Assembly (NCBI GenBank): GCA_026391255.1
Contig: JAPLDU010000106.1
Location: forward strand, 5,358 to 63,490
DNA from: Bacteroidia bacterium
GTDB lineage: Bacteria > Bacteroidota > Bacteroidia > Bacteroidales > JAPLDU01
Reading direction: 5' to 3'
DNA: 58,133 nt
Position 1 is the first letter of the stretch; each line of letters starts with the position of its first letter. Positions 1-58,133 of the stretch are shown piece after piece. The notes beneath the pieces were generated by a model. The model did no database searches, was not told the origin of the DNA, and saw nothing but the letters and a program-made list of their open reading frames with translations. Both the position numbers and the translations under genes were made by a program.

Positions 1-3000
1 ATTTACCGTAAGATAAGTCAGGGCGCTTGAACCACAGGTATTGACTGATTGGACTGAAACAGTATAGGTTCCTACCGGTACCAGCCTCCAGTCAACAACA
101 ATGGAAGGTGTATTCTGACCGCTGACAAGAACAGCCCCGTTTGCCGTGGGTATGGTCCATGTATAAGAAGTAACCGTGGGATCAGGAGTTACCGAAAATA
201 CTTTGGCTGCATTTGACTGACATACATCCACACCGGGACAGGAACCGGCAGGAGCAACAACAATAGCACCCGAAGTGATGGTACAACTGTTGGCATCGGT
301 AACAGTAACATAATAACTGCTTGCCAATAAACCTGTTCTGTCTTCCTGGTTATTGGTTCCGGGTAAATCGGCCCAATCATAAATATAGGGTGTGATACCT
401 CCGCCTGCCGTAATATTAATACTTCCATTGGAGAAACAACTCACGGCTACCGGAGTGCTTGATAAAGTAAGAGCATCAGGCTGGGTAACCGCCAGGCTGC
501 TGTTAAGATGTACAACACAACCGGTATTTACAGCATCACGTATCTGAACATCATATGTTGCAGCGGCAAGACCGGTAAAATTACCACTTGATTGCCATGT
601 ACCGGTATTTAAACGGTACTCATAAGTTCCGGCTCCTCCGGAGGGATTGGATATAGTAATCGTACCGGTGCTGGCGCCATGACAGAGTACATTTGTACTA
701 CTGACCGTTGCATTTAAGACTGCCGGTTGCGTCAGAACCTGGGTACCAACGGTATCAACACAGGAAGGAGCAGCCTGGTCACGTATCTGGGCAATATAGG
801 AACCTGCTGCAAGGCTGGTAAAACTGGCACCTGACTGCCATGATCCTGAATTTAAAGCATATTCATAATTTCCACTGCCACCTGATGCGCCACTGATTGT
901 GACAGATCCGCTGCTGCTTCCAAAGCAGGTAATATTGGTGCCTGTCACCGTGGTTGCAGTTACGCTGCAGGGATTAACCCTTCCCTGGGCAAACTCACCG
1001 AAAACAGCCAGTGCTGTCCGGTTCGCAATATTACCGGAAGCTGCCGCATTTGTTCCGGAAAAAGTCCATACAGAACCACTATTGACCCTCCTGATGATAC
1101 GTTCAGTACCATTCTCAGCATAACTGGTAAATCCATCTCCGGTAAGACTCAGTTTATAATTTGTACTTGCCAGGCTGTTGGCAGCGGTGAGTGTCCAATA
1201 GCCTTCCGTAAATGTTTTATCAACAATACTTGCATCAGCATCGGTGATGGGCAAGCCGGAAGTGCCTGGATTTGAAGCAATAAAACATACCGTGAGGGTA
1301 CCATTGGTAAGATTCGTAAAATTGGTCACCGCAAGATTAGTTGTGGTAGCTGTACCAACAGGAAACTGGATATCTGTTGCTGTGGCATTGATCCATCGTT
1401 GGAAACAACCGATATTAGTACCACTTGTGTAAGTTAATGTACCCTGAGAACCTGAAGTTGCAGAAGTACCTAATACTAGTGTATTTGAACTGGCATCTAT
1501 GTTACCGGACGTCATACCAAGTGTTCCTCCAACGGTAACATGTACTCCCAGAATCAGTTTAAACGGATCTTTATCAACCGTTAAATTATTAAATGACTGG
1601 GATGCTGCCGATCCACCAATCGTTTGATTGGATGAAGCATTATTAAAAAGTATCGTGCTTCCTGTCATAGTAGTGGTTGCCCCGTTGTTCGTCCAGTTAC
1701 CGCCGACAGTATGTGTAAAAGCGCCGGCAGTAAAGGATGTCCCGTTACCCAGGGTAACATTCCCGGCAATGGTCAATGCTGCACCAGCAGTAGCAGCCGC
1801 TGTGCCCGAAACAGTAAAATCACTCTGAATGGTCGCACCTGCTGATATTGTTTTGGGTCCGCTCCCACTTAAAATAAGATATCCATAGGTTTCATTTGTA
1901 ACAGTTTGTCCGGTACTTGTTCCATTATAATTCGTTGTACTGGTAACGCCGAAGGTTTTTGTACCAGTCCCCGCAACAGTAACCATGGTAGAAGTACCCG
2001 AAAGATTAAATGTAGCCCCTTCTGCAACAGTAAAATTCATATTATTAGCTAAAGTTATTGCAAGACTTCCATTATTCAGGATACCACTTTGTACACTCAG
2101 GTTCCCGGTTACTCTGGCTGATGTTATTGCATTGGATCCCAATGTTGCACCGCTCGTATTGGAATTATTTACAGTTATGTTATTATAAACAACACTGCTG
2201 ACTCCAATAGGGATGGTCTGCGCAACACTTCCATTGAAATTAAACGTGCTGGTTGTACCCGGGGTTAGTGTTCCTACAGTGAAGGAAAAGGCATTTCCAA
2301 GATTTAAGGTTCCTGCGCTACCCGACATGTTGATCACATTATTTGAAGCAGTACCACTTGCAGGTAAGGTAAGATTTCCCGTAATAGTAAGACTCCCTGA
2401 ATTAATTACAATCTGAGTGATCCTGGCAGTTCCATCAGTACCTGTCATTGTGAAATTTCCGCCAACACTTACAGCGCCATCGTTAATATTCAGAGAATTC
2501 GTAATGGTGTTGGTGCCGGATCTTGTCATTGTAACATCTCCGCTGACAGCAAGGGATGAGGAGAGATCAGCCAGGGTGAGATTATAATTATGTCCGACAC
2601 TTGATCCTAAGTTGATGGTTGCTGCCGCTGCACTGAAGCCTGAAGGAACAGTAACCGTCCAGGCTCCGTTGGCCGTACTTTCGCCAATATTCACGACATC
2701 ACCGGCAACAGGATATATTCCTGCACCAACTGCCGAGCCATGGGATGTCGTGGACCAGGTAGTGTTTGAATTCCAGTTACCGTTAGTTATTGCATAATAA
2801 GTGGCAGGTATATGAACCGTGATGACTACACCAAACAAAGCAGTATGTATTCCATCGGTAGCGGTAACAACATAGGTATTGGTAGCTGTAGTTGTAGTAG
2901 GGCTGCCGCTGATAATACCCGTGACGGGATCAATGCTTAACCCGTCAGGTAGAGCCGGACTAACAGAATAACCGGTGGGTGTACCAGTAATGGTAGGATT

Positions 3001-5337
3001 CAGGGGTGTTATGGCTGAGGTGGAAGTATATGAGTCCGGACTCGGATAGCTTAAATTTCCGAATGTCAGTACTGTGGTGGAAGGTACAACCTCTCCTGTG
3101 GAAAGAATGGCAGCGGGATAGTAATTGCTCCCGATCTTAAATTCAACCTGGGTCAGTTGTTGGGAAGTCAAACCACCACTGGTTGTTCCTGCAAATAATT
3201 TTCCTGCCGTACCGCTTCCTCCGAGGGTACCTGTCCAGCCGGTAACAAAAAGGGTCGTGTAAGTCGGCCAGCTTACTCCGCTGCTGTTGGCAAATGTAAG
3301 TGAATGTACCCCTGATCCCAACGCAATGGTTGAATTGGTAGTTACATTCAGTGTTGCACCGGTGGCCGAACTATAACCTGATGTTGTTCCGGTCTTTAAG
3401 GTTCCGCCATTGAATACAACAGAGGATGCAGCCAATGCATTCAAATTGTTAAAAACCAGGTTACCCGCATTTAAATTAACAGCACCGGTATATGTATTGG
3501 CGCCTGAAAGCTTTAAAGTACCGGCACCGCTCATCGTCAGGGTAGCGCCACTTACCGTACCCGATATTGTTGCAGTACCTGAGGATTTTGACATGGTAAC
3601 ATTCCCGGTGGTGGAAAACCCGGCAATGCTCTGGGATGCCATGGTACCCGTAATCTCGATATCCGAACTGCCGGCAGTAAATGTCCCGGACTTCACAAAA
3701 TTTCCCCCGAAAGTCAGTTTATAATTATTGGTGATTAAAGTTGCACCTGTATTTATGGTCAGCGGTACCGAAGTATTAAAGATTTTTGCTCCATTCATCG
3801 TAACAGAACCGGCAGTATTCGCAATAATAACGCCACCGGATGCAACAAATGGTGTTTTCCATTCAGTTGAAGTGGCAGTTCTGGTATCAGTTGTTTTATA
3901 CTGTAAGGTTGCATTGGTCCCATACGTTACCACTCCGGAGGTGACAACAACCGTGGCAGTTCCCTCAATGGAAAGTTTGCCGTTTACTGTTGGCGTGGTA
4001 GCAAATGTTTTTGCACCGGAACCTGAAAGGGTAAGATTATAATAGGTGGTAACCTTACATGCCGTTTGTGCGCCGGACGCATTATAGTTTACAAGATTCC
4101 CCACAGCAGTGGCAGTAAGTGTTGTGATCACAGATGTTCCACCAATATTGAGCGTACCTGTGGCCGCATTGGTCAACCCGCCGGTTCCTGCCAGTGCAGT
4201 GGTAACTGACAGCGTTCCACTGTTGGTATAAGTACCAGTGAATGTGGCTTTGGGAATGGATATAGCGCTTGTACCGCTGATCGTTTTTGAAGCGCCCGAA
4301 AAAGTATGCACCCCGGTGCTCGCCGTAAATGTTGTACCATTGTTTTGCAGGTTTCCTTTAATTGTATAAACTCCAGCCGTAGTTTCATTCCAGACACCAC
4401 CCGAATTAATGGTTATATTTCCTGTAAAAGTTAAAGTTTTTCCTGCAGTCAAACCCTGATCAAATTCCCCGGTAATACTGGTCGTCCCGGTAACAGTAAA
4501 GTTCTGATTGCCTGTAATTGAAAGTGTCCCGCTTGAAATATTCAGATTGCCTGCTATTGTTCTATTACCTCCAAGCGCCCATGATTTTGTCCCGGAACCG
4601 GAAATGGTCAAATTATAATATGCAATATCTAAAACTGTCTGTGAAGCGCCGGTATAATTTATTGTATTTCCGGCAGCAGTTGTAGTAATCTTACCGGAGG
4701 AAGTTCCGCCGATATTGATTGTGCCGGTGGCCGCATTGGTCACTCCGTTTCCAGCGCCTCCTGTTATTGAAAGTGCCGTCGCAACGGTAAGCGTACCGTT
4801 ATTAGTAACAACTTTACTTGATTCCGTAAAACTTGGTATGGAAATCGTACCGGTGAGCGTCTGGTTATTTGTACTGAATGTATGTGTACCTGTACTTGCC
4901 GTATATGTCCCATTATTTGTAATACCACCTGTGAATGTAACAGTTATTGCACCGCTTTCAGTTACGGTTGATCCTGCACCTATGGTCAGCAAGCCTGTGG
5001 AATAATTTGCCGAGATAGTCAATGTCGCATTGGTAACGGTTCCAAGTGTTATTGATCCCAATGCATTTGCAGGTGTAACGCTCAGAGTCGGTTGTGAACC
5101 TGTAAAAGAAACCACCCCGATCCGGACAACATCGCCTGCGGCAGAGCCCGGATTTCCATTAGGACTCCAGTTGGTAGTAGTGGCCCAGGCAGTGCTCGTG
5201 GCGCCGGTCCAGTTATAAGTAGTACCTGCAGCATTGGCTGCTCTGACCAATATCAATGATAGACAAAGGATCCATAAAAGCTTTTTGAAGGCCGGACTGA
5301 TATGAACCAACTGCCTGAAAGCAAAACCGCCTGACAA
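1..5337 (-). CDS. Large secreted beta-strand-repeat surface protein with SprB and PKD-like domains (partial, runs off left edge)
   Basis: The minus-strand frame is open from just upstream of 5337 to base 1, where the protein continues out of the window (about 1779 residues visible). The N-terminus reads as a signal peptide (FKKLLWILCLSLILV then RAANA). About 1,000 residues of short Gly/Thr/Ser/Asn-rich units follow (for example LTISGSGTKSWALGG, NLNISSGTLSITG), like autotransporter-associated beta-strand repeats that form a long beta-helix. Next are a putative Ig (He_PIG) domain with GLSIDPVTGIISGSP, a second beta-strand block, two or three SprB-like repeats and a PKD-like segment at the edge. 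No ATG occurs in frame between the preceding in-frame stop and the signal peptide; TTG at 5337 or 5310 are candidate starts, and 5337 is chosen arbitrarily. It lies about 50 bases after the 910-residue gene upstream, so the two are probably co-transcribed. Surface exposure is inferred; the C-terminus that would carry a sorting signal is not visible. Confidence 0.8.
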   Translation of the reverse strand, partial: MSGGFAFRQLVHISPAFKKLLWILCLSLILVRAANAAGTTYNWTGATSTAWATTTNWSPNGNPGSAAGDVVRIGVVSFTGSQPTLSVTPANALGSITLGTVTNATLTISANYSTGLLTIGAGSTVTESGAITVTFTGGITNNGTYTASTGTHTFSTNNQTLTGTISIPSFTESSKVVTNNGTLTVATALSITGGAGNGVTNAATGTINIGGTSSGKITTTAAGNTINYTGASQTVLDIAYYNLTISGSGTKSWALGGNRTIAGNLNISSGTLSITGNQNFTVTGTTSITGEFDQGLTAGKTLTFTGNITINSGGVWNETTAGVYTIKGNLQNNGTTFTASTGVHTFSGASKTISGTSAISIPKATFTGTYTNSGTLSVTTALAGTGGLTNAATGTLNIGGTSVITTLTATAVGNLVNYNASGAQTACKVTTYYNLTLSGSGAKTFATTPTVNGKLSIEGTATVVVTSGVVTYGTNATLQYKTTDTRTATSTEWKTPFVASGGVIIANTAGSVTMNGAKIFNTSVPLTINTGATLITNNYKLTFGGNFVKSGTFTAGSSDIEITGTMASQSIAGFSTTGNVTMSKSSGTATISGTVSGATLTMSGAGTLKLSGANTYTGAVNLNAGNLVFNNLNALAASSVVFNGGTLKTGTTSGYSSATGATLNVTTNSTIALGSGVHSLTFANSSGVSWPTYTTLFVTGWTGTLGGSGTAGKLFAGTTSGGLTSQQLTQVEFKIGSNYYPAAILSTGEVVPSTTVLTFGNLSYPSPDSYTSTSAITPLNPTITGTPTGYSVSPALPDGLSIDPVTGIISGSPTTTTATNTYVVTATDGIHTALFGVVITVHIPATYYAITNGNWNSNTTWSTTSHGSAVGAGIYPVAGDVVNIGESTANGAWTVTVPSGFSAAAATINLGSSVGHNYNLTLADLSSSLAVSGDVTMTRSGTNTITNSLNINDGAVSVGGNFTMTGTDGTARITQIVINSGSLTITGNLTLPASGTASNNVINMSGSAGTLNLGNAFSFTVGTLTPGTTSTFNFNGSVAQTIPIGVSSVVYNNITVNNSNTSGATLGSNAITSARVTGNLSVQSGILNNGSLAITLANNMNFTVAEGATFNLSGTSTMVTVAGTGTKTFGVTSTTNYNGTSTGQTVTNETYGYLILSGSGPKTISAGATIQSDFTVSGTAAATAGAALTIAGNVTLGNGTSFTAGAFTHTVGGNWTNNGATTTMTGSTILFNNASSNQTIGGSAASQSFNNLTVDKDPFKLILGVHVTVGGTLGMTSGNIDASSNTLVLGTSATSGSQGTLTYTSGTNIGCFQRWINATATDIQFPVGTATTTNLAVTNFTNLTNGTLTVCFIASNPGTSGLPITDADASIVDKTFTEGYWTLTAANSLASTNYKLSLTGDGFTSYAENGTERIIRRVNSGSVWTFSGTNAAASGNIANRTALAVFGEFAQGRVNPCSVTATTVTGTNITCFGSSSGSVTISGASGGSGNYEYALNSGSWQSGASFTSLAAGSYIAQIRDQAAPSCVDTVGTQVLTQPAVLNATVSSTNVLCHGASTGTITISNPSGGAGTYEYRLNTGTWQSSGNFTGLAAATYDVQIRDAVNTGCVVHLNSSLAVTQPDALTLSSTPVAVSCFSNGSINITAGGGITPYIYDWADLPGTNNQEDRTGLLASSYYVTVTDANSCTITSGAIVVAPAGSCPGVDVCQSNAAKVFSVTPDPTVTSYTWTIPTANGAVLVSGQNTPSIVVDWRLVPVGTYTVSVQSVNTCGSSALTYLTVN

Positions 5338-5386
5338 ACTTTTGTTTGAACTTATAAGGCTGAATTGGAATCTGAAATAATTTGAT

Positions 5387-8119
5387 TTAATAATTGATTT
5401 GGCCGGGTTGAACAGGGTTGCTGTACAATGTATTGAGAGTGACGGTTGCAGAAGTTATGCATCCGTTTGTATCTTTCACATAAACTGTGTGGCTTCCGGC
5501 CGCAAGACCGGTAAAGTTAAAGGTACTTCCATAAGAACCGTTATCGAGCTTATAAGTATAGGGCGATGTTCCGCCGCTGGCTGTCACATTAATGGCGCCG
5601 TTCGGAGAGGCCGGAGGCGGACAGGTAACCGGCGTGAGCGCAGCGCTCAGGCTTAGTACAGGGTTTTGTGTGATGGTCTTGCTTAAAACTGCCGTGCAGT
5701 TTTTGAAATCGGTCACCGTGACGGAATACGTACCGGCTGAAAGTCCGCTCAGGTCCTGTGTAGTTGCACTGTTGGACCACAAATACGTATAGACTGTTGT
5801 TCCCCCGGTGGGCGACAGGTCAATGGAACCTGTTGAAGCGCCGTTGCACAGCACATTTACCGAAGTGGCGCTTAAACTCAGGGCAGTTCCTGATTGTGTT
5901 ACACTATAACTGGCAGTTTGTTTGCAGGTATTATTATCAGTAACCGTAAGCCCGTAAGTACCTGCTGCCAGGCCGGTACGGTTCTGCAAAGCCGATCCGT
6001 CGCTCCAGGCATAGGCATAAGGTGTAATCCCTCCGCTTACACTGATTGAAATAGCCCCGGTGCTCTGTCCGTAACAAACAACATTGGTAATTGTGGGTGT
6101 GATGACTATCGGATCGGGCTGGGTAACATTTGCGGTTGCCGTGGCAGTACAGTTCTTGCTGTCCGTAACAGTAACGTTATACGTACCGGCTATAATGCTG
6201 CTGCGGTTCTGGCTGGTTACCCCGCCGCCCCAGTCATAAGTATAACCAGATGATCCTCCTGAAACAGCCAGGCTGATGCTGCCTGTAGCAGTACCATTGC
6301 AAAGAACGGGGCTGGGTGTGGCAGTCGCTGTGATGGCAGGGTCTTCGGTCAGGATTGAGGTGAAAGAATTACCGCAACCGGTCCCGTTACTTGAAGTCAC
6401 ACTTACGGTATAAGTACCCGGGGCAAGGCCGGAAATGGTAGTTCCTGTTCCACTGCCGGTACCACCTCCGCTCTTTGTCCAGCTCCAGATAAAAGGAGCC
6501 CCACCACCTGATATGCTCATGGCAATGGATCCATTGGTAATACCAAAGCAGGGCGGAGACAAGGTGGTGGTTACCTGCAGACCACAAATAATCTGCTGAT
6601 TCGTAGAGTACTTATAAACATGAGCACAGGAATTTAATTCGGTAAGCGTAACAGTAATGAGACAATTGGTCAGGCCGCTCACCGGGGGAGCCGTAAAGTT
6701 CGTGGATGCTGCATTTACAGGATCAAAACTTCCGCCACAGGAGGATGACCAGGAAACTGAGAAATCGGTGATCGGATAATTTCCTGTCAGAGTAAGTGTG
6801 ATAGGTGATACCGAACCTGAAACCAATGTTCCAATCTGCACATGAAACACAGGGCCGGGATCCTGATCTCTGGCAGCAATGAATGAAAAATTAAAGAAAG
6901 CCCTTTGAGCGGCAACATAGTCTGGTCCGGTTCCGCCACTATACTTATGAGCGGCTTCAAGCATCACCATCCCGCGGTTGGAATCACCCATCCCAGGACC
7001 GTAGGCAATTACTGCAGCCCTGTATTTATATAAGTTTGAACCCAAGTACTTATTGACCTGGTCAGGGTCATATCCTCCAACTACCGTGGTTGCTCTCCAT
7101 CCACCGGGATTACTTCCATCAGGGCTTCCGCACGGAACATATATCTGTTCTGAACCATTCTGGGTGGCCAGATCAATTCCTCCCATAAACTGCATCACCG
7201 GGTCTCCGCCATTATCATAGGTATAAGGAGGAGTTCCGCCACTGTGATTGGTCCACAAAACCAATGAATTCTGGCAATAACTGGTAGAACCTGATACAGG
7301 AGCTATATATTCAGTTCCGGAGGTTATCTTCTCCGTGAGAAAATTGCATTGCTGACTGGTATTTGCCGGGTTGTACAAGTTATGCAGGGCGCTGCCGGCA
7401 TGACAGCCAAGCCAGATAGCTCCTTTATATGTCAGGTTCCAGTAATACAAATTCTGGTGGGTTGCCCAGGTCGGGTCGGCATGCGGCATGACAAAAATAT
7501 CGTCGCAGGGACCCAACTGGGCAGGCGTTTTCCAACCTGACTGGAGCAGGCCGCCATAAGCCGAAGGTGGTATACCGGCATTGGCAAAATAGGGCTGGGC
7601 AAGCGCGCCATTTTGGTAATCAAGTGTCCATCGCGGAACATTGTAAATAGTCAGATATTTATAAACCGGTAAAGTGAGGGGAGCAGTGGTATAGCTACCC
7701 ACTACACCCAAATTTATGAAACTGTCAATATTAAAAATAACAGTCGGATTAATGTATTCTGCTGCAATAACAAATGCCCCTCCACGGTAATCAACTCCGT
7801 TATATGAAAAATCAATCCCGTCTTTTACCTTGTTCGGATCAATAATCCAGTAAACTGGAATGAAATGTGTTTTTATCAAATGATATATCAGACCATAAGG
7901 TTTCAGGCCATTCCCTATGGTCTGAGGTACCACGCCCATATTGACGATAAACGCTCCCGGCGAAAAGGTTACCATGGTCTGGGAATAACTCTTCCCCGGC
8001 ACAAAGCATACTGCCAACATTAAGATAATTCCTATTAAACAGGATTTTACTGATTTACAGAAACTTGCCTGGCATGCATTTTTACTGAAACACTCGATTA
8101 AGTAGACAATTATTTTCAT
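5387..8119 (-). CDS. Secreted protein: unrecognised N-terminal domain plus SprB repeats
   Basis: This 910-residue protein has a signal peptide ending near residue 47 (IILMLAVCFV, then SYSQ). Residues about 50-425 form a compact, non-repetitive domain that I cannot name. It contains KVKDGIDFSYNGVDYRGGAF, DDIFVMPHADPTW (206-218), a short GAIWLGCHAGSAL stretch with Cys239-His240, and GPGMGDSNRGMVMLEAAHKY (about 374-393). The order of a beta-strand followed by G-C-H-A-G resembles a nucleophile elbow as in class I glutamine-amidotransferase-like folds; this is a guess from pattern. Residues about 425-510 are Ig/PKD-like. About five SprB repeats follow (GGxxPYTYxWSxG...LxAGTYxVTVTDxxxC). The end (SNPVQPGQINY) shows no T9SS tail. 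It precedes the giant beta-strand protein by about 50 bases, suggesting an operon. A related architecture without SprB repeats would help define the domain. Confidence 0.85.
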   Translation of the reverse strand: MKIIVYLIECFSKNACQASFCKSVKSCLIGIILMLAVCFVPGKSYSQTMVTFSPGAFIVNMGVVPQTIGNGLKPYGLIYHLIKTHFIPVYWIIDPNKVKDGIDFSYNGVDYRGGAFVIAAEYINPTVIFNIDSFINLGVVGSYTTAPLTLPVYKYLTIYNVPRWTLDYQNGALAQPYFANAGIPPSAYGGLLQSGWKTPAQLGPCDDIFVMPHADPTWATHQNLYYWNLTYKGAIWLGCHAGSALHNLYNPANTSQQCNFLTEKITSGTEYIAPVSGSTSYCQNSLVLWTNHSGGTPPYTYDNGGDPVMQFMGGIDLATQNGSEQIYVPCGSPDGSNPGGWRATTVVGGYDPDQVNKYLGSNLYKYRAAVIAYGPGMGDSNRGMVMLEAAHKYSGGTGPDYVAAQRAFFNFSFIAARDQDPGPVFHVQIGTLVSGSVSPITLTLTGNYPITDFSVSWSSSCGGSFDPVNAASTNFTAPPVSGLTNCLITVTLTELNSCAHVYKYSTNQQIICGLQVTTTLSPPCFGITNGSIAMSISGGGAPFIWSWTKSGGGTGSGTGTTISGLAPGTYTVSVTSSNGTGCGNSFTSILTEDPAITATATPSPVLCNGTATGSISLAVSGGSSGYTYDWGGGVTSQNRSSIIAGTYNVTVTDSKNCTATATANVTQPDPIVITPTITNVVCYGQSTGAISISVSGGITPYAYAWSDGSALQNRTGLAAGTYGLTVTDNNTCKQTASYSVTQSGTALSLSATSVNVLCNGASTGSIDLSPTGGTTVYTYLWSNSATTQDLSGLSAGTYSVTVTDFKNCTAVLSKTITQNPVLSLSAALTPVTCPPPASPNGAINVTASGGTSPYTYKLDNGSYGSTFNFTGLAAGSHTVYVKDTNGCITSATVTLNTLYSNPVQPGQINY

Positions 8120-8852
8120 ATATCTTGATTTTTCAATTATGTGATTATGTTTATATTTATATTACTGAAGCCTTACAATTACCCTGGCGGTAAGAAAAGC
8201 TTTCAATAAAAACAAATTCCGGGAAACGATCCGATGATGACAATCATTTGTGTATTATATTAAAGTCTGTTCATTATGTTCAATATTTCAGAATATCTCT
8301 CAGAGTATAATTATATTATAAGTTGCTGATAATATGAAATCTATAATCATTAATTCTTGTCATTAAATCAAAAAAGTATAACTTAACAAACAGGATTTAT
8401 ATTAATAAGAGGCTGCTTAAGCTTACTTTTAATACAATATTATCTAAGAATATAATTAATCAATAAATTCGTAATCGACTTATTATCAAATAGTTATCCC
8501 ATTATTTTTTATTTGAAACTAATTTTTATAAATCTTTATATAATAATATTAACAACAAATTAAAAATGTAATCAGGCAAATGATTAATATCTATTAAATA
8601 GTAATGAATTTTGGTTTTTTATAATGACATTATGCATTGTTTTTCAACATTATATCAGATTTAGATATTCATGTTATATCAATATTAATACAAATATTAA
8701 TTTTGATCAACATTCGAAAATTGAGGACAAACGCATCCTTTTTTTTGACTAATGAAAGTCGGTTGTCTTTAAGTAGCTGTTTTGAATTGTGGTTCTTCCG
8801 GATAATGCATAGGTATAGATAAAAAAGACTCTATCAGAAAATGCTGTTTTTT

Positions 8853-9060
8853 AGTCCCGTCAGGGACTGTATATCGGTAGAAAGATATCCTATTCAAGTG
8901 TGTAGTGTTGCAGGCACGAAATATTTTTCTATCATTTCCTTGAAATAGCAAGAATCTGAATTGATTGGATGTACATGACATTTTTAATATTACGTTCCTG
9001 ACGGAACTTATATTTTGAGGATGGTCATTGACTTCTACCGATATTATGTCCCTCCGGGAC
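8853..9060. repeat. Degenerate palindrome-bearing dispersed repeat
   Basis: Contains AGTCCCGTCAGGGACT at 8853, ACGTTCCTGACGGAACT near 8992 and GTCCCTCCGGGAC at 9048. They frame a partly inverted 'atcggtagaaa' / 'ttctaccgat' pair (about 8873 and 9032). The mini-palindromes have the same layout as those in the three-hairpin elements around 28.8, 29.1, 32.6 and 37.6 kb. Confidence 0.6.
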
Positions 9061-9118
9061 AATACATGTTAATACAGTTGTTCAATATTTCGAATACGTC
9101 AACTAATAATGAATAATT

Positions 9119-9250
9119 AGAAGCTGTTTTGAATTTATTTTGTTTATTTTATAAATTGAATCCTCCTGCACTCCCTTTTCCAAAAAGGGAATCAATGAAA
9201 ACTACCCATTGGCTAAATGGCATGGGGGATTGGTGATATATTATCAATAA
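9119..9250. repeat. MITE-like element, family D, apparently truncated copy
   Basis: Starts with GAAGCTGTTTTGAATTTATT and continues into a GC-richer core (cctgca..cccttttccaaaaaggga, then ggcatgggggattggtga). The same order is present at 47239-47361. The expected right-hand terminal repeat is not seen; an unrelated small inverted repeat around 9261-9290 follows instead. Confidence 0.6.
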
Positions 9251-9438
9251 GTGGATTTCGAGAGAACACCTCGCTTCGCTCAATTCTTTTCTGAAAATCT
9301 TGTCTCATTAAATATCATTTTTTTCGGACAATTCAAATTTTTATTGTCCAAATAAAATTTTTTAATAAATTTTTAATCTCCCGATAAAAGAATCTTCTTA
9401 GTTTTACTAAAATTTAATAACCATTTAATTTTATTATT

Positions 9439-12400
9439 ATGAAAAAAATTTATGCGTTAGTAATTGTTCTAATTTCAATGACTTGTCTCTCTCTGTCAGT
9501 TTATGCCCAGTCAGATTTGTCCTATACTTCAGGTACCACTACCCAAAATACTGCAAGTGTCTTTCCGGGATCAAGCAATGCCTATGTAATTGGCGTTCAG
9601 ATAGTGACCACCGGTACAATTTCTACAGGTTACGATGCAGGTAGTTTTACTTTCAGCACCAACGGAACCACAAATGCAGGTGATCTTACTGCAGCTAAGA
9701 TATATTATACCGGTACAAGTTCTGTTTTCAGTACCTCAACACAGTTTGGTTCATTGGTGAGTAATCCGGTCGGTATATTCACCGTCACCGGAACACAGGA
9801 GTTATCACCAGGTACCAATTACTTCTGGCTTGCATACGACATTTCAACATCTGCGGCAGCAGGAAACCTGATTGATGCAGAATGTTCAAGTATCACTGTG
9901 GCTGATACAATTCAGACTCCAACCATAACTGCACCTGCAGGTGCAAGAACAGTTGTGACCCAGGTCATAACAGGGACTGGCACCAGTTCAGATTATCGTC
10001 TGCCAATCTCCAGACGTAATGCTTACAGCGGCTGCGAAATGATTTATACATCTGCCGAAATGGGAGGAATACCACTGATGCTTAATTCTATCGCCTGGGA
10101 CAAAGCATCGGGCTCGAATGTTGCCAATATCACTCTGGTTACCATATACATGAAACACACTACAGCCGACACCTTAGCAACCGGAACATACAATCTTACC
10201 GGTTATACGCAAGTCTATACGGGAAATTTCCCTAATGGAACTACCACAGGCTGGATGTCAGTAAATCTTGCCACTGCTTTTAATTATAATGGTACAAACA
10301 ACCTGCAGATACTGGTCATTCATGGCAGCCAGGCAGGAGTTGCCCAGGCTCAATGTCCAACTTATTTTTACACCACAACTTCAACCAACCGCTGCCGGTA
10401 TTATACGAGCGCTACAGCCCCGGCCACTGCATCATTAGCGGCAACTACCATGCTGCCGAATACCAGTTTCGGGGTTTCAATTCCTCAATTCATGACTTAT
10501 ACATCTTCAACAACCACACAGAATACTGCCAATATTGCTCCTAATTCGACCAACGGACAAATTATCGGATTGCAGGTAGTCATGTCACAACCGTTAAACC
10601 CACTCATTACTACCAGCATCACGTTTAATACAAATGGTACGACCAATGCCGGTGATATTACAAATGCCAGGGTATATTACACAGGCAACTCTTCAACATT
10701 TGCCACCACAACTCAGTTTGGAACGGCAGTAGCATCTCCTTCCGGTACATTTACTGTAGCGGGTTCGGCTACCATGAGCACGGGTATTAATTATTTCTGG
10801 CTGGCTTATGATATTGCGCTTACTGCTGCGGCAGGGAACCTGATTGATGCTGAATGCACGAGCATCACTACGGGTGGTATAGCATATATCCCTACCGTTA
10901 CTGCACCTGCAGGCGCAAGACCTGTTGTATACAATGAAATAACCGGAACGGGCACCGGTTCCGATTATCAACTGCCTATTTGCAGGCATTTTGCTTACAG
11001 CGGCTGCGAAATGATTTATACTCCTGCCGAAATGGGAGGAATGCCGCTGCTTATTACTTCTATTGGCTGGAATAAAGCCTCAGGGTCGAACACTGCTGGT
11101 ATTACTAATGTTACGATATTCATGAAACACACAACGTCAACAAGTTTAACCAGCGGTACTTATAGTTTGACAGGCTATACACAGGTATATTCGGGAAGTT
11201 TCCCCAATACCTCTTCTACCGGCTGGATGACAGTTACTCTTGCTGACACCTTCTTATACGATGGTACGGATAACCTGCAGATACTGGTACTGCATGGCAG
11301 CCAGACACTATTAGCAAATAACTACCCATATTATTATTACACCACAACTACTACTAGCCGATGCAGGTATTATGCGAGCGCTTCAGCCCCAAGCGGCCAG
11401 TCTTTTACGGCTACCACCGAGTTGCCAAATACAAAATTCGGGTTTCTCATTCCGACGAATATGACATATTCGTCTGAAACTTCATCCCAACCCAACACCA
11501 ATTTTGCCGGTTCGGGTCAAAACGATAACGGAATTCTCCTTGCAGACATTACTACTGCTGAGTATCTGAATCCTCTGACTGTCTCTGATTTCACGTTCAA
11601 TACAAATGGTTCAACCGCTGCAGGTACCGATATTACCAATGCTAAGCTTTATTACACCGGTTCATCATCCGTATTATCAACATCCAACCTTGTCGGAACA
11701 TTCAGCAGTCCCAATGGATTGTTTACAATGACTCCTTCTGCACCGGTTACTTTGTTAACCGGGGAAAACTATTTCTGGCTTGCTTACGATATACCGGCAA
11801 CTGCTGTGACAGGCGATGTGATCGATGCAGAATTTATCTCAGCGACTATTGCCGGTACTGCAGAAACACCAGTTGTAAGCGCTCCATCTGGCAACCGTAT
11901 GATCACTGGTCCATTATGCGGTACCTATACCATTGACCCCTCACAGCCTGCCAGTTCAACAAATTTTATTTCATTTTCCTCGGCAAAGTCATTGCTTGAA
12001 GCAGTCGGAATTTCCTGTCCGGTAATTTTCAACGTAGCCCCCGGCACTTATAACGAGCAGCTTGCATGGGGAGTCACCCCGATTCCGAACATTTCTTCTG
12101 TCAACACTGTGACTTTCCAGTCTGCCAACAATGATAGTTCCGGTGTAATCATCCAGGCCAACGTGAGTACCGTTAACTATGTTTTCCAGATGAATGCTGC
12201 AACTTACCTGATTTGGAATAAACTGACATTTCAGGCAGATCCCTTAAGCACTGCCAATGGATGCGTCATTAAATTTACCAATGCCGCCAACCATATTCAA
12301 TTCCAGCACTGCAGGTTTACCGGTATATCAGGAACAAGTACCACAGCTGCCTATGCGATTATCAATGACGATAATACAACTGAGAATAACATCACATTCA

Positions 12401-15400
12401 GCAATAACAGGTTTGAAAACGGGTCTTATGGATTTTACTGGCTGGCGCTCAGTGGCGGATTGGAAACGGGCAATATCATCAGCAATAATGTGTTTGTAAA
12501 TCAATATAGTTATGGTATTTACATTACCTACCAGGATGGAATTCAGATCACAGGAAACAGCATTACAACCGGCCAGGCAAGTACTACATTTTATGGGATT
12601 TACACATCTTATAACCAGAATTCAAGTATAGTCGCCGGAAATAAAATAAGCATTGCCAATGGTGGTGACGGTATTTACAGGCTCAATTGTACCGGAACAT
12701 CCTCACTTCCGGGTTTGGTTTATAACAATTTTATCTCTATTGGCGGAACGGTTGCCACTGCAGGAATTTATCACAGTGGTTCCCCCTACCAGAGATATTA
12801 TCATAACAGCATAAATATTTATTCAACCTTTGCTACCAGTTATGGCTTATTCGTAACCGGTACTTCGCCGCTGAATATTGAATCAAAGAATAACATCTTT
12901 TATAACCAGGGAAACGGTTATGCATTCTATTCAGGAACAGCATATAATGGAGCTGTTTCCAATTATAACGACCTGTATACCGCCGGCACTCATTTTGGTT
13001 ACTGGGGTTCAAATTATGCCAGCTTTACTGCATGGCAGACTGCAACCAGCCAGGATTTGAACTCAGTTTCCATAGTGCCGTTCTTCACATCAAATACCGA
13101 TTTACATACCCTGAACGGTGTGCTGAATGCCCATGCAACACCTATTACATTGATCACTACTGATATTGACGGAGAAACAAGAGATCTGCTGACCCCTGAT
13201 ATCGGCGCTGATGAATTTGTTCCTTTACCTCATGATGCTTACCTTGTTTCAATGTTATCTCCTGTAAGCGGATGCGGAAATTATACTGAACCTGTTACAA
13301 TAAAGATCATGAATACCGGTACGGCTACCATAAACCCGGGCGATGTAACCGCGTACTATTCCATAAATAACGCTACACCTGTAAGTGAAACAGTAAATAC
13401 AACCATACTGCCCGGTCAGGCGATCAACTGGTCGTTCAGTACTCAGGCTAACGTTTCTGCAGTCACAATGGATCAGAATTATAATATTCTTGCTTATGTC
13501 AGTCTGACAGGTGACATTCAAAATGTAAATGATACAGTTCATGTTAATCTGTTATCAGTCTTCACACCTTTTCCTCCTGTCGTTGCAGGCGATACTGTTT
13601 CATATGGCTCCACAGCCATCGTGGATTTGCAACCTGTTACCAATACTACTCCTTTTTGGTATTATCAGCCAACAGGCAGTAATTATTTTTCTTTTGGTAA
13701 CACTACATATACAACACCACCACTTTATGATACTACCTGTTATTACGTTGAACTTGCCGGTACCATACTGGCGGATGCCACTATTGGCACAGGAACAGGT
13801 ACTTATAGCGATTATTACGGACCCTACGATAATTACTATACAAAGACCAAAACCCAGTTTCTGATCACTGCTGCTGAACTTACTGCTGCAGGTATTGGCG
13901 CAGGTCCTATCACCGGGATTTCGTTTGATGTAAGTGCCGCTTCTACTGCCTCCTCATCTACACCACCTGCCAATTGCCAAAACCTTTCCATCTTCCTGAC
14001 AAGTACTTCGCTGACTTCTCTTTCAAGCTGGATAACATCCGGTTTTACACAGGTATATTATAACTCCGGTAATTTTAATGATGTTACCGGTTGGAATACC
14101 CATACCTTTAATCAGGGCAGTTTTGTATGGGACGGAAGCAGTAATATTATTATTATGACCTCGCATTGCAACAGCGGAACATACAATTATGGTACCGCTG
14201 CAACAATGTTGGCAACAACCACTTCCTATGTATCTTGTAATGCCTATTATGATGATGATACCGATCCAAACTGCACTACCGGAGAACTTCCATTATATAC
14301 CGAATCGCAGTCCTTACGGCCGAATATTAAGTTACATGCCACGGTACCCGGATGTCGTAGCGACAGAGTTCCCGTATGTGTTGTTGTTACGAATATTCCT
14401 GCAAATGATGCCGGCTGTACCGACATAACTTCACCTGTTTCAGGAATTGAACTGACAAATGCAGAGTCTGTTACTGTGAATATTTACAACTGGGGTACCA
14501 CACCCATATATAACTTCCCGATCTCTTTTGAGGTAGCCGAATTAGGAATACAGGTTACAGAAATACTACAGGATACAGTATATAGCGGGGCAATGCTTAC
14601 TCATACTTTTCAGACAACAGTTGATCTTTCAGCATTAGGGACATACCATTTTATGGCTTATACATCTACTCTGGGTGATACTTATTATGCAAACGATACG
14701 GCCTATTCTACAGTAATAAATTCACCGCTTGTTTATTGTACGCCGACCTACGATTATGCATGTTCATCTGATGATTATATCAATAATTTTTGGACTACTG
14801 CTGGTTTAATGAATATCTCGAATCTGAACTCCGGTTGCAACGGAAATGCAGACAATTATATTTATTACAGCAATATGTCAGTTATGGTTAATCCAGGTAA
14901 TTCATTTACAATACATGTACAGAGTGGTTCAGCATATGCTGAAGGTTTTGGGGTATGGATTGACTTTAATAATGATGGCGATTTCACAGACGCCGGAGAA
15001 CATATTTGGTCCAGCGCGTCTGCTAACACTACTGCATTTACATATGCAATTACAATTCCTGCAGGTACAGCAATTGGAACACATAGAATGAGGGTCAGAT
15101 GTGAATACGATGTAGCACCTACAGATCCTTGTGCTGATTTAGACTTTGGTGAAACCGAAGATTATAATATTACGGTTATGCCACTGGTTGATTACGATGC
15201 ATCCATCGTAAACATAACATCCCCGACAGGATCTGCTATTCAGGGAAGTACCGTGAATGTCAGCGTTACGCTGATGAACACGGGTTTGCAACCTCTTACC
15301 GGGCTTAGTATTTATTATACCATAAACAGTGTACCACAGGATACTATGGTCTGGACGGGAAATCTCGCTTTTCTCAGTTCAACAACCGCTACTTTCCCTG

Positions 15401-18400
15401 TGGGGATGGTTGTACCGGCAGGTTCATTTAATATATGCGCTTACCTGATCTACCCTGCCGATCAATATGCTATGAATAACAGTTTTTGCATTTCGTCATT
15501 TGGTGTAGTAACCTTCACTATTCCTTATGTTGATAATTTTGACGGAACAAACTACTGGCTGGCGGGACCTGCCACATCAGGTTCACAATGGCAGTTAGGA
15601 ACACCGGCATACGGCACGACCAACAGCGCCTATTCAGCACCAAACTCATGGGATGTGAACCTTACTACTGCATATACCGACAACGCCAACTGTATGCTTT
15701 ATACTCCGTATTTCGATTTTACGGGCGTGAGCAATACCAAGATGGATTTCATGATAAATTATAATGCTGAAAATTCATATGACGGACTAAGGATTGCTTA
15801 TACAACCAATGGAACCTCCTGGGCTGTATTGGGTACATATAATGATCCGTTAGGAACAAACTGGTACAATGCAGCTTCAGTTGCTTCAAGCGGCAATCAC
15901 CCTGTATGGACAGGAAATTCCGGTGGCTGGGTTAAGGCTTCACACAGCCTTGCCCAATTCAATAATATGCCTCTTGTCCGGTTCAGGTTCATCTTTACTT
16001 CCGATGCATCAATGGAATATTCCGGCATATCAATTGATAATTTTTCTATTACCAGATATGACCTGGGATTGACTGCAATTAATTCACCGGTCAATGGGTG
16101 TGATATGACACTTCAGAATGTCACAATTACTATTCACAACTACGGGGATACCATATTCGGCGGAGTTCCAGTATCATACTGGCTTGCCGGTGGAAATACC
16201 ATTACTGATACCATAACAGCCACCATCCTGCCAAATGCAGATTTCACTTATACATTTGCTACCCAGGTTAATCTTACAAGCGTTAACCCGGCAACATTCA
16301 CCTTAAATGCTTCCGTAAATTACCCAGCCGACCTGATCCTGACCAATAACCAGATTCAGGCTACGATCAGCAATGGAATCACTCCTTCCGTTAATCCGTC
16401 GGCTGACAATGTGACCATCTGGTCAAGCGGTACAGCCACTTTGTCGGTAATTAATCCCAGCCCGTATTATACCTACTCATGGTATGATGCAGTCGGCGGA
16501 ACCGATCTTCACGACGGAACAAGTTTCACTACTCCCGCACTCTTCGATACAACCGTTTATTACCTTGTTGAATCATCAGGCGGCGCATGTCCAAGCAGTT
16601 TCGTTCCGGTTACTATATTTACCCAGTATGCGCCATACGATGCAATGGTCTGGAGTATCACATCCCCGGTTTCCGGTCTCAACCTTACATCATCAGAAAT
16701 TGTAACTGCCAATGTCTATAATAATGGATTGGATACGCTTTACTTGATACCGGTACATTATACCGTCAACGGGGGTACTGCGGTAAATGACATGATTCCG
16801 GGACCTTTGGCCCCTGGTCAGCACATCGTATTCACTTTTGCCGTTAATGCCGATTTATCTGTCCCCGGAAATTATCATATCTGTGTTTATACAACTTATC
16901 CCAACGACGGAGTTACCGCAAACGATAACCTGTGCATCTACGTTGCACACACTACCTGCAATCCCAGCTATACTTACAATTGTGTTGATGGCGACCAGCT
17001 TACTGCCTTCCAGTTGAGCAACCTTAGCCAGACAGGAATACCATGCAACGGCGGTTATATTGATTATTCCGGCGCCACCTGTATTAATATCACGCAGGAT
17101 TCTATGTATATTGTTTCAGGTATCACCGGTTACTCAGGCGAATATGTGACAATCTGGGTTGATTATAATAATAATTTGACATTTACCGCGGATGAGATTG
17201 TAGTCACAAACTGGGAAATTGCATCGGCAGGCCAAAGTGCGTCAAATATTTTCACCATCCCCGAATATTCGCTTGATTCAGTATATACTGCCGGTTCGCA
17301 CAGGATGAGAGTTGTTGTTAATTGGTTGAGCAGCCCTACTGATCCATGTGGCAGTTATTCATTCGGGCAAACGATGGATTATTGCGTGATTGTAGCGCCT
17401 AATTCTGCATTTACTGTTAATCTTACTGCCACCAACCTGAATTGCTGGGGAGCCAGTACCGGCGCTGTTGATCTTAGTATTGTCAATACTTCCGGCGTGT
17501 CTCCTTTCACATATTTATGGTCAAACGGCCAGACAACACAGGATCTTACAGGACTTGCGGCGGGTACATATTCGGTGACGGTTACCGATGCTGCGACAAA
17601 TACAAATACAGCCTCTGTTACTGTTACACAGCCTGGACAGCTATCAACCTCCTTATTCGGAACCGATGTTACCACACTTGGCGGTAATGATGGCACTGTA
17701 ACCCAGTTAACGATAGGAGGGATTTCACCTTATACCTATCTGTGGGCGCCAGGGGGTCAGACAACAGGAGACCTTACCGGATTGTTCGGAGGTCTTTACC
17801 GGGTGACTGTTACTGATGCACATAACTGTACCTTTATTGACAGTATTACGATCAATACTCCGAATCCGTGGAGCCCTGCGCCAACAATTACTACCATGAC
17901 CCATAACATTCATATTCCAGCCAACGCCCTCATTACACTTGACGGCAATGTGGTGCCTCCCGGAAGCTGGGTAGGCGTATTCTACCACCAGGGCAGCAAT
18001 TTAGTTTGCGGTGGAGCACATATCTGGAATAATATGGACATTGACCTGACGGCATATGGCAATACTGCCGTTAGCGGACCAGCGAATGGTTTTGCTTCAG
18101 GTGAAACATTCTCGTGGAAAGTCTGGGTTCCAAGTCCTGCCGGCGATCATCAGGGAACAGCCACATATATCCAACCGCCCATTTACCTGCAAACAAGCGC
18201 CTTCCTCCTGGGAGGACATAGCGGAATCTCTGCACTTGCTGCCATTACCATTCAGTACCAGACCATCAACTTACCTGCCGGATGGGGTATTTGGTCCACT
18301 TATATCATACCAAATGATGCAAATCTTAAACATGTTCTCTTATCTATTCAGCCAGTCCCATATGATAATGTTACTCTTGCAAATAATAAAGTGGTTATTG

Positions 18401-19533
18401 TGAAAGACGAGTTAGGACATGTTTACTGGCCGCAATTTAACCTGTGCACCATTGGTGAATATACCGGCAGCACTCAGAACAATACTAATATCATTTTGGG
18501 ACAGGGATACCAGATCAAGACAACTCAAGCTACCTCATTTACCGTGGCAGGTCTTGCATGCGTACCTGAACTCAGCCCGATATCATTAAATTCAGGGTGG
18601 TTCATTATCGGTTACCTTAGAATGACTCCTGGCCCGATTGTTGGCGCTAATGGTACTGCAATGCTCAGTACCCTAGGTGCATACACAGGTTCAACCACCA
18701 ATTGTATCACCATTATGAAGGACCAGATAGGACATGTTTACTGGCCTCAATTCAATCTTTGCACCATTGGCGAATATACCGGCAGCACTCAGAATAATAC
18801 CAATATGGTACCTGGCCAGGGTTACCAGGTCAAGATGTTATGTCCAGGAACTCTTACTTATCTGCCAAATTCCTCCTCAAGCTTAGCCAAATCTGAGGTT
18901 ATCAGTATTCCACAGCCATACTATTACAGTGATGTGGAAATTACAGGTAATAACATGACATTGGGTATACCGGCTTCATCATGGACAACCAAACCTGTGA
19001 TCGGCGATGAGATCGGAGTGTTCAATCCAGGCGGTGAATTGTCAGGTTCTTCTGTATATTTCGGAGGAAACACTGAAATAACTATCTGGGGTGATGATAT
19101 GACTACTCCATACGTTGAAGGTGTTGGTGAAGGACGACCCTTTACTATTAAAATCTGGCATCAGGAAACAAATACTGTTGAAGACCTGGTGGTTGATACC
19201 TGGGTGGAAGGATCCGGCATTTTCACCACTGACGGTATCAGTATTGCCGGTAAGTCAACAATTGTTGCATACACATATGCACTCCTGCAAAATAACCCTA
19301 ACCCATTCAGGGAAAATACCACTATTACATTCAGAGTTCCTGAAGATACACAGGTTTCTATCAGCCTGTACAATGTTCTGGGGGATAAAATTACCGATAT
19401 TGTTACCGGTTATTATAAAGCCGGAGAATATAAAATTCCGTTCAATGCAACCGGTCTTGCTGCAGGAAGCTATTTTTACAAGATTATTACATCTGGATTT
19501 GTAGCAACCAGGCAAATGAATATCAGCAAATAA
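9439..19533 (+). CDS. Giant mosaic T9SS-secreted surface protein
   Basis: A 3364-residue protein with a signal peptide (residues 1-24, cut after VYAQ). Domains in order: three BNR_assoc_N-like units (about 25-170, 352-493, 675-818) with FWLAYDI signatures; two copies of an interleaved beta domain starting TGTGTSSDYRL or similar (about 174-350, 497-672) and a third divergent one at about 1451-1640; a right-handed beta-helix rich in short N-x-I/F strands (about 827-1258); CARDB-like units (NDAGCTDITSPVSG); two GEVED domains (about 1838-1915, 2568-2655); a MAM-like domain (about 2031-2208); an Ig-like segment; two SprB repeats (about 2658-2814); module alpha, module beta (about 2941-3150), a divergent second alpha (about 3156-3271); and a type A T9SS tail beginning NNPNPFRENTTITF. 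It is probably a cell-surface or released adhesin or matrix protein. It stands alone in its transcription unit and ends in a strong terminator. Confidence 0.92.
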   Translation: MKKIYALVIVLISMTCLSLSVYAQSDLSYTSGTTTQNTASVFPGSSNAYVIGVQIVTTGTISTGYDAGSFTFSTNGTTNAGDLTAAKIYYTGTSSVFSTSTQFGSLVSNPVGIFTVTGTQELSPGTNYFWLAYDISTSAAAGNLIDAECSSITVADTIQTPTITAPAGARTVVTQVITGTGTSSDYRLPISRRNAYSGCEMIYTSAEMGGIPLMLNSIAWDKASGSNVANITLVTIYMKHTTADTLATGTYNLTGYTQVYTGNFPNGTTTGWMSVNLATAFNYNGTNNLQILVIHGSQAGVAQAQCPTYFYTTTSTNRCRYYTSATAPATASLAATTMLPNTSFGVSIPQFMTYTSSTTTQNTANIAPNSTNGQIIGLQVVMSQPLNPLITTSITFNTNGTTNAGDITNARVYYTGNSSTFATTTQFGTAVASPSGTFTVAGSATMSTGINYFWLAYDIALTAAAGNLIDAECTSITTGGIAYIPTVTAPAGARPVVYNEITGTGTGSDYQLPICRHFAYSGCEMIYTPAEMGGMPLLITSIGWNKASGSNTAGITNVTIFMKHTTSTSLTSGTYSLTGYTQVYSGSFPNTSSTGWMTVTLADTFLYDGTDNLQILVLHGSQTLLANNYPYYYYTTTTTSRCRYYASASAPSGQSFTATTELPNTKFGFLIPTNMTYSSETSSQPNTNFAGSGQNDNGILLADITTAEYLNPLTVSDFTFNTNGSTAAGTDITNAKLYYTGSSSVLSTSNLVGTFSSPNGLFTMTPSAPVTLLTGENYFWLAYDIPATAVTGDVIDAEFISATIAGTAETPVVSAPSGNRMITGPLCGTYTIDPSQPASSTNFISFSSAKSLLEAVGISCPVIFNVAPGTYNEQLAWGVTPIPNISSVNTVTFQSANNDSSGVIIQANVSTVNYVFQMNAATYLIWNKLTFQADPLSTANGCVIKFTNAANHIQFQHCRFTGISGTSTTAAYAIINDDNTTENNITFSNNRFENGSYGFYWLALSGGLETGNIISNNVFVNQYSYGIYITYQDGIQITGNSITTGQASTTFYGIYTSYNQNSSIVAGNKISIANGGDGIYRLNCTGTSSLPGLVYNNFISIGGTVATAGIYHSGSPYQRYYHNSINIYSTFATSYGLFVTGTSPLNIESKNNIFYNQGNGYAFYSGTAYNGAVSNYNDLYTAGTHFGYWGSNYASFTAWQTATSQDLNSVSIVPFFTSNTDLHTLNGVLNAHATPITLITTDIDGETRDLLTPDIGADEFVPLPHDAYLVSMLSPVSGCGNYTEPVTIKIMNTGTATINPGDVTAYYSINNATPVSETVNTTILPGQAINWSFSTQANVSAVTMDQNYNILAYVSLTGDIQNVNDTVHVNLLSVFTPFPPVVAGDTVSYGSTAIVDLQPVTNTTPFWYYQPTGSNYFSFGNTTYTTPPLYDTTCYYVELAGTILADATIGTGTGTYSDYYGPYDNYYTKTKTQFLITAAELTAAGIGAGPITGISFDVSAASTASSSTPPANCQNLSIFLTSTSLTSLSSWITSGFTQVYYNSGNFNDVTGWNTHTFNQGSFVWDGSSNIIIMTSHCNSGTYNYGTAATMLATTTSYVSCNAYYDDDTDPNCTTGELPLYTESQSLRPNIKLHATVPGCRSDRVPVCVVVTNIPANDAGCTDITSPVSGIELTNAESVTVNIYNWGTTPIYNFPISFEVAELGIQVTEILQDTVYSGAMLTHTFQTTVDLSALGTYHFMAYTSTLGDTYYANDTAYSTVINSPLVYCTPTYDYACSSDDYINNFWTTAGLMNISNLNSGCNGNADNYIYYSNMSVMVNPGNSFTIHVQSGSAYAEGFGVWIDFNNDGDFTDAGEHIWSSASANTTAFTYAITIPAGTAIGTHRMRVRCEYDVAPTDPCADLDFGETEDYNITVMPLVDYDASIVNITSPTGSAIQGSTVNVSVTLMNTGLQPLTGLSIYYTINSVPQDTMVWTGNLAFLSSTTATFPVGMVVPAGSFNICAYLIYPADQYAMNNSFCISSFGVVTFTIPYVDNFDGTNYWLAGPATSGSQWQLGTPAYGTTNSAYSAPNSWDVNLTTAYTDNANCMLYTPYFDFTGVSNTKMDFMINYNAENSYDGLRIAYTTNGTSWAVLGTYNDPLGTNWYNAASVASSGNHPVWTGNSGGWVKASHSLAQFNNMPLVRFRFIFTSDASMEYSGISIDNFSITRYDLGLTAINSPVNGCDMTLQNVTITIHNYGDTIFGGVPVSYWLAGGNTITDTITATILPNADFTYTFATQVNLTSVNPATFTLNASVNYPADLILTNNQIQATISNGITPSVNPSADNVTIWSSGTATLSVINPSPYYTYSWYDAVGGTDLHDGTSFTTPALFDTTVYYLVESSGGACPSSFVPVTIFTQYAPYDAMVWSITSPVSGLNLTSSEIVTANVYNNGLDTLYLIPVHYTVNGGTAVNDMIPGPLAPGQHIVFTFAVNADLSVPGNYHICVYTTYPNDGVTANDNLCIYVAHTTCNPSYTYNCVDGDQLTAFQLSNLSQTGIPCNGGYIDYSGATCINITQDSMYIVSGITGYSGEYVTIWVDYNNNLTFTADEIVVTNWEIASAGQSASNIFTIPEYSLDSVYTAGSHRMRVVVNWLSSPTDPCGSYSFGQTMDYCVIVAPNSAFTVNLTATNLNCWGASTGAVDLSIVNTSGVSPFTYLWSNGQTTQDLTGLAAGTYSVTVTDAATNTNTASVTVTQPGQLSTSLFGTDVTTLGGNDGTVTQLTIGGISPYTYLWAPGGQTTGDLTGLFGGLYRVTVTDAHNCTFIDSITINTPNPWSPAPTITTMTHNIHIPANALITLDGNVVPPGSWVGVFYHQGSNLVCGGAHIWNNMDIDLTAYGNTAVSGPANGFASGETFSWKVWVPSPAGDHQGTATYIQPPIYLQTSAFLLGGHSGISALAAITIQYQTINLPAGWGIWSTYIIPNDANLKHVLLSIQPVPYDNVTLANNKVVIVKDELGHVYWPQFNLCTIGEYTGSTQNNTNIILGQGYQIKTTQATSFTVAGLACVPELSPISLNSGWFIIGYLRMTPGPIVGANGTAMLSTLGAYTGSTTNCITIMKDQIGHVYWPQFNLCTIGEYTGSTQNNTNMVPGQGYQVKMLCPGTLTYLPNSSSSLAKSEVISIPQPYYYSDVEITGNNMTLGIPASSWTTKPVIGDEIGVFNPGGELSGSSVYFGGNTEITIWGDDMTTPYVEGVGEGRPFTIKIWHQETNTVEDLVVDTWVEGSGIFTTDGISIAGKSTIVAYTYALLQNNPNPFRENTTITFRVPEDTQVSISLYNVLGDKITDIVTGYYKAGEYKIPFNATGLAAGSYFYKIITSGFVATRQMNISK

Positions 19534-19561
19534 CATCTGGCACCCATTATTGGGGTTTATT

Positions 19562-19598
19562 AAAAAAGCCTCCGGCATCTCTGCCGGGGGCTTTTTTT
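19562..19598 (+). terminator. Rho-independent terminator of the giant surface-protein gene
   Basis: An A-run and GCCTCCGGCA, a TCTC loop, then TGCCGGGGGC and a run of seven T. The stem is GC-rich with one bulge or mismatch. It lies 29 bases after the stop codon. Confidence 0.9.
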
Positions 19599-19722
19599 GT
19601 GATGGGGAGAAGAAGTGACTGAGAGCTGTATTCTAATATGCGTCATTCCGGACTAATCGGGATGCTCAATACCAATTTGATATGCTTACTCTCCCGATTA
19701 CTGAAAGATTTTTGAGGTTACA

Positions 19723-19753
19723 TTTGATTATATTAAAAAAGACATTACTTTTG
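19723..19753 (+). promoter_or_regulatory. Bacteroidota-type promoter of tRNA-Val
   Basis: TTTG at 19723-19726, a 19-base spacer, then TACTTTTG at 19746-19753. This matches the Bacteroidota -33/-7 consensus (TTTG-N19-TAnnTTTG) exactly. The mature tRNA starts 11 bases after the -7 box. Confidence 0.75.
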
Positions 19754-19763
19754 CTCCCGATTT

Positions 19764-19838
19764 GGGAGATTAGCTCAGTTGGTTCAGAGCACCTGCCTTA
19801 CAAGCAGGGGGTCACTGGTTCGAACCCAGTATCTCCCA
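19764..19838 (+). tRNA. tRNA-Val (anticodon TAC)
   Basis: The acceptor stem GGGAGAT pairs with ATCTCCC. The D-arm is AGCTCAGTTGGTTCAGAGC. The anticodon stem CCTGC/GCAGG encloses CTTACAA, giving anticodon TAC (reads GTA, valine). The T-arm contains GGTTCGAACCC. The discriminator A is followed by CC then T, so a full CCA is not encoded. Confidence 0.95.
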
Positions 19839-19885
19839 CCTGATCGTCGCCATGTCACTTCGTCACTCTTTCACCTCGTCACTTA

Positions 19886-21172
19886 TTAAAGTACCTCAGC
19901 TACCACAAAAGTGCTTCCCCCGATAAAGATAAAATCATCCTTATCTGCAGCTATCTTAGCAGCCTGGTAGGCTCCGGAGATTCCGGGATATGACTTTCCC
20001 TTCAGATGATATGCTGCCGCTTTTTGCTCCAGAATCTTTTCATCCATCGCTCTGGGAATATTTGCACGGGTAAAGTAGTATTCTGCATTTTGTGGAAGCA
20101 ATTCAAATATTTTATCCACATTCTTGTCATTTACAAAACCGATGATTATGTGAAGTTTTTTATATTTAAGGGTTTCAATTTGTTGAATCACAAGCCTTAT
20201 CCCTGCTTCATTGTGCCCGGTATCGCAAACTGTCAAGGGCTGATTCCCCAATATCTGCCATCTTCCGAATAAACCAGTCATTTCAACCACATGAGCTATC
20301 CCTTCGTATACTGATTTATCTTCTATCCGGAATCCTGATTCCATGAGAAGATGCACTGCCTGCAAAACTGTTAATATGTTTTTTTTCTGATATATTCCTG
20401 CCAGCCCCGACTGCAGTTCAGGATAAATTAAGAGCCCGTCCTTCAAAATATCCAGTGATAATGCTTCGGGGGTGGCAATTTTTTCTTTAAATGAAAATGA
20501 TTGCCCCGCGAAATAAATATCCGCATTTACTTCTTTTGTCTTCCTAATAAAGACTTCATCAGCTCCCGGCTGTGATTCCCCGATGACCACCGGCACTTCC
20601 GGCTTAATAATACCGGCTTTTTCAAAAGCTATTTTGTCAATGCTGTCACCCAGCAGGTCTGTATGATCAAGCCCTATATTTGTAATGACAGACAGAACAG
20701 GGGTGATAATATTGGTCGAATCAAGCCTGCCGCCAAGCCCGGTTTCAATTACTGCAACATCTACCTTATTGTTTGCGAAATAATCAAACGAAAGTGCAAC
20801 AGTCATTTCAAAAAAGGAAGGATTTATTTGTTTAAATTCATAAATATTATCTTCTACAAATTTAATAATATAATCTTCACTGATTTTAATACCGTTTATC
20901 TTAATTCTCTCCCTGAAATCAGTAAGGTGTGGCGAAGTGTACAAACCTGTTTTATAGCCTGCGGATTGAAGGATTGCAGCCAGAAAATGAGAAACTGATC
21001 CTTTCCCGTTAGTTCCGGCAACATGAATTGACCTGAATTTTCTGTGCGGATAATTCAATAATCTGTCTAAATAAACGGTGTTTTTCAAATCAGATTTATA
21101 AGCCGCAACACCAACACGCTGGTACATTGGCAGCTGACTAAACAAATAATTTAATGTTTCTAAATAGGTCAT
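19886..21172 (-). CDS. folC: Bifunctional dihydrofolate / folylpolyglutamate synthase FolC
   Basis: Adds glutamate to dihydropteroate and to folates using ATP, in the cytoplasm. The 428-residue length is normal for the Mur-ligase family. Diagnostic features: the P-loop GTNGKGS at 53-59; LYTSPHLTDFRERI just after it; ETGLGGRLDSTN; ITNIGLDHTDLLGD; and the C-terminal domain with CDTGHNEAGI. It is divergently transcribed from the beta-propeller gene, 64 bases away, with promoter-like elements for both strands in between. The ATG at 21172 gives the usual N-terminus. No other folate genes are adjacent. Confidence 0.95.
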   Translation of the reverse strand: MTYLETLNYLFSQLPMYQRVGVAAYKSDLKNTVYLDRLLNYPHRKFRSIHVAGTNGKGSVSHFLAAILQSAGYKTGLYTSPHLTDFRERIKINGIKISEDYIIKFVEDNIYEFKQINPSFFEMTVALSFDYFANNKVDVAVIETGLGGRLDSTNIITPVLSVITNIGLDHTDLLGDSIDKIAFEKAGIIKPEVPVVIGESQPGADEVFIRKTKEVNADIYFAGQSFSFKEKIATPEALSLDILKDGLLIYPELQSGLAGIYQKKNILTVLQAVHLLMESGFRIEDKSVYEGIAHVVEMTGLFGRWQILGNQPLTVCDTGHNEAGIRLVIQQIETLKYKKLHIIIGFVNDKNVDKIFELLPQNAEYYFTRANIPRAMDEKILEQKAAAYHLKGKSYPGISGAYQAAKIAADKDDFIFIGGSTFVVAEVL

Positions 21173-21201
21173 TTTTAAATTAATATTAACAATACATGTT
21201 G

Positions 21202-21223
21202 TATATTCGCAGACGCAAATATA
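21202..21223. promoter_or_regulatory. Candidate divergent -7 boxes for folC and the beta-propeller gene
   Basis: Plus strand TATATTCG at 21202-21209 and minus strand TATATTTGCG (complement of 21214-21223) both fit the TAnnTTTG -7 pattern. They sit 28 and 42 bases from the respective start codons. Neither has a clear TTTG at -33, so this is a motif match only. Confidence 0.45.
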
Positions 21224-21236
21224 AAGAGTTATTGAG

Positions 21237-22322
21237 ATGAAATTTATATGTGTTTTATTTTCAATTATTTCTTATTCTCTGTATTCACAGAGTCTAAATT
21301 CTCCCGAAGGAGTCGTATATGAACCTATTTCAAACAGGTATCTTGTAAGTAACGCCGGAACGGGCACAAGCGGGGGAAGTATTGTGGCTTACAACCCGGC
21401 AACCCAGAGTCTCTCTGATTTTATCCCGACAGGTGTAAATTCACCAAAAGGTATGTGTATCATAAATGATACTCTTTTTGTCACTGATGTGACATCTGTC
21501 AGGGGATTTAATGTCACAACGGGAACCAATGTTTTTAATGTGGATGTTCCTGCTTCAAATTTTTTGCATGATATTACCAACGATAACCAGAACCTGTATT
21601 TGAGTGATAATGGCGCAAACAAGATTTTTGTCGTGAAACGATCTACCCAGGAATCTTACGTACTGGCTTCCTCTCCTTTCATTACCAGTCCGGAAGGGCT
21701 TTATTACGACATCGACAGCAGCCGTCTTATCCTGGTTTCTTTTATTGCAAATTCTCCGGTTCAGGCAATAAATCCTGTGACCGGGATCGTCTCTACCGTC
21801 AGAACCACTTCCATCAATCAGATGGATGGACTGACCATGGACAATGATGGAAATTATTATGCATCATCCTGGAATACCAATAACGTCGTTAAATTTGATC
21901 ATAATTTTCTGAATGCACCAGTTGAAATAGCAAACAGTTTCAGTGGTCCCGGTGATATTTATTTTAATCCTTACCGGATGGAAATCGCCGTTCCAAACTT
22001 TATTAACAATACACTTGACTTTATTTCCATTGTCAACAATATTGCAAGCATATCAAATCCTTACAGCATAAAATTATTTCCCAATCCGACCAACGCTGAT
22101 TTTTCTTTATCTTACACTCTTAAAAGCCCCGCTACTGTAAAGATTGAATTACTTGATAAAAACGGGAAACATATATCTTCACTGAAAGATGACCAGGAAA
22201 AGAGATCTGAGTATAAATTAGAATATAATGCTAAATCCTTAAATCTTTCCAAAGGGGTCTATTTTATCAAGATATCCATTGATGATGAATTGTTTATGAA
22301 AAGCCTTGTCATCACTGGCTAG
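21237..22322 (+). CDS. Secreted NHL/SMP-30-like beta-propeller protein with T9SS tail
   Basis: A 361-residue protein with a short signal peptide (FICVLFSIISYSLYSQ). Residues about 20-265 are propeller-like repeats with SPEGVVYEP, SPKGMCII, HDITNDNQNLYLSDNG and MDGLTMDNDGNYYASSW, as in NHL and SMP-30/gluconolactonase-like folds. Residues about 277-361 are a T9SS type A sorting domain (SIKLFPNPTNADFSLSY ... GVYFIKI). The substrate or ligand is unknown, and no lactonase metal site is obvious. The 3' end overlaps the convergent DNA glycosylase gene by 11 bases. Confidence 0.88.
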   Translation: MKFICVLFSIISYSLYSQSLNSPEGVVYEPISNRYLVSNAGTGTSGGSIVAYNPATQSLSDFIPTGVNSPKGMCIINDTLFVTDVTSVRGFNVTTGTNVFNVDVPASNFLHDITNDNQNLYLSDNGANKIFVVKRSTQESYVLASSPFITSPEGLYYDIDSSRLILVSFIANSPVQAINPVTGIVSTVRTTSINQMDGLTMDNDGNYYASSWNTNNVVKFDHNFLNAPVEIANSFSGPGDIYFNPYRMEIAVPNFINNTLDFISIVNNIASISNPYSIKLFPNPTNADFSLSYTLKSPATVKIELLDKNGKHISSLKDDQEKRSEYKLEYNAKSLNLSKGVYFIKISIDDELFMKSLVITG

Positions 22323-22845
22323 ACAGCTGGAATCTCCAGTTTATATTTTTCCAATAGTCCCCGGCATAATCAACACCAACGCGGGGAGTGGTGATAAAGG
22401 TTTTACCCGGTATATCATTCTCTTCAATCCATAATCGTGAAGATATTCCAAGATCTTCTCCATAAAAATCTTTCCCGGTTTCCAGCAACTTAGTCACTTT
22501 TCCAGGTCCTGTGCATCCTTCCAGCGAACGGATAAGTAATGCCTGCGGATGATCATCCGGGCCTGACACAATATTAAGCATCCAGTACATCCCGTAAACG
22601 AGATAAATATATATCACTCCACCGGAATGGAACATGATTTCAGTACGCGGGGTACGACCTTTACTGGCATGGCAAGCCAGGTCCTCATGTCCGCGGTAGG
22701 CTTCCACTTCAGTGATTTTTTTCCTCAATATCCTGCCGTCATCAAATTTTCTTACCAGGTATTTCCCCAGGATATCCGGACAGATATCGAGTACATCTCT
22801 TTCAAAAAAGCTTTTTGATAACCGGTTGAAACAGGCATTAGGCAT
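22312..22845 (-). CDS. DNA-3-methyladenine glycosylase, Mpg/AAG family
   Basis: Removes alkylated purines in base-excision repair. The 177-residue protein carries the AAG signature: ITEVEAY with the likely catalytic Glu48 and the intercalating Tyr50, GHEDLACHA with His59, then TPRTEIMF and YIYLVYGMYWMLNIV. It is slightly shorter than typical family members, with a compact C-terminus. The only usable ATG (22845) lies inside the GCCTAATGCC repeat that borders the intergenic region, and an in-frame TAA precedes it directly. The first five or six residues (MPNACF) are therefore repeat-encoded. The 3' end overlaps the convergent propeller gene. Confidence 0.92.
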   Translation of the reverse strand: MPNACFNRLSKSFFERDVLDICPDILGKYLVRKFDDGRILRKKITEVEAYRGHEDLACHASKGRTPRTEIMFHSGGVIYIYLVYGMYWMLNIVSGPDDHPQALLIRSLEGCTGPGKVTKLLETGKDFYGEDLGISSRLWIEENDIPGKTFITTPRVGVDYAGDYWKNINWRFQLSSQ

Positions 22846-23225
22846 TTAGGCACCAGGCATTAGTATCTTATTTCTGATATCTTGACGCGTTTTGGCAAAA
22901 AAATACAAAAAACAAATAACAAAAAACAAATAATAAACAATATCAAAATTACAAATACGAAACAAACAGCTTTGAATTTGTCATTTTGTTGATTGATATT
23001 TATTTGTGATTTGTTCCGCCACGGCGGATTGAGATTTGTGATTTTTTGTGTGGTGCTGGCTTGTCCAGGTTAGGTAGGACATAGGATATGAGTTATGAGT
23101 TATGAGCTATGAGTGATGAGTGATGACTTGGTATCTGGATAGCTTGTGATGACTTATAACTTATGACTTATTACTTATGCCTAATGCCTATTGCCTAATG
23201 CCTATTGCCTAATGCCTGATGCCTG
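22832..23225. repeat. Repeat-filled intergenic region bounded by inverted GCCTAATGCC arrays
   Basis: The left edge (22832-22862) is CAGGCATTAGGCATTTAGG and onward. The right edge (23179-23225) is the inverse, GCCTAATGCCTATTGCC and onward. Between them lie an AT-rich family-A repeat and a low-complexity block of ATGAGTT/ATGAGTG words at about 23090-23130. The arrays reach the start codon of the glycosylase gene on one side and abut the sdhB stop codon on the other. Confidence 0.75.
22860..23074. repeat. Family A AT-rich imperfect inverted repeat, copy 1
   Basis: Begins TTAGTATCTTATTTCTGATA, includes CTTGACGCGTTTTGGCAAAA, then a long imperfect palindrome of CAAATAA/TTATTTG words. It ends GCTGGCTTGTCCAGGTTAGG. 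The same order occurs at 28541-28743 and, without the left part, at 50751-50915. A small CCGCCACGGCGG palindrome has been added in this copy. Confidence 0.75.
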
Positions 23226-23969
23226 TTAATCTTTCAGTTTGGCACAGTAGTATTCCCTGTTCATGCGGGCAATATTGGAGATGGAAATATTCTTCGGGCA
23301 TTCTACCTCACAGGCGCCGGTATTCGTACAATTTCCGAAACCAAGCTCATCCATCTTTGCCACCATGGATTTTACCCGTCGAGAAGCTTCAGCTTTTCCT
23401 TGCGGGAGTAAAGCCAGATGCGATACTTTCGCTGAAACGAACAACATGGCAGAACCGTTCTTGCATGCAGCCACACAAGCACCGCATCCGATACATGCTG
23501 CTGCATCCATGGCTTTTTCGGCATCATCTCTGGGCACCAGGATAGCATTTCCATCGGGTACACCTCCGGTACCGACCGAGGTAAAACCTCCTGCCTGTAA
23601 TATCTTATCAAAAGCATTCCTGTCAACCATCAGGTCCCTGATCACAGGAAAGGCAGCCGACCGCCAGGGTTCAATATAAATTGTATCATTGTTTTTGAAC
23701 TTACGCATATGAAGCTGGCAGGTGGTAACATCATCATCAGGCCCGTGAGGACGACCATTGATGAACAGACTGCACATCCCGCAGATACCTTCACGGCAAT
23801 CGTGATCAAATGTGATTGTCTCCCTTTCTTCGGCCACTAATTGCTCATTCAGAATATCGAGCATTTCAAGAAAAGAAGTATCGGAAGATATTCCGGTAAT
23901 GTTATAACTTTCAAATTTCCCTTTTGATCTGGCATTTTCCTGTCGCCATATTTTTAAAGTAAAATCCAT
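23226..23969 (-). CDS. sdhB: Succinate dehydrogenase / fumarate reductase iron-sulfur subunit
   Basis: Carries electrons between the flavoprotein and the membrane heme subunit. The 247-residue protein has the plant-type [2Fe-2S] ligands Cys58, Cys63, Cys66 and Cys84 (CREGICGMC ... TTC), then [11 protein letters not shown] (Cys159, 162, 165, 169) and [12 protein letters not shown] (Cys214, 220, 224) for the [4Fe-4S] and [3Fe-4S] clusters. It is last in the sdhC-sdhA-sdhB unit but separated from sdhA by about 350 bases that contain a MITE-like repeat, so it may be attenuated or have its own promoter. The enzyme can run as a fumarate reductase; direction cannot be read from sequence. It lies at the inner face of the cytoplasmic membrane. 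Confidence 0.96.
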
Positions 23970-24030
23970 GATGTATCAGAATTTGAATATTAATAAGTTT
24001 TTGATTATTAACGTATAATTTAAATTTTTA

Positions 24031-24200
24031 TACCCACCCCTTCGTCCTCTCCCTGCTGGCAGGGAGGGTATTGTCCGCTACGTTATATGTACTAAATTGG
24101 CAGAACTCAGTTCCCCTCCTTGCTCGCAGGGAGGGGTCAGGGGTGGGTAAAAAGTAAAATATGGCAAAATTTTAGGTTTTAATAAATTCAAAACTGCTTA
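24031..24200. repeat. MITE-like element, family C, copy 1 (between sdhA and sdhB)
   Basis: A GC-rich core of inverted halves: TACCCACCCCTTCGTCCTCT and CTGCTGGCAGGGAGG on the left, and CTCCTTGCTCGCAGGGAGG then GGGGTGGGTA at 24140-24149 on the right. An AT-rich tail ends AAATTCAAAACTGC. Related copies are at 44787-44952 and 49403-49570. It occupies the gap inside the sdh operon. Confidence 0.75.
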
Positions 24201-24316
24201 TGAGACTTGATAAATTTTGAATATATAAAATATATAAATTAATAAATGACTGATTATTTATTCTTTGCTTGTTACTTTTAACTTTCAACTTTATGAACTT
24301 TATGAACTCTTTCAGT

Positions 24317-26236
24317 TTATTTATAACTGCGCTGTGACAGTTTAATATTCTCAAAAACAAGCTCTTCCTTATGAAGTTCGGGGTTGTCATTGTTTCCTTT
24401 ATATTCCCAGGCAGCTACATAGGCAAAATGTTCGTCGTCTCGTTTTGCTTCACCGTCTTCGGTGGCCGATTCCAATCGGAAATGGCCGCCGCAAGATTCC
24501 TGCCTGTTCAGGGCATCAATAGCTATCAGTTCTCCAAGTTCGAGAAAATCAGCTATTTTCACAGCTTTCTCCAGTTCCTGGTTAAGCATTTCATTGGTTC
24601 CCACGATTCGGACATTTGACCAGAATTCGTTTCTCAATTCACGGATTGAAGAAACTGCAGTATTCAGGCCTTCGGCATTCCTTCCCATACCAACATAATC
24701 CCACATGATTTTTCCAAGCTGTTTATGGAAATGGTCGGGTGATTTTTCCCCTTTGATACTTAGAAGATTTACAAGCTTTTCCTTAATCTGACTTTCTGCT
24801 TTATCAAAAGCTTCGTGGTTCACCGATGTTTTTGGGGTCTGAATTTCTTTTGCCAGGTAATCTCCGATAGTATAAGGTAAAATAAAATAGCCATCGGCAA
24901 GTCCCTGCATCAATGCTGAAGCTCCAAGCCTGTTGCCTCCGTGATCGGAAAAGTTGGCTTCCCCTAAGGCATATAATCCTGGAATGGTTGTCATCAGGTT
25001 ATAATCTACCCACAGACCTCCCATGACATAATGCATGGCAGGATAAATGCGCATTGGAGTTTCGTAAGGATTTTCATCAGTGATCTTTTCATACATCTGA
25101 AACAGGTTGCCGTATCTTTCTTCGATCACTTTTTTTCCAAGACGTTTGATAGCATCTGCAAAATCAAGATAAACGGCCATTTTGGTATTCCCAACTCCAT
25201 ACCCGGCGTCACAGCGTTCTTTGGCGGCACGTGAAGCAACATCCCTGGGAACCAGGTTCCCGTATGCCGGATACCTTCTTTCAAGGTAGTAATCACGTTC
25301 TTCTTCAGGTATATCAAGCGCTTTGCGGGGATCATCCTTTTGTTTCGGCACCCAGATCCTTCCGTCGTTCCTGAGGCTTTCGCTCATGAGAGTAAGCTTT
25401 GATTGCTGGTCGCCATGAACAGGTATACAGGTCGGATGAATTTGTGTAAAACATGGATTTGCAAAGAATGCACCTTTTTTATACGCCTGCCAGATTGCGC
25501 TTCCATTGGAATTCATGGCATTTGTTGACAGGTAAAACACATTTCCATAACCACCGGAAGCAATTACCACTGCATGAGCGCCATATCTTTCCATCTCACC
25601 TGTTACCAGGTTACGTGTGATAATCCCTTTTGCTTTTCCGTCAACCAGCACCACGTCAAGCATTTCACGGCGGGTAAACATTTCCACTGTACCTTCGGCT
25701 ATCTGGCGGTTGAGTGCACCATAAGCGCCAAGCAATAACTGCTGGCCGGTTTGTCCGCGTGCAAAAAAAGTACGTGATACCAATACTCCGCCGAAAGAAC
25801 GGTTATCCAGTAACCCGCCATATTCACGTGCAAAAGGAACACCCTGTGCCACGCACTGATCAATGATGGAACTGCTTACCTCAGCCAGCCGGTAAACATT
25901 GCCTTCGCGGGAACGGTAGTCGCCACCCTTAATGGTATCGTAGAAAAGACGGTAAACACTGTCATTATCATTGCGGTAATTCTTGGCAGCATTGATACCT
26001 CCCTGGGCAGCGATGCTATGGGCACGCCGCGGACTGTCCTGGATACAGAAGCATTTAACCTTGTAACCCAGTTCACCAAGGCTTGCCGCGGCTGATGCGC
26101 CTGCAAGACCAGTTCCAATCACGATAATTTCCAGCTTCATCTTATTAGCCGGACTGACAACACTAATTGCCGATTTATGCCGTGACCATTTCTCTTCAAG
26201 TGGCCCGGCAGGTATTTTGGAATTTAAAATACTCAT
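24317..26236 (-). CDS. sdhA: Succinate dehydrogenase / fumarate reductase flavoprotein subunit
   Basis: The catalytic FAD subunit that interconverts succinate and fumarate. The 639-residue length is usual for Bacteroidota. Features: dinucleotide-binding [12 protein letters not shown] at about 39-50; the covalent-FAD region [11 protein letters not shown] with His73; a [15 protein letters not shown] stretch near the active site; [15 protein letters not shown]-type substrate segment; and [20 protein letters not shown]. It begins 7 bases after the sdhC stop, indicating translation from one transcript. Confidence 0.96.
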
Positions 26237-26243
26237 ATGTGAT

Positions 26244-26924
26244 TTAGTTCGATTGACCAGATATTAAAAAATATAAAGGGATCACTGAAAACCCAATGGC
26301 AATAATATAGGCATAAACAGTACCGATGATCTCGAGCCTGTGGCGCCAAATATCGTTGTTCCATCCAAGGGTCTGAAATAATGACCAAAAGGCATGTGTG
26401 AGATGTAAACCAAGAAAAACAGCACCGGCCATGTAGAGCAGATCAAACCACCACCACCTGATGAACAGGCCGCTAACCAGACTGTACGTGTCGTCAATCT
26501 TTCCATTACCGTAGTTAACCGTTGGCATTTCACCGAACTTCAGCTTCCAGTAAAAATTAGCAATATGAATGACCAGGAAAATAAGAATTACGGCGCCTAA
26601 AATGTACATGTTACGTGAAGCCCAGGTACTGCTTTCTTTCTGGTTTACCTTGTAATACTTTACTGGCCTGGCACGCATGTTCATTAATGTGAGTAAGGAT
26701 GCATAGAAAATGTGGATAATAAACCCGATTGCCAGCAGCGGTTCAATGATCCTAATCACTGGATTGGTGGCCATAAAATGAGCGGCAACATTGAACATCA
26801 TCCCGTCATTGGCCAGTAATAAAGAATTTACGGTAAGATGAACCAGAAGAAAAATAACCAGGAACAATCCTGATATACTCATTATTAATTTTTGTCCTAT
26901 GGAGGCAGAAAAAATGTTACTCAT
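26244..26924 (-). CDS. sdhC: Succinate dehydrogenase / fumarate reductase cytochrome b subunit
   Basis: A 226-residue membrane anchor with about five hydrophobic helices, of the single-subunit di-heme type B family. Conserved helix histidines suited to ligate two b hemes are His29 (FLLVHLTVN), His71, His120 ([11 protein letters not shown]), and His174/His177 ([10 protein letters not shown]). It exchanges electrons with quinone, expected to be menaquinone in this phylum. It is first gene of the sdhC-sdhA-sdhB unit and is divergent from the aminopeptidase gene. Confidence 0.94.
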
Positions 26925-27086
26925 AAAATTTTCTCTTAATGATATTGTATATTGTTATTCTCAGAGTACTTTTGTCGTTTCGGGGTTCAAAAATAGCTAT
27001 ATTTGTTTTGCCGGGCCGATGTTAGCTAACATAAACATCTATTTAGAGTCTGTCTATAATATTCAATATTTTGATTGACGAATATC

Positions 27087-27187
27087 GATTAACGATTTTA
27101 GATTTTTGATGTTATCATTAAATCAGATGATTACACATACTTCATAAATCCTAAATCGTTAATCCTTGTTCTTAAATCAAAAAAGTA
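27087..27187. repeat. Small inverted repeat in the sdhC / aminopeptidase intergenic region
   Basis: GATTAACGATTTTAGATTTT near 27087 is inverted against CCTAAATCGTTAATCC near 27150. It is followed by TTGTTCTTAAATCAAAAAAG, which recurs near 8360. The remaining bases of this 304-base gap show no gene. Confidence 0.55.
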
Positions 27188-27228
27188 CTGACTTTATTGA
27201 CAAACACTATTTAAAATAATTCTTAATT

Positions 27229-28521
27229 ATGAGATATCAGAAAATTACCTCAGACTTTTTCAGGAATAACAGGGACAGGCTTACCTCAAAATTAAAACCG
27301 GATTCGGTAGCCATAGTGACTTCAAATGATCAGATGCCGCGCAGCGGTGACCAGAATTTTCCATTCAGGCAGAATTCCGATCTGTTCTATCTGACCGGCA
27401 TTGATCAGGAAAAAACTATTCTATGTTTGTTCCCTGCCCATCCCCTGCCGGCGAACCGTGAGATACTGTTTACCATCCGTCCCGATGAACTGATGGAAAC
27501 ATGGGAAGGGCACAAGCTAACTAAAGATGAAATAACCGCCATTTCAGGCATAACCACTATCAAATACCTCGATGAGTTTAATTCACTGCTTCCTGACCTG
27601 GTATTACGGGCTGAGAATATTTACCTGGGACTGAACGAGAATATGAGGTATACTACTGATGTTCCTTACAGGGCCATGCGTTTTGCACATCAGATCAGGC
27701 AGGATTATCCCCTTCACAATTTTGAAAGACTTAGTCCTCTGATCACTGAAATGAGGCTGGTCAAGCAGCCGGAGGAACTGCAGGTAATCAGAAAAGCCTG
27801 TGATATTACGGGTCAGGCATTCGGAAGAGTGCTGAAAAATATCAGGCCGGGGATGATTGAATATGAAGCGGAAGCAGAAATCACCCACGAATATATCAGG
27901 AACGGAGCAAACGGGCATTCATTCTCTCCTATTGTCGCAACAGGGGCCAGTGCCTGCACCCTGCATTATGAAACAAATGCCAACATGATGAATGACGGAG
28001 ACCTTGTATTGATAGATTTCGGAGCCGAATATGGGAATTATGCTGCAGACTGTTCCCGGACCATTCCCGTTAACGGGACATATTCAGCCCGTCAACGCCA
28101 GTGCTATGAGGCAGTGCTGAGAGTTTTCAGGCAGGCGGTAAAATTATTCGTACCAGGCACCACCATTGACGAATTGCATAAAAAGGTATGCCGGCTGATG
28201 GAACAGGAGATGATTGGGCTTGGATTGTTCACTGCTGCAGATTTAGAAAAACAAGATATAAACTCACCCCTGTTTTTCAGGTATTTCATGCATGGTACTA
28301 CACATTTCATGGGCCTTGATGTTCACGATGTGGGCCACCGCCAGGTTATTTTCAAAAAAGGTATGGTACTTACCTGCGAACCCGGTTTATATATCAAAGA
28401 TGAAGGCATCGGAATCCGTCTTGAAAATGATATATTAGTGGATGACCAGCCCGTCGACCTGATGAGCCACATACCCATTGAACCAGACGAGATAGAACAA
28501 TTGATGAAAAACAGGCTGTAG
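27229..28521 (+). CDS. pepP: Xaa-Pro aminopeptidase (M24B)
   Basis: A cytoplasmic dinuclear metallopeptidase that releases N-terminal residues preceding proline. The 430-residue protein has the aminopeptidase-P N-terminal domain (residues about 1-150) and a pita-bread catalytic domain. The five metal ligands are visible: Asp263 (IDFGAE), Asp274 (YAADCSR), His359 (HFMGLDVHDVGH), Glu384 (TCEPGLYI) and Glu399 (RLENDI). The ATG at 27229 gives the canonical start. It is monocistronic as far as can be seen, and its 3' flank is a series of repeats. Confidence 0.94.
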   Translation: MRYQKITSDFFRNNRDRLTSKLKPDSVAIVTSNDQMPRSGDQNFPFRQNSDLFYLTGIDQEKTILCLFPAHPLPANREILFTIRPDELMETWEGHKLTKDEITAISGITTIKYLDEFNSLLPDLVLRAENIYLGLNENMRYTTDVPYRAMRFAHQIRQDYPLHNFERLSPLITEMRLVKQPEELQVIRKACDITGQAFGRVLKNIRPGMIEYEAEAEITHEYIRNGANGHSFSPIVATGASACTLHYETNANMMNDGDLVLIDFGAEYGNYAADCSRTIPVNGTYSARQRQCYEAVLRVFRQAVKLFVPGTTIDELHKKVCRLMEQEMIGLGLFTAADLEKQDINSPLFFRYFMHGTTHFMGLDVHDVGHRQVIFKKGMVLTCEPGLYIKDEGIGIRLENDILVDDQPVDLMSHIPIEPDEIEQLMKNRL

Positions 28522-28540
28522 GCCTTTAGACTGCAAACTG

Positions 28541-28743
28541 TTAGTATCTTATTTCTGAAATCTTGACGCGTTTTGGCAAAAAATTCCAAAAAACAAATAA
28601 CAATCAACAAATAATAAACAATATCAAATCTCAAATACGAAACAAACTAATTTGAATTTGTAATTTTGTTGAATGAAATTTATTTGTGATTTGTATTTTG
28701 AGATTTGTGATTTATTGTTTGTTTCTGGCTTGTCCAGGTTAGG
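28541..28743. repeat. Family A AT-rich imperfect inverted repeat, copy 2
   Basis: Same boundaries as copy 1: TTAGTATCTTATTTCTGAAA on the left, GGCTTGTCCAGGTTAGG on the right. The interior has CAAATAATAAACAATATCAA inverted against TTTATTTGTGATTTGTATTT. It begins 20 bases after the aminopeptidase stop codon. Confidence 0.75.
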
Positions 28744-28827
28744 CAATAGCTAGTGGGCAGCAGGCATAAGTTGTCAAAATTCGTAAATCGTTCCGCCTCC
28801 GGCGGATTGTAATTTGTCCTTCTTTCT

Positions 28828-28955
28828 GACCTCGTAGAGGTCACATGTTTGTAGCCCGGGCTTTGCCCGGGGTCAATGTACCCGCCCCCTTGGTTTCCGG
28901 CTTCGCATGTTTGATTTTGTTCTGAAACAACCATCATACAGCGAAGCCGGCGCAA
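28828..28955. repeat. Family B three-hairpin GC-rich element, copy 1
   Basis: Hairpin 1: GACCTCGTAGAGGTC. Hairpin 2: GCCCGGGCTTTGCCCGGGG. Hairpin 3: CCGGCTTCGC, a loop of about 37 bases, GCGAAGCCGG. The order and spacing repeat at 29143, 32605 and 37565. Confidence 0.8.
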
Positions 28956-29142
28956 ATGGAACAAATTGTCCAATTCCATAAAAGTTAAATAAGCCATTAT
29001 ATTCCGATTTCAGGGCTAAAGCTCGGAATGTACCGTCATTCCTTCGACTCCGTCCTGAAGGCCAGGGTTAACATTTCATACAGTAAATCTGGTTAATACA
29101 CATTTTGATTCATGGCATCAATTAACCCCTTGCTGTACTGCC

Positions 29143-29275
29143 GACCCCGTAGGGGTCACATCTTTGTAGCCCCGGGCTCCAGCCCGGGGTTAACATGCCC
29201 TACCCCCTTTGTTTTCCGGCTTCGCATGTTTGATTTTTTTTTGAAACAACCATCATACAGCGAAGCCGGCGCAAC
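29143..29275. repeat. Family B three-hairpin GC-rich element, copy 2
   Basis: Hairpin 1: GACCCCGTAGGGGTC. Hairpin 2: CCCCGGGCTCCAGCCCGGGG. Hairpin 3: CCGGCTTCGC ... GCGAAGCCGG. Hairpin 1 differs from copy 1 by paired substitutions that preserve the stem. Confidence 0.8.
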
Positions 29276-29400
29276 CAAAATATATTAATCCAAAATTTAT
29301 TTATTATTAAAATATTGTTTAATCCACAATATATCATTTGATTATATTCGTAAATCGTAATTCGTAATTCTAAAATTAATATAATAACACGGTTGAAAAC

Positions 29401-29434
29401 AAAAAAGGCCGTCCATTACCGGGCAGCCTTTTTC
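29401..29434 (-). terminator. Probable terminator after the 458-residue T9SS protein gene
   Basis: On the minus strand: AAAAAGGCTGCCC, a short loop, GGACGGCCTTTTTT. The stem has one mismatch and one G-T pair and ends in a T-run. It lies 18 bases beyond the stop codon at 29452. Confidence 0.75.
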
Positions 29435-29451
29435 ATTACCGGATATACGTT

Positions 29452-30828
29452 CTATTGTTTGACCACTGTTCTGGTGATAATCTGTTTGTTTCCGTTTATG
29501 ACCCTTAAAAGATAAATACCTGCAGGCCATGTTGACGAATTAACTGAATTGCTGACATCTGAAGTTTTGGCACTGTAGATCATTTGACCGGTTGAATTGA
29601 ATATCAGGATATCAGCTTTTGAAACACCGGGAAGATTCAGGCTAAACGAACCTGTGAACGGATTCGGATAAATACTTATGTCAGACGGTTTGACCAAATC
29701 AACTCCGAGGTGGCTGGTAATATTAATATAGGTTGAATAAGTGTCTGATGATTTGTTGCAATTGATCACAAGAACTACCATGTATGTTCCCCAACTGCCG
29801 AAAACATATGTAACAGGGAAGGTAACAGTTGTTCCATTGCCGGTAAATACCCAGGTCACAGTAACAACATTTCCCTGGACACTCAGGGCAGCAACATAGA
29901 AAGAATCAACCGTAAAATTCAGGCAGGAATCGATCGGGTTAGTCAGCAGGGTATCGATCGGAACGATCTGGGTAGGTTCCAGTATCTGGAATGTGTAACT
30001 ATAAGGAGGGCACAAAGAATCGTTCTGGGCAATAGATACTGTGTAAATTCCCGAAGTCAGACCGTAAATATCTTCCGTAGTGGCGCCGTTGCTCCAACTG
30101 AAAATATATGGTGTATAATAACCGGTAACTGTCAGGTCGATAAAACCGTCATTTCCACCGATAACAGTAACATCAGATATATTTGAATTTACATTCAGGA
30201 AGCAGTTATTCGGAACAGTATCGCCAACTGTCAGAAAATAGCACTGGGTATCGCCGCAACTGTCGTCGGTGGCAATGGTCAGGCAAACATCATATGTGCC
30301 GTTACCCGGGAATGTAAAGCTCAAATTTTGCTGATTGGAGGTCAGTAATGTATTTTGCAGGTAGTCATAAATTGTCCAGTTCCAGGAAGTAATGGTTGCT
30401 CCTGAAGCAGGATTACCAACCGTTGACAGATCAGTAAAAGAATAAGTATTCAGCAGACCATTATTCTGGTACATAAAATCTGCATTACAGGTCATAGGTG
30501 GATTATTCAGATAAACAGAATCACATACGGTACTTTGACAACCGTTACTTGTTGAAATGGTCAGACAAACCGTAGCCGAAGCTGAAGAGTTTAAAATCTG
30601 GAAAACCGGATTTGTAACAGTATCGGTGTAAATGGCACCTCCGCATGTCACTGTCCAGTTCCAGGCAGTTACATTGATCAATGAAGAATCAGTAACATAA
30701 GAATTGTCATAAAGAGACAGCAAGCTTTGGCCGTCATAGTTATAAGTAAAGAAAGCCTGGCACTGTGACTGTGAGAACACGGCCTGAACAGCCAGGATTA
30801 AAACTAAAGTTTGTATAATTTTTTTCAT
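29452..30828 (-). CDS. Secreted PKD/SprB protein with T9SS tail, paralogue 1
   Basis: A 458-residue protein. The ATG at 30828 is chosen over a TTG two codons earlier because the paralogue begins with the same MKKI start. A signal peptide (residues 1-20, cut after VFSQ) is followed by two PKD-like domains (each ending CLTIST..GC..T.C), one SprB repeat with GGNDGFIDLTVTG and TTEDIYGLTSGIYTV, and an unnamed about 90-residue domain starting near DTLLTNPIDSCLNFTVDSFY. The last about 75 residues are a T9SS type A tail (SIYPNPFTGSFSLNLPG ... WPAGIYLLRV). It is a tandem paralogue of the next gene upstream and shares its C-terminal third with the 2076-residue protein. Role unknown; probably a surface or matrix component. 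Confidence 0.9.
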   Translation of the reverse strand: MKKIIQTLVLILAVQAVFSQSQCQAFFTYNYDGQSLLSLYDNSYVTDSSLINVTAWNWTVTCGGAIYTDTVTNPVFQILNSSASATVCLTISTSNGCQSTVCDSVYLNNPPMTCNADFMYQNNGLLNTYSFTDLSTVGNPASGATITSWNWTIYDYLQNTLLTSNQQNLSFTFPGNGTYDVCLTIATDDSCGDTQCYFLTVGDTVPNNCFLNVNSNISDVTVIGGNDGFIDLTVTGYYTPYIFSWSNGATTEDIYGLTSGIYTVSIAQNDSLCPPYSYTFQILEPTQIVPIDTLLTNPIDSCLNFTVDSFYVAALSVQGNVVTVTWVFTGNGTTVTFPVTYVFGSWGTYMVVLVINCNKSSDTYSTYINITSHLGVDLVKPSDISIYPNPFTGSFSLNLPGVSKADILIFNSTGQMIYSAKTSDVSNSVNSSTWPAGIYLLRVINGNKQIITRTVVKQ

Positions 30829-30911
30829 AATCAATTATTTTATAGGTTACAAATATAATGTTTTTTGTTTATAGACTGTTGAAATTAATATTTGGTTGCT
30901 TGTGAAAAATA

Positions 30912-31048
30912 ACCCCTCCTCTGCCAGTGGCGGACTCCCCTACCCTTCGACTACGGCTCAGGGAATAGGGGAGGCTAAAACCCGCGACCATCTCAAAGCC
31001 CTCCTGGTTACTGAGCGGAGTCGAAGTATAGGAGGATTTGGGAGGTTA
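30912..31048. repeat. Inverted repeat between the two PKD/SprB paralogues
   Basis: CCTTCGACTACGGCTCAGGG on the left is inverted against CTGAGCGGAGTCGAAG at 31011-31026. Outer arms CCCCTCCTCTGCC and GGAGGATTTGGGAGG are also roughly complementary. It fills most of the 250-base gap. Confidence 0.7.
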
Positions 31049-31079
31049 AAAAATATAAATCACTGCAAGATGTATTGTT

Positions 31080-32453
31080 CTATTGTTTCACCACAATCCT
31101 GGTGACAAGCTGTTTGTTTCCGTTTGTTACCCTTACGAAGTACATACCTGCAGGCCAATGTGAAGCATTAACCTGATTTCTCATATTCGCTGTTCTGACA
31201 CTGTATATCAATTGACCGGTTGAATTGAATATCCTGATCTCAGCATTTGAAACATCCGGAATATTCAGGTTAAACGAACCCGTGAACGGGTCTGGATAAG
31301 TATTGATCTCAGCCAGGTCAGGGTTATCAATTCCAAGATGGCTGGTGATATTAATATATGTAGTATAGGTTTCAGATGACTTGCCACAAATGATCTGAAG
31401 AACTACCATGTATGGCCCATAATTACTGAAAACGTATGTAACAGGGAAGGTAACTGTCATGCCACTTCCCGTCAATATCCATATAACAGTTACAACACTG
31501 CCCTGAACACTAATTGAGGCAACAGAAAAAGAATCGACTGTAAAATTCAGGCAGCTATCGATTGGAATGGCCATCAATGTATCAATCGGCACATTCTGGA
31601 AGGGTTCCAGTATTTGGAATGTACAATTAATCGGAGGGCAGACGGAATCGTTTTGCCCAATCGTTACGGTATAATATCCGGAAGTAAGTCCGTAAATATC
31701 TTCTGTAATTTCTCCATTACTCCAATTGAAAATAAAAGGAGTATTGGCACCCATTACAGTCAGGTCAATAAAACCGTCATTTCCACCGATAACCGTAACA
31801 TTAGAAATGTTTGGAAACACATCCAGATTACACAGCATTGAATCATTTAGATTAATGCTATGGCACTGTGTATCAGTGCAACCGATGTCGGTATTTATCG
31901 TAAGGCATACATGATAATAGCCTATGCCTGGAAATGTAAAAGCAGGATTTTGAATGGTCGAGGTGAATAATGTATTCTGCAGGTTATCAGTAATGATCCA
32001 GCTCCATGAGGTAATACTTGCCCCTGATGCAGGGTTACCGGCAGAAGAATAGTCGGATAAAGTATAATTATATAAGATACCATTCGGCTGCCAGGAAAAT
32101 TCCGCATGACAGCTTATTACATACGGAATTATGTAAATAGATGTATCACATAAGGTACTAGTGCAACCATCGCTTGTCGAAATGGTCAGACAGGCTGTTA
32201 ACAGGCCTGCATAGTTGCCAACCTGGACAACAGGATTTGCAGTATTATAAGTATAACTTACACCTCCAAAATCTGCTGTCCAACTCCAGGCAGTAACATT
32301 GATCGTTGATGAATCCGTGTTATACGAAGCATCATTAAGGGACAAAAGGCTTACGCCGTTATAGTAATATGTAAAATATGCCTGACACTGTGCCTGTGAA
32401 AACACAGCCTGCGTAGCCAGGATAAAAACTAAAGTTTGTAGAATCTTTTTCAT
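31080..32453 (-). CDS. Secreted PKD/SprB protein with T9SS tail, paralogue 2
   Basis: A 457-residue protein with the same order as paralogue 1: signal peptide cut after VFSQ, two PKD-like domains, one SprB repeat (GGNDGFIDLTVMG, TTEDIYGL-type region here ITEDIYGLTSGYYTV), the unnamed domain (IPIDSCLNFTVDSFSV ... THLGID-like end SHLGID), and a T9SS tail (TYPDPFTGSFNLNIPD). The proline-asparagine turn of the tail reads PDPF rather than PNPF. The tail is nearly identical to that of the 2076-residue protein, also at DNA level. It is followed by a repeat and then paralogue 1, consistent with tandem duplication. Confidence 0.9.
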   Translation of the reverse strand: MKKILQTLVFILATQAVFSQAQCQAYFTYYYNGVSLLSLNDASYNTDSSTINVTAWSWTADFGGVSYTYNTANPVVQVGNYAGLLTACLTISTSDGCTSTLCDTSIYIIPYVISCHAEFSWQPNGILYNYTLSDYSSAGNPASGASITSWSWIITDNLQNTLFTSTIQNPAFTFPGIGYYHVCLTINTDIGCTDTQCHSINLNDSMLCNLDVFPNISNVTVIGGNDGFIDLTVMGANTPFIFNWSNGEITEDIYGLTSGYYTVTIGQNDSVCPPINCTFQILEPFQNVPIDTLMAIPIDSCLNFTVDSFSVASISVQGSVVTVIWILTGSGMTVTFPVTYVFSNYGPYMVVLQIICGKSSETYTTYINITSHLGIDNPDLAEINTYPDPFTGSFNLNIPDVSNAEIRIFNSTGQLIYSVRTANMRNQVNASHWPAGMYFVRVTNGNKQLVTRIVVKQ

Positions 32454-32604
32454 AATAAATTATTTTAATTACAAATATATTATTTTCTAATGATTATATG
32501 TAATTTATTTATTCTTTGCATAAGATTATTAAGGCAATAGCTGGAAAAAAGAATTAACTTTTCGGTAAGTCTTAATTACCCTCAAATTTTAAAAAAATAT
32601 TCTT

Positions 32605-32850
32605 CCTGAAAAAGTCCGTAGGACTTAAATCTTAATAGCCCCGGGCGAAACCCGGGATGCACATGTAACGAATAACCCCATCTGAACCGCTGACCCTGAA
32701 AGGGTCTAATATCAATAGCCCCGGGCGATGCCCGGGGTTAACGAGCCCCCTCTCCCATATTTTCCGGCTTCGCATGTTTGATTTTGTTTTGAAACAACCA
32801 GCTTTCAGCGAAGCCGACGCTACCAAAATAATTATTATTCAACCCTTTCA
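32605..32850. repeat. Family B three-hairpin element, copy 3, with extra modules
   Basis: Contains AAGTCCGTAGGACTT, a CCCCGGGCGAAACCCGGG hairpin, GACCCTGAAAGGGTC, a second CCCCGGGCGATGCCCGGGG hairpin, then CCGGCTTCGC ... GCGAAGCCG. ACCCTTTCAGGG lies near 32842. The first two hairpin types are duplicated in this copy. Confidence 0.8.
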
Positions 32851-32882
32851 GGGATAACTATTCCTTATTTCTCAAAATTCAT

Positions 32883-34325
32883 TTAATTGGGTGGATAAGT
32901 AAGCGTACAGGTAGATGCTACCTTGATCTGATATCCTTTACCCGGCTGCATATTGACTATGTTGTTAACCCCATATTGTGGCCAATAAACATTTCCATCT
33001 CCGTCTTTCATGATAGATAATGCAGAAACTATCTGGCTCATCATGGTAACAACAAGTGCAGGGGATTGACGAAGATAACCCAATATACTCCAACCGGAAG
33101 GGATATTTATCGGATTGGTCTCTGGTACAATTGCATGGCCGGTTATTGTTAGAAACTGTGCTGTTAGCATTCTTACCTGGTATCCTTTTCCTATCTGCAT
33201 ATCTCCGATATTATTTACATTATAGGCTGGCCAGTATGGATTTCCCAAGCCATCCTTGACAATGGAAACCTGAGAAACAATCTGGGCAAAAATATAATTA
33301 ACACCAGGCAATGAAGGATTAATGAATGTTGAAAAAATACTCCATCCTTGTGGTATATTAATTTGTTGCTGCTCTGCGGTGTCAACAGTATATTCTTCAA
33401 TTACTGTGCAATTATGATTATCGGTTACTGTCACATTGTATGTACCCGGTAACAGACCAGTAACCGATCCGGAAGTTTCACCGGTTGACCATAACATGGT
33501 ATATGGAGTTGTTCCTCCTGAAATGTCAAGAAAAGCAGACCCATTATCACATGAAGTACATCCGGAATTTTGTACTAAAACATTAACTATTAGCTCATCG
33601 GGATGAGTTACATTATAAGTTCCCGTTATTGTATCCGGCAGCATTGAATAATAACCAGTCAAAGAATTCAGTACACCTATGGTATTTTCTATGAAGTATC
33701 CCTGATTGGTTATGGCTGGAGGATTCAATGGTGCATAGGAAGCAGTCATATTTACTACTATTCCGTTTGAGCCATTGGTTATATGCCAGACTTTCCAATT
33801 AATAGGTTCATTGTTAATAAATCCATCTTTAAAAGGCGTATCGGGATAATCGCGAAATGCAGGAACTGCAGTATTGTATCCACCACACCCAAATCCGCCT
33901 GTCGAAGTGGTATAAAATACTCCGATATAATCCCCTGTACTTGCAGGTAAACCATTAATTAATACAGTTCCTGCCTGTATAAGGAAATTGTCACACCAAT
34001 AAGCTCCTGAATTGAAAAAACTCCAGTTAAAAGCATTGGGTACAGGATTGTACGAATCGGTAATTGTAACCGTATATGAACCTGGTGCAAGATCAGTAAG
34101 GTCCTGTATCGTGGCAGAATTGCTCCATAAATAAGTGTATGGTGTCACTCCACCTGTGACCGTCAGGTCAATTGATCCATCGGTTGAAAGATAGCAACTT
34201 GAGTTTGTAATTGCTGTGGAGATATTTAACTGTGTATATCCTGAATTTATTAACAACAAGAACATTGCCAGTAAAAGGGAAATTCTGAAAATTATATGTT
34301 TCATAAGGTGATCAATTTTTTTCAC
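32883..34325 (-). CDS. Secreted SprB / module alpha / module beta protein
   Basis: A 480-residue protein with a signal peptide (ISLLLAMFLLLINSGYTQ). Order: one SprB repeat (residues about 33-95), module alpha (about 98-225; GDYIGVFY, FGCGGYN, DGFINNEPINWKVW), a second SprB repeat (GCTSCDNGSAFLDISGG), and module beta (about 322-480; GWSIFSTFI, VKDGLGNPYWPAYN, GKGYQVRM, GWSILGYLR, MKDGDGNVYWPQYG, GKGYQIK). It ends LTYPPN with no T9SS tail, so module beta is the extreme C-terminus. The gene follows the 1045-residue gene by 47 bases and is probably in the same transcript. No enzymatic motif is seen. Confidence 0.88.
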   Translation of the reverse strand: MKKIDHLMKHIIFRISLLLAMFLLLINSGYTQLNISTAITNSSCYLSTDGSIDLTVTGGVTPYTYLWSNSATIQDLTDLAPGSYTVTITDSYNPVPNAFNWSFFNSGAYWCDNFLIQAGTVLINGLPASTGDYIGVFYTTSTGGFGCGGYNTAVPAFRDYPDTPFKDGFINNEPINWKVWHITNGSNGIVVNMTASYAPLNPPAITNQGYFIENTIGVLNSLTGYYSMLPDTITGTYNVTHPDELIVNVLVQNSGCTSCDNGSAFLDISGGTTPYTMLWSTGETSGSVTGLLPGTYNVTVTDNHNCTVIEEYTVDTAEQQQINIPQGWSIFSTFINPSLPGVNYIFAQIVSQVSIVKDGLGNPYWPAYNVNNIGDMQIGKGYQVRMLTAQFLTITGHAIVPETNPINIPSGWSILGYLRQSPALVVTMMSQIVSALSIMKDGDGNVYWPQYGVNNIVNMQPGKGYQIKVASTCTLTYPPN

Positions 34326-34372
34326 ACGGAAAATGACGATTCGGGTTTGATTTTTTATATGCTTAAATTTAA

Positions 34373-37300
34373 TTAATTCGGTGGATAAGTCAGCGTACAG
34401 GCCGATGTTACCTTGATCTGGTAACCCTGGCCGGGTATCATATTGACGATATTATCAACTCCGAATTGTGGCCAGTAAACATGACCTTCTCCATTTTTCA
34501 CAATAATAATATTCGATACGATAGGACTCATCAGGGTAATAACTAATGCAGGAGAGTTACGCAAATAACCCAGAATACTCCATCCTGAAGGAATATTTAC
34601 CGGTGATGTCTCAGGAATTACTGCTATGCCCGTTACCGTTAACGTTTGTGCTGAAAGCATTTTTAACTGGTATCCTTTACCAGTTTGCATATTCCCTATA
34701 TTATTTAGTCCAAAGGACGGCCAGTAAACTGACCCGTTGCCATCCTTGACAATAATCAGTTGTGAAACAACCTGGGCAAAGACATCACTAATGTTTGGCA
34801 TAGTTGGATTTATATAGGTCGAAATGATACTCCAGCCCGTTGGAAGATTTATTTGTTGTTGTTCAGTATATACAAGACTTAACAATGAACTTATACCATT
34901 AATCGCAAAATTCCCCTGATCGGGAAATGCCATATTATAAGTTGGAATACATATATAATCCGTATCCGTGAAGGGATCAAAAACTATCCAGGTAAATGCT
35001 TCCCCAATACTGAATCCATCTTTTACCACAGTAGAAAGATCATCTGCCCATGCAGCAATTACATGTGCAGATCCATTTGCAGAATATTCAAAGTATCCAC
35101 CACAATAATACTGACCGGCAGATTCATAGAATACTCCAATATAGTTATAATTTTGAATCGTATTCCCATTAATGGTAGTATTTACGGGTATCAGTATTGT
35201 ATGGTTATACCCTGTATTTGTATATGACCAACCGGGTGCCGGCATACTGTCAATACTCATTGAACCGGTTTCAGAACATCCTATATAATCAAATACGGTA
35301 ACATGGTAGGTTCCGCCTGTTAACTGCGGAATATTTTGTGTTGTGCAATTATTTGACCAGATATAATAATAGGGGCTGGTACCACCGGTAACAGTTAAAT
35401 TAAAAGAACATGGTATTGTGTCCCCCGCACAATAAATTGAATCAAAATTTAATTGTAATGCAGACTCTTCTGTAATTTTGATAATTGACATTACCGAAGT
35501 ACCGAGCGAATCAGTGACTGTTATATAATAAGTGCCGTCCGACAAACTATCAATATCTTCCGTGGTGGCGCCGTTGCTCCATAAATAGGAGAAAGGGCTG
35601 ATACCACCATTTACTGCTATATCAATATTTCCCGTTGTACCATTGCAGAAAGTCAATGGGCTTAATATTCCAATTGATAAAGAGGAACTGAGGATATTCG
35701 TCAACGGCCTGACCCAAATGCCGGCATTCAAGGTTGAAGCATAAATACTTGAATTATTTATTTCTAATGAGCTGATATTGGATCCTGTCATTCCTGTACT
35801 GACTGAAGTCCAGTTCTGACCATTGTCTGATGATAAATAAACCCCGTTACTTTGCAATCCGGCAAATATATATGAACCATACACTTCAAAACAGGTCAGG
35901 GATTGATAAGAATTTGGAGCGGGGAGTCCTGAATTATATGGAATCCAGCTTTGCCCTTCATTCCATGAATGATAAAAGAAATTATTTTGTGATCCGGCAA
36001 ATACTGAAGATCCGAGTTTTCCAAAGGATTTAACATAGTATCCGGAGCTTAATCCGGTATTTACTAATGTCCAGGATGATCCGTAATTAGTTGATTTATA
36101 AACTCCATTTCCACTGACAAATAAATCTGAATTGACCATTTCCATCGCTTTAATCCCAAGTTGGTTTAACCCGATGTTACAGGCCGACCAGGTTTGTCCG
36201 CTGTCAGACGACCTGAAAATCCCATGTGAATTATCCGAAGCAAAAATCCATGACCCCGATACGACCAATCCTGTAACATTAGTCATATTTGGTATGCCTT
36301 CATTTAAACAGGTCCAGTTTAAGGCGTTATTTACACTTTTATATATCTTTCCTCCGGCTGTACTGACATATATGTCGCTCCCTGCGAGTCTGATTTTGGA
36401 AATATTATAATTTGTAATCCCGTTGTTTCGTACTTCCCAGGTTTGTCCTGTATCAGGTGAATAATAGAAACCAAATGGGGTACCGGCATAAATATCCTGG
36501 TTATTTACGCTTATAGTATTAAAAATTTTAAACTTTATACCCGTATTTGACGCTATCCAGTTCTGAGCGGTGTCTGTTGATTTATAAACACCGTGATAAT
36601 ATGTACCTGCGTATGAGTTTGTCCCGTCAAATAACAAGGTATGTACATTGGGATAGTCCAGCCCGTTATTCATCTGGGTCCAGCTTAGGCCATCATCTGA
36701 AGAAACAAATATTCCATGTTTCATGGTTCCCACATAAATACTGCTGTCATGATAAGATAATGCAGACGCGCTATCCAGATTTGTTCCATTATTAATGGAG
36801 TACCAGTTCTGGCCAAGATCCGGTGACTTGTATACACCGGAATCAGTCCCTGCATACAGATCATTACTGTGTGCCATCAGAGAATAGATATGGTAGTTGG
36901 TAAGTCCTGTATTAATGGATATCCAGGTTTGTCCGTTATCAGATGATTTATATATTCCACTCGAGCCATGGCCTGCAACGAGGATAGTGTCAATAATGGT
37001 TATGCAGGTGATATCCATGTTGCCCAGACCATTATTAACAGCAGTCCAGTTCAGGCCATTATTGACGGATTTATATATTCCCATACCGCTGGAACTGAGA
37101 AAAAGACAGGAACCAGACTGAACAATTGCGGTAATGGGAGTAACGTTACCATTTGGAACATTATTTATTACTGTCCAGTTTTGTCCGTTATCAGTTGAAA
37201 TATACAAATTACATGCAGGCCATGCACTATTCGTTGCCTGAATGGATGCTCCTGCAAAAATATTATTTCCGCTGATGTACAGACAATAAACAGAAGTACC

Positions 37301-37510
37301 CGTGAAAGTACTGACGGATGTCCAGGTTTGGCCGCTGTCCGCCGAAACATATAACCCGCTTCCGTTTGTCCCGGCATAAATAATACTGCCCTGTGACGCC
37401 ATGCAAAAAATTTCACCACCCTCCGGAAGGGCTGATTGCTGCCATTGGGCATTAGCAATAAGAATGGTACAAAGAGAAATAAAAACAGTTAAGAATATTT
37501 GTGGTTTCAT
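34373..37510 (-). CDS. Secreted Asp-box beta-propeller protein with SprB, module alpha and module beta
   Basis: A 1045-residue protein with a signal peptide ending at about residue 21 (IANAQ). Residues about 22-620 hold about 13 Asp-box/BNR repeats (SADSGQTW, STDNGQNW, SSDNGQTW, SPDLGQNW and so on), as in sortilin/VPS10, neuraminidase and photosystem II assembly-factor propellers; no sialidase arginine triad was recognised. Two SprB repeats follow (about 625-780), then module alpha (about 790-905; YNYIGVFY, YYCGGYF, AAWADDLSTVVKDGF, FTWIVFD), then module beta to the end (GWSIISTYI, VKDGNGSVYWPSFG, GKGYQLKM, VKNGEGHVYWPQFG). It ends LTYPPN without a T9SS tail. Probably first in a two-gene unit with the 480-residue gene. 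Confidence 0.9.
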   Translation of the reverse strand: MKPQIFLTVFISLCTILIANAQWQQSALPEGGEIFCMASQGSIIYAGTNGSGLYVSADSGQTWTSVSTFTGTSVYCLYISGNNIFAGASIQATNSAWPACNLYISTDNGQNWTVINNVPNGNVTPITAIVQSGSCLFLSSSGMGIYKSVNNGLNWTAVNNGLGNMDITCITIIDTILVAGHGSSGIYKSSDNGQTWISINTGLTNYHIYSLMAHSNDLYAGTDSGVYKSPDLGQNWYSINNGTNLDSASALSYHDSSIYVGTMKHGIFVSSDDGLSWTQMNNGLDYPNVHTLLFDGTNSYAGTYYHGVYKSTDTAQNWIASNTGIKFKIFNTISVNNQDIYAGTPFGFYYSPDTGQTWEVRNNGITNYNISKIRLAGSDIYVSTAGGKIYKSVNNALNWTCLNEGIPNMTNVTGLVVSGSWIFASDNSHGIFRSSDSGQTWSACNIGLNQLGIKAMEMVNSDLFVSGNGVYKSTNYGSSWTLVNTGLSSGYYVKSFGKLGSSVFAGSQNNFFYHSWNEGQSWIPYNSGLPAPNSYQSLTCFEVYGSYIFAGLQSNGVYLSSDNGQNWTSVSTGMTGSNISSLEINNSSIYASTLNAGIWVRPLTNILSSSLSIGILSPLTFCNGTTGNIDIAVNGGISPFSYLWSNGATTEDIDSLSDGTYYITVTDSLGTSVMSIIKITEESALQLNFDSIYCAGDTIPCSFNLTVTGGTSPYYYIWSNNCTTQNIPQLTGGTYHVTVFDYIGCSETGSMSIDSMPAPGWSYTNTGYNHTILIPVNTTINGNTIQNYNYIGVFYESAGQYYCGGYFEYSANGSAHVIAAWADDLSTVVKDGFSIGEAFTWIVFDPFTDTDYICIPTYNMAFPDQGNFAINGISSLLSLVYTEQQQINLPTGWSIISTYINPTMPNISDVFAQVVSQLIIVKDGNGSVYWPSFGLNNIGNMQTGKGYQLKMLSAQTLTVTGIAVIPETSPVNIPSGWSILGYLRNSPALVITLMSPIVSNIIIVKNGEGHVYWPQFGVDNIVNMIPGQGYQIKVTSACTLTYPPN

Positions 37511-37564
37511 AAAAGTAATTTTAATAAAAAGCGAGATATTCTTATTAATCCAGAATTGAATCTA

Positions 37565-37801
37565 CTGAGAAAGTCCGCAGGATTTAAATCTTAATAACCC
37601 CGGGCGAAACCCGGGGTCAAATGAATCCTCCCCTATGTTTTCCGGCTTCGCATGTTTGATTTTGTTTTGAAACAACCATCATACAGCGAAGCCGGCGCAA
37701 CAAAAATAAATATTATTCAACCCTTTCAGGGTTACCGTTAAACAACCTTCATACTACCCTGCACTCCGTACAGGGCTATTCATATTCAATCCCTTCGGGA
37801 T
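37565..37801. repeat. Family B three-hairpin element, copy 4
   Basis: AAGTCCGCAGGATTT, CCCCGGGCGAAACCCGGGG, then CCGGCTTCGC ... GCGAAGCCGG. It is followed by extra mini-palindromes: ACCCTTTCAGGGT, CCCTGCACTCCGTACAGGG and AATCCCTTCGGGATT. It separates the 2076- and 1045-residue genes. Confidence 0.8.
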
Positions 37802-37821
37802 TTATATACTGGCTTATGGTT

Positions 37822-40800
37822 CTATTGTTTCACCACAATCCTGGTAACAATCTGTTTGTTTCCGTTTGTTACCCTAACGAAGTACATACCTGCAGGCCAT
37901 TGTGAAGCATTCACCTGATTACTCATGTTCGCCGATCTGACGCTGTATATCATTTGACCCGTTGAATTGAATATCCTGATCTCAGCGTTTGAAACATCCG
38001 GAATATTCAGTTTAAACGAACCTGTGAACGGGTTTGGATAAATGAGAAGATCAGCCTGATTGCCGGCATCAACTCCGAGGTGACTGGCAATGTTAATATA
38101 GGTCATATAAGTGTCGGACGATTTATTACAATTGATCACAAGAACTACCAGGTAGGTTCCCCAATCGCCGAAAACATAAGTTACCGGGAAAGTCGCAGTC
38201 ATCGAATTACCTGTGAGTACCCAGGTAACGGTGACAAGATTGCCCTGGACGCTCAGTCCTTCAACATAGAAAGAATCGACCGGAAAATTCAGGCAGGTAT
38301 CAATCGGGTTTGTAAACAGGGTATCGAGAGGAATATTCTGGTAAGGTTCCAGAATATGAAATGTATAATTAACCGGTTGGCACAGGGAATCAGTTTGTCC
38401 GATCGTCACGGTATATAAGCCGGAAGAAAGTCCGTAAATATCTTCCGTGGTTGAGCCATTGCTCCAGCTGAAATAAAACGGCGGATTACCCCCTGTCACT
38501 GTCAGGTCGATAAAACCATCATCAGCACCGATAACCGTGACACCGGAAATAACGGAAGTCACATTAATATTGCAGCCATTCGAAAATAATGTATCAGCAA
38601 CACTTGAACAGCCGTTACTGTCGGTAATGGTGACAGAATATGTTCCAAATGCTGAAACTATAATATGCTGAGTTGTCTCTCCGGTTGACCAGTTAAATGT
38701 GACAGGCGGAATTCCGCCGGTGTAGGAGGCTACAAGAGTATCCGAACCGTTAACATTTATCCCTGCCTGCAACTGGGCGGGTTGTGTTACATGAATGATC
38801 TGGACATTCTCAGCGCCTGCAGCATCACTGACGGTCACATGATACATACCCGCTGCCAGGCCTGCGATATGATCTGTTGTTGCACCTGTGGACCACAAAT
38901 ATGTATAGGGTGACATTCCGCCGTTGACTGTCAGTTGAATCTGTCCGTCACTTAAACCGTAACATGTGACATTAACTGATGTATAAGAAATCTGCAAAAC
39001 TGAAACAACAGAAGCAGAATCAATGATTGTACATGATTGGGAATCGGTCACGGTAAGGTAATAAATACCATCATTAGTTACAGTGATATTACCGTCTGTT
39101 GCTCCATTCGACCAGAGATAAGTGTAAGGAGGTGTGCCACCGGTAGTGGTTGAGTTTAGATCATAATAACCAGTTACAGTAATTCCTGAATTCATTGCAG
39201 GTGGCTGGCTGATCACAAAACCTTCAATGACGGCTGCTCCAATAAAGCCGCTGACAGTCACATCATATGTTCCAGCTGCCAATCCTGTTACACTTTCGGT
39301 TGTGGCCCCGGTTGACCAAAAATATGAATAGGGTGTCTGGTCACCGGTAACCGTAAGCTGAATCTGCCCGTTACCGGAACCATTACATGTGGCATTGGTT
39401 ACCGTTCCGGTGATTTGTAATGGCCCAAAAACAATTGCAGTTACAATTATTGAACATAAATGAGCATCGGTCACCGTTAAGTAATAAGTATCCGGATTAG
39501 TTACAGTTATATTACTTGTTGTAGCCCCGGTTGACCAGAGATAAGTATAAGGAGGTGTTCCACCTGAAGTGTTCGGATTCAGGTTATAAGAACTTGTTAT
39601 GATATTTACTGAATTCAATGCAGAGGGTTGGGTAATCACATAACCCTCAATAGCAGGTGTCCCTGAAATGTCAGTCACAGTAACATGGTAGGCTCCCGCT
39701 GCTAATCCTGTGACAACGGCAGTTGTAGCGCCGGACGACCAAAGATATGAATAGGGTGTCTGTCCACCTGTCACAGTCAGTGAAACAGATCCGTCGTTCC
39801 CATTATGACATGACACGTTGGTACTTATATAATTCACCGTAAGTGGTGGAATTAGGTTACTCAGGCTGGTAAGGCCGCTCATCCCATTTGTGACATAAAA
39901 TCCCTGGTTGGGCATAGTTATTATATACATAGGATTTGCATTATATTCTGAATTGGTTGTAATATCCCAGATTTTCCATTGGAAAGCTTCATTGGATGCA
40001 AACCCGTCTTTGGCAGGAGTCATAGGATCGTCGCCCCAAGCTGTTAATGCGCAAGTAATACCTGACCAGGTTACATATCCACCACAGGCAATCCCGCCGG
40101 CAGGCAGGCTGTAAAATACTCCAATGTAACTTCCGTTAGCTAATGGAATTCCATTAATATACACCGTATTAGAGGGAATAATAATACTATGGTTTACACC
40201 GGTATTGACATATGTCCAGGAAATTGTCCCGGTCACTAGTTCGGACGCAGTTATGATACATGAGTGTGAATCGGTGACTGTAAGTGAATAAACACCTGTG
40301 TTTGCAACAGTGATATTATCTGTTGTGGCGCCGGTTGACCAGAGGTAATCATATGGAGAAGTTCCTCCAATGGGAGTTGAGTTTATTAAATATGAACCTG
40401 AATTGGTGGTATAGGTAATATTTACCATCAAATATGCGGGACAGGTAACATGTGGCTGGTCAATAATTACCTGGCCATCGGCAGAAGTCACAGTTACATG
40501 ATATGTCCCTGAAGGAATCCCAGTGATTGCAGATGTGGTAGCGCTGTTTGACCAATGATATACATAAGGTGCGAGTCCTCCGCTTACAGTTAAGTGAATC
40601 TGGCCATCGCTGGAACCGTTACAGGAAGCATTTGTGATGGTATGGCTGACTTGTAACAGTGAATAAACAACCTTCGAAGTAATGGCAGTACATGAATTGT
40701 TATCTGTCACTGTAAGTGAATAAGTTCCGGAAACGGTTGTGGTAATAGATTCTGTTGTGGCTCCGTTTGACCAGTTGAATGAATATGGACTTATACCGCC

Positions 40801-43800
40801 GTTAATTGTAGTAGTGAGAGTATAAATACCGGCAGCATAAGAACTGGTTATCGTCACTGACATTGAAATTACTGTAGCCTGGTTTGTGATTGTCTGGTTA
40901 TCTGCAGAAGTCACAGTAAACTGGTATGTCCCTGCAGAAAGTCCTGTTATAACTGATATAGTGGCATTGTTTGACCAGAGATATGTATAAGGAGTAATAC
41001 CACCGGTAACTGTAAGCTGGATTTGTCCGTCACCGGAGCCACTACACGATGTATTAGTTACAGTTTGATTGACTTGTAATGGTTGTATGGTGGTAACGGT
41101 GTCAATAATCGTACAAGTGTGGGCATCAGTCACTGTAAGGTAATAAATATCCAGATTGGTCACGGTAATATTTCCGGTTGTTGCCCCGTTCGACCAAAGA
41201 TAAGTATAAGGCTGTGTACCACCTGTGGTAGTCGAGTTCAGATTATAAGAACCCGTGACAGAAATTCCTGAATTCAGCGAACCCGGCTGATGGATCAAAA
41301 AACCCTCAAAATAAGGTATCCCCGAAATATCACTCACTGTAACAAGGTAGTTTCCGGATGCTAAACCTGTTGCAACTGCAGTGGTTTGACCATTCGACCA
41401 AAGATACGAATAGGGTGTCTGGCCGCCACTGACGGTTAATGAGACAGAACCGTCATTCCCGTTATAACACGTAACGTCGCTAATATAATAATTCACCGTA
41501 AATAATGGATTCTGGTTACTCAGGCTGGTCAGACCACTCAATCCGTTTATGGCAAAAAATCCCTGATTGGGCTGGTTTGTCATGTAAGAAGGATAGGCAT
41601 CATATTCGGTACTTGTTGAAATATCCCATATCTTCCACTGAAAGGCTTCATTGGTCGAAAACCCATCTTTGGCAGGAGTCATCGGATCGTCGCCCCAGGC
41701 TGCTAAAGCGTTGGCATTTCCTGTCCAGACGATATATCCGCCACAGGCAATTCCACCAGCCGGCAAACTGTAAAAAACCCCGATATAGCTTCCGATTGAT
41801 AATGGATTTCCATTTACATAAACTGTATTAGCAGGTATAAAAATTTCGTGGGCGCCAGTATAGATATTACACGTCCAGGGACTTGGCTGGGTGGCGAATA
41901 TTGTATCTTTCTTAAAACATGAATGAGAATCAGTGACGGTGAGTTTATAAGTACCTGGCGAACTCACAGTAATATCTTCGGCTGTGGCTCCATTCGACCA
42001 GAGATAAAAATAAGGAGATGTACCTCCGGTTGCTGTGGAATTCAGAAAATATGAATTGCTGACTGCTGTATTTGTAATGCTCAACTGCAATGCCGAAGGT
42101 GAAGTAATACTGGCCTGGTCTGTTATTGTCTGGTTATCTGCAGAATGCACAGTTACATTATATGTCCCCGCTGCAAGCCCTGTGATTGCTGATGTTGTGG
42201 CATTATTCGACCAATGATATGTATAAGGCGTCAGTCCTCCGCTTACAGTTAACTGAACCTGGCCATCGTTGGAGCCATTACAGGAGATGCTAATTATTGT
42301 ATGACTGACTTGTAAAGTTGCATAAACCGTCTTTGAAGCAGTAACCATACATGAGTTAATATCAGTCACAGTAAGATAATAAGTTCCCGGAACGGTTGTA
42401 GTGATACCAACTGTTGTAGCTCCATTCGACCAGTTATATGAATAAGGACTTGTACCTCCGGTTATGGTAGAATTGAAAGTATATGTACCGGAAGTATATG
42501 AACTGGTTACCGAAACAGAAAGTGTAGTTGCCGTGGCATAATCTGTAATAGTCTGGTTATCTGCAGATGTCACAGTTACATGGTATGTCCCTGCCGTAAG
42601 CCCCGTTATTGTTGATGTTGTGGCGTTGTTAGACCAATGGTAGATATAAGGCGTCAATCCTCCGGTAACATTTAGCTGAATAATACCTGTTCCGGTCCCG
42701 GGACAATCATACGATATGATATGACTGACCTGTAACGAAAGATAAGCGTAAGCAGATAAAGTATTTGTACATGAATTGGAATCAGTCACTGTCAGGGAAT
42801 ATGTTCCCGGAACCGTCGTGGTAATATCTTCTGTGGTGGCTCCGTTTGACCAGATAAATGAATATGGAGTTGTACCACCGGTAATGGTAGCATTGAGAGT
42901 ATATGTACCGGCAGCATACGAACTGGTCACCGAAACTGTCAATGAAGTAACTGTTGCTACGTCAGATATTGTCTGACCATCTGTTGAAGTCACAGTTACA
43001 TGATATGTCCCTGCCGTAAGCCCCGTTATTGTTGATGTTGTGGCATTGTTCGACCATAAATATGTATATGGAGTAATACCTCCTGTAACGGTCAACTGTA
43101 TCTGACCGGTAGCTGAACCACTGCATGTATTCACAACAGTGTGGCTGACCTGTATTGGCGGGGCGCTTACCGTAAAGGATGCCGAAGCTGCACAGCCATT
43201 TGAATTGGTCACCGTAAGTGAATAAGTCCCCGGATCGGTGACTGTAATACTGTCGGTCACTGCCCCGTTTGACCAGGCATACGTACTGGAAGTGTTACCT
43301 CCCATTGCCCAAAGGTGGTGTGTATTACCGGTTGTTGTATCTGATATGCTAATATTCATCGTAGAATTCAAAGCATTTACATAAGCTGCCTGAACCTGAG
43401 CGGTTCCGCTGAAATCGGTGATAGTAACAATATAAATCCCTGCCTGCAGGTTCTGGTTATTGGATGATGTGCCCGAATTGGACCACAGGTAGGCATAGGG
43501 ACTTTGTCCGCCTGTTGCCGACAACTGAACAGCGCCGTCAGTTGAAGTGTAACAACTGGCGGGGGTTACAACGGATGTTACATTAAATGACAGTGATCCG
43601 ACATGCAGGGAGCTGAGTCCGCTCATACCATTTGCAATAAAATTCCCGGCATTGGCAAATGTGCCTGTACCGGCAGGAAAATACTCAGGAATTGCATCAT
43701 AAACAGAATCCGTAACCGAATCCCAGATTTTCCACTGAATTAATTCATTACTGGCAAAACCCTCCTTGACAGTTGTCTGTGAATCATCCTGCCAGGCCGA

Positions 43801-44052
43801 CATTACCCTTGCATTCCCGTTCCAGGCCACATTCCCGCCACAAGTCGGCACCCCGGCATTGCTGAAAAAAACACCGATATAACTGCCTGAAGAAAGTGGC
43901 ATGCCATTGATAGTCACCGAACCGGCAGGAATATAGATGATATGAGAGAACCCCGTTATTACAAAACTGAAGCCGGCAGGTTGAGCCGATGCAGAATAAC
44001 ATTGAAATGCCGCAAAAATCAAAGCTGTGAATTTATATATATACTTTTTCAT
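37822..44052 (-). CDS. Giant SprB-repeat adhesin with three alpha modules and T9SS tail
   Basis: A 2076-residue protein with a signal peptide (LIFAAFQCYSASAQ). Module alpha copies lie at about 26-150, 720-847 and 1272-1397 (SYIGVFYSLPAGGIACGGY, AAWGDDPMTPAKDGF, FQWKIWD). Between and after them are about 21 SprB-type repeats in blocks of 8, 6 and 7. They alternate two forms: A with an N-terminal Cys (C.GS.DGQIQLTVTGG) and B with the Cys at the end (GTYSLTVTDSNSC). The last about 245 residues match the two PKD/SprB paralogues: one SprB repeat, the unnamed DTCLNFPVDSFYVEG domain, and a T9SS tail (YPNPFTGSFKLNIPDVSN). SprB repeats are known from the Flavobacterium gliding adhesin; an adhesive surface role is inferred. 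The gene follows the stand-alone beta gene by 41 bases. Confidence 0.92.
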   Translation of the reverse strand: MKKYIYKFTALIFAAFQCYSASAQPAGFSFVITGFSHIIYIPAGSVTINGMPLSSGSYIGVFFSNAGVPTCGGNVAWNGNARVMSAWQDDSQTTVKEGFASNELIQWKIWDSVTDSVYDAIPEYFPAGTGTFANAGNFIANGMSGLSSLHVGSLSFNVTSVVTPASCYTSTDGAVQLSATGGQSPYAYLWSNSGTSSNNQNLQAGIYIVTITDFSGTAQVQAAYVNALNSTMNISISDTTTGNTHHLWAMGGNTSSTYAWSNGAVTDSITVTDPGTYSLTVTNSNGCAASASFTVSAPPIQVSHTVVNTCSGSATGQIQLTVTGGITPYTYLWSNNATTSTITGLTAGTYHVTVTSTDGQTISDVATVTSLTVSVTSSYAAGTYTLNATITGGTTPYSFIWSNGATTEDITTTVPGTYSLTVTDSNSCTNTLSAYAYLSLQVSHIISYDCPGTGTGIIQLNVTGGLTPYIYHWSNNATTSTITGLTAGTYHVTVTSADNQTITDYATATTLSVSVTSSYTSGTYTFNSTITGGTSPYSYNWSNGATTVGITTTVPGTYYLTVTDINSCMVTASKTVYATLQVSHTIISISCNGSNDGQVQLTVSGGLTPYTYHWSNNATTSAITGLAAGTYNVTVHSADNQTITDQASITSPSALQLSITNTAVSNSYFLNSTATGGTSPYFYLWSNGATAEDITVSSPGTYKLTVTDSHSCFKKDTIFATQPSPWTCNIYTGAHEIFIPANTVYVNGNPLSIGSYIGVFYSLPAGGIACGGYIVWTGNANALAAWGDDPMTPAKDGFSTNEAFQWKIWDISTSTEYDAYPSYMTNQPNQGFFAINGLSGLTSLSNQNPLFTVNYYISDVTCYNGNDGSVSLTVSGGQTPYSYLWSNGQTTAVATGLASGNYLVTVSDISGIPYFEGFLIHQPGSLNSGISVTGSYNLNSTTTGGTQPYTYLWSNGATTGNITVTNLDIYYLTVTDAHTCTIIDTVTTIQPLQVNQTVTNTSCSGSGDGQIQLTVTGGITPYTYLWSNNATISVITGLSAGTYQFTVTSADNQTITNQATVISMSVTITSSYAAGIYTLTTTINGGISPYSFNWSNGATTESITTTVSGTYSLTVTDNNSCTAITSKVVYSLLQVSHTITNASCNGSSDGQIHLTVSGGLAPYVYHWSNSATTSAITGIPSGTYHVTVTSADGQVIIDQPHVTCPAYLMVNITYTTNSGSYLINSTPIGGTSPYDYLWSTGATTDNITVANTGVYSLTVTDSHSCIITASELVTGTISWTYVNTGVNHSIIIPSNTVYINGIPLANGSYIGVFYSLPAGGIACGGYVTWSGITCALTAWGDDPMTPAKDGFASNEAFQWKIWDITTNSEYNANPMYIITMPNQGFYVTNGMSGLTSLSNLIPPLTVNYISTNVSCHNGNDGSVSLTVTGGQTPYSYLWSSGATTAVVTGLAAGAYHVTVTDISGTPAIEGYVITQPSALNSVNIITSSYNLNPNTSGGTPPYTYLWSTGATTSNITVTNPDTYYLTVTDAHLCSIIVTAIVFGPLQITGTVTNATCNGSGNGQIQLTVTGDQTPYSYFWSTGATTESVTGLAAGTYDVTVSGFIGAAVIEGFVISQPPAMNSGITVTGYYDLNSTTTGGTPPYTYLWSNGATDGNITVTNDGIYYLTVTDSQSCTIIDSASVVSVLQISYTSVNVTCYGLSDGQIQLTVNGGMSPYTYLWSTGATTDHIAGLAAGMYHVTVSDAAGAENVQIIHVTQPAQLQAGINVNGSDTLVASYTGGIPPVTFNWSTGETTQHIIVSAFGTYSVTITDSNGCSSVADTLFSNGCNINVTSVISGVTVIGADDGFIDLTVTGGNPPFYFSWSNGSTTEDIYGLSSGLYTVTIGQTDSLCQPVNYTFHILEPYQNIPLDTLFTNPIDTCLNFPVDSFYVEGLSVQGNLVTVTWVLTGNSMTATFPVTYVFGDWGTYLVVLVINCNKSSDTYMTYINIASHLGVDAGNQADLLIYPNPFTGSFKLNIPDVSNAEIRIFNSTGQMIYSVRSANMSNQVNASQWPAGMYFVRVTNGNKQIVTRIVVKQ

Positions 44053-44093
44053 TGTCTTATTGATTTTAAATTCAAAATGATGAAGGATGGTGA

Positions 44094-44681
44094 TTAGTTG
44101 GCAGGATAAGTTAATGTGAATGTCTGAATGGCTTTAATTGAATAGCCCTGGCCCGGGTCAATGTTGGTGTTTAACTGTGTACTCCCTGAATATTCACCAA
44201 TAGTACACAAACTAAACTGAGGCCAAAATACATGACCCGCCGTATCCCTTATGATAGCAACATTTGTCATATTTAACTGTGAATTCAATGATAGAATTGA
44301 GATCGGCGTTTGCCGCAAATATCCAAACATACTCCATCCGGCCGGAATGGTAATGGGAGTGAGTTGCGGAACAACTGCAGTTCCTGTAACAGTCAATGTT
44401 GCCGCAGCATGCATTTTTACAAAATAACCCTTTCCGATGGTCATGTTTCCGATGTCATTGTACGAAACCGCAGGCCAGCATATGCTTCCATGATCATCTT
44501 TTATGATATCCAATGAGGCGATGATAGGGAAAAATACCGCCTGGACCGAAGGATTTACGGGTACCAGGTAGGTTGACATAAAACTCCAACCATTTACAAG
44601 TGTGATATTCTGCGTCTGTGTCTGTGAAAACACAACCTGGGTCACCAGGATTAAAATTAAGATTTGAATATTTTTTTTCAT
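44094..44681 (-). CDS. Small secreted protein consisting of module beta only
   Basis: A 195-residue protein: signal peptide (residues 1-20, cut after VFSQ) plus one complete module beta. First half: GWSFMSTYLVP, IIKDDHGSICWP, GKGYFVKM, TLTVTGTAVVP. Second half: GWSMFGYLRQTP, IIRDTAGHVFWPQFSLC, GQGYSIK, ending LTYPAN. The second half has the LCTIGEYSGSTQLNTN insertion seen in both halves of the giant protein's beta module (LCTIGEYTGSTQNNTN), so these two are close relatives. It appears to be first in an operon with the 2076-residue adhesin. With no other domain, it is the simplest protein in which to study the module. Confidence 0.88.
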   Translation of the reverse strand: MKKNIQILILILVTQVVFSQTQTQNITLVNGWSFMSTYLVPVNPSVQAVFFPIIASLDIIKDDHGSICWPAVSYNDIGNMTIGKGYFVKMHAAATLTVTGTAVVPQLTPITIPAGWSMFGYLRQTPISILSLNSQLNMTNVAIIRDTAGHVFWPQFSLCTIGEYSGSTQLNTNIDPGQGYSIKAIQTFTLTYPAN

Positions 44682-44786
44682 AATAATTTATTTTTAACTG
44701 TCCCCAAATATGATACACATTATTATTTATATGGTTGAGTAAATTATCTTATATGCTTGATTATTATTATATTACATCGTTTTTCG

Positions 44787-44952
44787 TACCCTCCCCTTTG
44801 TCCCCTCCCTGCTGGCAGGGAGGGGATTAACCGCTATGTAATTTGCCCTAAATAAGCGGGATCAGTTCCCCTCCTTGCTCGCAGGGAGGGGAAGGGGTGG
44901 GTAAAAATTGAATGTATTAATAACTTAAACTTTTAAAAATTCAATACAGTTA
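44787..44952. repeat. MITE-like element, family C, copy 2
   Basis: TACCCTCCCCTTTGTCCCCT, CTGCTGGCAGGGAGGGG, then CCCCTCCTTGCTCGCAGGG and GGGGTGGGTAAAAATTG. The AT-rich right flank (44897-44945) is almost identical to 49514-49562 at copy 3. The terminal AATTCAATACAG differs by one base from copy 3. Confidence 0.75.
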
Positions 44953-44976
44953 GTGTTCTGATTGTAATACACCTTT

Positions 44977-46491
44977 TTATTTATATGGTTGCCTTGACCA
45001 GAAATATAACTGGTATTTTATACCGAGGCTGATCCCCCAGGCATTGTACCTGAGCGAAGGCAGTCCTTCGTTTGATCTCAGGCCATTGATGCTGCCCCGC
45101 CAGAAAGGCGATAACTCAACCGACCAGTGTTCGGTCAGGCTCCGGTCGATACTGGCTGAAATGAAATATGAATACTGAATTTCCCTGGTCGAATACATTT
45201 CATTGAAATGAACAAGTCCGGTCTCCGATATTTTATCATAGGTATATCCCTGGCTTCCCGAAATGATCCCGAATAAAACTCCTCCTTTTACACTGAATTC
45301 GGTATTCCCTTCAGAATACTTGTATCCGGCTGCCACAGGAATTTCCACGATGCTGATGTTCGATTTCCATGAACGGTGAATGATGGTGTCATATTCGGTG
45401 GATGCCACCGGAATATAAACATTGACCAAGCTGGTATCGTAATGTGTCACAAGCACCGAATTAACCAGGTGCAACACGGAATCTTCAACATAGGTATTAT
45501 GCCATTCGCTGTGGCTGGTGATCACCTGCTGCTGGCCCGCCAGTTGCTGATGGATAACTATCTGCGGATTGTACAGCAGCCTGTTCCCGTTTTCCTTGGT
45601 CTGAAAATAACTGTACTGCAAACCTGATTCAATGAAAAACCTGCTGATGTGATAATCAATGCCGGCTGATAATGAGCCTGAAGGGAACCCCGGCTTTGAA
45701 GCAAGTACTCCCTGTCCGTCGCTTAAATTTGCAAATGCCTGTGAAAAGCTGAAATGAACACCGAAAAGCGGATTTACTGTCATATTTACCGGAGGTCTCA
45801 GGCATGATACTATGGCCTGATTATTCCTGTTATCATTTTGTTGGGGTAATAGAAGAAGTTTTATTGCTGAAATTCTTTCCGGTAATAAATTCTCTTTATT
45901 CGAAGATGAAAACATTTGTTCAGTACTTTTAACTTCCTGAATCATTGCAATATCACCGGGAATTGTCGGATCAATCACCTGATCTGCGGCTACCGGAGTT
46001 GTTTCTGATAAAGCAACAGCATTTTCCCGTGGAAATTCTTCCAGTTCTTTCCCGTCGTTTATTACTTTTACAACTGATGAATTAACAGCTTCCGGTCCAA
46101 CCGGATTCACAGTTCTGGCAATGGATGCCGGGGATTGCGACGATACCTGGTTGTCATCGTCCGGTAATGTTTTTATACTGATGGTGGTTTCATCCTGACT
46201 TGACGCATTTACATTGGCAGGTTTGACAACTTCTTTAACTGAAACTGCGGAAACGGCTGTTTTGTTTTTCTGTTCAGTGCCCGGCAATATAAAGAAAACC
46301 GAGGAGCTCACTACTATGATTGAAACCATCAACGGTACGATCAACTTCAGGCTGCCGAAAATCCTGAAGTGCCAGAAATTATACCAAACCATCCGTTTGC
46401 TGATATCTTCAGCTAAATGGGCCGGGGGCGTTACAACGAAATTGTCGAGTGCATCCCTCACCAGGCGGTCTACTTCTTTCATATTTTTCAT
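44977..46491 (-). CDS. Putative anti-sigma-like membrane protein with outer-membrane-barrel-like C-terminus
   Basis: A 504-residue protein. Residues 1-45 are a charged cytoplasmic-looking segment (EVDRLVRDALDNF, LAEDISKRM). Residues about 47-70 are one hydrophobic helix (LKLIVPLMVSIIVVSSSVFFIL). Residues about 75-245 are a low-complexity Ser/Val/Asn-rich linker. Residues about 255-504 look like a PorT/OMP_b-brl beta-barrel-like domain: alternating strands such as FFIESGLQYSYFQTK, IVEIPVAAGYKYS, FSVKGGVLFGI, and a terminal strand GISLGIKYQLYFW. The start codon overlaps the sigma-factor stop (ATGA), implying coupling and a partner role. A trans-envelope anti-sigma factor is the best guess; no RseA or FecR family signature is clear. 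Confidence 0.8.
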   Translation of the reverse strand: MKNMKEVDRLVRDALDNFVVTPPAHLAEDISKRMVWYNFWHFRIFGSLKLIVPLMVSIIVVSSSVFFILPGTEQKNKTAVSAVSVKEVVKPANVNASSQDETTISIKTLPDDDNQVSSQSPASIARTVNPVGPEAVNSSVVKVINDGKELEEFPRENAVALSETTPVAADQVIDPTIPGDIAMIQEVKSTEQMFSSSNKENLLPERISAIKLLLLPQQNDNRNNQAIVSCLRPPVNMTVNPLFGVHFSFSQAFANLSDGQGVLASKPGFPSGSLSAGIDYHISRFFIESGLQYSYFQTKENGNRLLYNPQIVIHQQLAGQQQVITSHSEWHNTYVEDSVLHLVNSVLVTHYDTSLVNVYIPVASTEYDTIIHRSWKSNISIVEIPVAAGYKYSEGNTEFSVKGGVLFGIISGSQGYTYDKISETGLVHFNEMYSTREIQYSYFISASIDRSLTEHWSVELSPFWRGSINGLRSNEGLPSLRYNAWGISLGIKYQLYFWSRQPYK

Positions 46492-47072
46492 CTTATTATC
46501 TGTTTTGTTTCCTCAACGGAACTCACTTTCATTTTTATTTTGCTGATGATTGCCTTACGCGCTTTCATTAGTTGTGTTTTAGACGTATTCACTGAAATAT
46601 CGAGTATCCGGGCAATCTCATTATGCTTGTACTCCTCAAAGGCAAAAAGATTGAAAACGGTACGGTAACCCTCGGGCAATTCACTGATGACCGTTAAAAT
46701 CTCTTCCGGTGCAATATCATCAAATAGGTCCTCAATGCTGTCTTCCTCAGCCTCTGCTGTTAGGAGATCATTATTTTCATTTATCTCACAGGAAAATCTG
46801 TACTTTTTATTATCCCGGAGGTAGTTCAGAACAGTATTTACCATTATTCGGCGAATCCAGGGATACAAAGCAGTATTCTTTTCCCGGGAAAATGTGTCAA
46901 ATTTTTTAAATATGCGGATAAACCCTTCCTGAAGAACATCCTCAGCATCCGGACGGTTGCCGGCATAACGCAGGCATACCACGAACAACCGTCCCGAATA
47001 TACCCGGTACAGTTCGTCCTGTGCCTTTTTCCGGCCATTCAGACAACCTTCAATTATTTCCTGATCAGACAA
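46488..47072 (-). CDS. ECF sigma-70 family RNA polymerase sigma factor
   Basis: A 194-residue protein with region 2 at about 20-90 (YAGNRPDAEDVLQEGFIRIF, WIRRIMVNTVLNYLR) and region 4 at about 130-185 (LPEGYRTVFNLFAFEEYKHN, EIARILDISVNTSKTQLMKA). It directs RNA polymerase to a stress or envelope regulon. No in-frame ATG exists between the upstream stop and SDQEIIEGCLNG; TTG at 47072 places the start exactly where homologues normally begin. The coupled downstream gene is probably its regulator. Proximity to the surface-protein cluster invites the idea that it controls T9SS cargo, as SigP does in Porphyromonas, but orthology is not shown. Confidence 0.92.
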   Translation of the reverse strand: MSDQEIIEGCLNGRKKAQDELYRVYSGRLFVVCLRYAGNRPDAEDVLQEGFIRIFKKFDTFSREKNTALYPWIRRIMVNTVLNYLRDNKKYRFSCEINENNDLLTAEAEEDSIEDLFDDIAPEEILTVISELPEGYRTVFNLFAFEEYKHNEIARILDISVNTSKTQLMKARKAIISKIKMKVSSVEETKQIIR

Positions 47073-47238
47073 ATGATTCCATTATTCAGTAAAGGTACAC
47101 AGAATTTATGAAATGGTTGCCTGATTGATCAAGTATATAATATTAAAAAAACATAACTTTGCTTCAAAATAAGCCGATGTGAACAACATAAACTTAATCA
47201 GGTCTGACCGGGAATTAAAGTATATCATGGAAATCATT

Positions 47239-47468
47239 AAGAAGCTGTTTTAATTTCTTTGGTTTTATTTTTTTGAATTGAATCCCCCTGCAACTCCTTT
47301 TCCAAAGGGGGAATAAATGAGATCTCCCTCTTGGCGAAGGGGGCACGGGGGATTGGTGAAATTTTATCAATCGTTTTGAGGAATATAAAAACTAAGAGTA
47401 TCATTGATACATGAAAATTGTTTAAACAAATATTAATCACTCAAATAAAATAATTTCAAACAGCTTTT
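47239..47468. mobile_element. MITE-like element, family D, complete copy
   Basis: Terminal inverted repeats: AAGAAGCTGTTTTAATTTC on the left, ATAATTTCAAACAGCTTTT on the right. The core includes GAATCCCCCTGCAACTCC, CCAAAGGGGGAAT, and GGGCACGGGGGATTGGTGAA. It is 230 bases long with no ORF. The truncated relative is at 9119-9250, and the family C elements share the AATTCAAAACAG-type right end. Confidence 0.7.
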
Positions 47469-47544
47469 AAGGAAATTCCATAAGCTGGAAATAGAATATC
47501 ATAATTGAATAAACAAAATCACTGTTGGCAGGTTAAAATGTTTG

Positions 47545-47690
47545 AGATTCTTCGCTTCGCTCAGAATGACATGCTGTTCTGTTGATTTATAAGGGAGAGT
47601 GGTAACAGGAGGCTTCGCATCCTGTTACCACTCTCTTCCACCTCTTAAATGCTTGTCATTCCGAGCGAAACGAAGTGCAGCGAGGAATCT
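47545..47690. repeat. Nested inverted repeat upstream of cydA with a perfect 16-bp stem
   Basis: Outer arms: AGATTCTTCGCTTCGCTCAG and TGTCATTCCGAGCGAAACG ... AGCGAGGAATCT. The inner hairpin at 47595-47635 is GAGAGTGGTAACAGGA, loop GGCTTCGCA, TCCTGTTACCACTCTC, with all 16 pairs perfect. It ends 75 bases before the cydA start codon. Confidence 0.8.
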
Positions 47691-47765
47691 AAAGTTTGTT
47701 TTGTTATTTTTACCGGATAACAGTAAAACAAAATGATTAAACCCTGAATAAACACAAAATAATAT

Positions 47766-49325
47766 ATGGAACATATTGATTTATCTCTCGTTGATTGGTC
47801 GCGTGCACAATTTGCACTTACGGCAATGTATCATTGGTTGTTCGTGCCTTTGACCCTGGGGCTTTCGTTCATTATCGCATTCATGGAAACAAAATACGTC
47901 CGTACGGGAAATCCGGAATGGAAGCGTATCACCAAATTCTGGATGACCCTGTTCGGCATTAACTTTGCCATTGGTATAGCCACCGGAATAATTCTCGAAT
48001 TTGAATTCGGTACCAACTGGTCAAATTATTCCTGGTTTGTCGGTGATATTTTCGGCGCTCCTCTTGCAATTGAAGGAATCATGGCTTTTTTTCTCGAAAG
48101 CACCTTCATTGCTGTCATGTTTTTTGGCTGGAATAAAGTGAGTAAGAAATTCCATTTATTATCAACATGGCTGGTAGCAATAGGCTCTAACCTTTCAGCG
48201 CTCTGGATCCTGGTTGCAAACGCCTGGATGCAATATCCTGCAGGAATGAGATTTAACCCCGATACTGCCCGCAACGAAATGGTCAATTTTTGGAATGTCG
48301 CATTCTCACCTGTTGCCATCAATAAATTTTTTCATACGGTTTCATCAGGTTATGTTTTAGCATCCATTTTTGTAATTGGTGTAAGCGCCTGGTATTTATT
48401 AAAAAACCGCGAACATTTGCTCGCTAAACAGAGTATTAAAATAGCGGCTGTATTTGGACTGGCGGCTTCATTACTCGTGGTATTTACCGGTGACAGTTCT
48501 GCACGAAAAATGGCAAAATATCAACCCATGAAATTTGCTGCCATGGAAAATCTTTACAACGGACAACAAAATGCACCGCTTGCAGCCATTGGGTTTTTAC
48601 AAAAAAACAAAAAAGAAACCGATCCGAAAAAACAGGATTTTGTGTTTAAAATTGAAATACCAAATATGCTTTCTTATATGGCATTTCTTAATCCCAATGC
48701 ATATGTTCCCGGTATTTACGATCTGGTAAAAGGAAATAAGGAACACAACCTTTTATCATATTATGAACGATGTAAAAAAGGTGAATTGGCAATATCCTCA
48801 CTTGCGCAGTATAAAAATGCAAAAAAATCAGGATCAGCAGGCCTTGCGGATAGTGCACTCTCGCATTTCCGGGAAAATTATAAATATTTCGGATATGGTT
48901 ATTATGCAAACAGAGACGTTAATGAATTAATTCCTAGTGTTCCCCCAACGTTTTATTCTTTCAGGATCATGGTCTTTCTTGGAATTCATTTTATAGCATT
49001 ATTGCTTGTTGTATTAATACTTACCATAAAAGATAAAATTCAAAGAAAACGCTTTATTTTATATACTGCATTATGGACCATCCCATTGGTTTACATCACA
49101 TCCGAATTAGGCTGGATAGTCGCTGAAGTCGGACGTCAACCCTGGGTGATCCAGGATCTGTTGCCAACTGTTGCAGCCGTTTCACAGTTGAAAATGGCTT
49201 CAGTACAAACCACTTTCTGGGTCTTCTTCCTCATATTTACCGGCTTACTGATTGCAGAAATTAAAATAATGACTTCACAGATAAAAAAAGGACCGGCAGG
49301 TGAAACTTCAAATATTGTTAATTAG
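47766..49325 (+). CDS. cydA: Cytochrome bd oxidase subunit I
   Basis: A quinol oxidase subunit in the cytoplasmic membrane that reduces O2 to water at low oxygen. The 519-residue protein has His23 (YHWLFVPLT; heme b595 ligand by alignment), Glu103 and Glu111 (AIEGIMAFFLES), His190 (FFHTVSSGYV) and Met402 (FRIMVFLG) as the b558 ligand pair. The quinol-binding loop carries YQPMKFAAMEN with Lys256 and Glu261. GRQPWVIQDLLPT lies near the C-terminus. It precedes cydB by 269 bases filled by a family C element. Its 440-base upstream region is also repeat-rich. Confidence 0.96.
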   Translation: MEHIDLSLVDWSRAQFALTAMYHWLFVPLTLGLSFIIAFMETKYVRTGNPEWKRITKFWMTLFGINFAIGIATGIILEFEFGTNWSNYSWFVGDIFGAPLAIEGIMAFFLESTFIAVMFFGWNKVSKKFHLLSTWLVAIGSNLSALWILVANAWMQYPAGMRFNPDTARNEMVNFWNVAFSPVAINKFFHTVSSGYVLASIFVIGVSAWYLLKNREHLLAKQSIKIAAVFGLAASLLVVFTGDSSARKMAKYQPMKFAAMENLYNGQQNAPLAAIGFLQKNKKETDPKKQDFVFKIEIPNMLSYMAFLNPNAYVPGIYDLVKGNKEHNLLSYYERCKKGELAISSLAQYKNAKKSGSAGLADSALSHFRENYKYFGYGYYANRDVNELIPSVPPTFYSFRIMVFLGIHFIALLLVVLILTIKDKIQRKRFILYTALWTIPLVYITSELGWIVAEVGRQPWVIQDLLPTVAAVSQLKMASVQTTFWVFFLIFTGLLIAEIKIMTSQIKKGPAGETSNIVN

Positions 49326-49402
49326 AAACTTTTTTAAATTATATTATTAAGCTGAAAAAATTATCTTATGTGTTTGATTGATATTATATTAAATTTTTTC
49401 AA

Positions 49403-49570
49403 ACCCTCCCCTTTGTCCACTCCCTGCTGGCAGGGAGGGGATTGTCCGCTATGCTATATACCTGAAATTTGCAGGGATCAGTTCCCCTCCTTGCTCGCAG
49501 GGAGGGGTTAAGGGTGGGTAAAAATTGAATGTATCAATAACTTAAACTTTTAAAAATTCAAAACAGTTTC
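49403..49570. repeat. MITE-like element, family C, copy 3 (between cydA and cydB)
   Basis: ACCCTCCCCTTTGTCCACTC, CTGCTGGCAGGGAGGGG, CCCCTCCTTGCTCGCAGGG, then AGGGTGGGTA. The AT-rich tail ends AAATTCAAAACAGTTTC, 25 bases before the cydB start codon. Upstream similarity to copy 2 (AAATTATCTTAT..TTGATT..) suggests the element extends left to about 49355. Confidence 0.75.
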
Positions 49571-49594
49571 TTAATCACTTTTAAACTTTGAATT

Positions 49595-50733
49595 ATGTTT
49601 GAATCATTGTCATATCTCACTTTGCAGGAATATTGGTGGATCATTATTTCTCTCCTGGGAGCAGTTCTTGTTTTTCTGATGTTTGTCCAGGGCGGGCAGA
49701 CACTTATCTACACACTGGGAAAAACAGATGACGAACGTACAATATTGATAAATCTGCTGGGCAGAAAGTGGGAATTTACATTCACCACATTAGTCACTTT
49801 CGGGGGCGCTTTTTTTGCATCATTCCCCTTGTTTTATTCTACAAGTTTCGGTGGCGCTTACTGGGTCTGGATGCTGATTTTAATTGCATTCGTAACTATA
49901 ATCTATTCGGAAAAAGAACCTATGAAACTCTTTTGTTTATCAACGGTTTATTTGGAACTGTTTTAACAGGTATAGCCGTCGCTACTTTCTTTACCGGTTC
50001 AGAATTTACGGTTGATAAAATGAATATTACAAATCTGACCGGAAATAAAATGCCGGTCATCTCAGAATGGACGGGGGCTGCTCATGGGTTAGAAGCGGCA
50101 TTTAATCTTCAAAATCTATCTCTTGGAATTGCTGTTTTCTTTCTTGCCCGCGTACTGGCTCTTCTCTATTTTATGAACAGGCTGAAAAATGATGAAATGA
50201 AAGAAAGAGCAAAAAAACAACTGGTTTATAATGCCATTCCGTTTGTGGTTTTCTTTTTGACCTTCGCTATCTGGCTGATGTTATCAAAAGGATTTGCGGT
50301 AAATCAAGATACAAAAGAAGTTTTAATGGAACCATTCAAATATTTGCATAACCTGTTTAGTATGCCATTGGTAGCAGTTTTATTTTTCCTGGGTGTTGCA
50401 ATGGTTATACTTGGAATAATCAGACCTCTGATTAATTTTGTAAAATGCAGTACAAGAGGAATCTGGCCTGCTGGTATTGGAACTGTTTTTACTGTTTTCT
50501 CTCTTTTTATGCTGGCAGGTTTTAACAATACATCCTATTATCCGTCAACATCAGATTTGCAAAGCTCACTAACCATCGAAAACAGTTCGTCAAGTCATTA
50601 CACATTAATCGTTATGAGTTATGTTTCATTGCTGGTACCTATTGTTCTTGCTTATATTTGGTACACATGGAGATCTATTGATGACAAAAAAATTGATATT
50701 GAAGAAATTATAATTGAAACGCATGCGTATTAA
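49595..50733 (+). pseudogene. cydB: Cytochrome bd oxidase subunit II, frameshifted by an apparent small deletion
   Basis: The first frame (49595 to about 49893) encodes a normal CydB N-terminus (YWWIIISLLGAVLVFLMFVQ, GGAYWVWMLILIAFV) and then runs into a stop at 49964-49966. The second frame (from about 49893 to 50733) encodes the rest (NLFGKRTYETLLFINGLFG, ATFFTGSEFTV, and later helices to the stop). Family members I know have about nine more residues between these blocks (a QAVSYEF-like stretch). The simplest reading is a deletion of about 28 bases, not a multiple of three. It could be a true mutation or an assembly error. If real, the oxidase would lack a full-length subunit II. Slippage is unlikely: only five A residues are present at the shift region and conserved residues are missing. 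Confidence 0.8.
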
Positions 50734-50750
50734 TCCGGAGTTATGATCCA

Positions 50751-50915
50751 CAAATCACAAAAAACAAATCACAAAAAACAAATAATAAACAATTTCTAAA
50801 TCTCAAATATGAAACAAACTACTTTGACTTTGTCATTTTGTTGATTGATATTTATTTGTTATTTGTATTTTGAGATTTGTGATTTCTTGTTTGGTTCTGG
50901 CTCTTCCAGGTTAGG
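50751..50915. repeat. Family A AT-rich imperfect inverted repeat, copy 3
   Basis: CAAATCACAAAAAACAAATC and AATAATAAACAATTTCTAAA are inverted against TTATTTGTATTTTGAGATTT. The end is CTGGCTCTTCCAGGTTAGG. The left-hand CTTGACGCG part of copies 1 and 2 is absent. It starts 17 bases after cydB. Confidence 0.7.
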
Positions 50916-51080
50916 TATCTGTCTTTCAGGAAAAGCCCCGCAATGACATGAGCACTGTCAAATATGGGTGGGACTTGAATGAAAAAATCCTAGTCCTAAT
51001 CCTGGTCTTAGACTTAGTCAGATTTTAGACTAATACAAGGACAAAGACAAGGAATTGTCTTTATGTTTAACTAAAAGCTA

Positions 51081-51311
51081 TTATATCAACTTAATAATTG
51101 TGGCAAAAATACCTATTGCAGCAACCAGCATAATACCAAGTCTGATAGTCAGTCTTTGCTCAAGTTCTTTCAAATCCCTTTTAGTAACAAGGTTTTCTTC
51201 CAGTATCTCTGCTAAAGCCTGAACCTGTACTTCTGCCTGTTTATCTGAAAACCCCGCAGCGATAAACTTCTTTGAATAAGCTAGGGTATCAAAAATAATC
51301 GTTTTTGCCAT
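51081..51311 (-). CDS. Small coiled-coil membrane protein, DUF1640/CCDC90-like
   Basis: A 76-residue protein from the ATG at 51311 (a nine-codon longer form from 51338 is possible). FDTLAYSKKFIAAGFSDKQA is followed by EVQVQALAEILEENLVTKRD, a heptad-like coiled coil to about residue 58, and a C-terminal hydrophobic helix (LGIMLVAAIGIFATIIKLI). This matches the bacterial relatives of the CCDC90/MCUR1 family, which form trimeric head-neck-stalk proteins anchored by a C-terminal helix. The bacterial function is unknown. Neighbours give no clue; the flanks are repeats. Confidence 0.75.
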   Translation of the reverse strand: MAKTIIFDTLAYSKKFIAAGFSDKQAEVQVQALAEILEENLVTKRDLKELEQRLTIRLGIMLVAAIGIFATIIKLI

Positions 51312-51603
51312 AACTATTTTTTCACAAATATAACCCATTTATAAAAATTATGTTCAAAATTTCATTGGAAATTTCTCCTTTCCTTTTGATCATGCAGGTT
51401 GACGCTGATCGATTTTTAATAGTCAGGGCTCGGAATTTATCAGGTACTAAGAAAATATATGTTTATTTCCAATAATAACAATACATTAATAACTGATAAT
51501 CAATTAGTCATGTGTTGATTTACGGTATATAAGTATTATTTGGCTATCATTTAACTGCTTATCCCCTTTAAAAAGGTTGATGATAATTTATAATATTTGT
51601 TTT

Positions 51604-51723
51604 TTTTACCACATAGGCACAGTAGATACATAGAAAGACACATATTTATATCCTGAATTCTCACTGCAAATAAAGGTTAAGTCTATGTGCAGTCTATGTT
51701 TCTATGATACTATGTGGTAAAAT
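51604..51723. repeat. Palindromic dispersed element with TTTTACCACATAG ends
   Basis: TTTTACCACATAGGCACAG on the left and CTATGTGGTAAAA on the right are perfect inverted ends over 13 bases. Further complementary words (CATAGAAA / TTTCTATG) lie inside. It is about 120 bases with no ORF. Confidence 0.7.
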
Positions 51724-51861
51724 ATGAGGAAGATAAAAGTTTATATTCTCAAATTTATTAGCATTAAAATTTACTGAATATTTTACTTTCTCATAGGAGA
51801 TAAGCAGTATCATTTATTCAATCAAATTCTTTAATTATTGATCTCAATGTTGTCATCTAAT

Positions 51862-51949
51862 CCTGATTCTTGATACTTGATACCTGATACTTGATACCTG
51901 ATACTTGATACCTGATACTTGATACCTGATACTTGATACCTGATACTTG
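51862..51949. repeat. Tandem 14-bp repeat
   Basis: About six units of TTGATACCTGATAC, each made of two similar heptamers. It lies in the 730-base gap ahead of the MORN-repeat gene, which shows no coding potential besides this and the palindromic element. Confidence 0.85.
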
Positions 51950-52005
51950 CTTCTTATTAATTCGAATGTACCTTAATTACCCTGCTTCCATCTTCCATCT
52001 TTTCT

Positions 52006-52013
52006 TATCTTTG
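52006..52013 (+). promoter_or_regulatory. Candidate -7 box for the MORN-repeat gene
   Basis: TATCTTTG at 52006-52013, followed by AAC, is a good match to the Bacteroidota TAnnTTTG box. It lies 29 bases before the start codon. No TTTG is seen 19-20 bases upstream. Confidence 0.5.
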
Positions 52014-52042
52014 AACTCATAAATCATTAAAAAATTAAAGGG

Positions 52043-53758
52043 ATGAAATTAATCCAGCTCATCGCATTTGTGCTTGCGGTAATGATTTGTCATGCACAGG
52101 ATACCATTACCGATTTCTATAAAAACGGGAAAAAGAAAAGTTCCGGAATTTTACTGCTCGGACAGGAAGAAGGCAAATGGAGTTTCTGGGATGAAAACGG
52201 GGTGAAGACAAACGAGATTGAATATCACAAAGGCAGGGCAAACGGGCTGATCACATATTATTACCCCAACGGGAAAAAACAAAATGAGGGCTCTTTCAAA
52301 AACGGCGTGCAAATCGGCCTATATTTTTCATGGTTTGAAACCGGTAAACCTGAACTCACCGGCTTTTTTAAAAACGACCTCCGCGACAGCCTGTGGACCT
52401 ATTATTATCCCGATGGACAAAAGAAAAAGGAGGTAATGTTTTCCCTTGATAAACCTGTCAAAACCCTTAGTTGCTGGAACACGGCGGGTGTTAAAACCGT
52501 AATTGACGGCAACGGTAAATACTTGTCATGGTACAATGAAAACAACAAGGAAGAAGAAGGCAGATACCGGGATGGGCTTGAAGATGGAACCTGGACGACC
52601 TGGTACAGCAATGGCAACAAAATGTCGGAAGGCACTTATTTCCTCGGAAAACGAACGGGAACCTGGAAGTACTGGTTTGACGACGGTGCAAAAAAGAGTG
52701 AATACAATTACGAAAGCGGGTGGAACACCGCCTGGTACAAAAACGGGAACAAGGAAATGGAAGGACGCCTCGTGGATGCGAAAAAAGATGGCGAATGGAA
52801 ATACTGGTTCGAAAACGGGAAGAACAAGCTGAGTATTATCTTTGATAAAGATATTAAAAATGGCATGGAAACACTGTGGTTTCCATCCGGGCAGACGGAA
52901 TCAAAAATAAATTTCAAAGAAGGGAAAAAAGAAGGTGAAGCCCACTGGTGGCTTGAAAATGGTAAAACTGATATCGACGGTCACTTTGTTGATGATGTAC
53001 AGGAAGGACTTTGGACGTTCTGGAGGACCGACGGTGGCAAAGGTAATGAGGGCATGTTCTCCGGTGGGGAAATGAATGGAAAATGGACTTACTGGTATAC
53101 CGGGGGAATTGTCTGGAAAGAAGGTGAATTCGATAAAGGAAAGAAAACAGGAATATGGACCACCTGGTACGAAAACGGTAAAAAATTCCAGGAAGGAAAT
53201 TATTTCAACGGAAAGGAAAACGGTATTTGGCAGCAGTGGTTCGAAAATGAAAAGATCAAAACCGAAGGATATTATAAGAACGGCGTAATGGACGGGCTCT
53301 GGAAAGAATGGTATGATAACGGAAATATAAAATACCAGATAAGCTATAAAGACAGCCTTCAGGACGGGAAAGTCTTATACTGGCATGAAAACGGCAAAAA
53401 CAGGCTGGAAGAAAATTACTCCCATGGTATCCTTGATGGCGATTACAAAGTTTGGGACATTGACGGTAAACAGACTCTGACCGGTAAATATGTAAATGGA
53501 AAGAAACATGGCAGATGGATCTATTATAATGAAGGTGGCATCGCTGTAAGAGAAGAAGAATTCAAAAACGATCATCCCGAAGGTAAATGGATCACACGTA
53601 ATGACGACGGCTCGCCTGACAGCGAGATTAATTATAAGGACAGCGCAAGAGATGGAACGTGTAAATATTATGGTCCCAACGGAAAAGTGATCTATGAAGC
53701 CATTTTTAAGAACGGGATCATTGAAAAGGTCATTACCGATAAACGAAATACAAAATAG
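52043..53758 (+). CDS. Secreted MORN_2/YwqK-type repeat protein
   Basis: A 571-residue protein. A signal peptide (residues 1-19, cut after CHAQ) is followed by about 22 units of roughly 23 residues with the pattern WYENGKKxxEGxYxxGKxxGxW (for example [37 protein letters not shown]). These are the MORN variant grouped as MORN_2; databases often label them YwqK-family antitoxins, a name that does not imply a toxin here. The repeats should form an elongated beta sheet. No catalytic motif and no T9SS tail are seen, so a periplasmic or lipid-associated role is as likely as a surface one. The stop is five bases before moaC, so the two are probably co-transcribed. Confidence 0.88.
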
Positions 53759-53763
53759 ATAAA

Positions 53764-54219
53764 ATGGCAGGTTTTTCACATACCGACGAAAAGGGTAAAG
53801 CTAATATGGTGGATGTCAGCCCTAAGCCTGACCAGCTGAGGATAGCCAGTGCAAGCGGAATGATCAGCTTATCCCCTGATACTTTAAAACTCATTTCAGA
53901 AAACCTTGTAAAAAAAGGCGATGTACTCACTGTTGCCGAGATAGCAGGCATTCAGGCTGCAAAGCAGACTTCTTCCCTGATCCCGCTGTGCCACCCGCTT
54001 CAGATCACGAAAGTAACTGTGAATGCAAGGCCCGGTACCGAAGAAGTGACGGTTATTTCAGAAGTGAAATGCATCGGCCAGACCGGTGTCGAAATGGAGG
54101 CGCTTACAGCCGTCAGCGTTGCCCTGCTCACCATTTATGACATGTGCAAAGCCGTTGACAAAAACATGGTCATTTCCGATATAAAGCTGATCGAAAAGCA
54201 AAAGATGGATTTGGAGTGA
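53764..54219 (+). CDS. moaC: Cyclic pyranopterin monophosphate synthase MoaC
   Basis: Acts after MoaA in molybdenum cofactor biosynthesis, converting 3',8-cyclo-7,8-dihydro-GTP to cyclic pyranopterin phosphate. The 151-residue length is usual. Signatures: [16 protein letters not shown] at the start, [39 protein letters not shown] and YDMCKAVDK with the C-terminal catalytic lysine region. It is placed between the MORN gene (five bases) and the MOSC-MogA fusion (156 bases). moaA and moeA are not in the window. Confidence 0.96.
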
Positions 54220-54256
54220 CGAATGTGAATTCTGAAACAATATAATATTTTGCATC

Positions 54257-54309
54257 CCTTGCGCCTCTTGCGTAAGAAATTAAAACGCAAATGTAGCAAA
54301 AGACGCAAT
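54257..54309. repeat. Small inverted repeat of TTGCG words
   Basis: CCTTGCGCCTCTTGCG on the left and CGCAAATGTAGCAAAAGACG on the right are partly inverted. It lies between moaC and the MOSC-MogA gene and could form a weak hairpin in their shared transcript. Confidence 0.5.
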
Positions 54310-54375
54310 AGTGTAAGATAAATGGGTCAGTGCCTGCAAACAAAAATCTCTAATAAAACATCAATAAGTGATAAA

Positions 54376-55305
54376 ATGGATTCATTAAAGGTTCTGTCGG
54401 TAAATATTTCGGAAAAGAAAGGAACTGTGAAGCTTCCGGTACCTGAAATCAGGATCGGGATGCAAGGCATCGAGGGCGATGCACATGCCGGCGACTGGAA
54501 CCGCCAGGTCAGTTTATTGGGCACTGAGAGCATTGCGAAGTTTTCAAAAGAAGCCGGACGCATCGTCAATCCGGGTGAATTTGCGGAGAACCTGACTACC
54601 GAAGGCATGGAGCTCTGGAACTGCCATCCCCTTGACCGTTTTGCATCAGGAGAAGTTGAACTGGAAATCTCACAAATCGGTAAGGAATGTCACGGCACAT
54701 CCTGTGCGATCTTCCGTGAGACGGGCAATTGTGTCATGCCAAAAGAAGGAATATTCTGCCGGGTCATTAAACCGGGAATTGTAAAACCGGGAAATCTCTT
54801 TTCATTTATTCCGAGATGTTTCAAAGTACTTGTGATCACGTTAAGTGACAGGGCTAGCAAAGGTGAATATGAAGACAGGAGCGGTCCGCGGGTGGTCGAA
54901 CTACTTACAGAATTTTTCTCTGAAATGGATTTCAAATTTGAAATCCTTACAAATATCATTCCTGACGAATCTTTCGCGCTCAAAGACCTGATCATCTCAA
55001 ACACAAAAATTTACGATCTCATCATCACAACAGGCGGAACGGGTATCGGCCCCCGGGATATTACACCTGATACAATAAAACCATTGCTTCATAAAGAAAT
55101 TCCGGGCATCATGGAACACATCAGGTTAAAATATGGCAGCAATAAGCCACAGGCATTGCTCAGCCGTGGCATTGCCGGAACTATAGGCCATTGCCTGGTA
55201 TTTACCCTGCCCGGCAGTGTGAAGGCAGTGAATGAATACATGAACGAAATTCTAAAGTCCTTCATTCACATGGTTTATATGATTCACGGACTGGATTTGC
55301 ATTAA
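54376..55305 (+). CDS. MOSC domain - molybdopterin adenylyltransferase (MogA/MoaB-type) fusion
   Basis: A 309-residue protein from the ATG at 54376, chosen because MDSLKVLSVNISEKKG is the normal MOSC start; an ATG 18 codons earlier is in frame. Residues about 1-145 are a MOSC domain (GIEGDAHAGDWNRQVSLL, GEFAENLTTEG, GKECHGTSC with Cys105). Residues about 148-309 are a MogA/MoaB domain (VITLSDRASKGEYEDRSGP, TTGGTGIGPRDITPD, LPGSVKAVNEY). The second domain adenylates molybdopterin before metal insertion; the MOSC domain may handle sulfur or the finished cofactor. Such fusions are known in anaerobes. With moaC it forms a partial Moco cluster. Confidence 0.92.
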   Translation: MDSLKVLSVNISEKKGTVKLPVPEIRIGMQGIEGDAHAGDWNRQVSLLGTESIAKFSKEAGRIVNPGEFAENLTTEGMELWNCHPLDRFASGEVELEISQIGKECHGTSCAIFRETGNCVMPKEGIFCRVIKPGIVKPGNLFSFIPRCFKVLVITLSDRASKGEYEDRSGPRVVELLTEFFSEMDFKFEILTNIIPDESFALKDLIISNTKIYDLIITTGGTGIGPRDITPDTIKPLLHKEIPGIMEHIRLKYGSNKPQALLSRGIAGTIGHCLVFTLPGSVKAVNEYMNEILKSFIHMVYMIHGLDLH

Positions 55306-55350
55306 ACATTTGAACAAAAAAATTTGAAGATTTGAGGATTTGAACAAATA

Positions 55351-55381
55351 ATTGAACATAAATAAACAATTCTTATTTTTG
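55351..55381 (+). promoter_or_regulatory. Candidate promoter of the 602-residue T9SS protein gene
   Basis: ATTG at 55351-55354, a 19-base spacer, and TATTTTTG at 55374-55381. One mismatch from the TTTG-N19-TAnnTTTG consensus. The start codon is 22 bases downstream. Confidence 0.55.
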
Positions 55382-55403
55382 TCAATAATAAAACAGCATT
55401 ATT

Positions 55404-57212
55404 ATGAAAAGACTAATAATCATTATTTTGTTGGTTTCTTCAACTTCATTATATGCCCAATTCCTTAACAATAGTGCAAACGTGTGGTATTTTGGCAACA
55501 GGGCGGGAATTGATTTCAATTCAGGTACGCCGGTCGCCTTAACAAATGGACAAATAGATACACAGGAAGGTGTGGCCACAATCTGCGATACATTAGGAAA
55601 TTTTTTGTTCTATACTGATGGAACTACGGTTTGGGACAGAAGCAATAATCCAATGCCAAACGGAAACGGCACACTCCATGGACACTGGTCATCGACACAG
55701 TCGGCAATTATTGTCCCGAATTTAGGTAATTATAACATGTACTATATTTTTACTGTTGATGAATTAGGGGGAGCAAACGGTTTGCAATATTCACTTGTCA
55801 ATATGTTACTTCCCGGAAACGGAACTGCAGCAAACCCATTGGGAGACATCGTAACCACCGAAATGAACATTCCTCTTGTTACACCTGTTTGCGAAAAAAT
55901 CACCGCAGTTTTGAAAGCCAGTTCAATTGATTACTGGGTAATTGCACACGGTTGGAATAATAATAATTTTTATTTGTATGAAGTCACACCTATGGGTGTA
56001 AATACCACGCCTATTATTCAATCAATCGGGCATATTCATACCGGAGGAACCGGAAATATCAACAGTGTAGGATATATGAAGACTTCTCCCTTACAGAATA
56101 AACTGGCGCTTGTGGACAGAAACTATACCTGTATTGATATTTATGATTTTAATAATGCCACAGGGGTTATTTCAAATGAACTTTCCATCCCGATGCTTAA
56201 TACTACATTATGCGGGCTTGAATTTTCTATGTCGGGCGATTATTTGTACATGGAAAATAAAGATACCCTTTTCAGATATAAATTCGCGACCGGAGTGCTG
56301 ACAGGTGTCACGATAGACGACATGAGCGTATTCACCACTTCCAATATAGCAATAAGGGCAATGCAACTGGGCCCCGATGGCAAGATTTATGTAAGCATCC
56401 GGGATAATAATTATTTAAGCGTAATTTCAAACCCTGATGACCCGGTAACACAACTGACAGTGGACGGCGTATTTCTTGATACCGATTTATCAGGCAGAAA
56501 ATGTGAATTTGGATTGCCTACGATTTTCTATTACAAAGGCTGGTGTTATCTTGCCGCACCAACCATCAATCCATCCGATACAATCAGCATTTGCCAGGGA
56601 GATACTGTAACACTCATATCAAGCCCCGCATACAGTTATCTGTGGTCTGACGCATCCACTGACCAGTCAGTTACCGTGACTGCTGCCGGTAACTATGCTG
56701 TGACTATTTCCAATCAGGTAGGATGTGTTGCTTTTTCAACTCCTACTGCTGTGCAGGTCTATACTCCAGTAATACCGGTGATCACCAAGAACGGTAATTA
56801 CCTGGAATCCTCTTCTGCCGTAACTTATCAATGGTACTTCAACGGTAATCTCATTAACGGTGCAACCGGACAACAACTGTTCCTGTCACAAGCCGGAAAT
56901 TATACGGTTCAGATCACTGATAATATGGGCTGTACGGCCATATCATCTGAATTTGTTTACTTAAATATCAATGAAATTGATGATCATACAAATATTACGA
57001 TAAATAGAAATCCTGCAAATGGCTGCTTTACTGCCAATATTCCCATGACTGCAAAAGAAATCCGGGTATTTGATGTATCAGGTAAATTGATTATTAATAT
57101 AGATACAAAAAGCAGAACTAAGATTGATTTCAGGCTTGCTGAAAAAGGAGTTTATTTTTTAAGTGTCTATATTGGAAATGAATATTGTACGGAAAAGTTG
57201 ATAGTTTATTAA
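55404..57212 (+). CDS. Secreted beta-propeller protein with Ig-like domains and T9SS tail
   Basis: A 602-residue protein. The signal peptide (IIIILLVSSTSLYAQ) is followed by a propeller-like region (about 20-385) that starts NVWYFGNRAGIDFNSGTPVA and includes GNFLFYTDGTTVWDRSNNPM and PDGKIYVSIRDNNYLSVISN. This is the usual start of a Bacteroidota family often fused to gliding-motility-type C-terminal domains. Two Ig-like segments follow (SYLWSDASTDQSVTVTAAG; YQWYFNGNLINGATGQQLFL). The final about 75 residues are a degenerate type A T9SS tail (ITINRNPANGCFTANIP ... GVYFLSVYI). Ligand unknown. The stop is 8 bases before the tatD start codon, so the two may share a transcript. Confidence 0.88.
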   Translation: MKRLIIIILLVSSTSLYAQFLNNSANVWYFGNRAGIDFNSGTPVALTNGQIDTQEGVATICDTLGNFLFYTDGTTVWDRSNNPMPNGNGTLHGHWSSTQSAIIVPNLGNYNMYYIFTVDELGGANGLQYSLVNMLLPGNGTAANPLGDIVTTEMNIPLVTPVCEKITAVLKASSIDYWVIAHGWNNNNFYLYEVTPMGVNTTPIIQSIGHIHTGGTGNINSVGYMKTSPLQNKLALVDRNYTCIDIYDFNNATGVISNELSIPMLNTTLCGLEFSMSGDYLYMENKDTLFRYKFATGVLTGVTIDDMSVFTTSNIAIRAMQLGPDGKIYVSIRDNNYLSVISNPDDPVTQLTVDGVFLDTDLSGRKCEFGLPTIFYYKGWCYLAAPTINPSDTISICQGDTVTLISSPAYSYLWSDASTDQSVTVTAAGNYAVTISNQVGCVAFSTPTAVQVYTPVIPVITKNGNYLESSSAVTYQWYFNGNLINGATGQQLFLSQAGNYTVQITDNMGCTAISSEFVYLNINEIDDHTNITINRNPANGCFTANIPMTAKEIRVFDVSGKLIINIDTKSRTKIDFRLAEKGVYFLSVYIGNEYCTEKLIVY

Positions 57213-57220
57213 ATCCCAAA

Positions 57221-57988
57221 ATGAATCTTATTGACACCCATTCCCACATTTACCTTGATGATTTCAGTAAGGATACCCCGGAGACCATCCGGCGGGCAAT
57301 TGAATCGGGTCTTTCAAAAATTTTCCTGCCGAATATTGACAGTGGATCGATTAAAGCATTGAATACACTGGCTTTAACCTATCCCGGAACTTGTTTTCCC
57401 ATGATGGGTCTGCATCCTACCTCCGTAAAAGATAATTATGAAGAAGAACTCCGTATAGTTGACAAAGAACTGGAGAAAGGCAGGTACTACGGCATTGGAG
57501 AGACCGGCATTGACTTATATTGGGATAAAACATTTAAAGAACAACAGATCATTTCATTCCGGCATCACTTTGAATTAGCATTGAAATATGACCTGCCGGT
57601 GATTATCCATTGCCGTAACTCGTTTGATGAAGTGCTTGCCGTTGTCACCGAATTTAAGGACTGCGGAATTCGCGGCATCTTTCATGCCTTTTCAGGCAAT
57701 GCAGAGCAGGCCGAAGCAGTGATAAAACTCGGCTACCTTGTTGGAATTGGAGGTGTGGTAACATATAAAAATTCAGGACTGGCAGAAGTGGTTAAAATTA
57801 TTGGGCTTGACAGCATGTCGCTTGAGACTGATGCTCCTTTTCTGCCTCCGGTACCAAAAAGAGGAATGCGTAATGAACCATCCTTTTTGATTTATACTGC
57901 CAATAAAGTGGCAGAATCACTGGGCGTCAGCATTGAGACGGTTGCTATTAAAACAACCGGAAATGCTGAAAGGCTTTTCAGAATCTGA
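57221..57988 (+). CDS. tatD: TatD family metal-dependent DNase
   Basis: A TIM-barrel metallohydrolase with 3'-5' exonuclease activity in characterised homologues. The 255-residue protein starts MNLIDTHSHIYLDDF; a TTG twelve codons earlier is in frame but would overlap the previous gene, so 57221 is preferred. Metal-site residues by position: His7, His9, Glu94 (GIGETGID), His130 (VIIHCRNSFDE), His155 (FHAFSGN) and Asp204 (LETDAPFLPP). No partner genes are visible downstream; the last 145 bases of the window show nothing further. Confidence 0.95.
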   Translation: MNLIDTHSHIYLDDFSKDTPETIRRAIESGLSKIFLPNIDSGSIKALNTLALTYPGTCFPMMGLHPTSVKDNYEEELRIVDKELEKGRYYGIGETGIDLYWDKTFKEQQIISFRHHFELALKYDLPVIIHCRNSFDEVLAVVTEFKDCGIRGIFHAFSGNAEQAEAVIKLGYLVGIGGVVTYKNSGLAEVVKIIGLDSMSLETDAPFLPPVPKRGMRNEPSFLIYTANKVAESLGVSIETVAIKTTGNAERLFRI

Positions 57989-58133
57989 ATGGTAATTAGG
58001 GTCTGCTGTTTATGTCAAGTTGTTAAGATTTTGTACTTTGTTCCTGACAGTTGAGTAAATAAAATTTTGATCTGCCGGGAAATTATTTTCAACTTATTTG
58101 CTGAGAAAGTAAACACTTTAAAAATTAGGGCAA

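Follow-up and report, generated by a model that had tools for sequence, protein, structure and literature searches.

Putative T9SS-exported mosaic proteins of an uncultured Bacteroidales bacterium share a C-terminal module

INTRODUCTION

In the 58,133-nucleotide stretch of Bacteroidales DNA analysed here (the window), six minus-strand genes between positions 29452 and 44681 encode secreted proteins pieced together from recurring modules. The initial annotation saw in them a lineage-specific, shuffled surface or matrix system with common T9SS tails, assembled in part from two unnamed modules, alpha and beta, and from an unnamed domain carrying the motif DSCLNFTVDSF (here gamma). Known T9SS signals, in the accessible portions of earlier work, comprise types A, B, and C, with short and long forms of type A (PMC10202324, PMC12618676, PMC11969387), and T9SS cargo is usually predicted from known C-terminal signals. 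Judged from sequence, the six genes probably encode T9SS-exported surface proteins that share a C-terminal attachment or sorting cassette and belong to a set of 70 genes in the source genome.

RESULTS

Our examination of the locus confirmed the six open reading frames and their Sec-type signal peptides, the latter recognized in 6/6 proteins by sequence inspection, and Pfam together with local HMMs reproduced the annotated module orders almost exactly. Gene 1 (44094..44681; all six lie on the minus strand) consists of a signal peptide and beta (44097..44612), the protein ending with beta at LTYPAN. Gene 2 (37822..44052; 2076 aa) has the order alpha-(SprB)8-alpha-(SprB)6-alpha-(SprB)7-gamma-type A tail, with alpha at 43600..43974, 41515..41880, and 39856..40221, gamma at 38074..38319, and the tail at 37831..38043 (PF18962, E 3e-14). 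Gene 3 (34373..37510) encodes a BNR/Vps10-type propeller followed by SprB-SprB-alpha-beta (alpha 34868..35233, beta 34376..34858), and gene 4 (32883..34325) encodes SprB-alpha-SprB-beta (alpha 33654..34028, beta 32886..33368). Gene 5 (31080..32453) and its paralogue gene 6 (29452..30834) share the order PKD-PKD-SprB-gamma-type A tail, with gamma at 31332..31577 and 29704..29949 and PF18962 tails at 31089..31298 (E 3e-15) and 29461..29673 (E 3e-13), respectively. The true start of gene 6 is likely ATG 30828 rather than TTG 30834, and that of gene 4 is likely ATG 34304 rather than GTG 34325. The annotated plus-strand protein 9439 (9439..19533; 3364 aa) proved to be a further user of the same modules, its C-terminal part reading SprB-SprB-alpha-beta-alpha'-type A tail (alpha 17866..18243; beta 18259..18870; tail 19297..19497, PF18962 E 5e-6). 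The alpha' domain (18925..19263, residues 3160-3279), located between beta and the tail and identified by local HMM and tree, had been overlooked. Two more SprB-repeat proteins are encoded at 5387-8119 and 1-5337 (minus strand), the former with five SprB repeats and without a recognized C-terminal signal.

The T9SS tails attributed to the cluster as a whole were found in only half of it: PF18962/TIGR04183 matched genes 2, 5, and 6, as well as 9439, in Pfam and NCBIfam searches, whereas genes 1, 3, and 4 lacked the match and the final residue of beta was the final residue of each of these proteins. A type B signal (CHU_C/TIGR04131) was absent from all six proteins in the same two databases, where CHU_C gave only weak sub-threshold matches overlapping the type A tails.

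The cluster is a local concentration that arose in part from tandem duplication: the proteins of genes 5 and 6 are 65.6% identical and 300-nt blocks are repeated within it at 76-85% identity. The last 250 residues of gene 2 are ~72% identical to those of genes 5 and 6. The signal peptides of genes 1, 5, and 6 are nearly identical (MKKxxQxLVxILxTQxVFSQxQ), though gene 1 has only beta, which suggests duplicated gene 5' ends. An intergenic repeat of ~110-145 nt, whose copies are 80-90% identical, occurs at 28848-28955, 29161-29290, 32710-32856, and 37590-37734; it holds a GC-rich palindrome (CCCCGGGC...GCCCGGGG), recurs on other contigs of the genome (loci L096, L098, L100, and L111), and had no Rfam match in the window. 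No full match to the Bacteroidota -33/-7 promoter pattern was present upstream of the cluster genes. Two minus-strand genes placed directly before the cluster, at 44977-46491 and 46488-47072, encode an ECF sigma factor and a membrane protein of 504 aa and, given this upstream position, may regulate it; by inspection, the membrane protein could be an anti-sigma factor, and its C-terminal part looks barrel-like.

Local profiles built from the window copies recovered those copies far above chance, with E values of 1e-42 to 1e-158 for alpha and 1e-85 to 1e-95 for beta, the genome-wide search serving as the independent test. Beta, ~160 aa long, is an internal duplication of a unit of ~80 aa (hhalign 99.9%). 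Gamma (82 aa), taken in the initial annotation as an unnamed domain, is on its sequence probably a divergent PKD-like domain: Pfam PKD (PF00801) matched residues 318-368 of the gene 6 protein with E 5e-4 and 20.4 bits, below the curated cut-off of 23.5. The annotation of alpha and beta as unnamed, by contrast, withstood a profile check, in which Pfam, NCBIfam, and PDB sequences returned only chance matches. Likewise, 45 + 11 beta sequences used as queries against Pfam and NCBIfam had no match to the curated T9SS signal models of types A, B, and C (including NF033708). The accessible portions of the open-access literature on T9SS signals and SprB/PKD proteins describe nothing like either module; within Pfam, NCBIfam, PDB, and this literature, alpha and beta are unnamed families. 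AlphaFold2 models built with own-genome alignments reached pLDDT 97.5 and pTM 0.90 for alpha (query, third alpha of gene 2) and pLDDT 97 and pTM 0.89 for beta (query, beta of gene 3), the latter predicted as a twin repeat with helices in which the Ig-like beta-sandwich of type A signals was not seen. Neither model had a Foldseek match in the PDB at E 1e-3, a result that falls short of proving a new fold. A weak Foldseek resemblance of alpha to a transthyretin-/Ig-like sandwich (E about 0.1) was not used.

The unit to which the six genes belong proved wider than the cluster that had been annotated as the system. The source genome (4.08 Mb, 161 contigs) contains 81 alpha matches and about 48 intact betas (50 rows with fragments) in a profile search of contigs, and its fetched loci hold 70 alpha/beta genes on 43 contigs: 31 with both modules, 21 with alpha alone, and 18 with beta alone. 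Type A tails number at least 150, SprA_N was detected at E 7e-170, and most complete beta-terminal proteins begin with a signal peptide. Of the SprB proteins in the fetched loci, 33 close with a type A tail, 9 with beta, and 13 with neither (many of these 13 have broken frames, and one is type B-like), counts that are biased because the loci were chosen by alpha or beta content. PorP_SprF had nine matches in the genome and 0 in the window; two of the nine are some 2 kb or less from a beta-terminal gene, and the shuttle was not systematically located beside such genes in this genome. Multi-alpha proteins (AAAAB, A-SprB8-A-SprB6-A) occur alongside many beta-bearing proteins. The sequences derive mostly from metagenome-assembled genomes (MAGs), which contain frameshifts and runs of N, and some frameshifted copies are present in this genome (C8, C28, and C86). 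Very long SprB-repeat frames of up to 8407 aa were also observed (loci L107, L112, L115, L116, and L117; G000 contigs C129, C138, C143, and C144), some of them interrupted by frameshifts or stretches of N.

Beta kept to a strict order at the C-terminus. Among 165 surveyed betas, 150 were C-terminal: 78 in the order beta-alpha'-type A tail, 59 in last place, usually followed by 0-1 residues, 7 in the order beta-alpha'-short unrecognized tail (marine Flavobacteriales, endings inspected), and 6 as beta-x-tail; a further 13 were internal or N-terminal, and 2 were cut. With local HMMs, beta was C-terminal in own-genome proteins (50 loci and the window), either closing them itself or being followed by alpha' and the tail, and the same order held in ten G031 loci, in 59 named loci from Bacteroidales, Flavobacteriales, other Bacteroidota, and one Melioribacteraceae MAG, and in the same-order genomes G084, G040, and G004. 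In the cultured Aureibacter tunicatorum, beta lies about 215 residues before the C-terminus, and a weak type A tail match is found at the end. The description of the modules as shuffled therefore holds for alpha, SprB, and PKD upstream, the first two varying widely in number and order, but not for beta, which with few exceptions keeps a fixed order at the C-terminus, nor for alpha', which forms its own subfamily. Because a tree of 73 rows (FastTree, few columns) required 3 label changes versus 59 in shuffles, alpha' is a position-specific subfamily that is nearly one clade across genomes. On the beta tree, terminal and tailed copies were intermixed (22 label changes versus 25.3 in shuffles; 32 versus 46.6 with G084, G040, and G004 added), and the alpha'-tail unit therefore appears to have been gained and lost repeatedly, with low branch support and no direction inferred.

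Beta was found in 10/41 same-order genomes and in 37/396 genomes of the phylum sample, and alpha in 37/295 genomes of the order, several genomes having alpha without any beta found. Copy numbers of beta are 49 here, 108 in G084, 89 in G144 (treated, by inference, as the same MAG as the JAIOYV records and not as independent of them), and 17-44 in six others. Lineage specificity, as originally proposed, applies to this amplification, which is confined to some families, but not to the modules themselves, which are patchy across Bacteroidota and occur in one Melioribacteraceae MAG. The T9SS translocon gene sprA was present in 37/37 beta-positive genomes versus 304/396 overall in the phylum sample, an association (hypergeometric P 3e-5, without kinship correction) that is confounded by phylogeny.

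Most beta-terminal proteins carry domains of extracellular type, including GH5, GH8, GH9, PL11, PL14, alginate lyase, and LamG, and further cohesin, FG-GAP, MAM, and PKD. In G004, which contains 17 betas and only one weak match to alpha, 11/11 classified betas were terminal and located on secreted proteins, mostly polysaccharide-degrading enzymes (among them GH5, GH9, GH8-CBM9, PL11, PL14, and alginate lyase). When the GH5 enzymes of G004 (n=9) were picked by catalytic domain and not by beta, two had beta at the end, two others had a type A tail (one weak), and the remaining five, mostly single-domain, had neither; beta and the type A tail never occurred together.

DISCUSSION

The initial description of T9SS-linked secreted mosaic proteins drawn from shared modules is borne out at the sequence level, and we propose that the products of the six genes are exported by Sec and the T9SS to become surface or matrix proteins of this uncultured Bacteroidales bacterium. 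The signal peptide would direct each protein to the periplasm, and in tailed members, as expected from what is established about type A signals (PMC10202324, PMC12618676), the T9SS would recognize the type A tail, which would be removed at the surface to leave beta-alpha' as the mature C-terminus. Because of its position and varied cargo, beta, present in tailed and tail-less members alike, may be a shared surface-attachment or sorting module that would hold diverse N-terminal parts (adhesive repeats, propellers, lectin-like domains, and polysaccharide-degrading enzymes) at the surface or in the extracellular matrix. The tail-less, beta-terminal proteins could be retained in the periplasm or leave by another exit route.

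Comparison with known systems places the beta-bearing proteins close to, but not within, the established classes. They resemble type A cargo (PF18962/TIGR04183) in that three of the six genes and 9439 carry this tail, directly preceded in 9439 by the beta-alpha' cassette; unlike it, beta is a separate unnamed domain with another predicted fold and ends 59/165 surveyed proteins without a type A tail. With type B cargo (CHU_C/TIGR04131), exemplified by the gliding adhesin SprB, they share SprB repeats, an adhesin-like architecture, and the C-terminal position, but the six genes have no type B signal and PorP/SprF is not consistently adjacent. Type C (NF033708, ChiA) proves that further T9SS signal classes exist, although beta does not match NF033708. 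A repeated module shared by many unrelated secreted proteins also recalls cohesin-dockerin and S-layer homology systems; unlike those, alpha and beta have no sequence or PDB fold match, and docking is here only hypothetical.

Whether beta might itself be a C-terminal T9SS signal of a fourth class, distinct from A, B, and C, which would make the alpha'-tail unit dispensable, deserves consideration, and we regard this as possible but doubtful. It would fit the 59/165 betas that are last domains with almost nothing after them, the intermixing of terminal and tailed betas on the tree, the 11 classified betas of G004, each of them terminal, on CAZymes and other secreted proteins, the mutual exclusion of beta and type A tail in its GH5 set, and the presence of SprA wherever beta is found. 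However, a type A tail would then be redundant, yet the tailed proteins retain it in full; the PorP/SprF shuttle does not consistently accompany beta-terminal genes; and the predicted fold of beta differs from the Ig-like sandwich that characterizes type A signals. In its full form, namely an undescribed sorting or anchoring class with a fold not in the PDB, amplified in some uncultured Bacteroidales to ~100 copies per genome and replacing the type A tail there, including on polysaccharide-degrading enzymes, the idea is accordingly offered as tentative.

The coexistence of multi-alpha proteins with many potential beta clients, and the division of the gene set into 31 members with both modules, 21 with alpha only, and 18 with beta only, would also suit an alpha-beta docking pair in which multi-alpha scaffolds hold beta-bearing proteins at the surface through a cohesin-dockerin-like contact; yet the 17 betas of G004 face one weak alpha match and alpha occurs in several genomes where beta was not found, so that we consider such pairing unlikely. 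Free shuffling of generic adhesion modules, with position devoid of meaning, accounts for the wide variation in alpha and SprB numbers and orders but hardly for a beta that is C-terminal in 150/165 cases or for a position-specific, nearly monophyletic alpha', and this already disfavoured explanation seems improbable. We give very little credence to beta-terminal proteins being truncated tailed genes or assembly errors: frameshifted copies do exist in the source genome, but the protein ends coincide precisely with the border of the domain across many unrelated genes and in several genomes, and 2/3 beta-terminal genes of the window are followed by another gene after 41-47 bp, too short a gap to have contained an alpha'-tail.

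If beta, as the shared attachment or sorting module that we favour, does mark exported proteins, some of the secretome, cellulases and polysaccharide lyases among it, would escape current predictions. Alpha and beta are direct targets for structure determination and for a reporter-fusion test: they reach up to about 100 copies in a genome, yield confident models, have no relative in Pfam, NCBIfam, or PDB, and occupy a fixed position by the secretion signal. Viral sequences contained no sequence relative of beta in a viral contig scan and phage tblastn; among viral models, Foldseek returned one match to beta (BFVD A0A8D9C8P8, E 4e-4, TM 0.51), a protein predicted in an uncultured marine phage and named "putative hemin binding protein".

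Follow-up and report, generated by a model that had tools for sequence, protein, structure and literature searches.

The DNA analysed here, a stretch of 58,133 nucleotides (the window), encodes seven true copies of one small all-beta domain family, which we refer to as alpha. The best reading is that alpha is an unnamed family of extracellular beta-sandwich domains of about 118 residues and a module of surface proteins exported by the type IX secretion system (T9SS). The computations define the family, a shared predicted fold, two subtypes and their positions, an expansion in one lineage and a pair of coupled acidic residues. From these we infer a surface location, roles in adhesion and spacing, and possibly cation binding. 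As a whole, the explanation that internal copies serve in display or adhesion, that the copy preceding the sorting tail (alpha') acts as a spacer and that an acidic loop may hold a cation appears reasonably probable. The profile of this domain merits a name; many large surface proteins of Bacteroidota contain it in stretches to which standard annotation assigns nothing.

Three copies lie in a 2076-aa protein (37822-44052, minus strand), which contains about 18-20 SprB repeats and a sorting tail. Copy A1 occupies host residues about 22-155 (43600-43977 encodes residues ~26-151), A2 about 722-850 (41515-41889; modelled as 41503-41895) and A3 about 1276-1403 (39856-40224), all on the minus strand. 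A 1045-aa protein (34373-37510, minus strand) composed of a BNR/sortilin-like propeller, SprB repeats, alpha and a terminal pair of repeats of a second module, b, includes A4 at residues 757-885 (34868-35236). In a 480-aa protein with SprB, alpha, SprB and a terminal b pair (32883-34325, minus strand), A5 spans residues 94-227 (33654-34031). BLAST and HMM searches support all seven copies. The remaining two are encoded on the plus strand in a 3364-aa protein (9439-19533) with BNR_assoc_N, beta-helix, GEVED, Ig_7 and SprB regions followed by alpha, two b repeats, alpha' and the tail: A6 at residues 2805-2936 (17857-18243) and A7 at 3157-3285 (18913-19260). With an iterated profile, the window yields these seven copies and no others, and their locations agree with those given in a preliminary description of the sequence. 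The range given there, 34790-43975, holds only four of them; A5, A6 and A7 fall outside it.

In pairwise BLAST, A1 matches the other six copies significantly (5e-38 to 2.5e-9, the latter for the diverged A7), and the best match between window copies reaches 2e-61. An HMM built from the seven copies gives a best E-value of 4.7e-58 in the organism's own 4.08 Mb genome. Thus, the seven-copy pattern is far beyond chance. Composition alone can align beta-rich secreted proteins rich in T, S, G and N, and the stretches could in principle be convergent low-complexity look-alikes that form no family; the BLAST and HMM results, together with one confident fold, refute this reading, which has practically no chance of being correct. 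The order of motifs described earlier as invariant does recur, although the word slightly overstates the case: only I18, G37-V38-F39, G50 and G76 are identical in all seven window copies, and a single glycine is invariant across a 101-copy alignment.

No established family in the libraries searched matched alpha, as the preliminary description had also supposed. The four host proteins have no Pfam or NCBIfam match inside the alpha stretches. Searches of 101 diverse copies against both databases returned scattered single chance matches, the best in Pfam being PF03785 in one copy (E 0.0098), and a PHROGs search and an alpha profile search of PDB sequences were empty or at chance level. We found no account of the domain in the published literature that was searched. 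Three sets were used: the 101-copy diverse alignment, a 144-copy set for column statistics and hhalign, and the iterated profile with 160 copies. Comparison by hhalign rejected homology to the SprB repeat (PF13573; probability 1.2%), to the b module and to the sorting tail. Alpha was not filed under CarboxypepD_reg, Peptidase_C25_C or SprB, as profile tests gave no credible match to any of the three.

AlphaFold2 modelling of A2 with 101 related copies predicts eight strands and no helix (mean pLDDT 95.7, pTM 0.89). A second model, covering the C-terminal 566 residues of the 3364-aa protein with a mean pLDDT of 87.2, gives A6 and A7 the strand order of A2 with similar spacing, which argues that the copies share a fold. 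The preliminary description would have been contradicted by copies that differ in fold or by a credible match to a known domain; neither was found. A Foldseek search of the PDB with the A2 model listed no match below E 0.001, and among the matches listed, mostly antibody V domains and transthyretin, TM values were at most about 0.38, with none reaching 0.5; the closest viral models had a TM of 0.49. These values suggest that alpha has an all-beta topology to which no solved structure is closely related. As small beta-sandwiches often give low TM values, we do not claim a new fold. Alpha could instead be a divergent member of the transthyretin-like/CarboxypepD_reg group of beta-sandwiches, given weak Foldseek matches to transthyretin (TM about 0.31-0.37, E-values of 0.16 or higher, probabilities of at most 0.82) and the order NG.P..G..I..F...CG, which by eye we take to resemble that of the group. 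We consider this quite unlikely, because, when 144 alpha copies were compared by hhalign with 23 CarboxypepD_reg domains of the same genome, only 20 columns aligned (probability 0.67%) and homology was rejected, and PF13620 matched none of 101 members.

The acidic DD..T..DGF stretch forms a predicted loop in the A2 model, between the strand ending at W67-G68 and that starting at Q86. Its complete strict form occurs in 44 of 144 copies. An acid at position 70 (D or E) is found in 81/81 copies with Asp62 versus 23/63 without it (p about 1e-19, profile columns), and when only full-length loops are counted in 81/81 versus 10/24 (p 2e-11). On the tree, Asp62 and the acid at 70 change on the same branch and in the same direction 15 times and never in opposite directions, compared with 2-9 for control columns; the two also form the second-ranked column pair by corrected mutual information. 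Copies with an NNG-type loop are missing both acids, and A6 has likewise lost them (GNTAVSGPANG). K81 is not the partner of the loop acids in a salt bridge, since K/R81 is retained in 55 of the 63 copies without Asp62. The coupled acids would fit a bound cation, but they would also fit a turn held by hydrogen bonds or a loop that is exchanged as one unit. Thus, the cation site proposed for this stretch is plausible, judging from sequence covariation, for about half of the copies, but it cannot define the domain, because 44% of copies lack Asp62. Where present, the paired-acid loop (DD..T..DG), possibly with a cation bound, may pin one end of the sandwich.

The family comprises two subtypes, which the preliminary description did not distinguish: internal alpha has a conserved lone cysteine in the C-G-G motif, and pre-tail alpha' mostly lacks it. 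Cys44 is present in 100 of 107 internal copies versus 11 of 37 pre-tail copies, which usually have V or L at this position; A7 is one of the copies without the cysteine. Pre-tail copies group on the tree (9 changes for 37 rows), and hhalign relates the subtypes with a probability of 100% (E 2.6e-40). Among the 81 copies of the own genome, 21 are alpha' directly before a sorting tail, with a linker of 6-11 residues in 20 of these; SprB precedes 30 copies and follows 29, and a b repeat precedes 23. A cassette of alpha, two b repeats, alpha' and sorting tail, likewise absent from the preliminary description, is found in the 3364-aa protein and many further proteins of the own genome, and also in distant genera, in genomes of other classes. 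Tandem alpha-alpha arrangements exist as well. This defined pre-tail cassette with its fixed-length linker makes it testable whether a stem domain before the sorting tail controls export and anchoring by the T9SS.

Several further features of these modules were observed. In 89 of 144 copies, the cysteine at profile position 44 is the domain's sole cysteine; extracellular modules do not usually have a single conserved cysteine. A second cysteine, close to the N-terminus, is present in stand-alone versions of alpha. The top coupled column pair is H10/Y31, with NHT..GDY mostly in internal and NMT..GDE mostly in pre-tail copies. Module b, also unnamed, consists of repeats of ~80 residues (GWS...S.YI...VKD..G.VYWP...GxGYQ.K...TL.YP.N) that are nearly always paired. 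In the window it lies between A6 and A7 (18253-18873, plus strand) and at 34376-34852, 32886-33377 and 44094-44681, and it recurs at many other loci of the genome. A b pair often terminates proteins in which no sorting tail is recognised, and one 195-aa protein without a Pfam match is just an N-terminal signal-like stretch followed by a b pair. The cassette of the 3364-aa protein (17833-19530) is 83% identical to that of another protein, at positions 5848-7545 of locus L080 on contig C68; other cassettes share 22-43%.

With the profile from the seven window copies, 81 matches were found in the own genome of 4.08 Mb, spread over about 50 proteins. The iterated profile over fetched loci converged at 160 copies, 81 from this genome and 79 from others. 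The own copies cluster on the tree (10 changes versus 47 in shuffles), which points to a largely lineage-specific expansion; the alpha tree rests on few columns and is poorly supported, and its starred branches gave too few pairs for tests of independent pairs. In a sample of the phylum, alpha occurs in 39 of 396 genomes, namely the own genome and 38 outside its class, and in none of the other genomes of the same class in that sample. Among relatives of the same order it occurs in 4 of 40, one of which has at least 48 copies. Per-genome counts in these sweeps are lower bounds, the best 10-14 candidates having been scored. A scan of a species-genome collection matched only two close relatives, and as it used exact degenerate patterns it says little about distant phyla. 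No alpha match was obtained in viral contigs, phages or plasmids. Other genomes encode minimal proteins of a signal peptide (recognised by eye) and alpha (145-152 aa), proteins of a signal peptide, alpha and a tail (262-323 aa), and an apparent lipoprotein with alpha (165 aa). Given the minimal proteins, alpha presumably folds and functions alone.

The sorting domain (PF18962/TIGR04183) is present on the 2076-aa protein (37831-38043, minus strand; TIGR04183 3.8e-19) and on the 3364-aa protein (19297-19518, plus strand; TIGR04183 8.4e-10, PF18962 5.2e-6); none was recognised on several host proteins that end in a b pair, among them the 1045-aa and 480-aa proteins, and for these the route of export is putative. 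A crude N-terminal pattern for signal peptides matched 26 of 50 host frames, many frames being truncated. In the 396-genome sample, T9SS sorting tails occur in 39/39 alpha-positive genomes versus 270/357 others, although the links of alpha to the T9SS are partly confounded with phylogeny. By the position and company of the domain, the host proteins would be exported surface proteins of adhesin type, carried to the cell surface by the T9SS. Sorting-tail matches in the own genome number at least 150, and single frames containing alpha and SprB reach 8407 aa; judged by sequence matches, its set of T9SS cargo would be very large for 4.1 Mb.

Internal copies probably serve in adhesion or display. 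With their C-G-G strand they would be strung between SprB repeats like beads, or follow a signal peptide on their own, and most likely they provide long surface proteins with folded heads for display or adhesion. A more tentative possibility is that alpha binds a carbohydrate or another ligand, like a carbohydrate-binding module, with the C-G-G, W.DD and DGF surfaces as the site. Whole proteins of a signal peptide and a single alpha (145-205 aa) are not explained by a mere spacer, and the aromatic and basic residues W50, W60, K81 and W83 are conserved, but these residues may be structural, and Pfam and NCBIfam searches matched no carbohydrate-binding family. The alternation with SprB repeats (30 preceded, 29 followed) and the tandem alpha-alpha arrangement could also be taken to indicate an inert spacer or stalk bead that merely lengthens surface proteins. 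This is rather unlikely: secreted proteins and lipoproteins with alpha as a single domain speak against a role as spacer alone, the motif residues are conserved across distant classes, and a protein usually carries one or few alpha domains, unlike true stalk repeats. Display or adhesion by internal copies remains our preferred reading, with alpha', 6-11 residues before the sorting domain, most likely acting as a spacer or insulator that would keep the tail accessible. The most far-reaching combination, a topology absent from solved structures in a cation-pinned T9SS adhesive domain that was amplified to 81 copies in one Bacteroidota lineage, with the pre-tail form as a general folding or insulating stem for T9SS sorting, is unlikely to hold jointly.

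Directly upstream of the alpha gene cluster in the window, an ECF sigma factor gene overlaps a gene for an unassigned 504-aa protein, a possible anti-sigma factor with a membrane part (44977-47072, minus strand). A similar pair lies upstream of another alpha cluster (L077 13133-15436, minus strand, contig C66). Elsewhere in the window, two genes next to each other encode PKD-like proteins of 457 and 460 aa with sorting tails (29452-30834 and 31080-32453, minus strand). These are closely similar to each other and are a recent duplication; towards the C-terminus they also resemble the end of the 2076-aa protein.

Compared with known systems, alpha shares with transthyretin-like/CarboxypepD_reg domains (PF13620) an all-beta extracellular nature and a weak fold resemblance, but has no profile similarity and no Pfam match to them, and a TM of only about 0.33. 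The GhpA grappling-hook fragments of Aureispira (PDB 9g8b, 9flx, 9flv), matched by the cassette model, likewise form a chain of beta-domains in a giant surface protein; a TM of 0.09-0.15 reflects generic bead-string similarity, and the GhpA sequence has no alpha profile match. SprB repeats (PF13573) alternate with alpha in its giant T9SS host proteins; unlike alpha they are short, and they have no profile similarity to it. A parallel in position is the arrangement of RgpB, in whose structure an Ig-like domain precedes the sorting tail, joined by a disordered 9-residue linker; a spacer or insulator role has been suggested for this domain, and A-LPS attachment depends on linker length (PMC4804311). 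The IgSF domain of RgpB (PF03785, Peptidase_C25_C) and alpha' are both beta-sandwiches directly before the sorting domain with a short linker (9 versus 6-11 residues), a position occupied by alpha' only and not by internal alpha. In contrast to the RgpB domain, alpha' is longer, is marked by a motif of its own and has a sister form at internal positions, and the PF03785 profile matches only 1 of 101 alpha members (E 0.0098). Although membership by sequence fails, the same position and similar linker length lead us to think that alpha' works like the RgpB domain, and by this analogy the pre-tail copy is probably a spacer.
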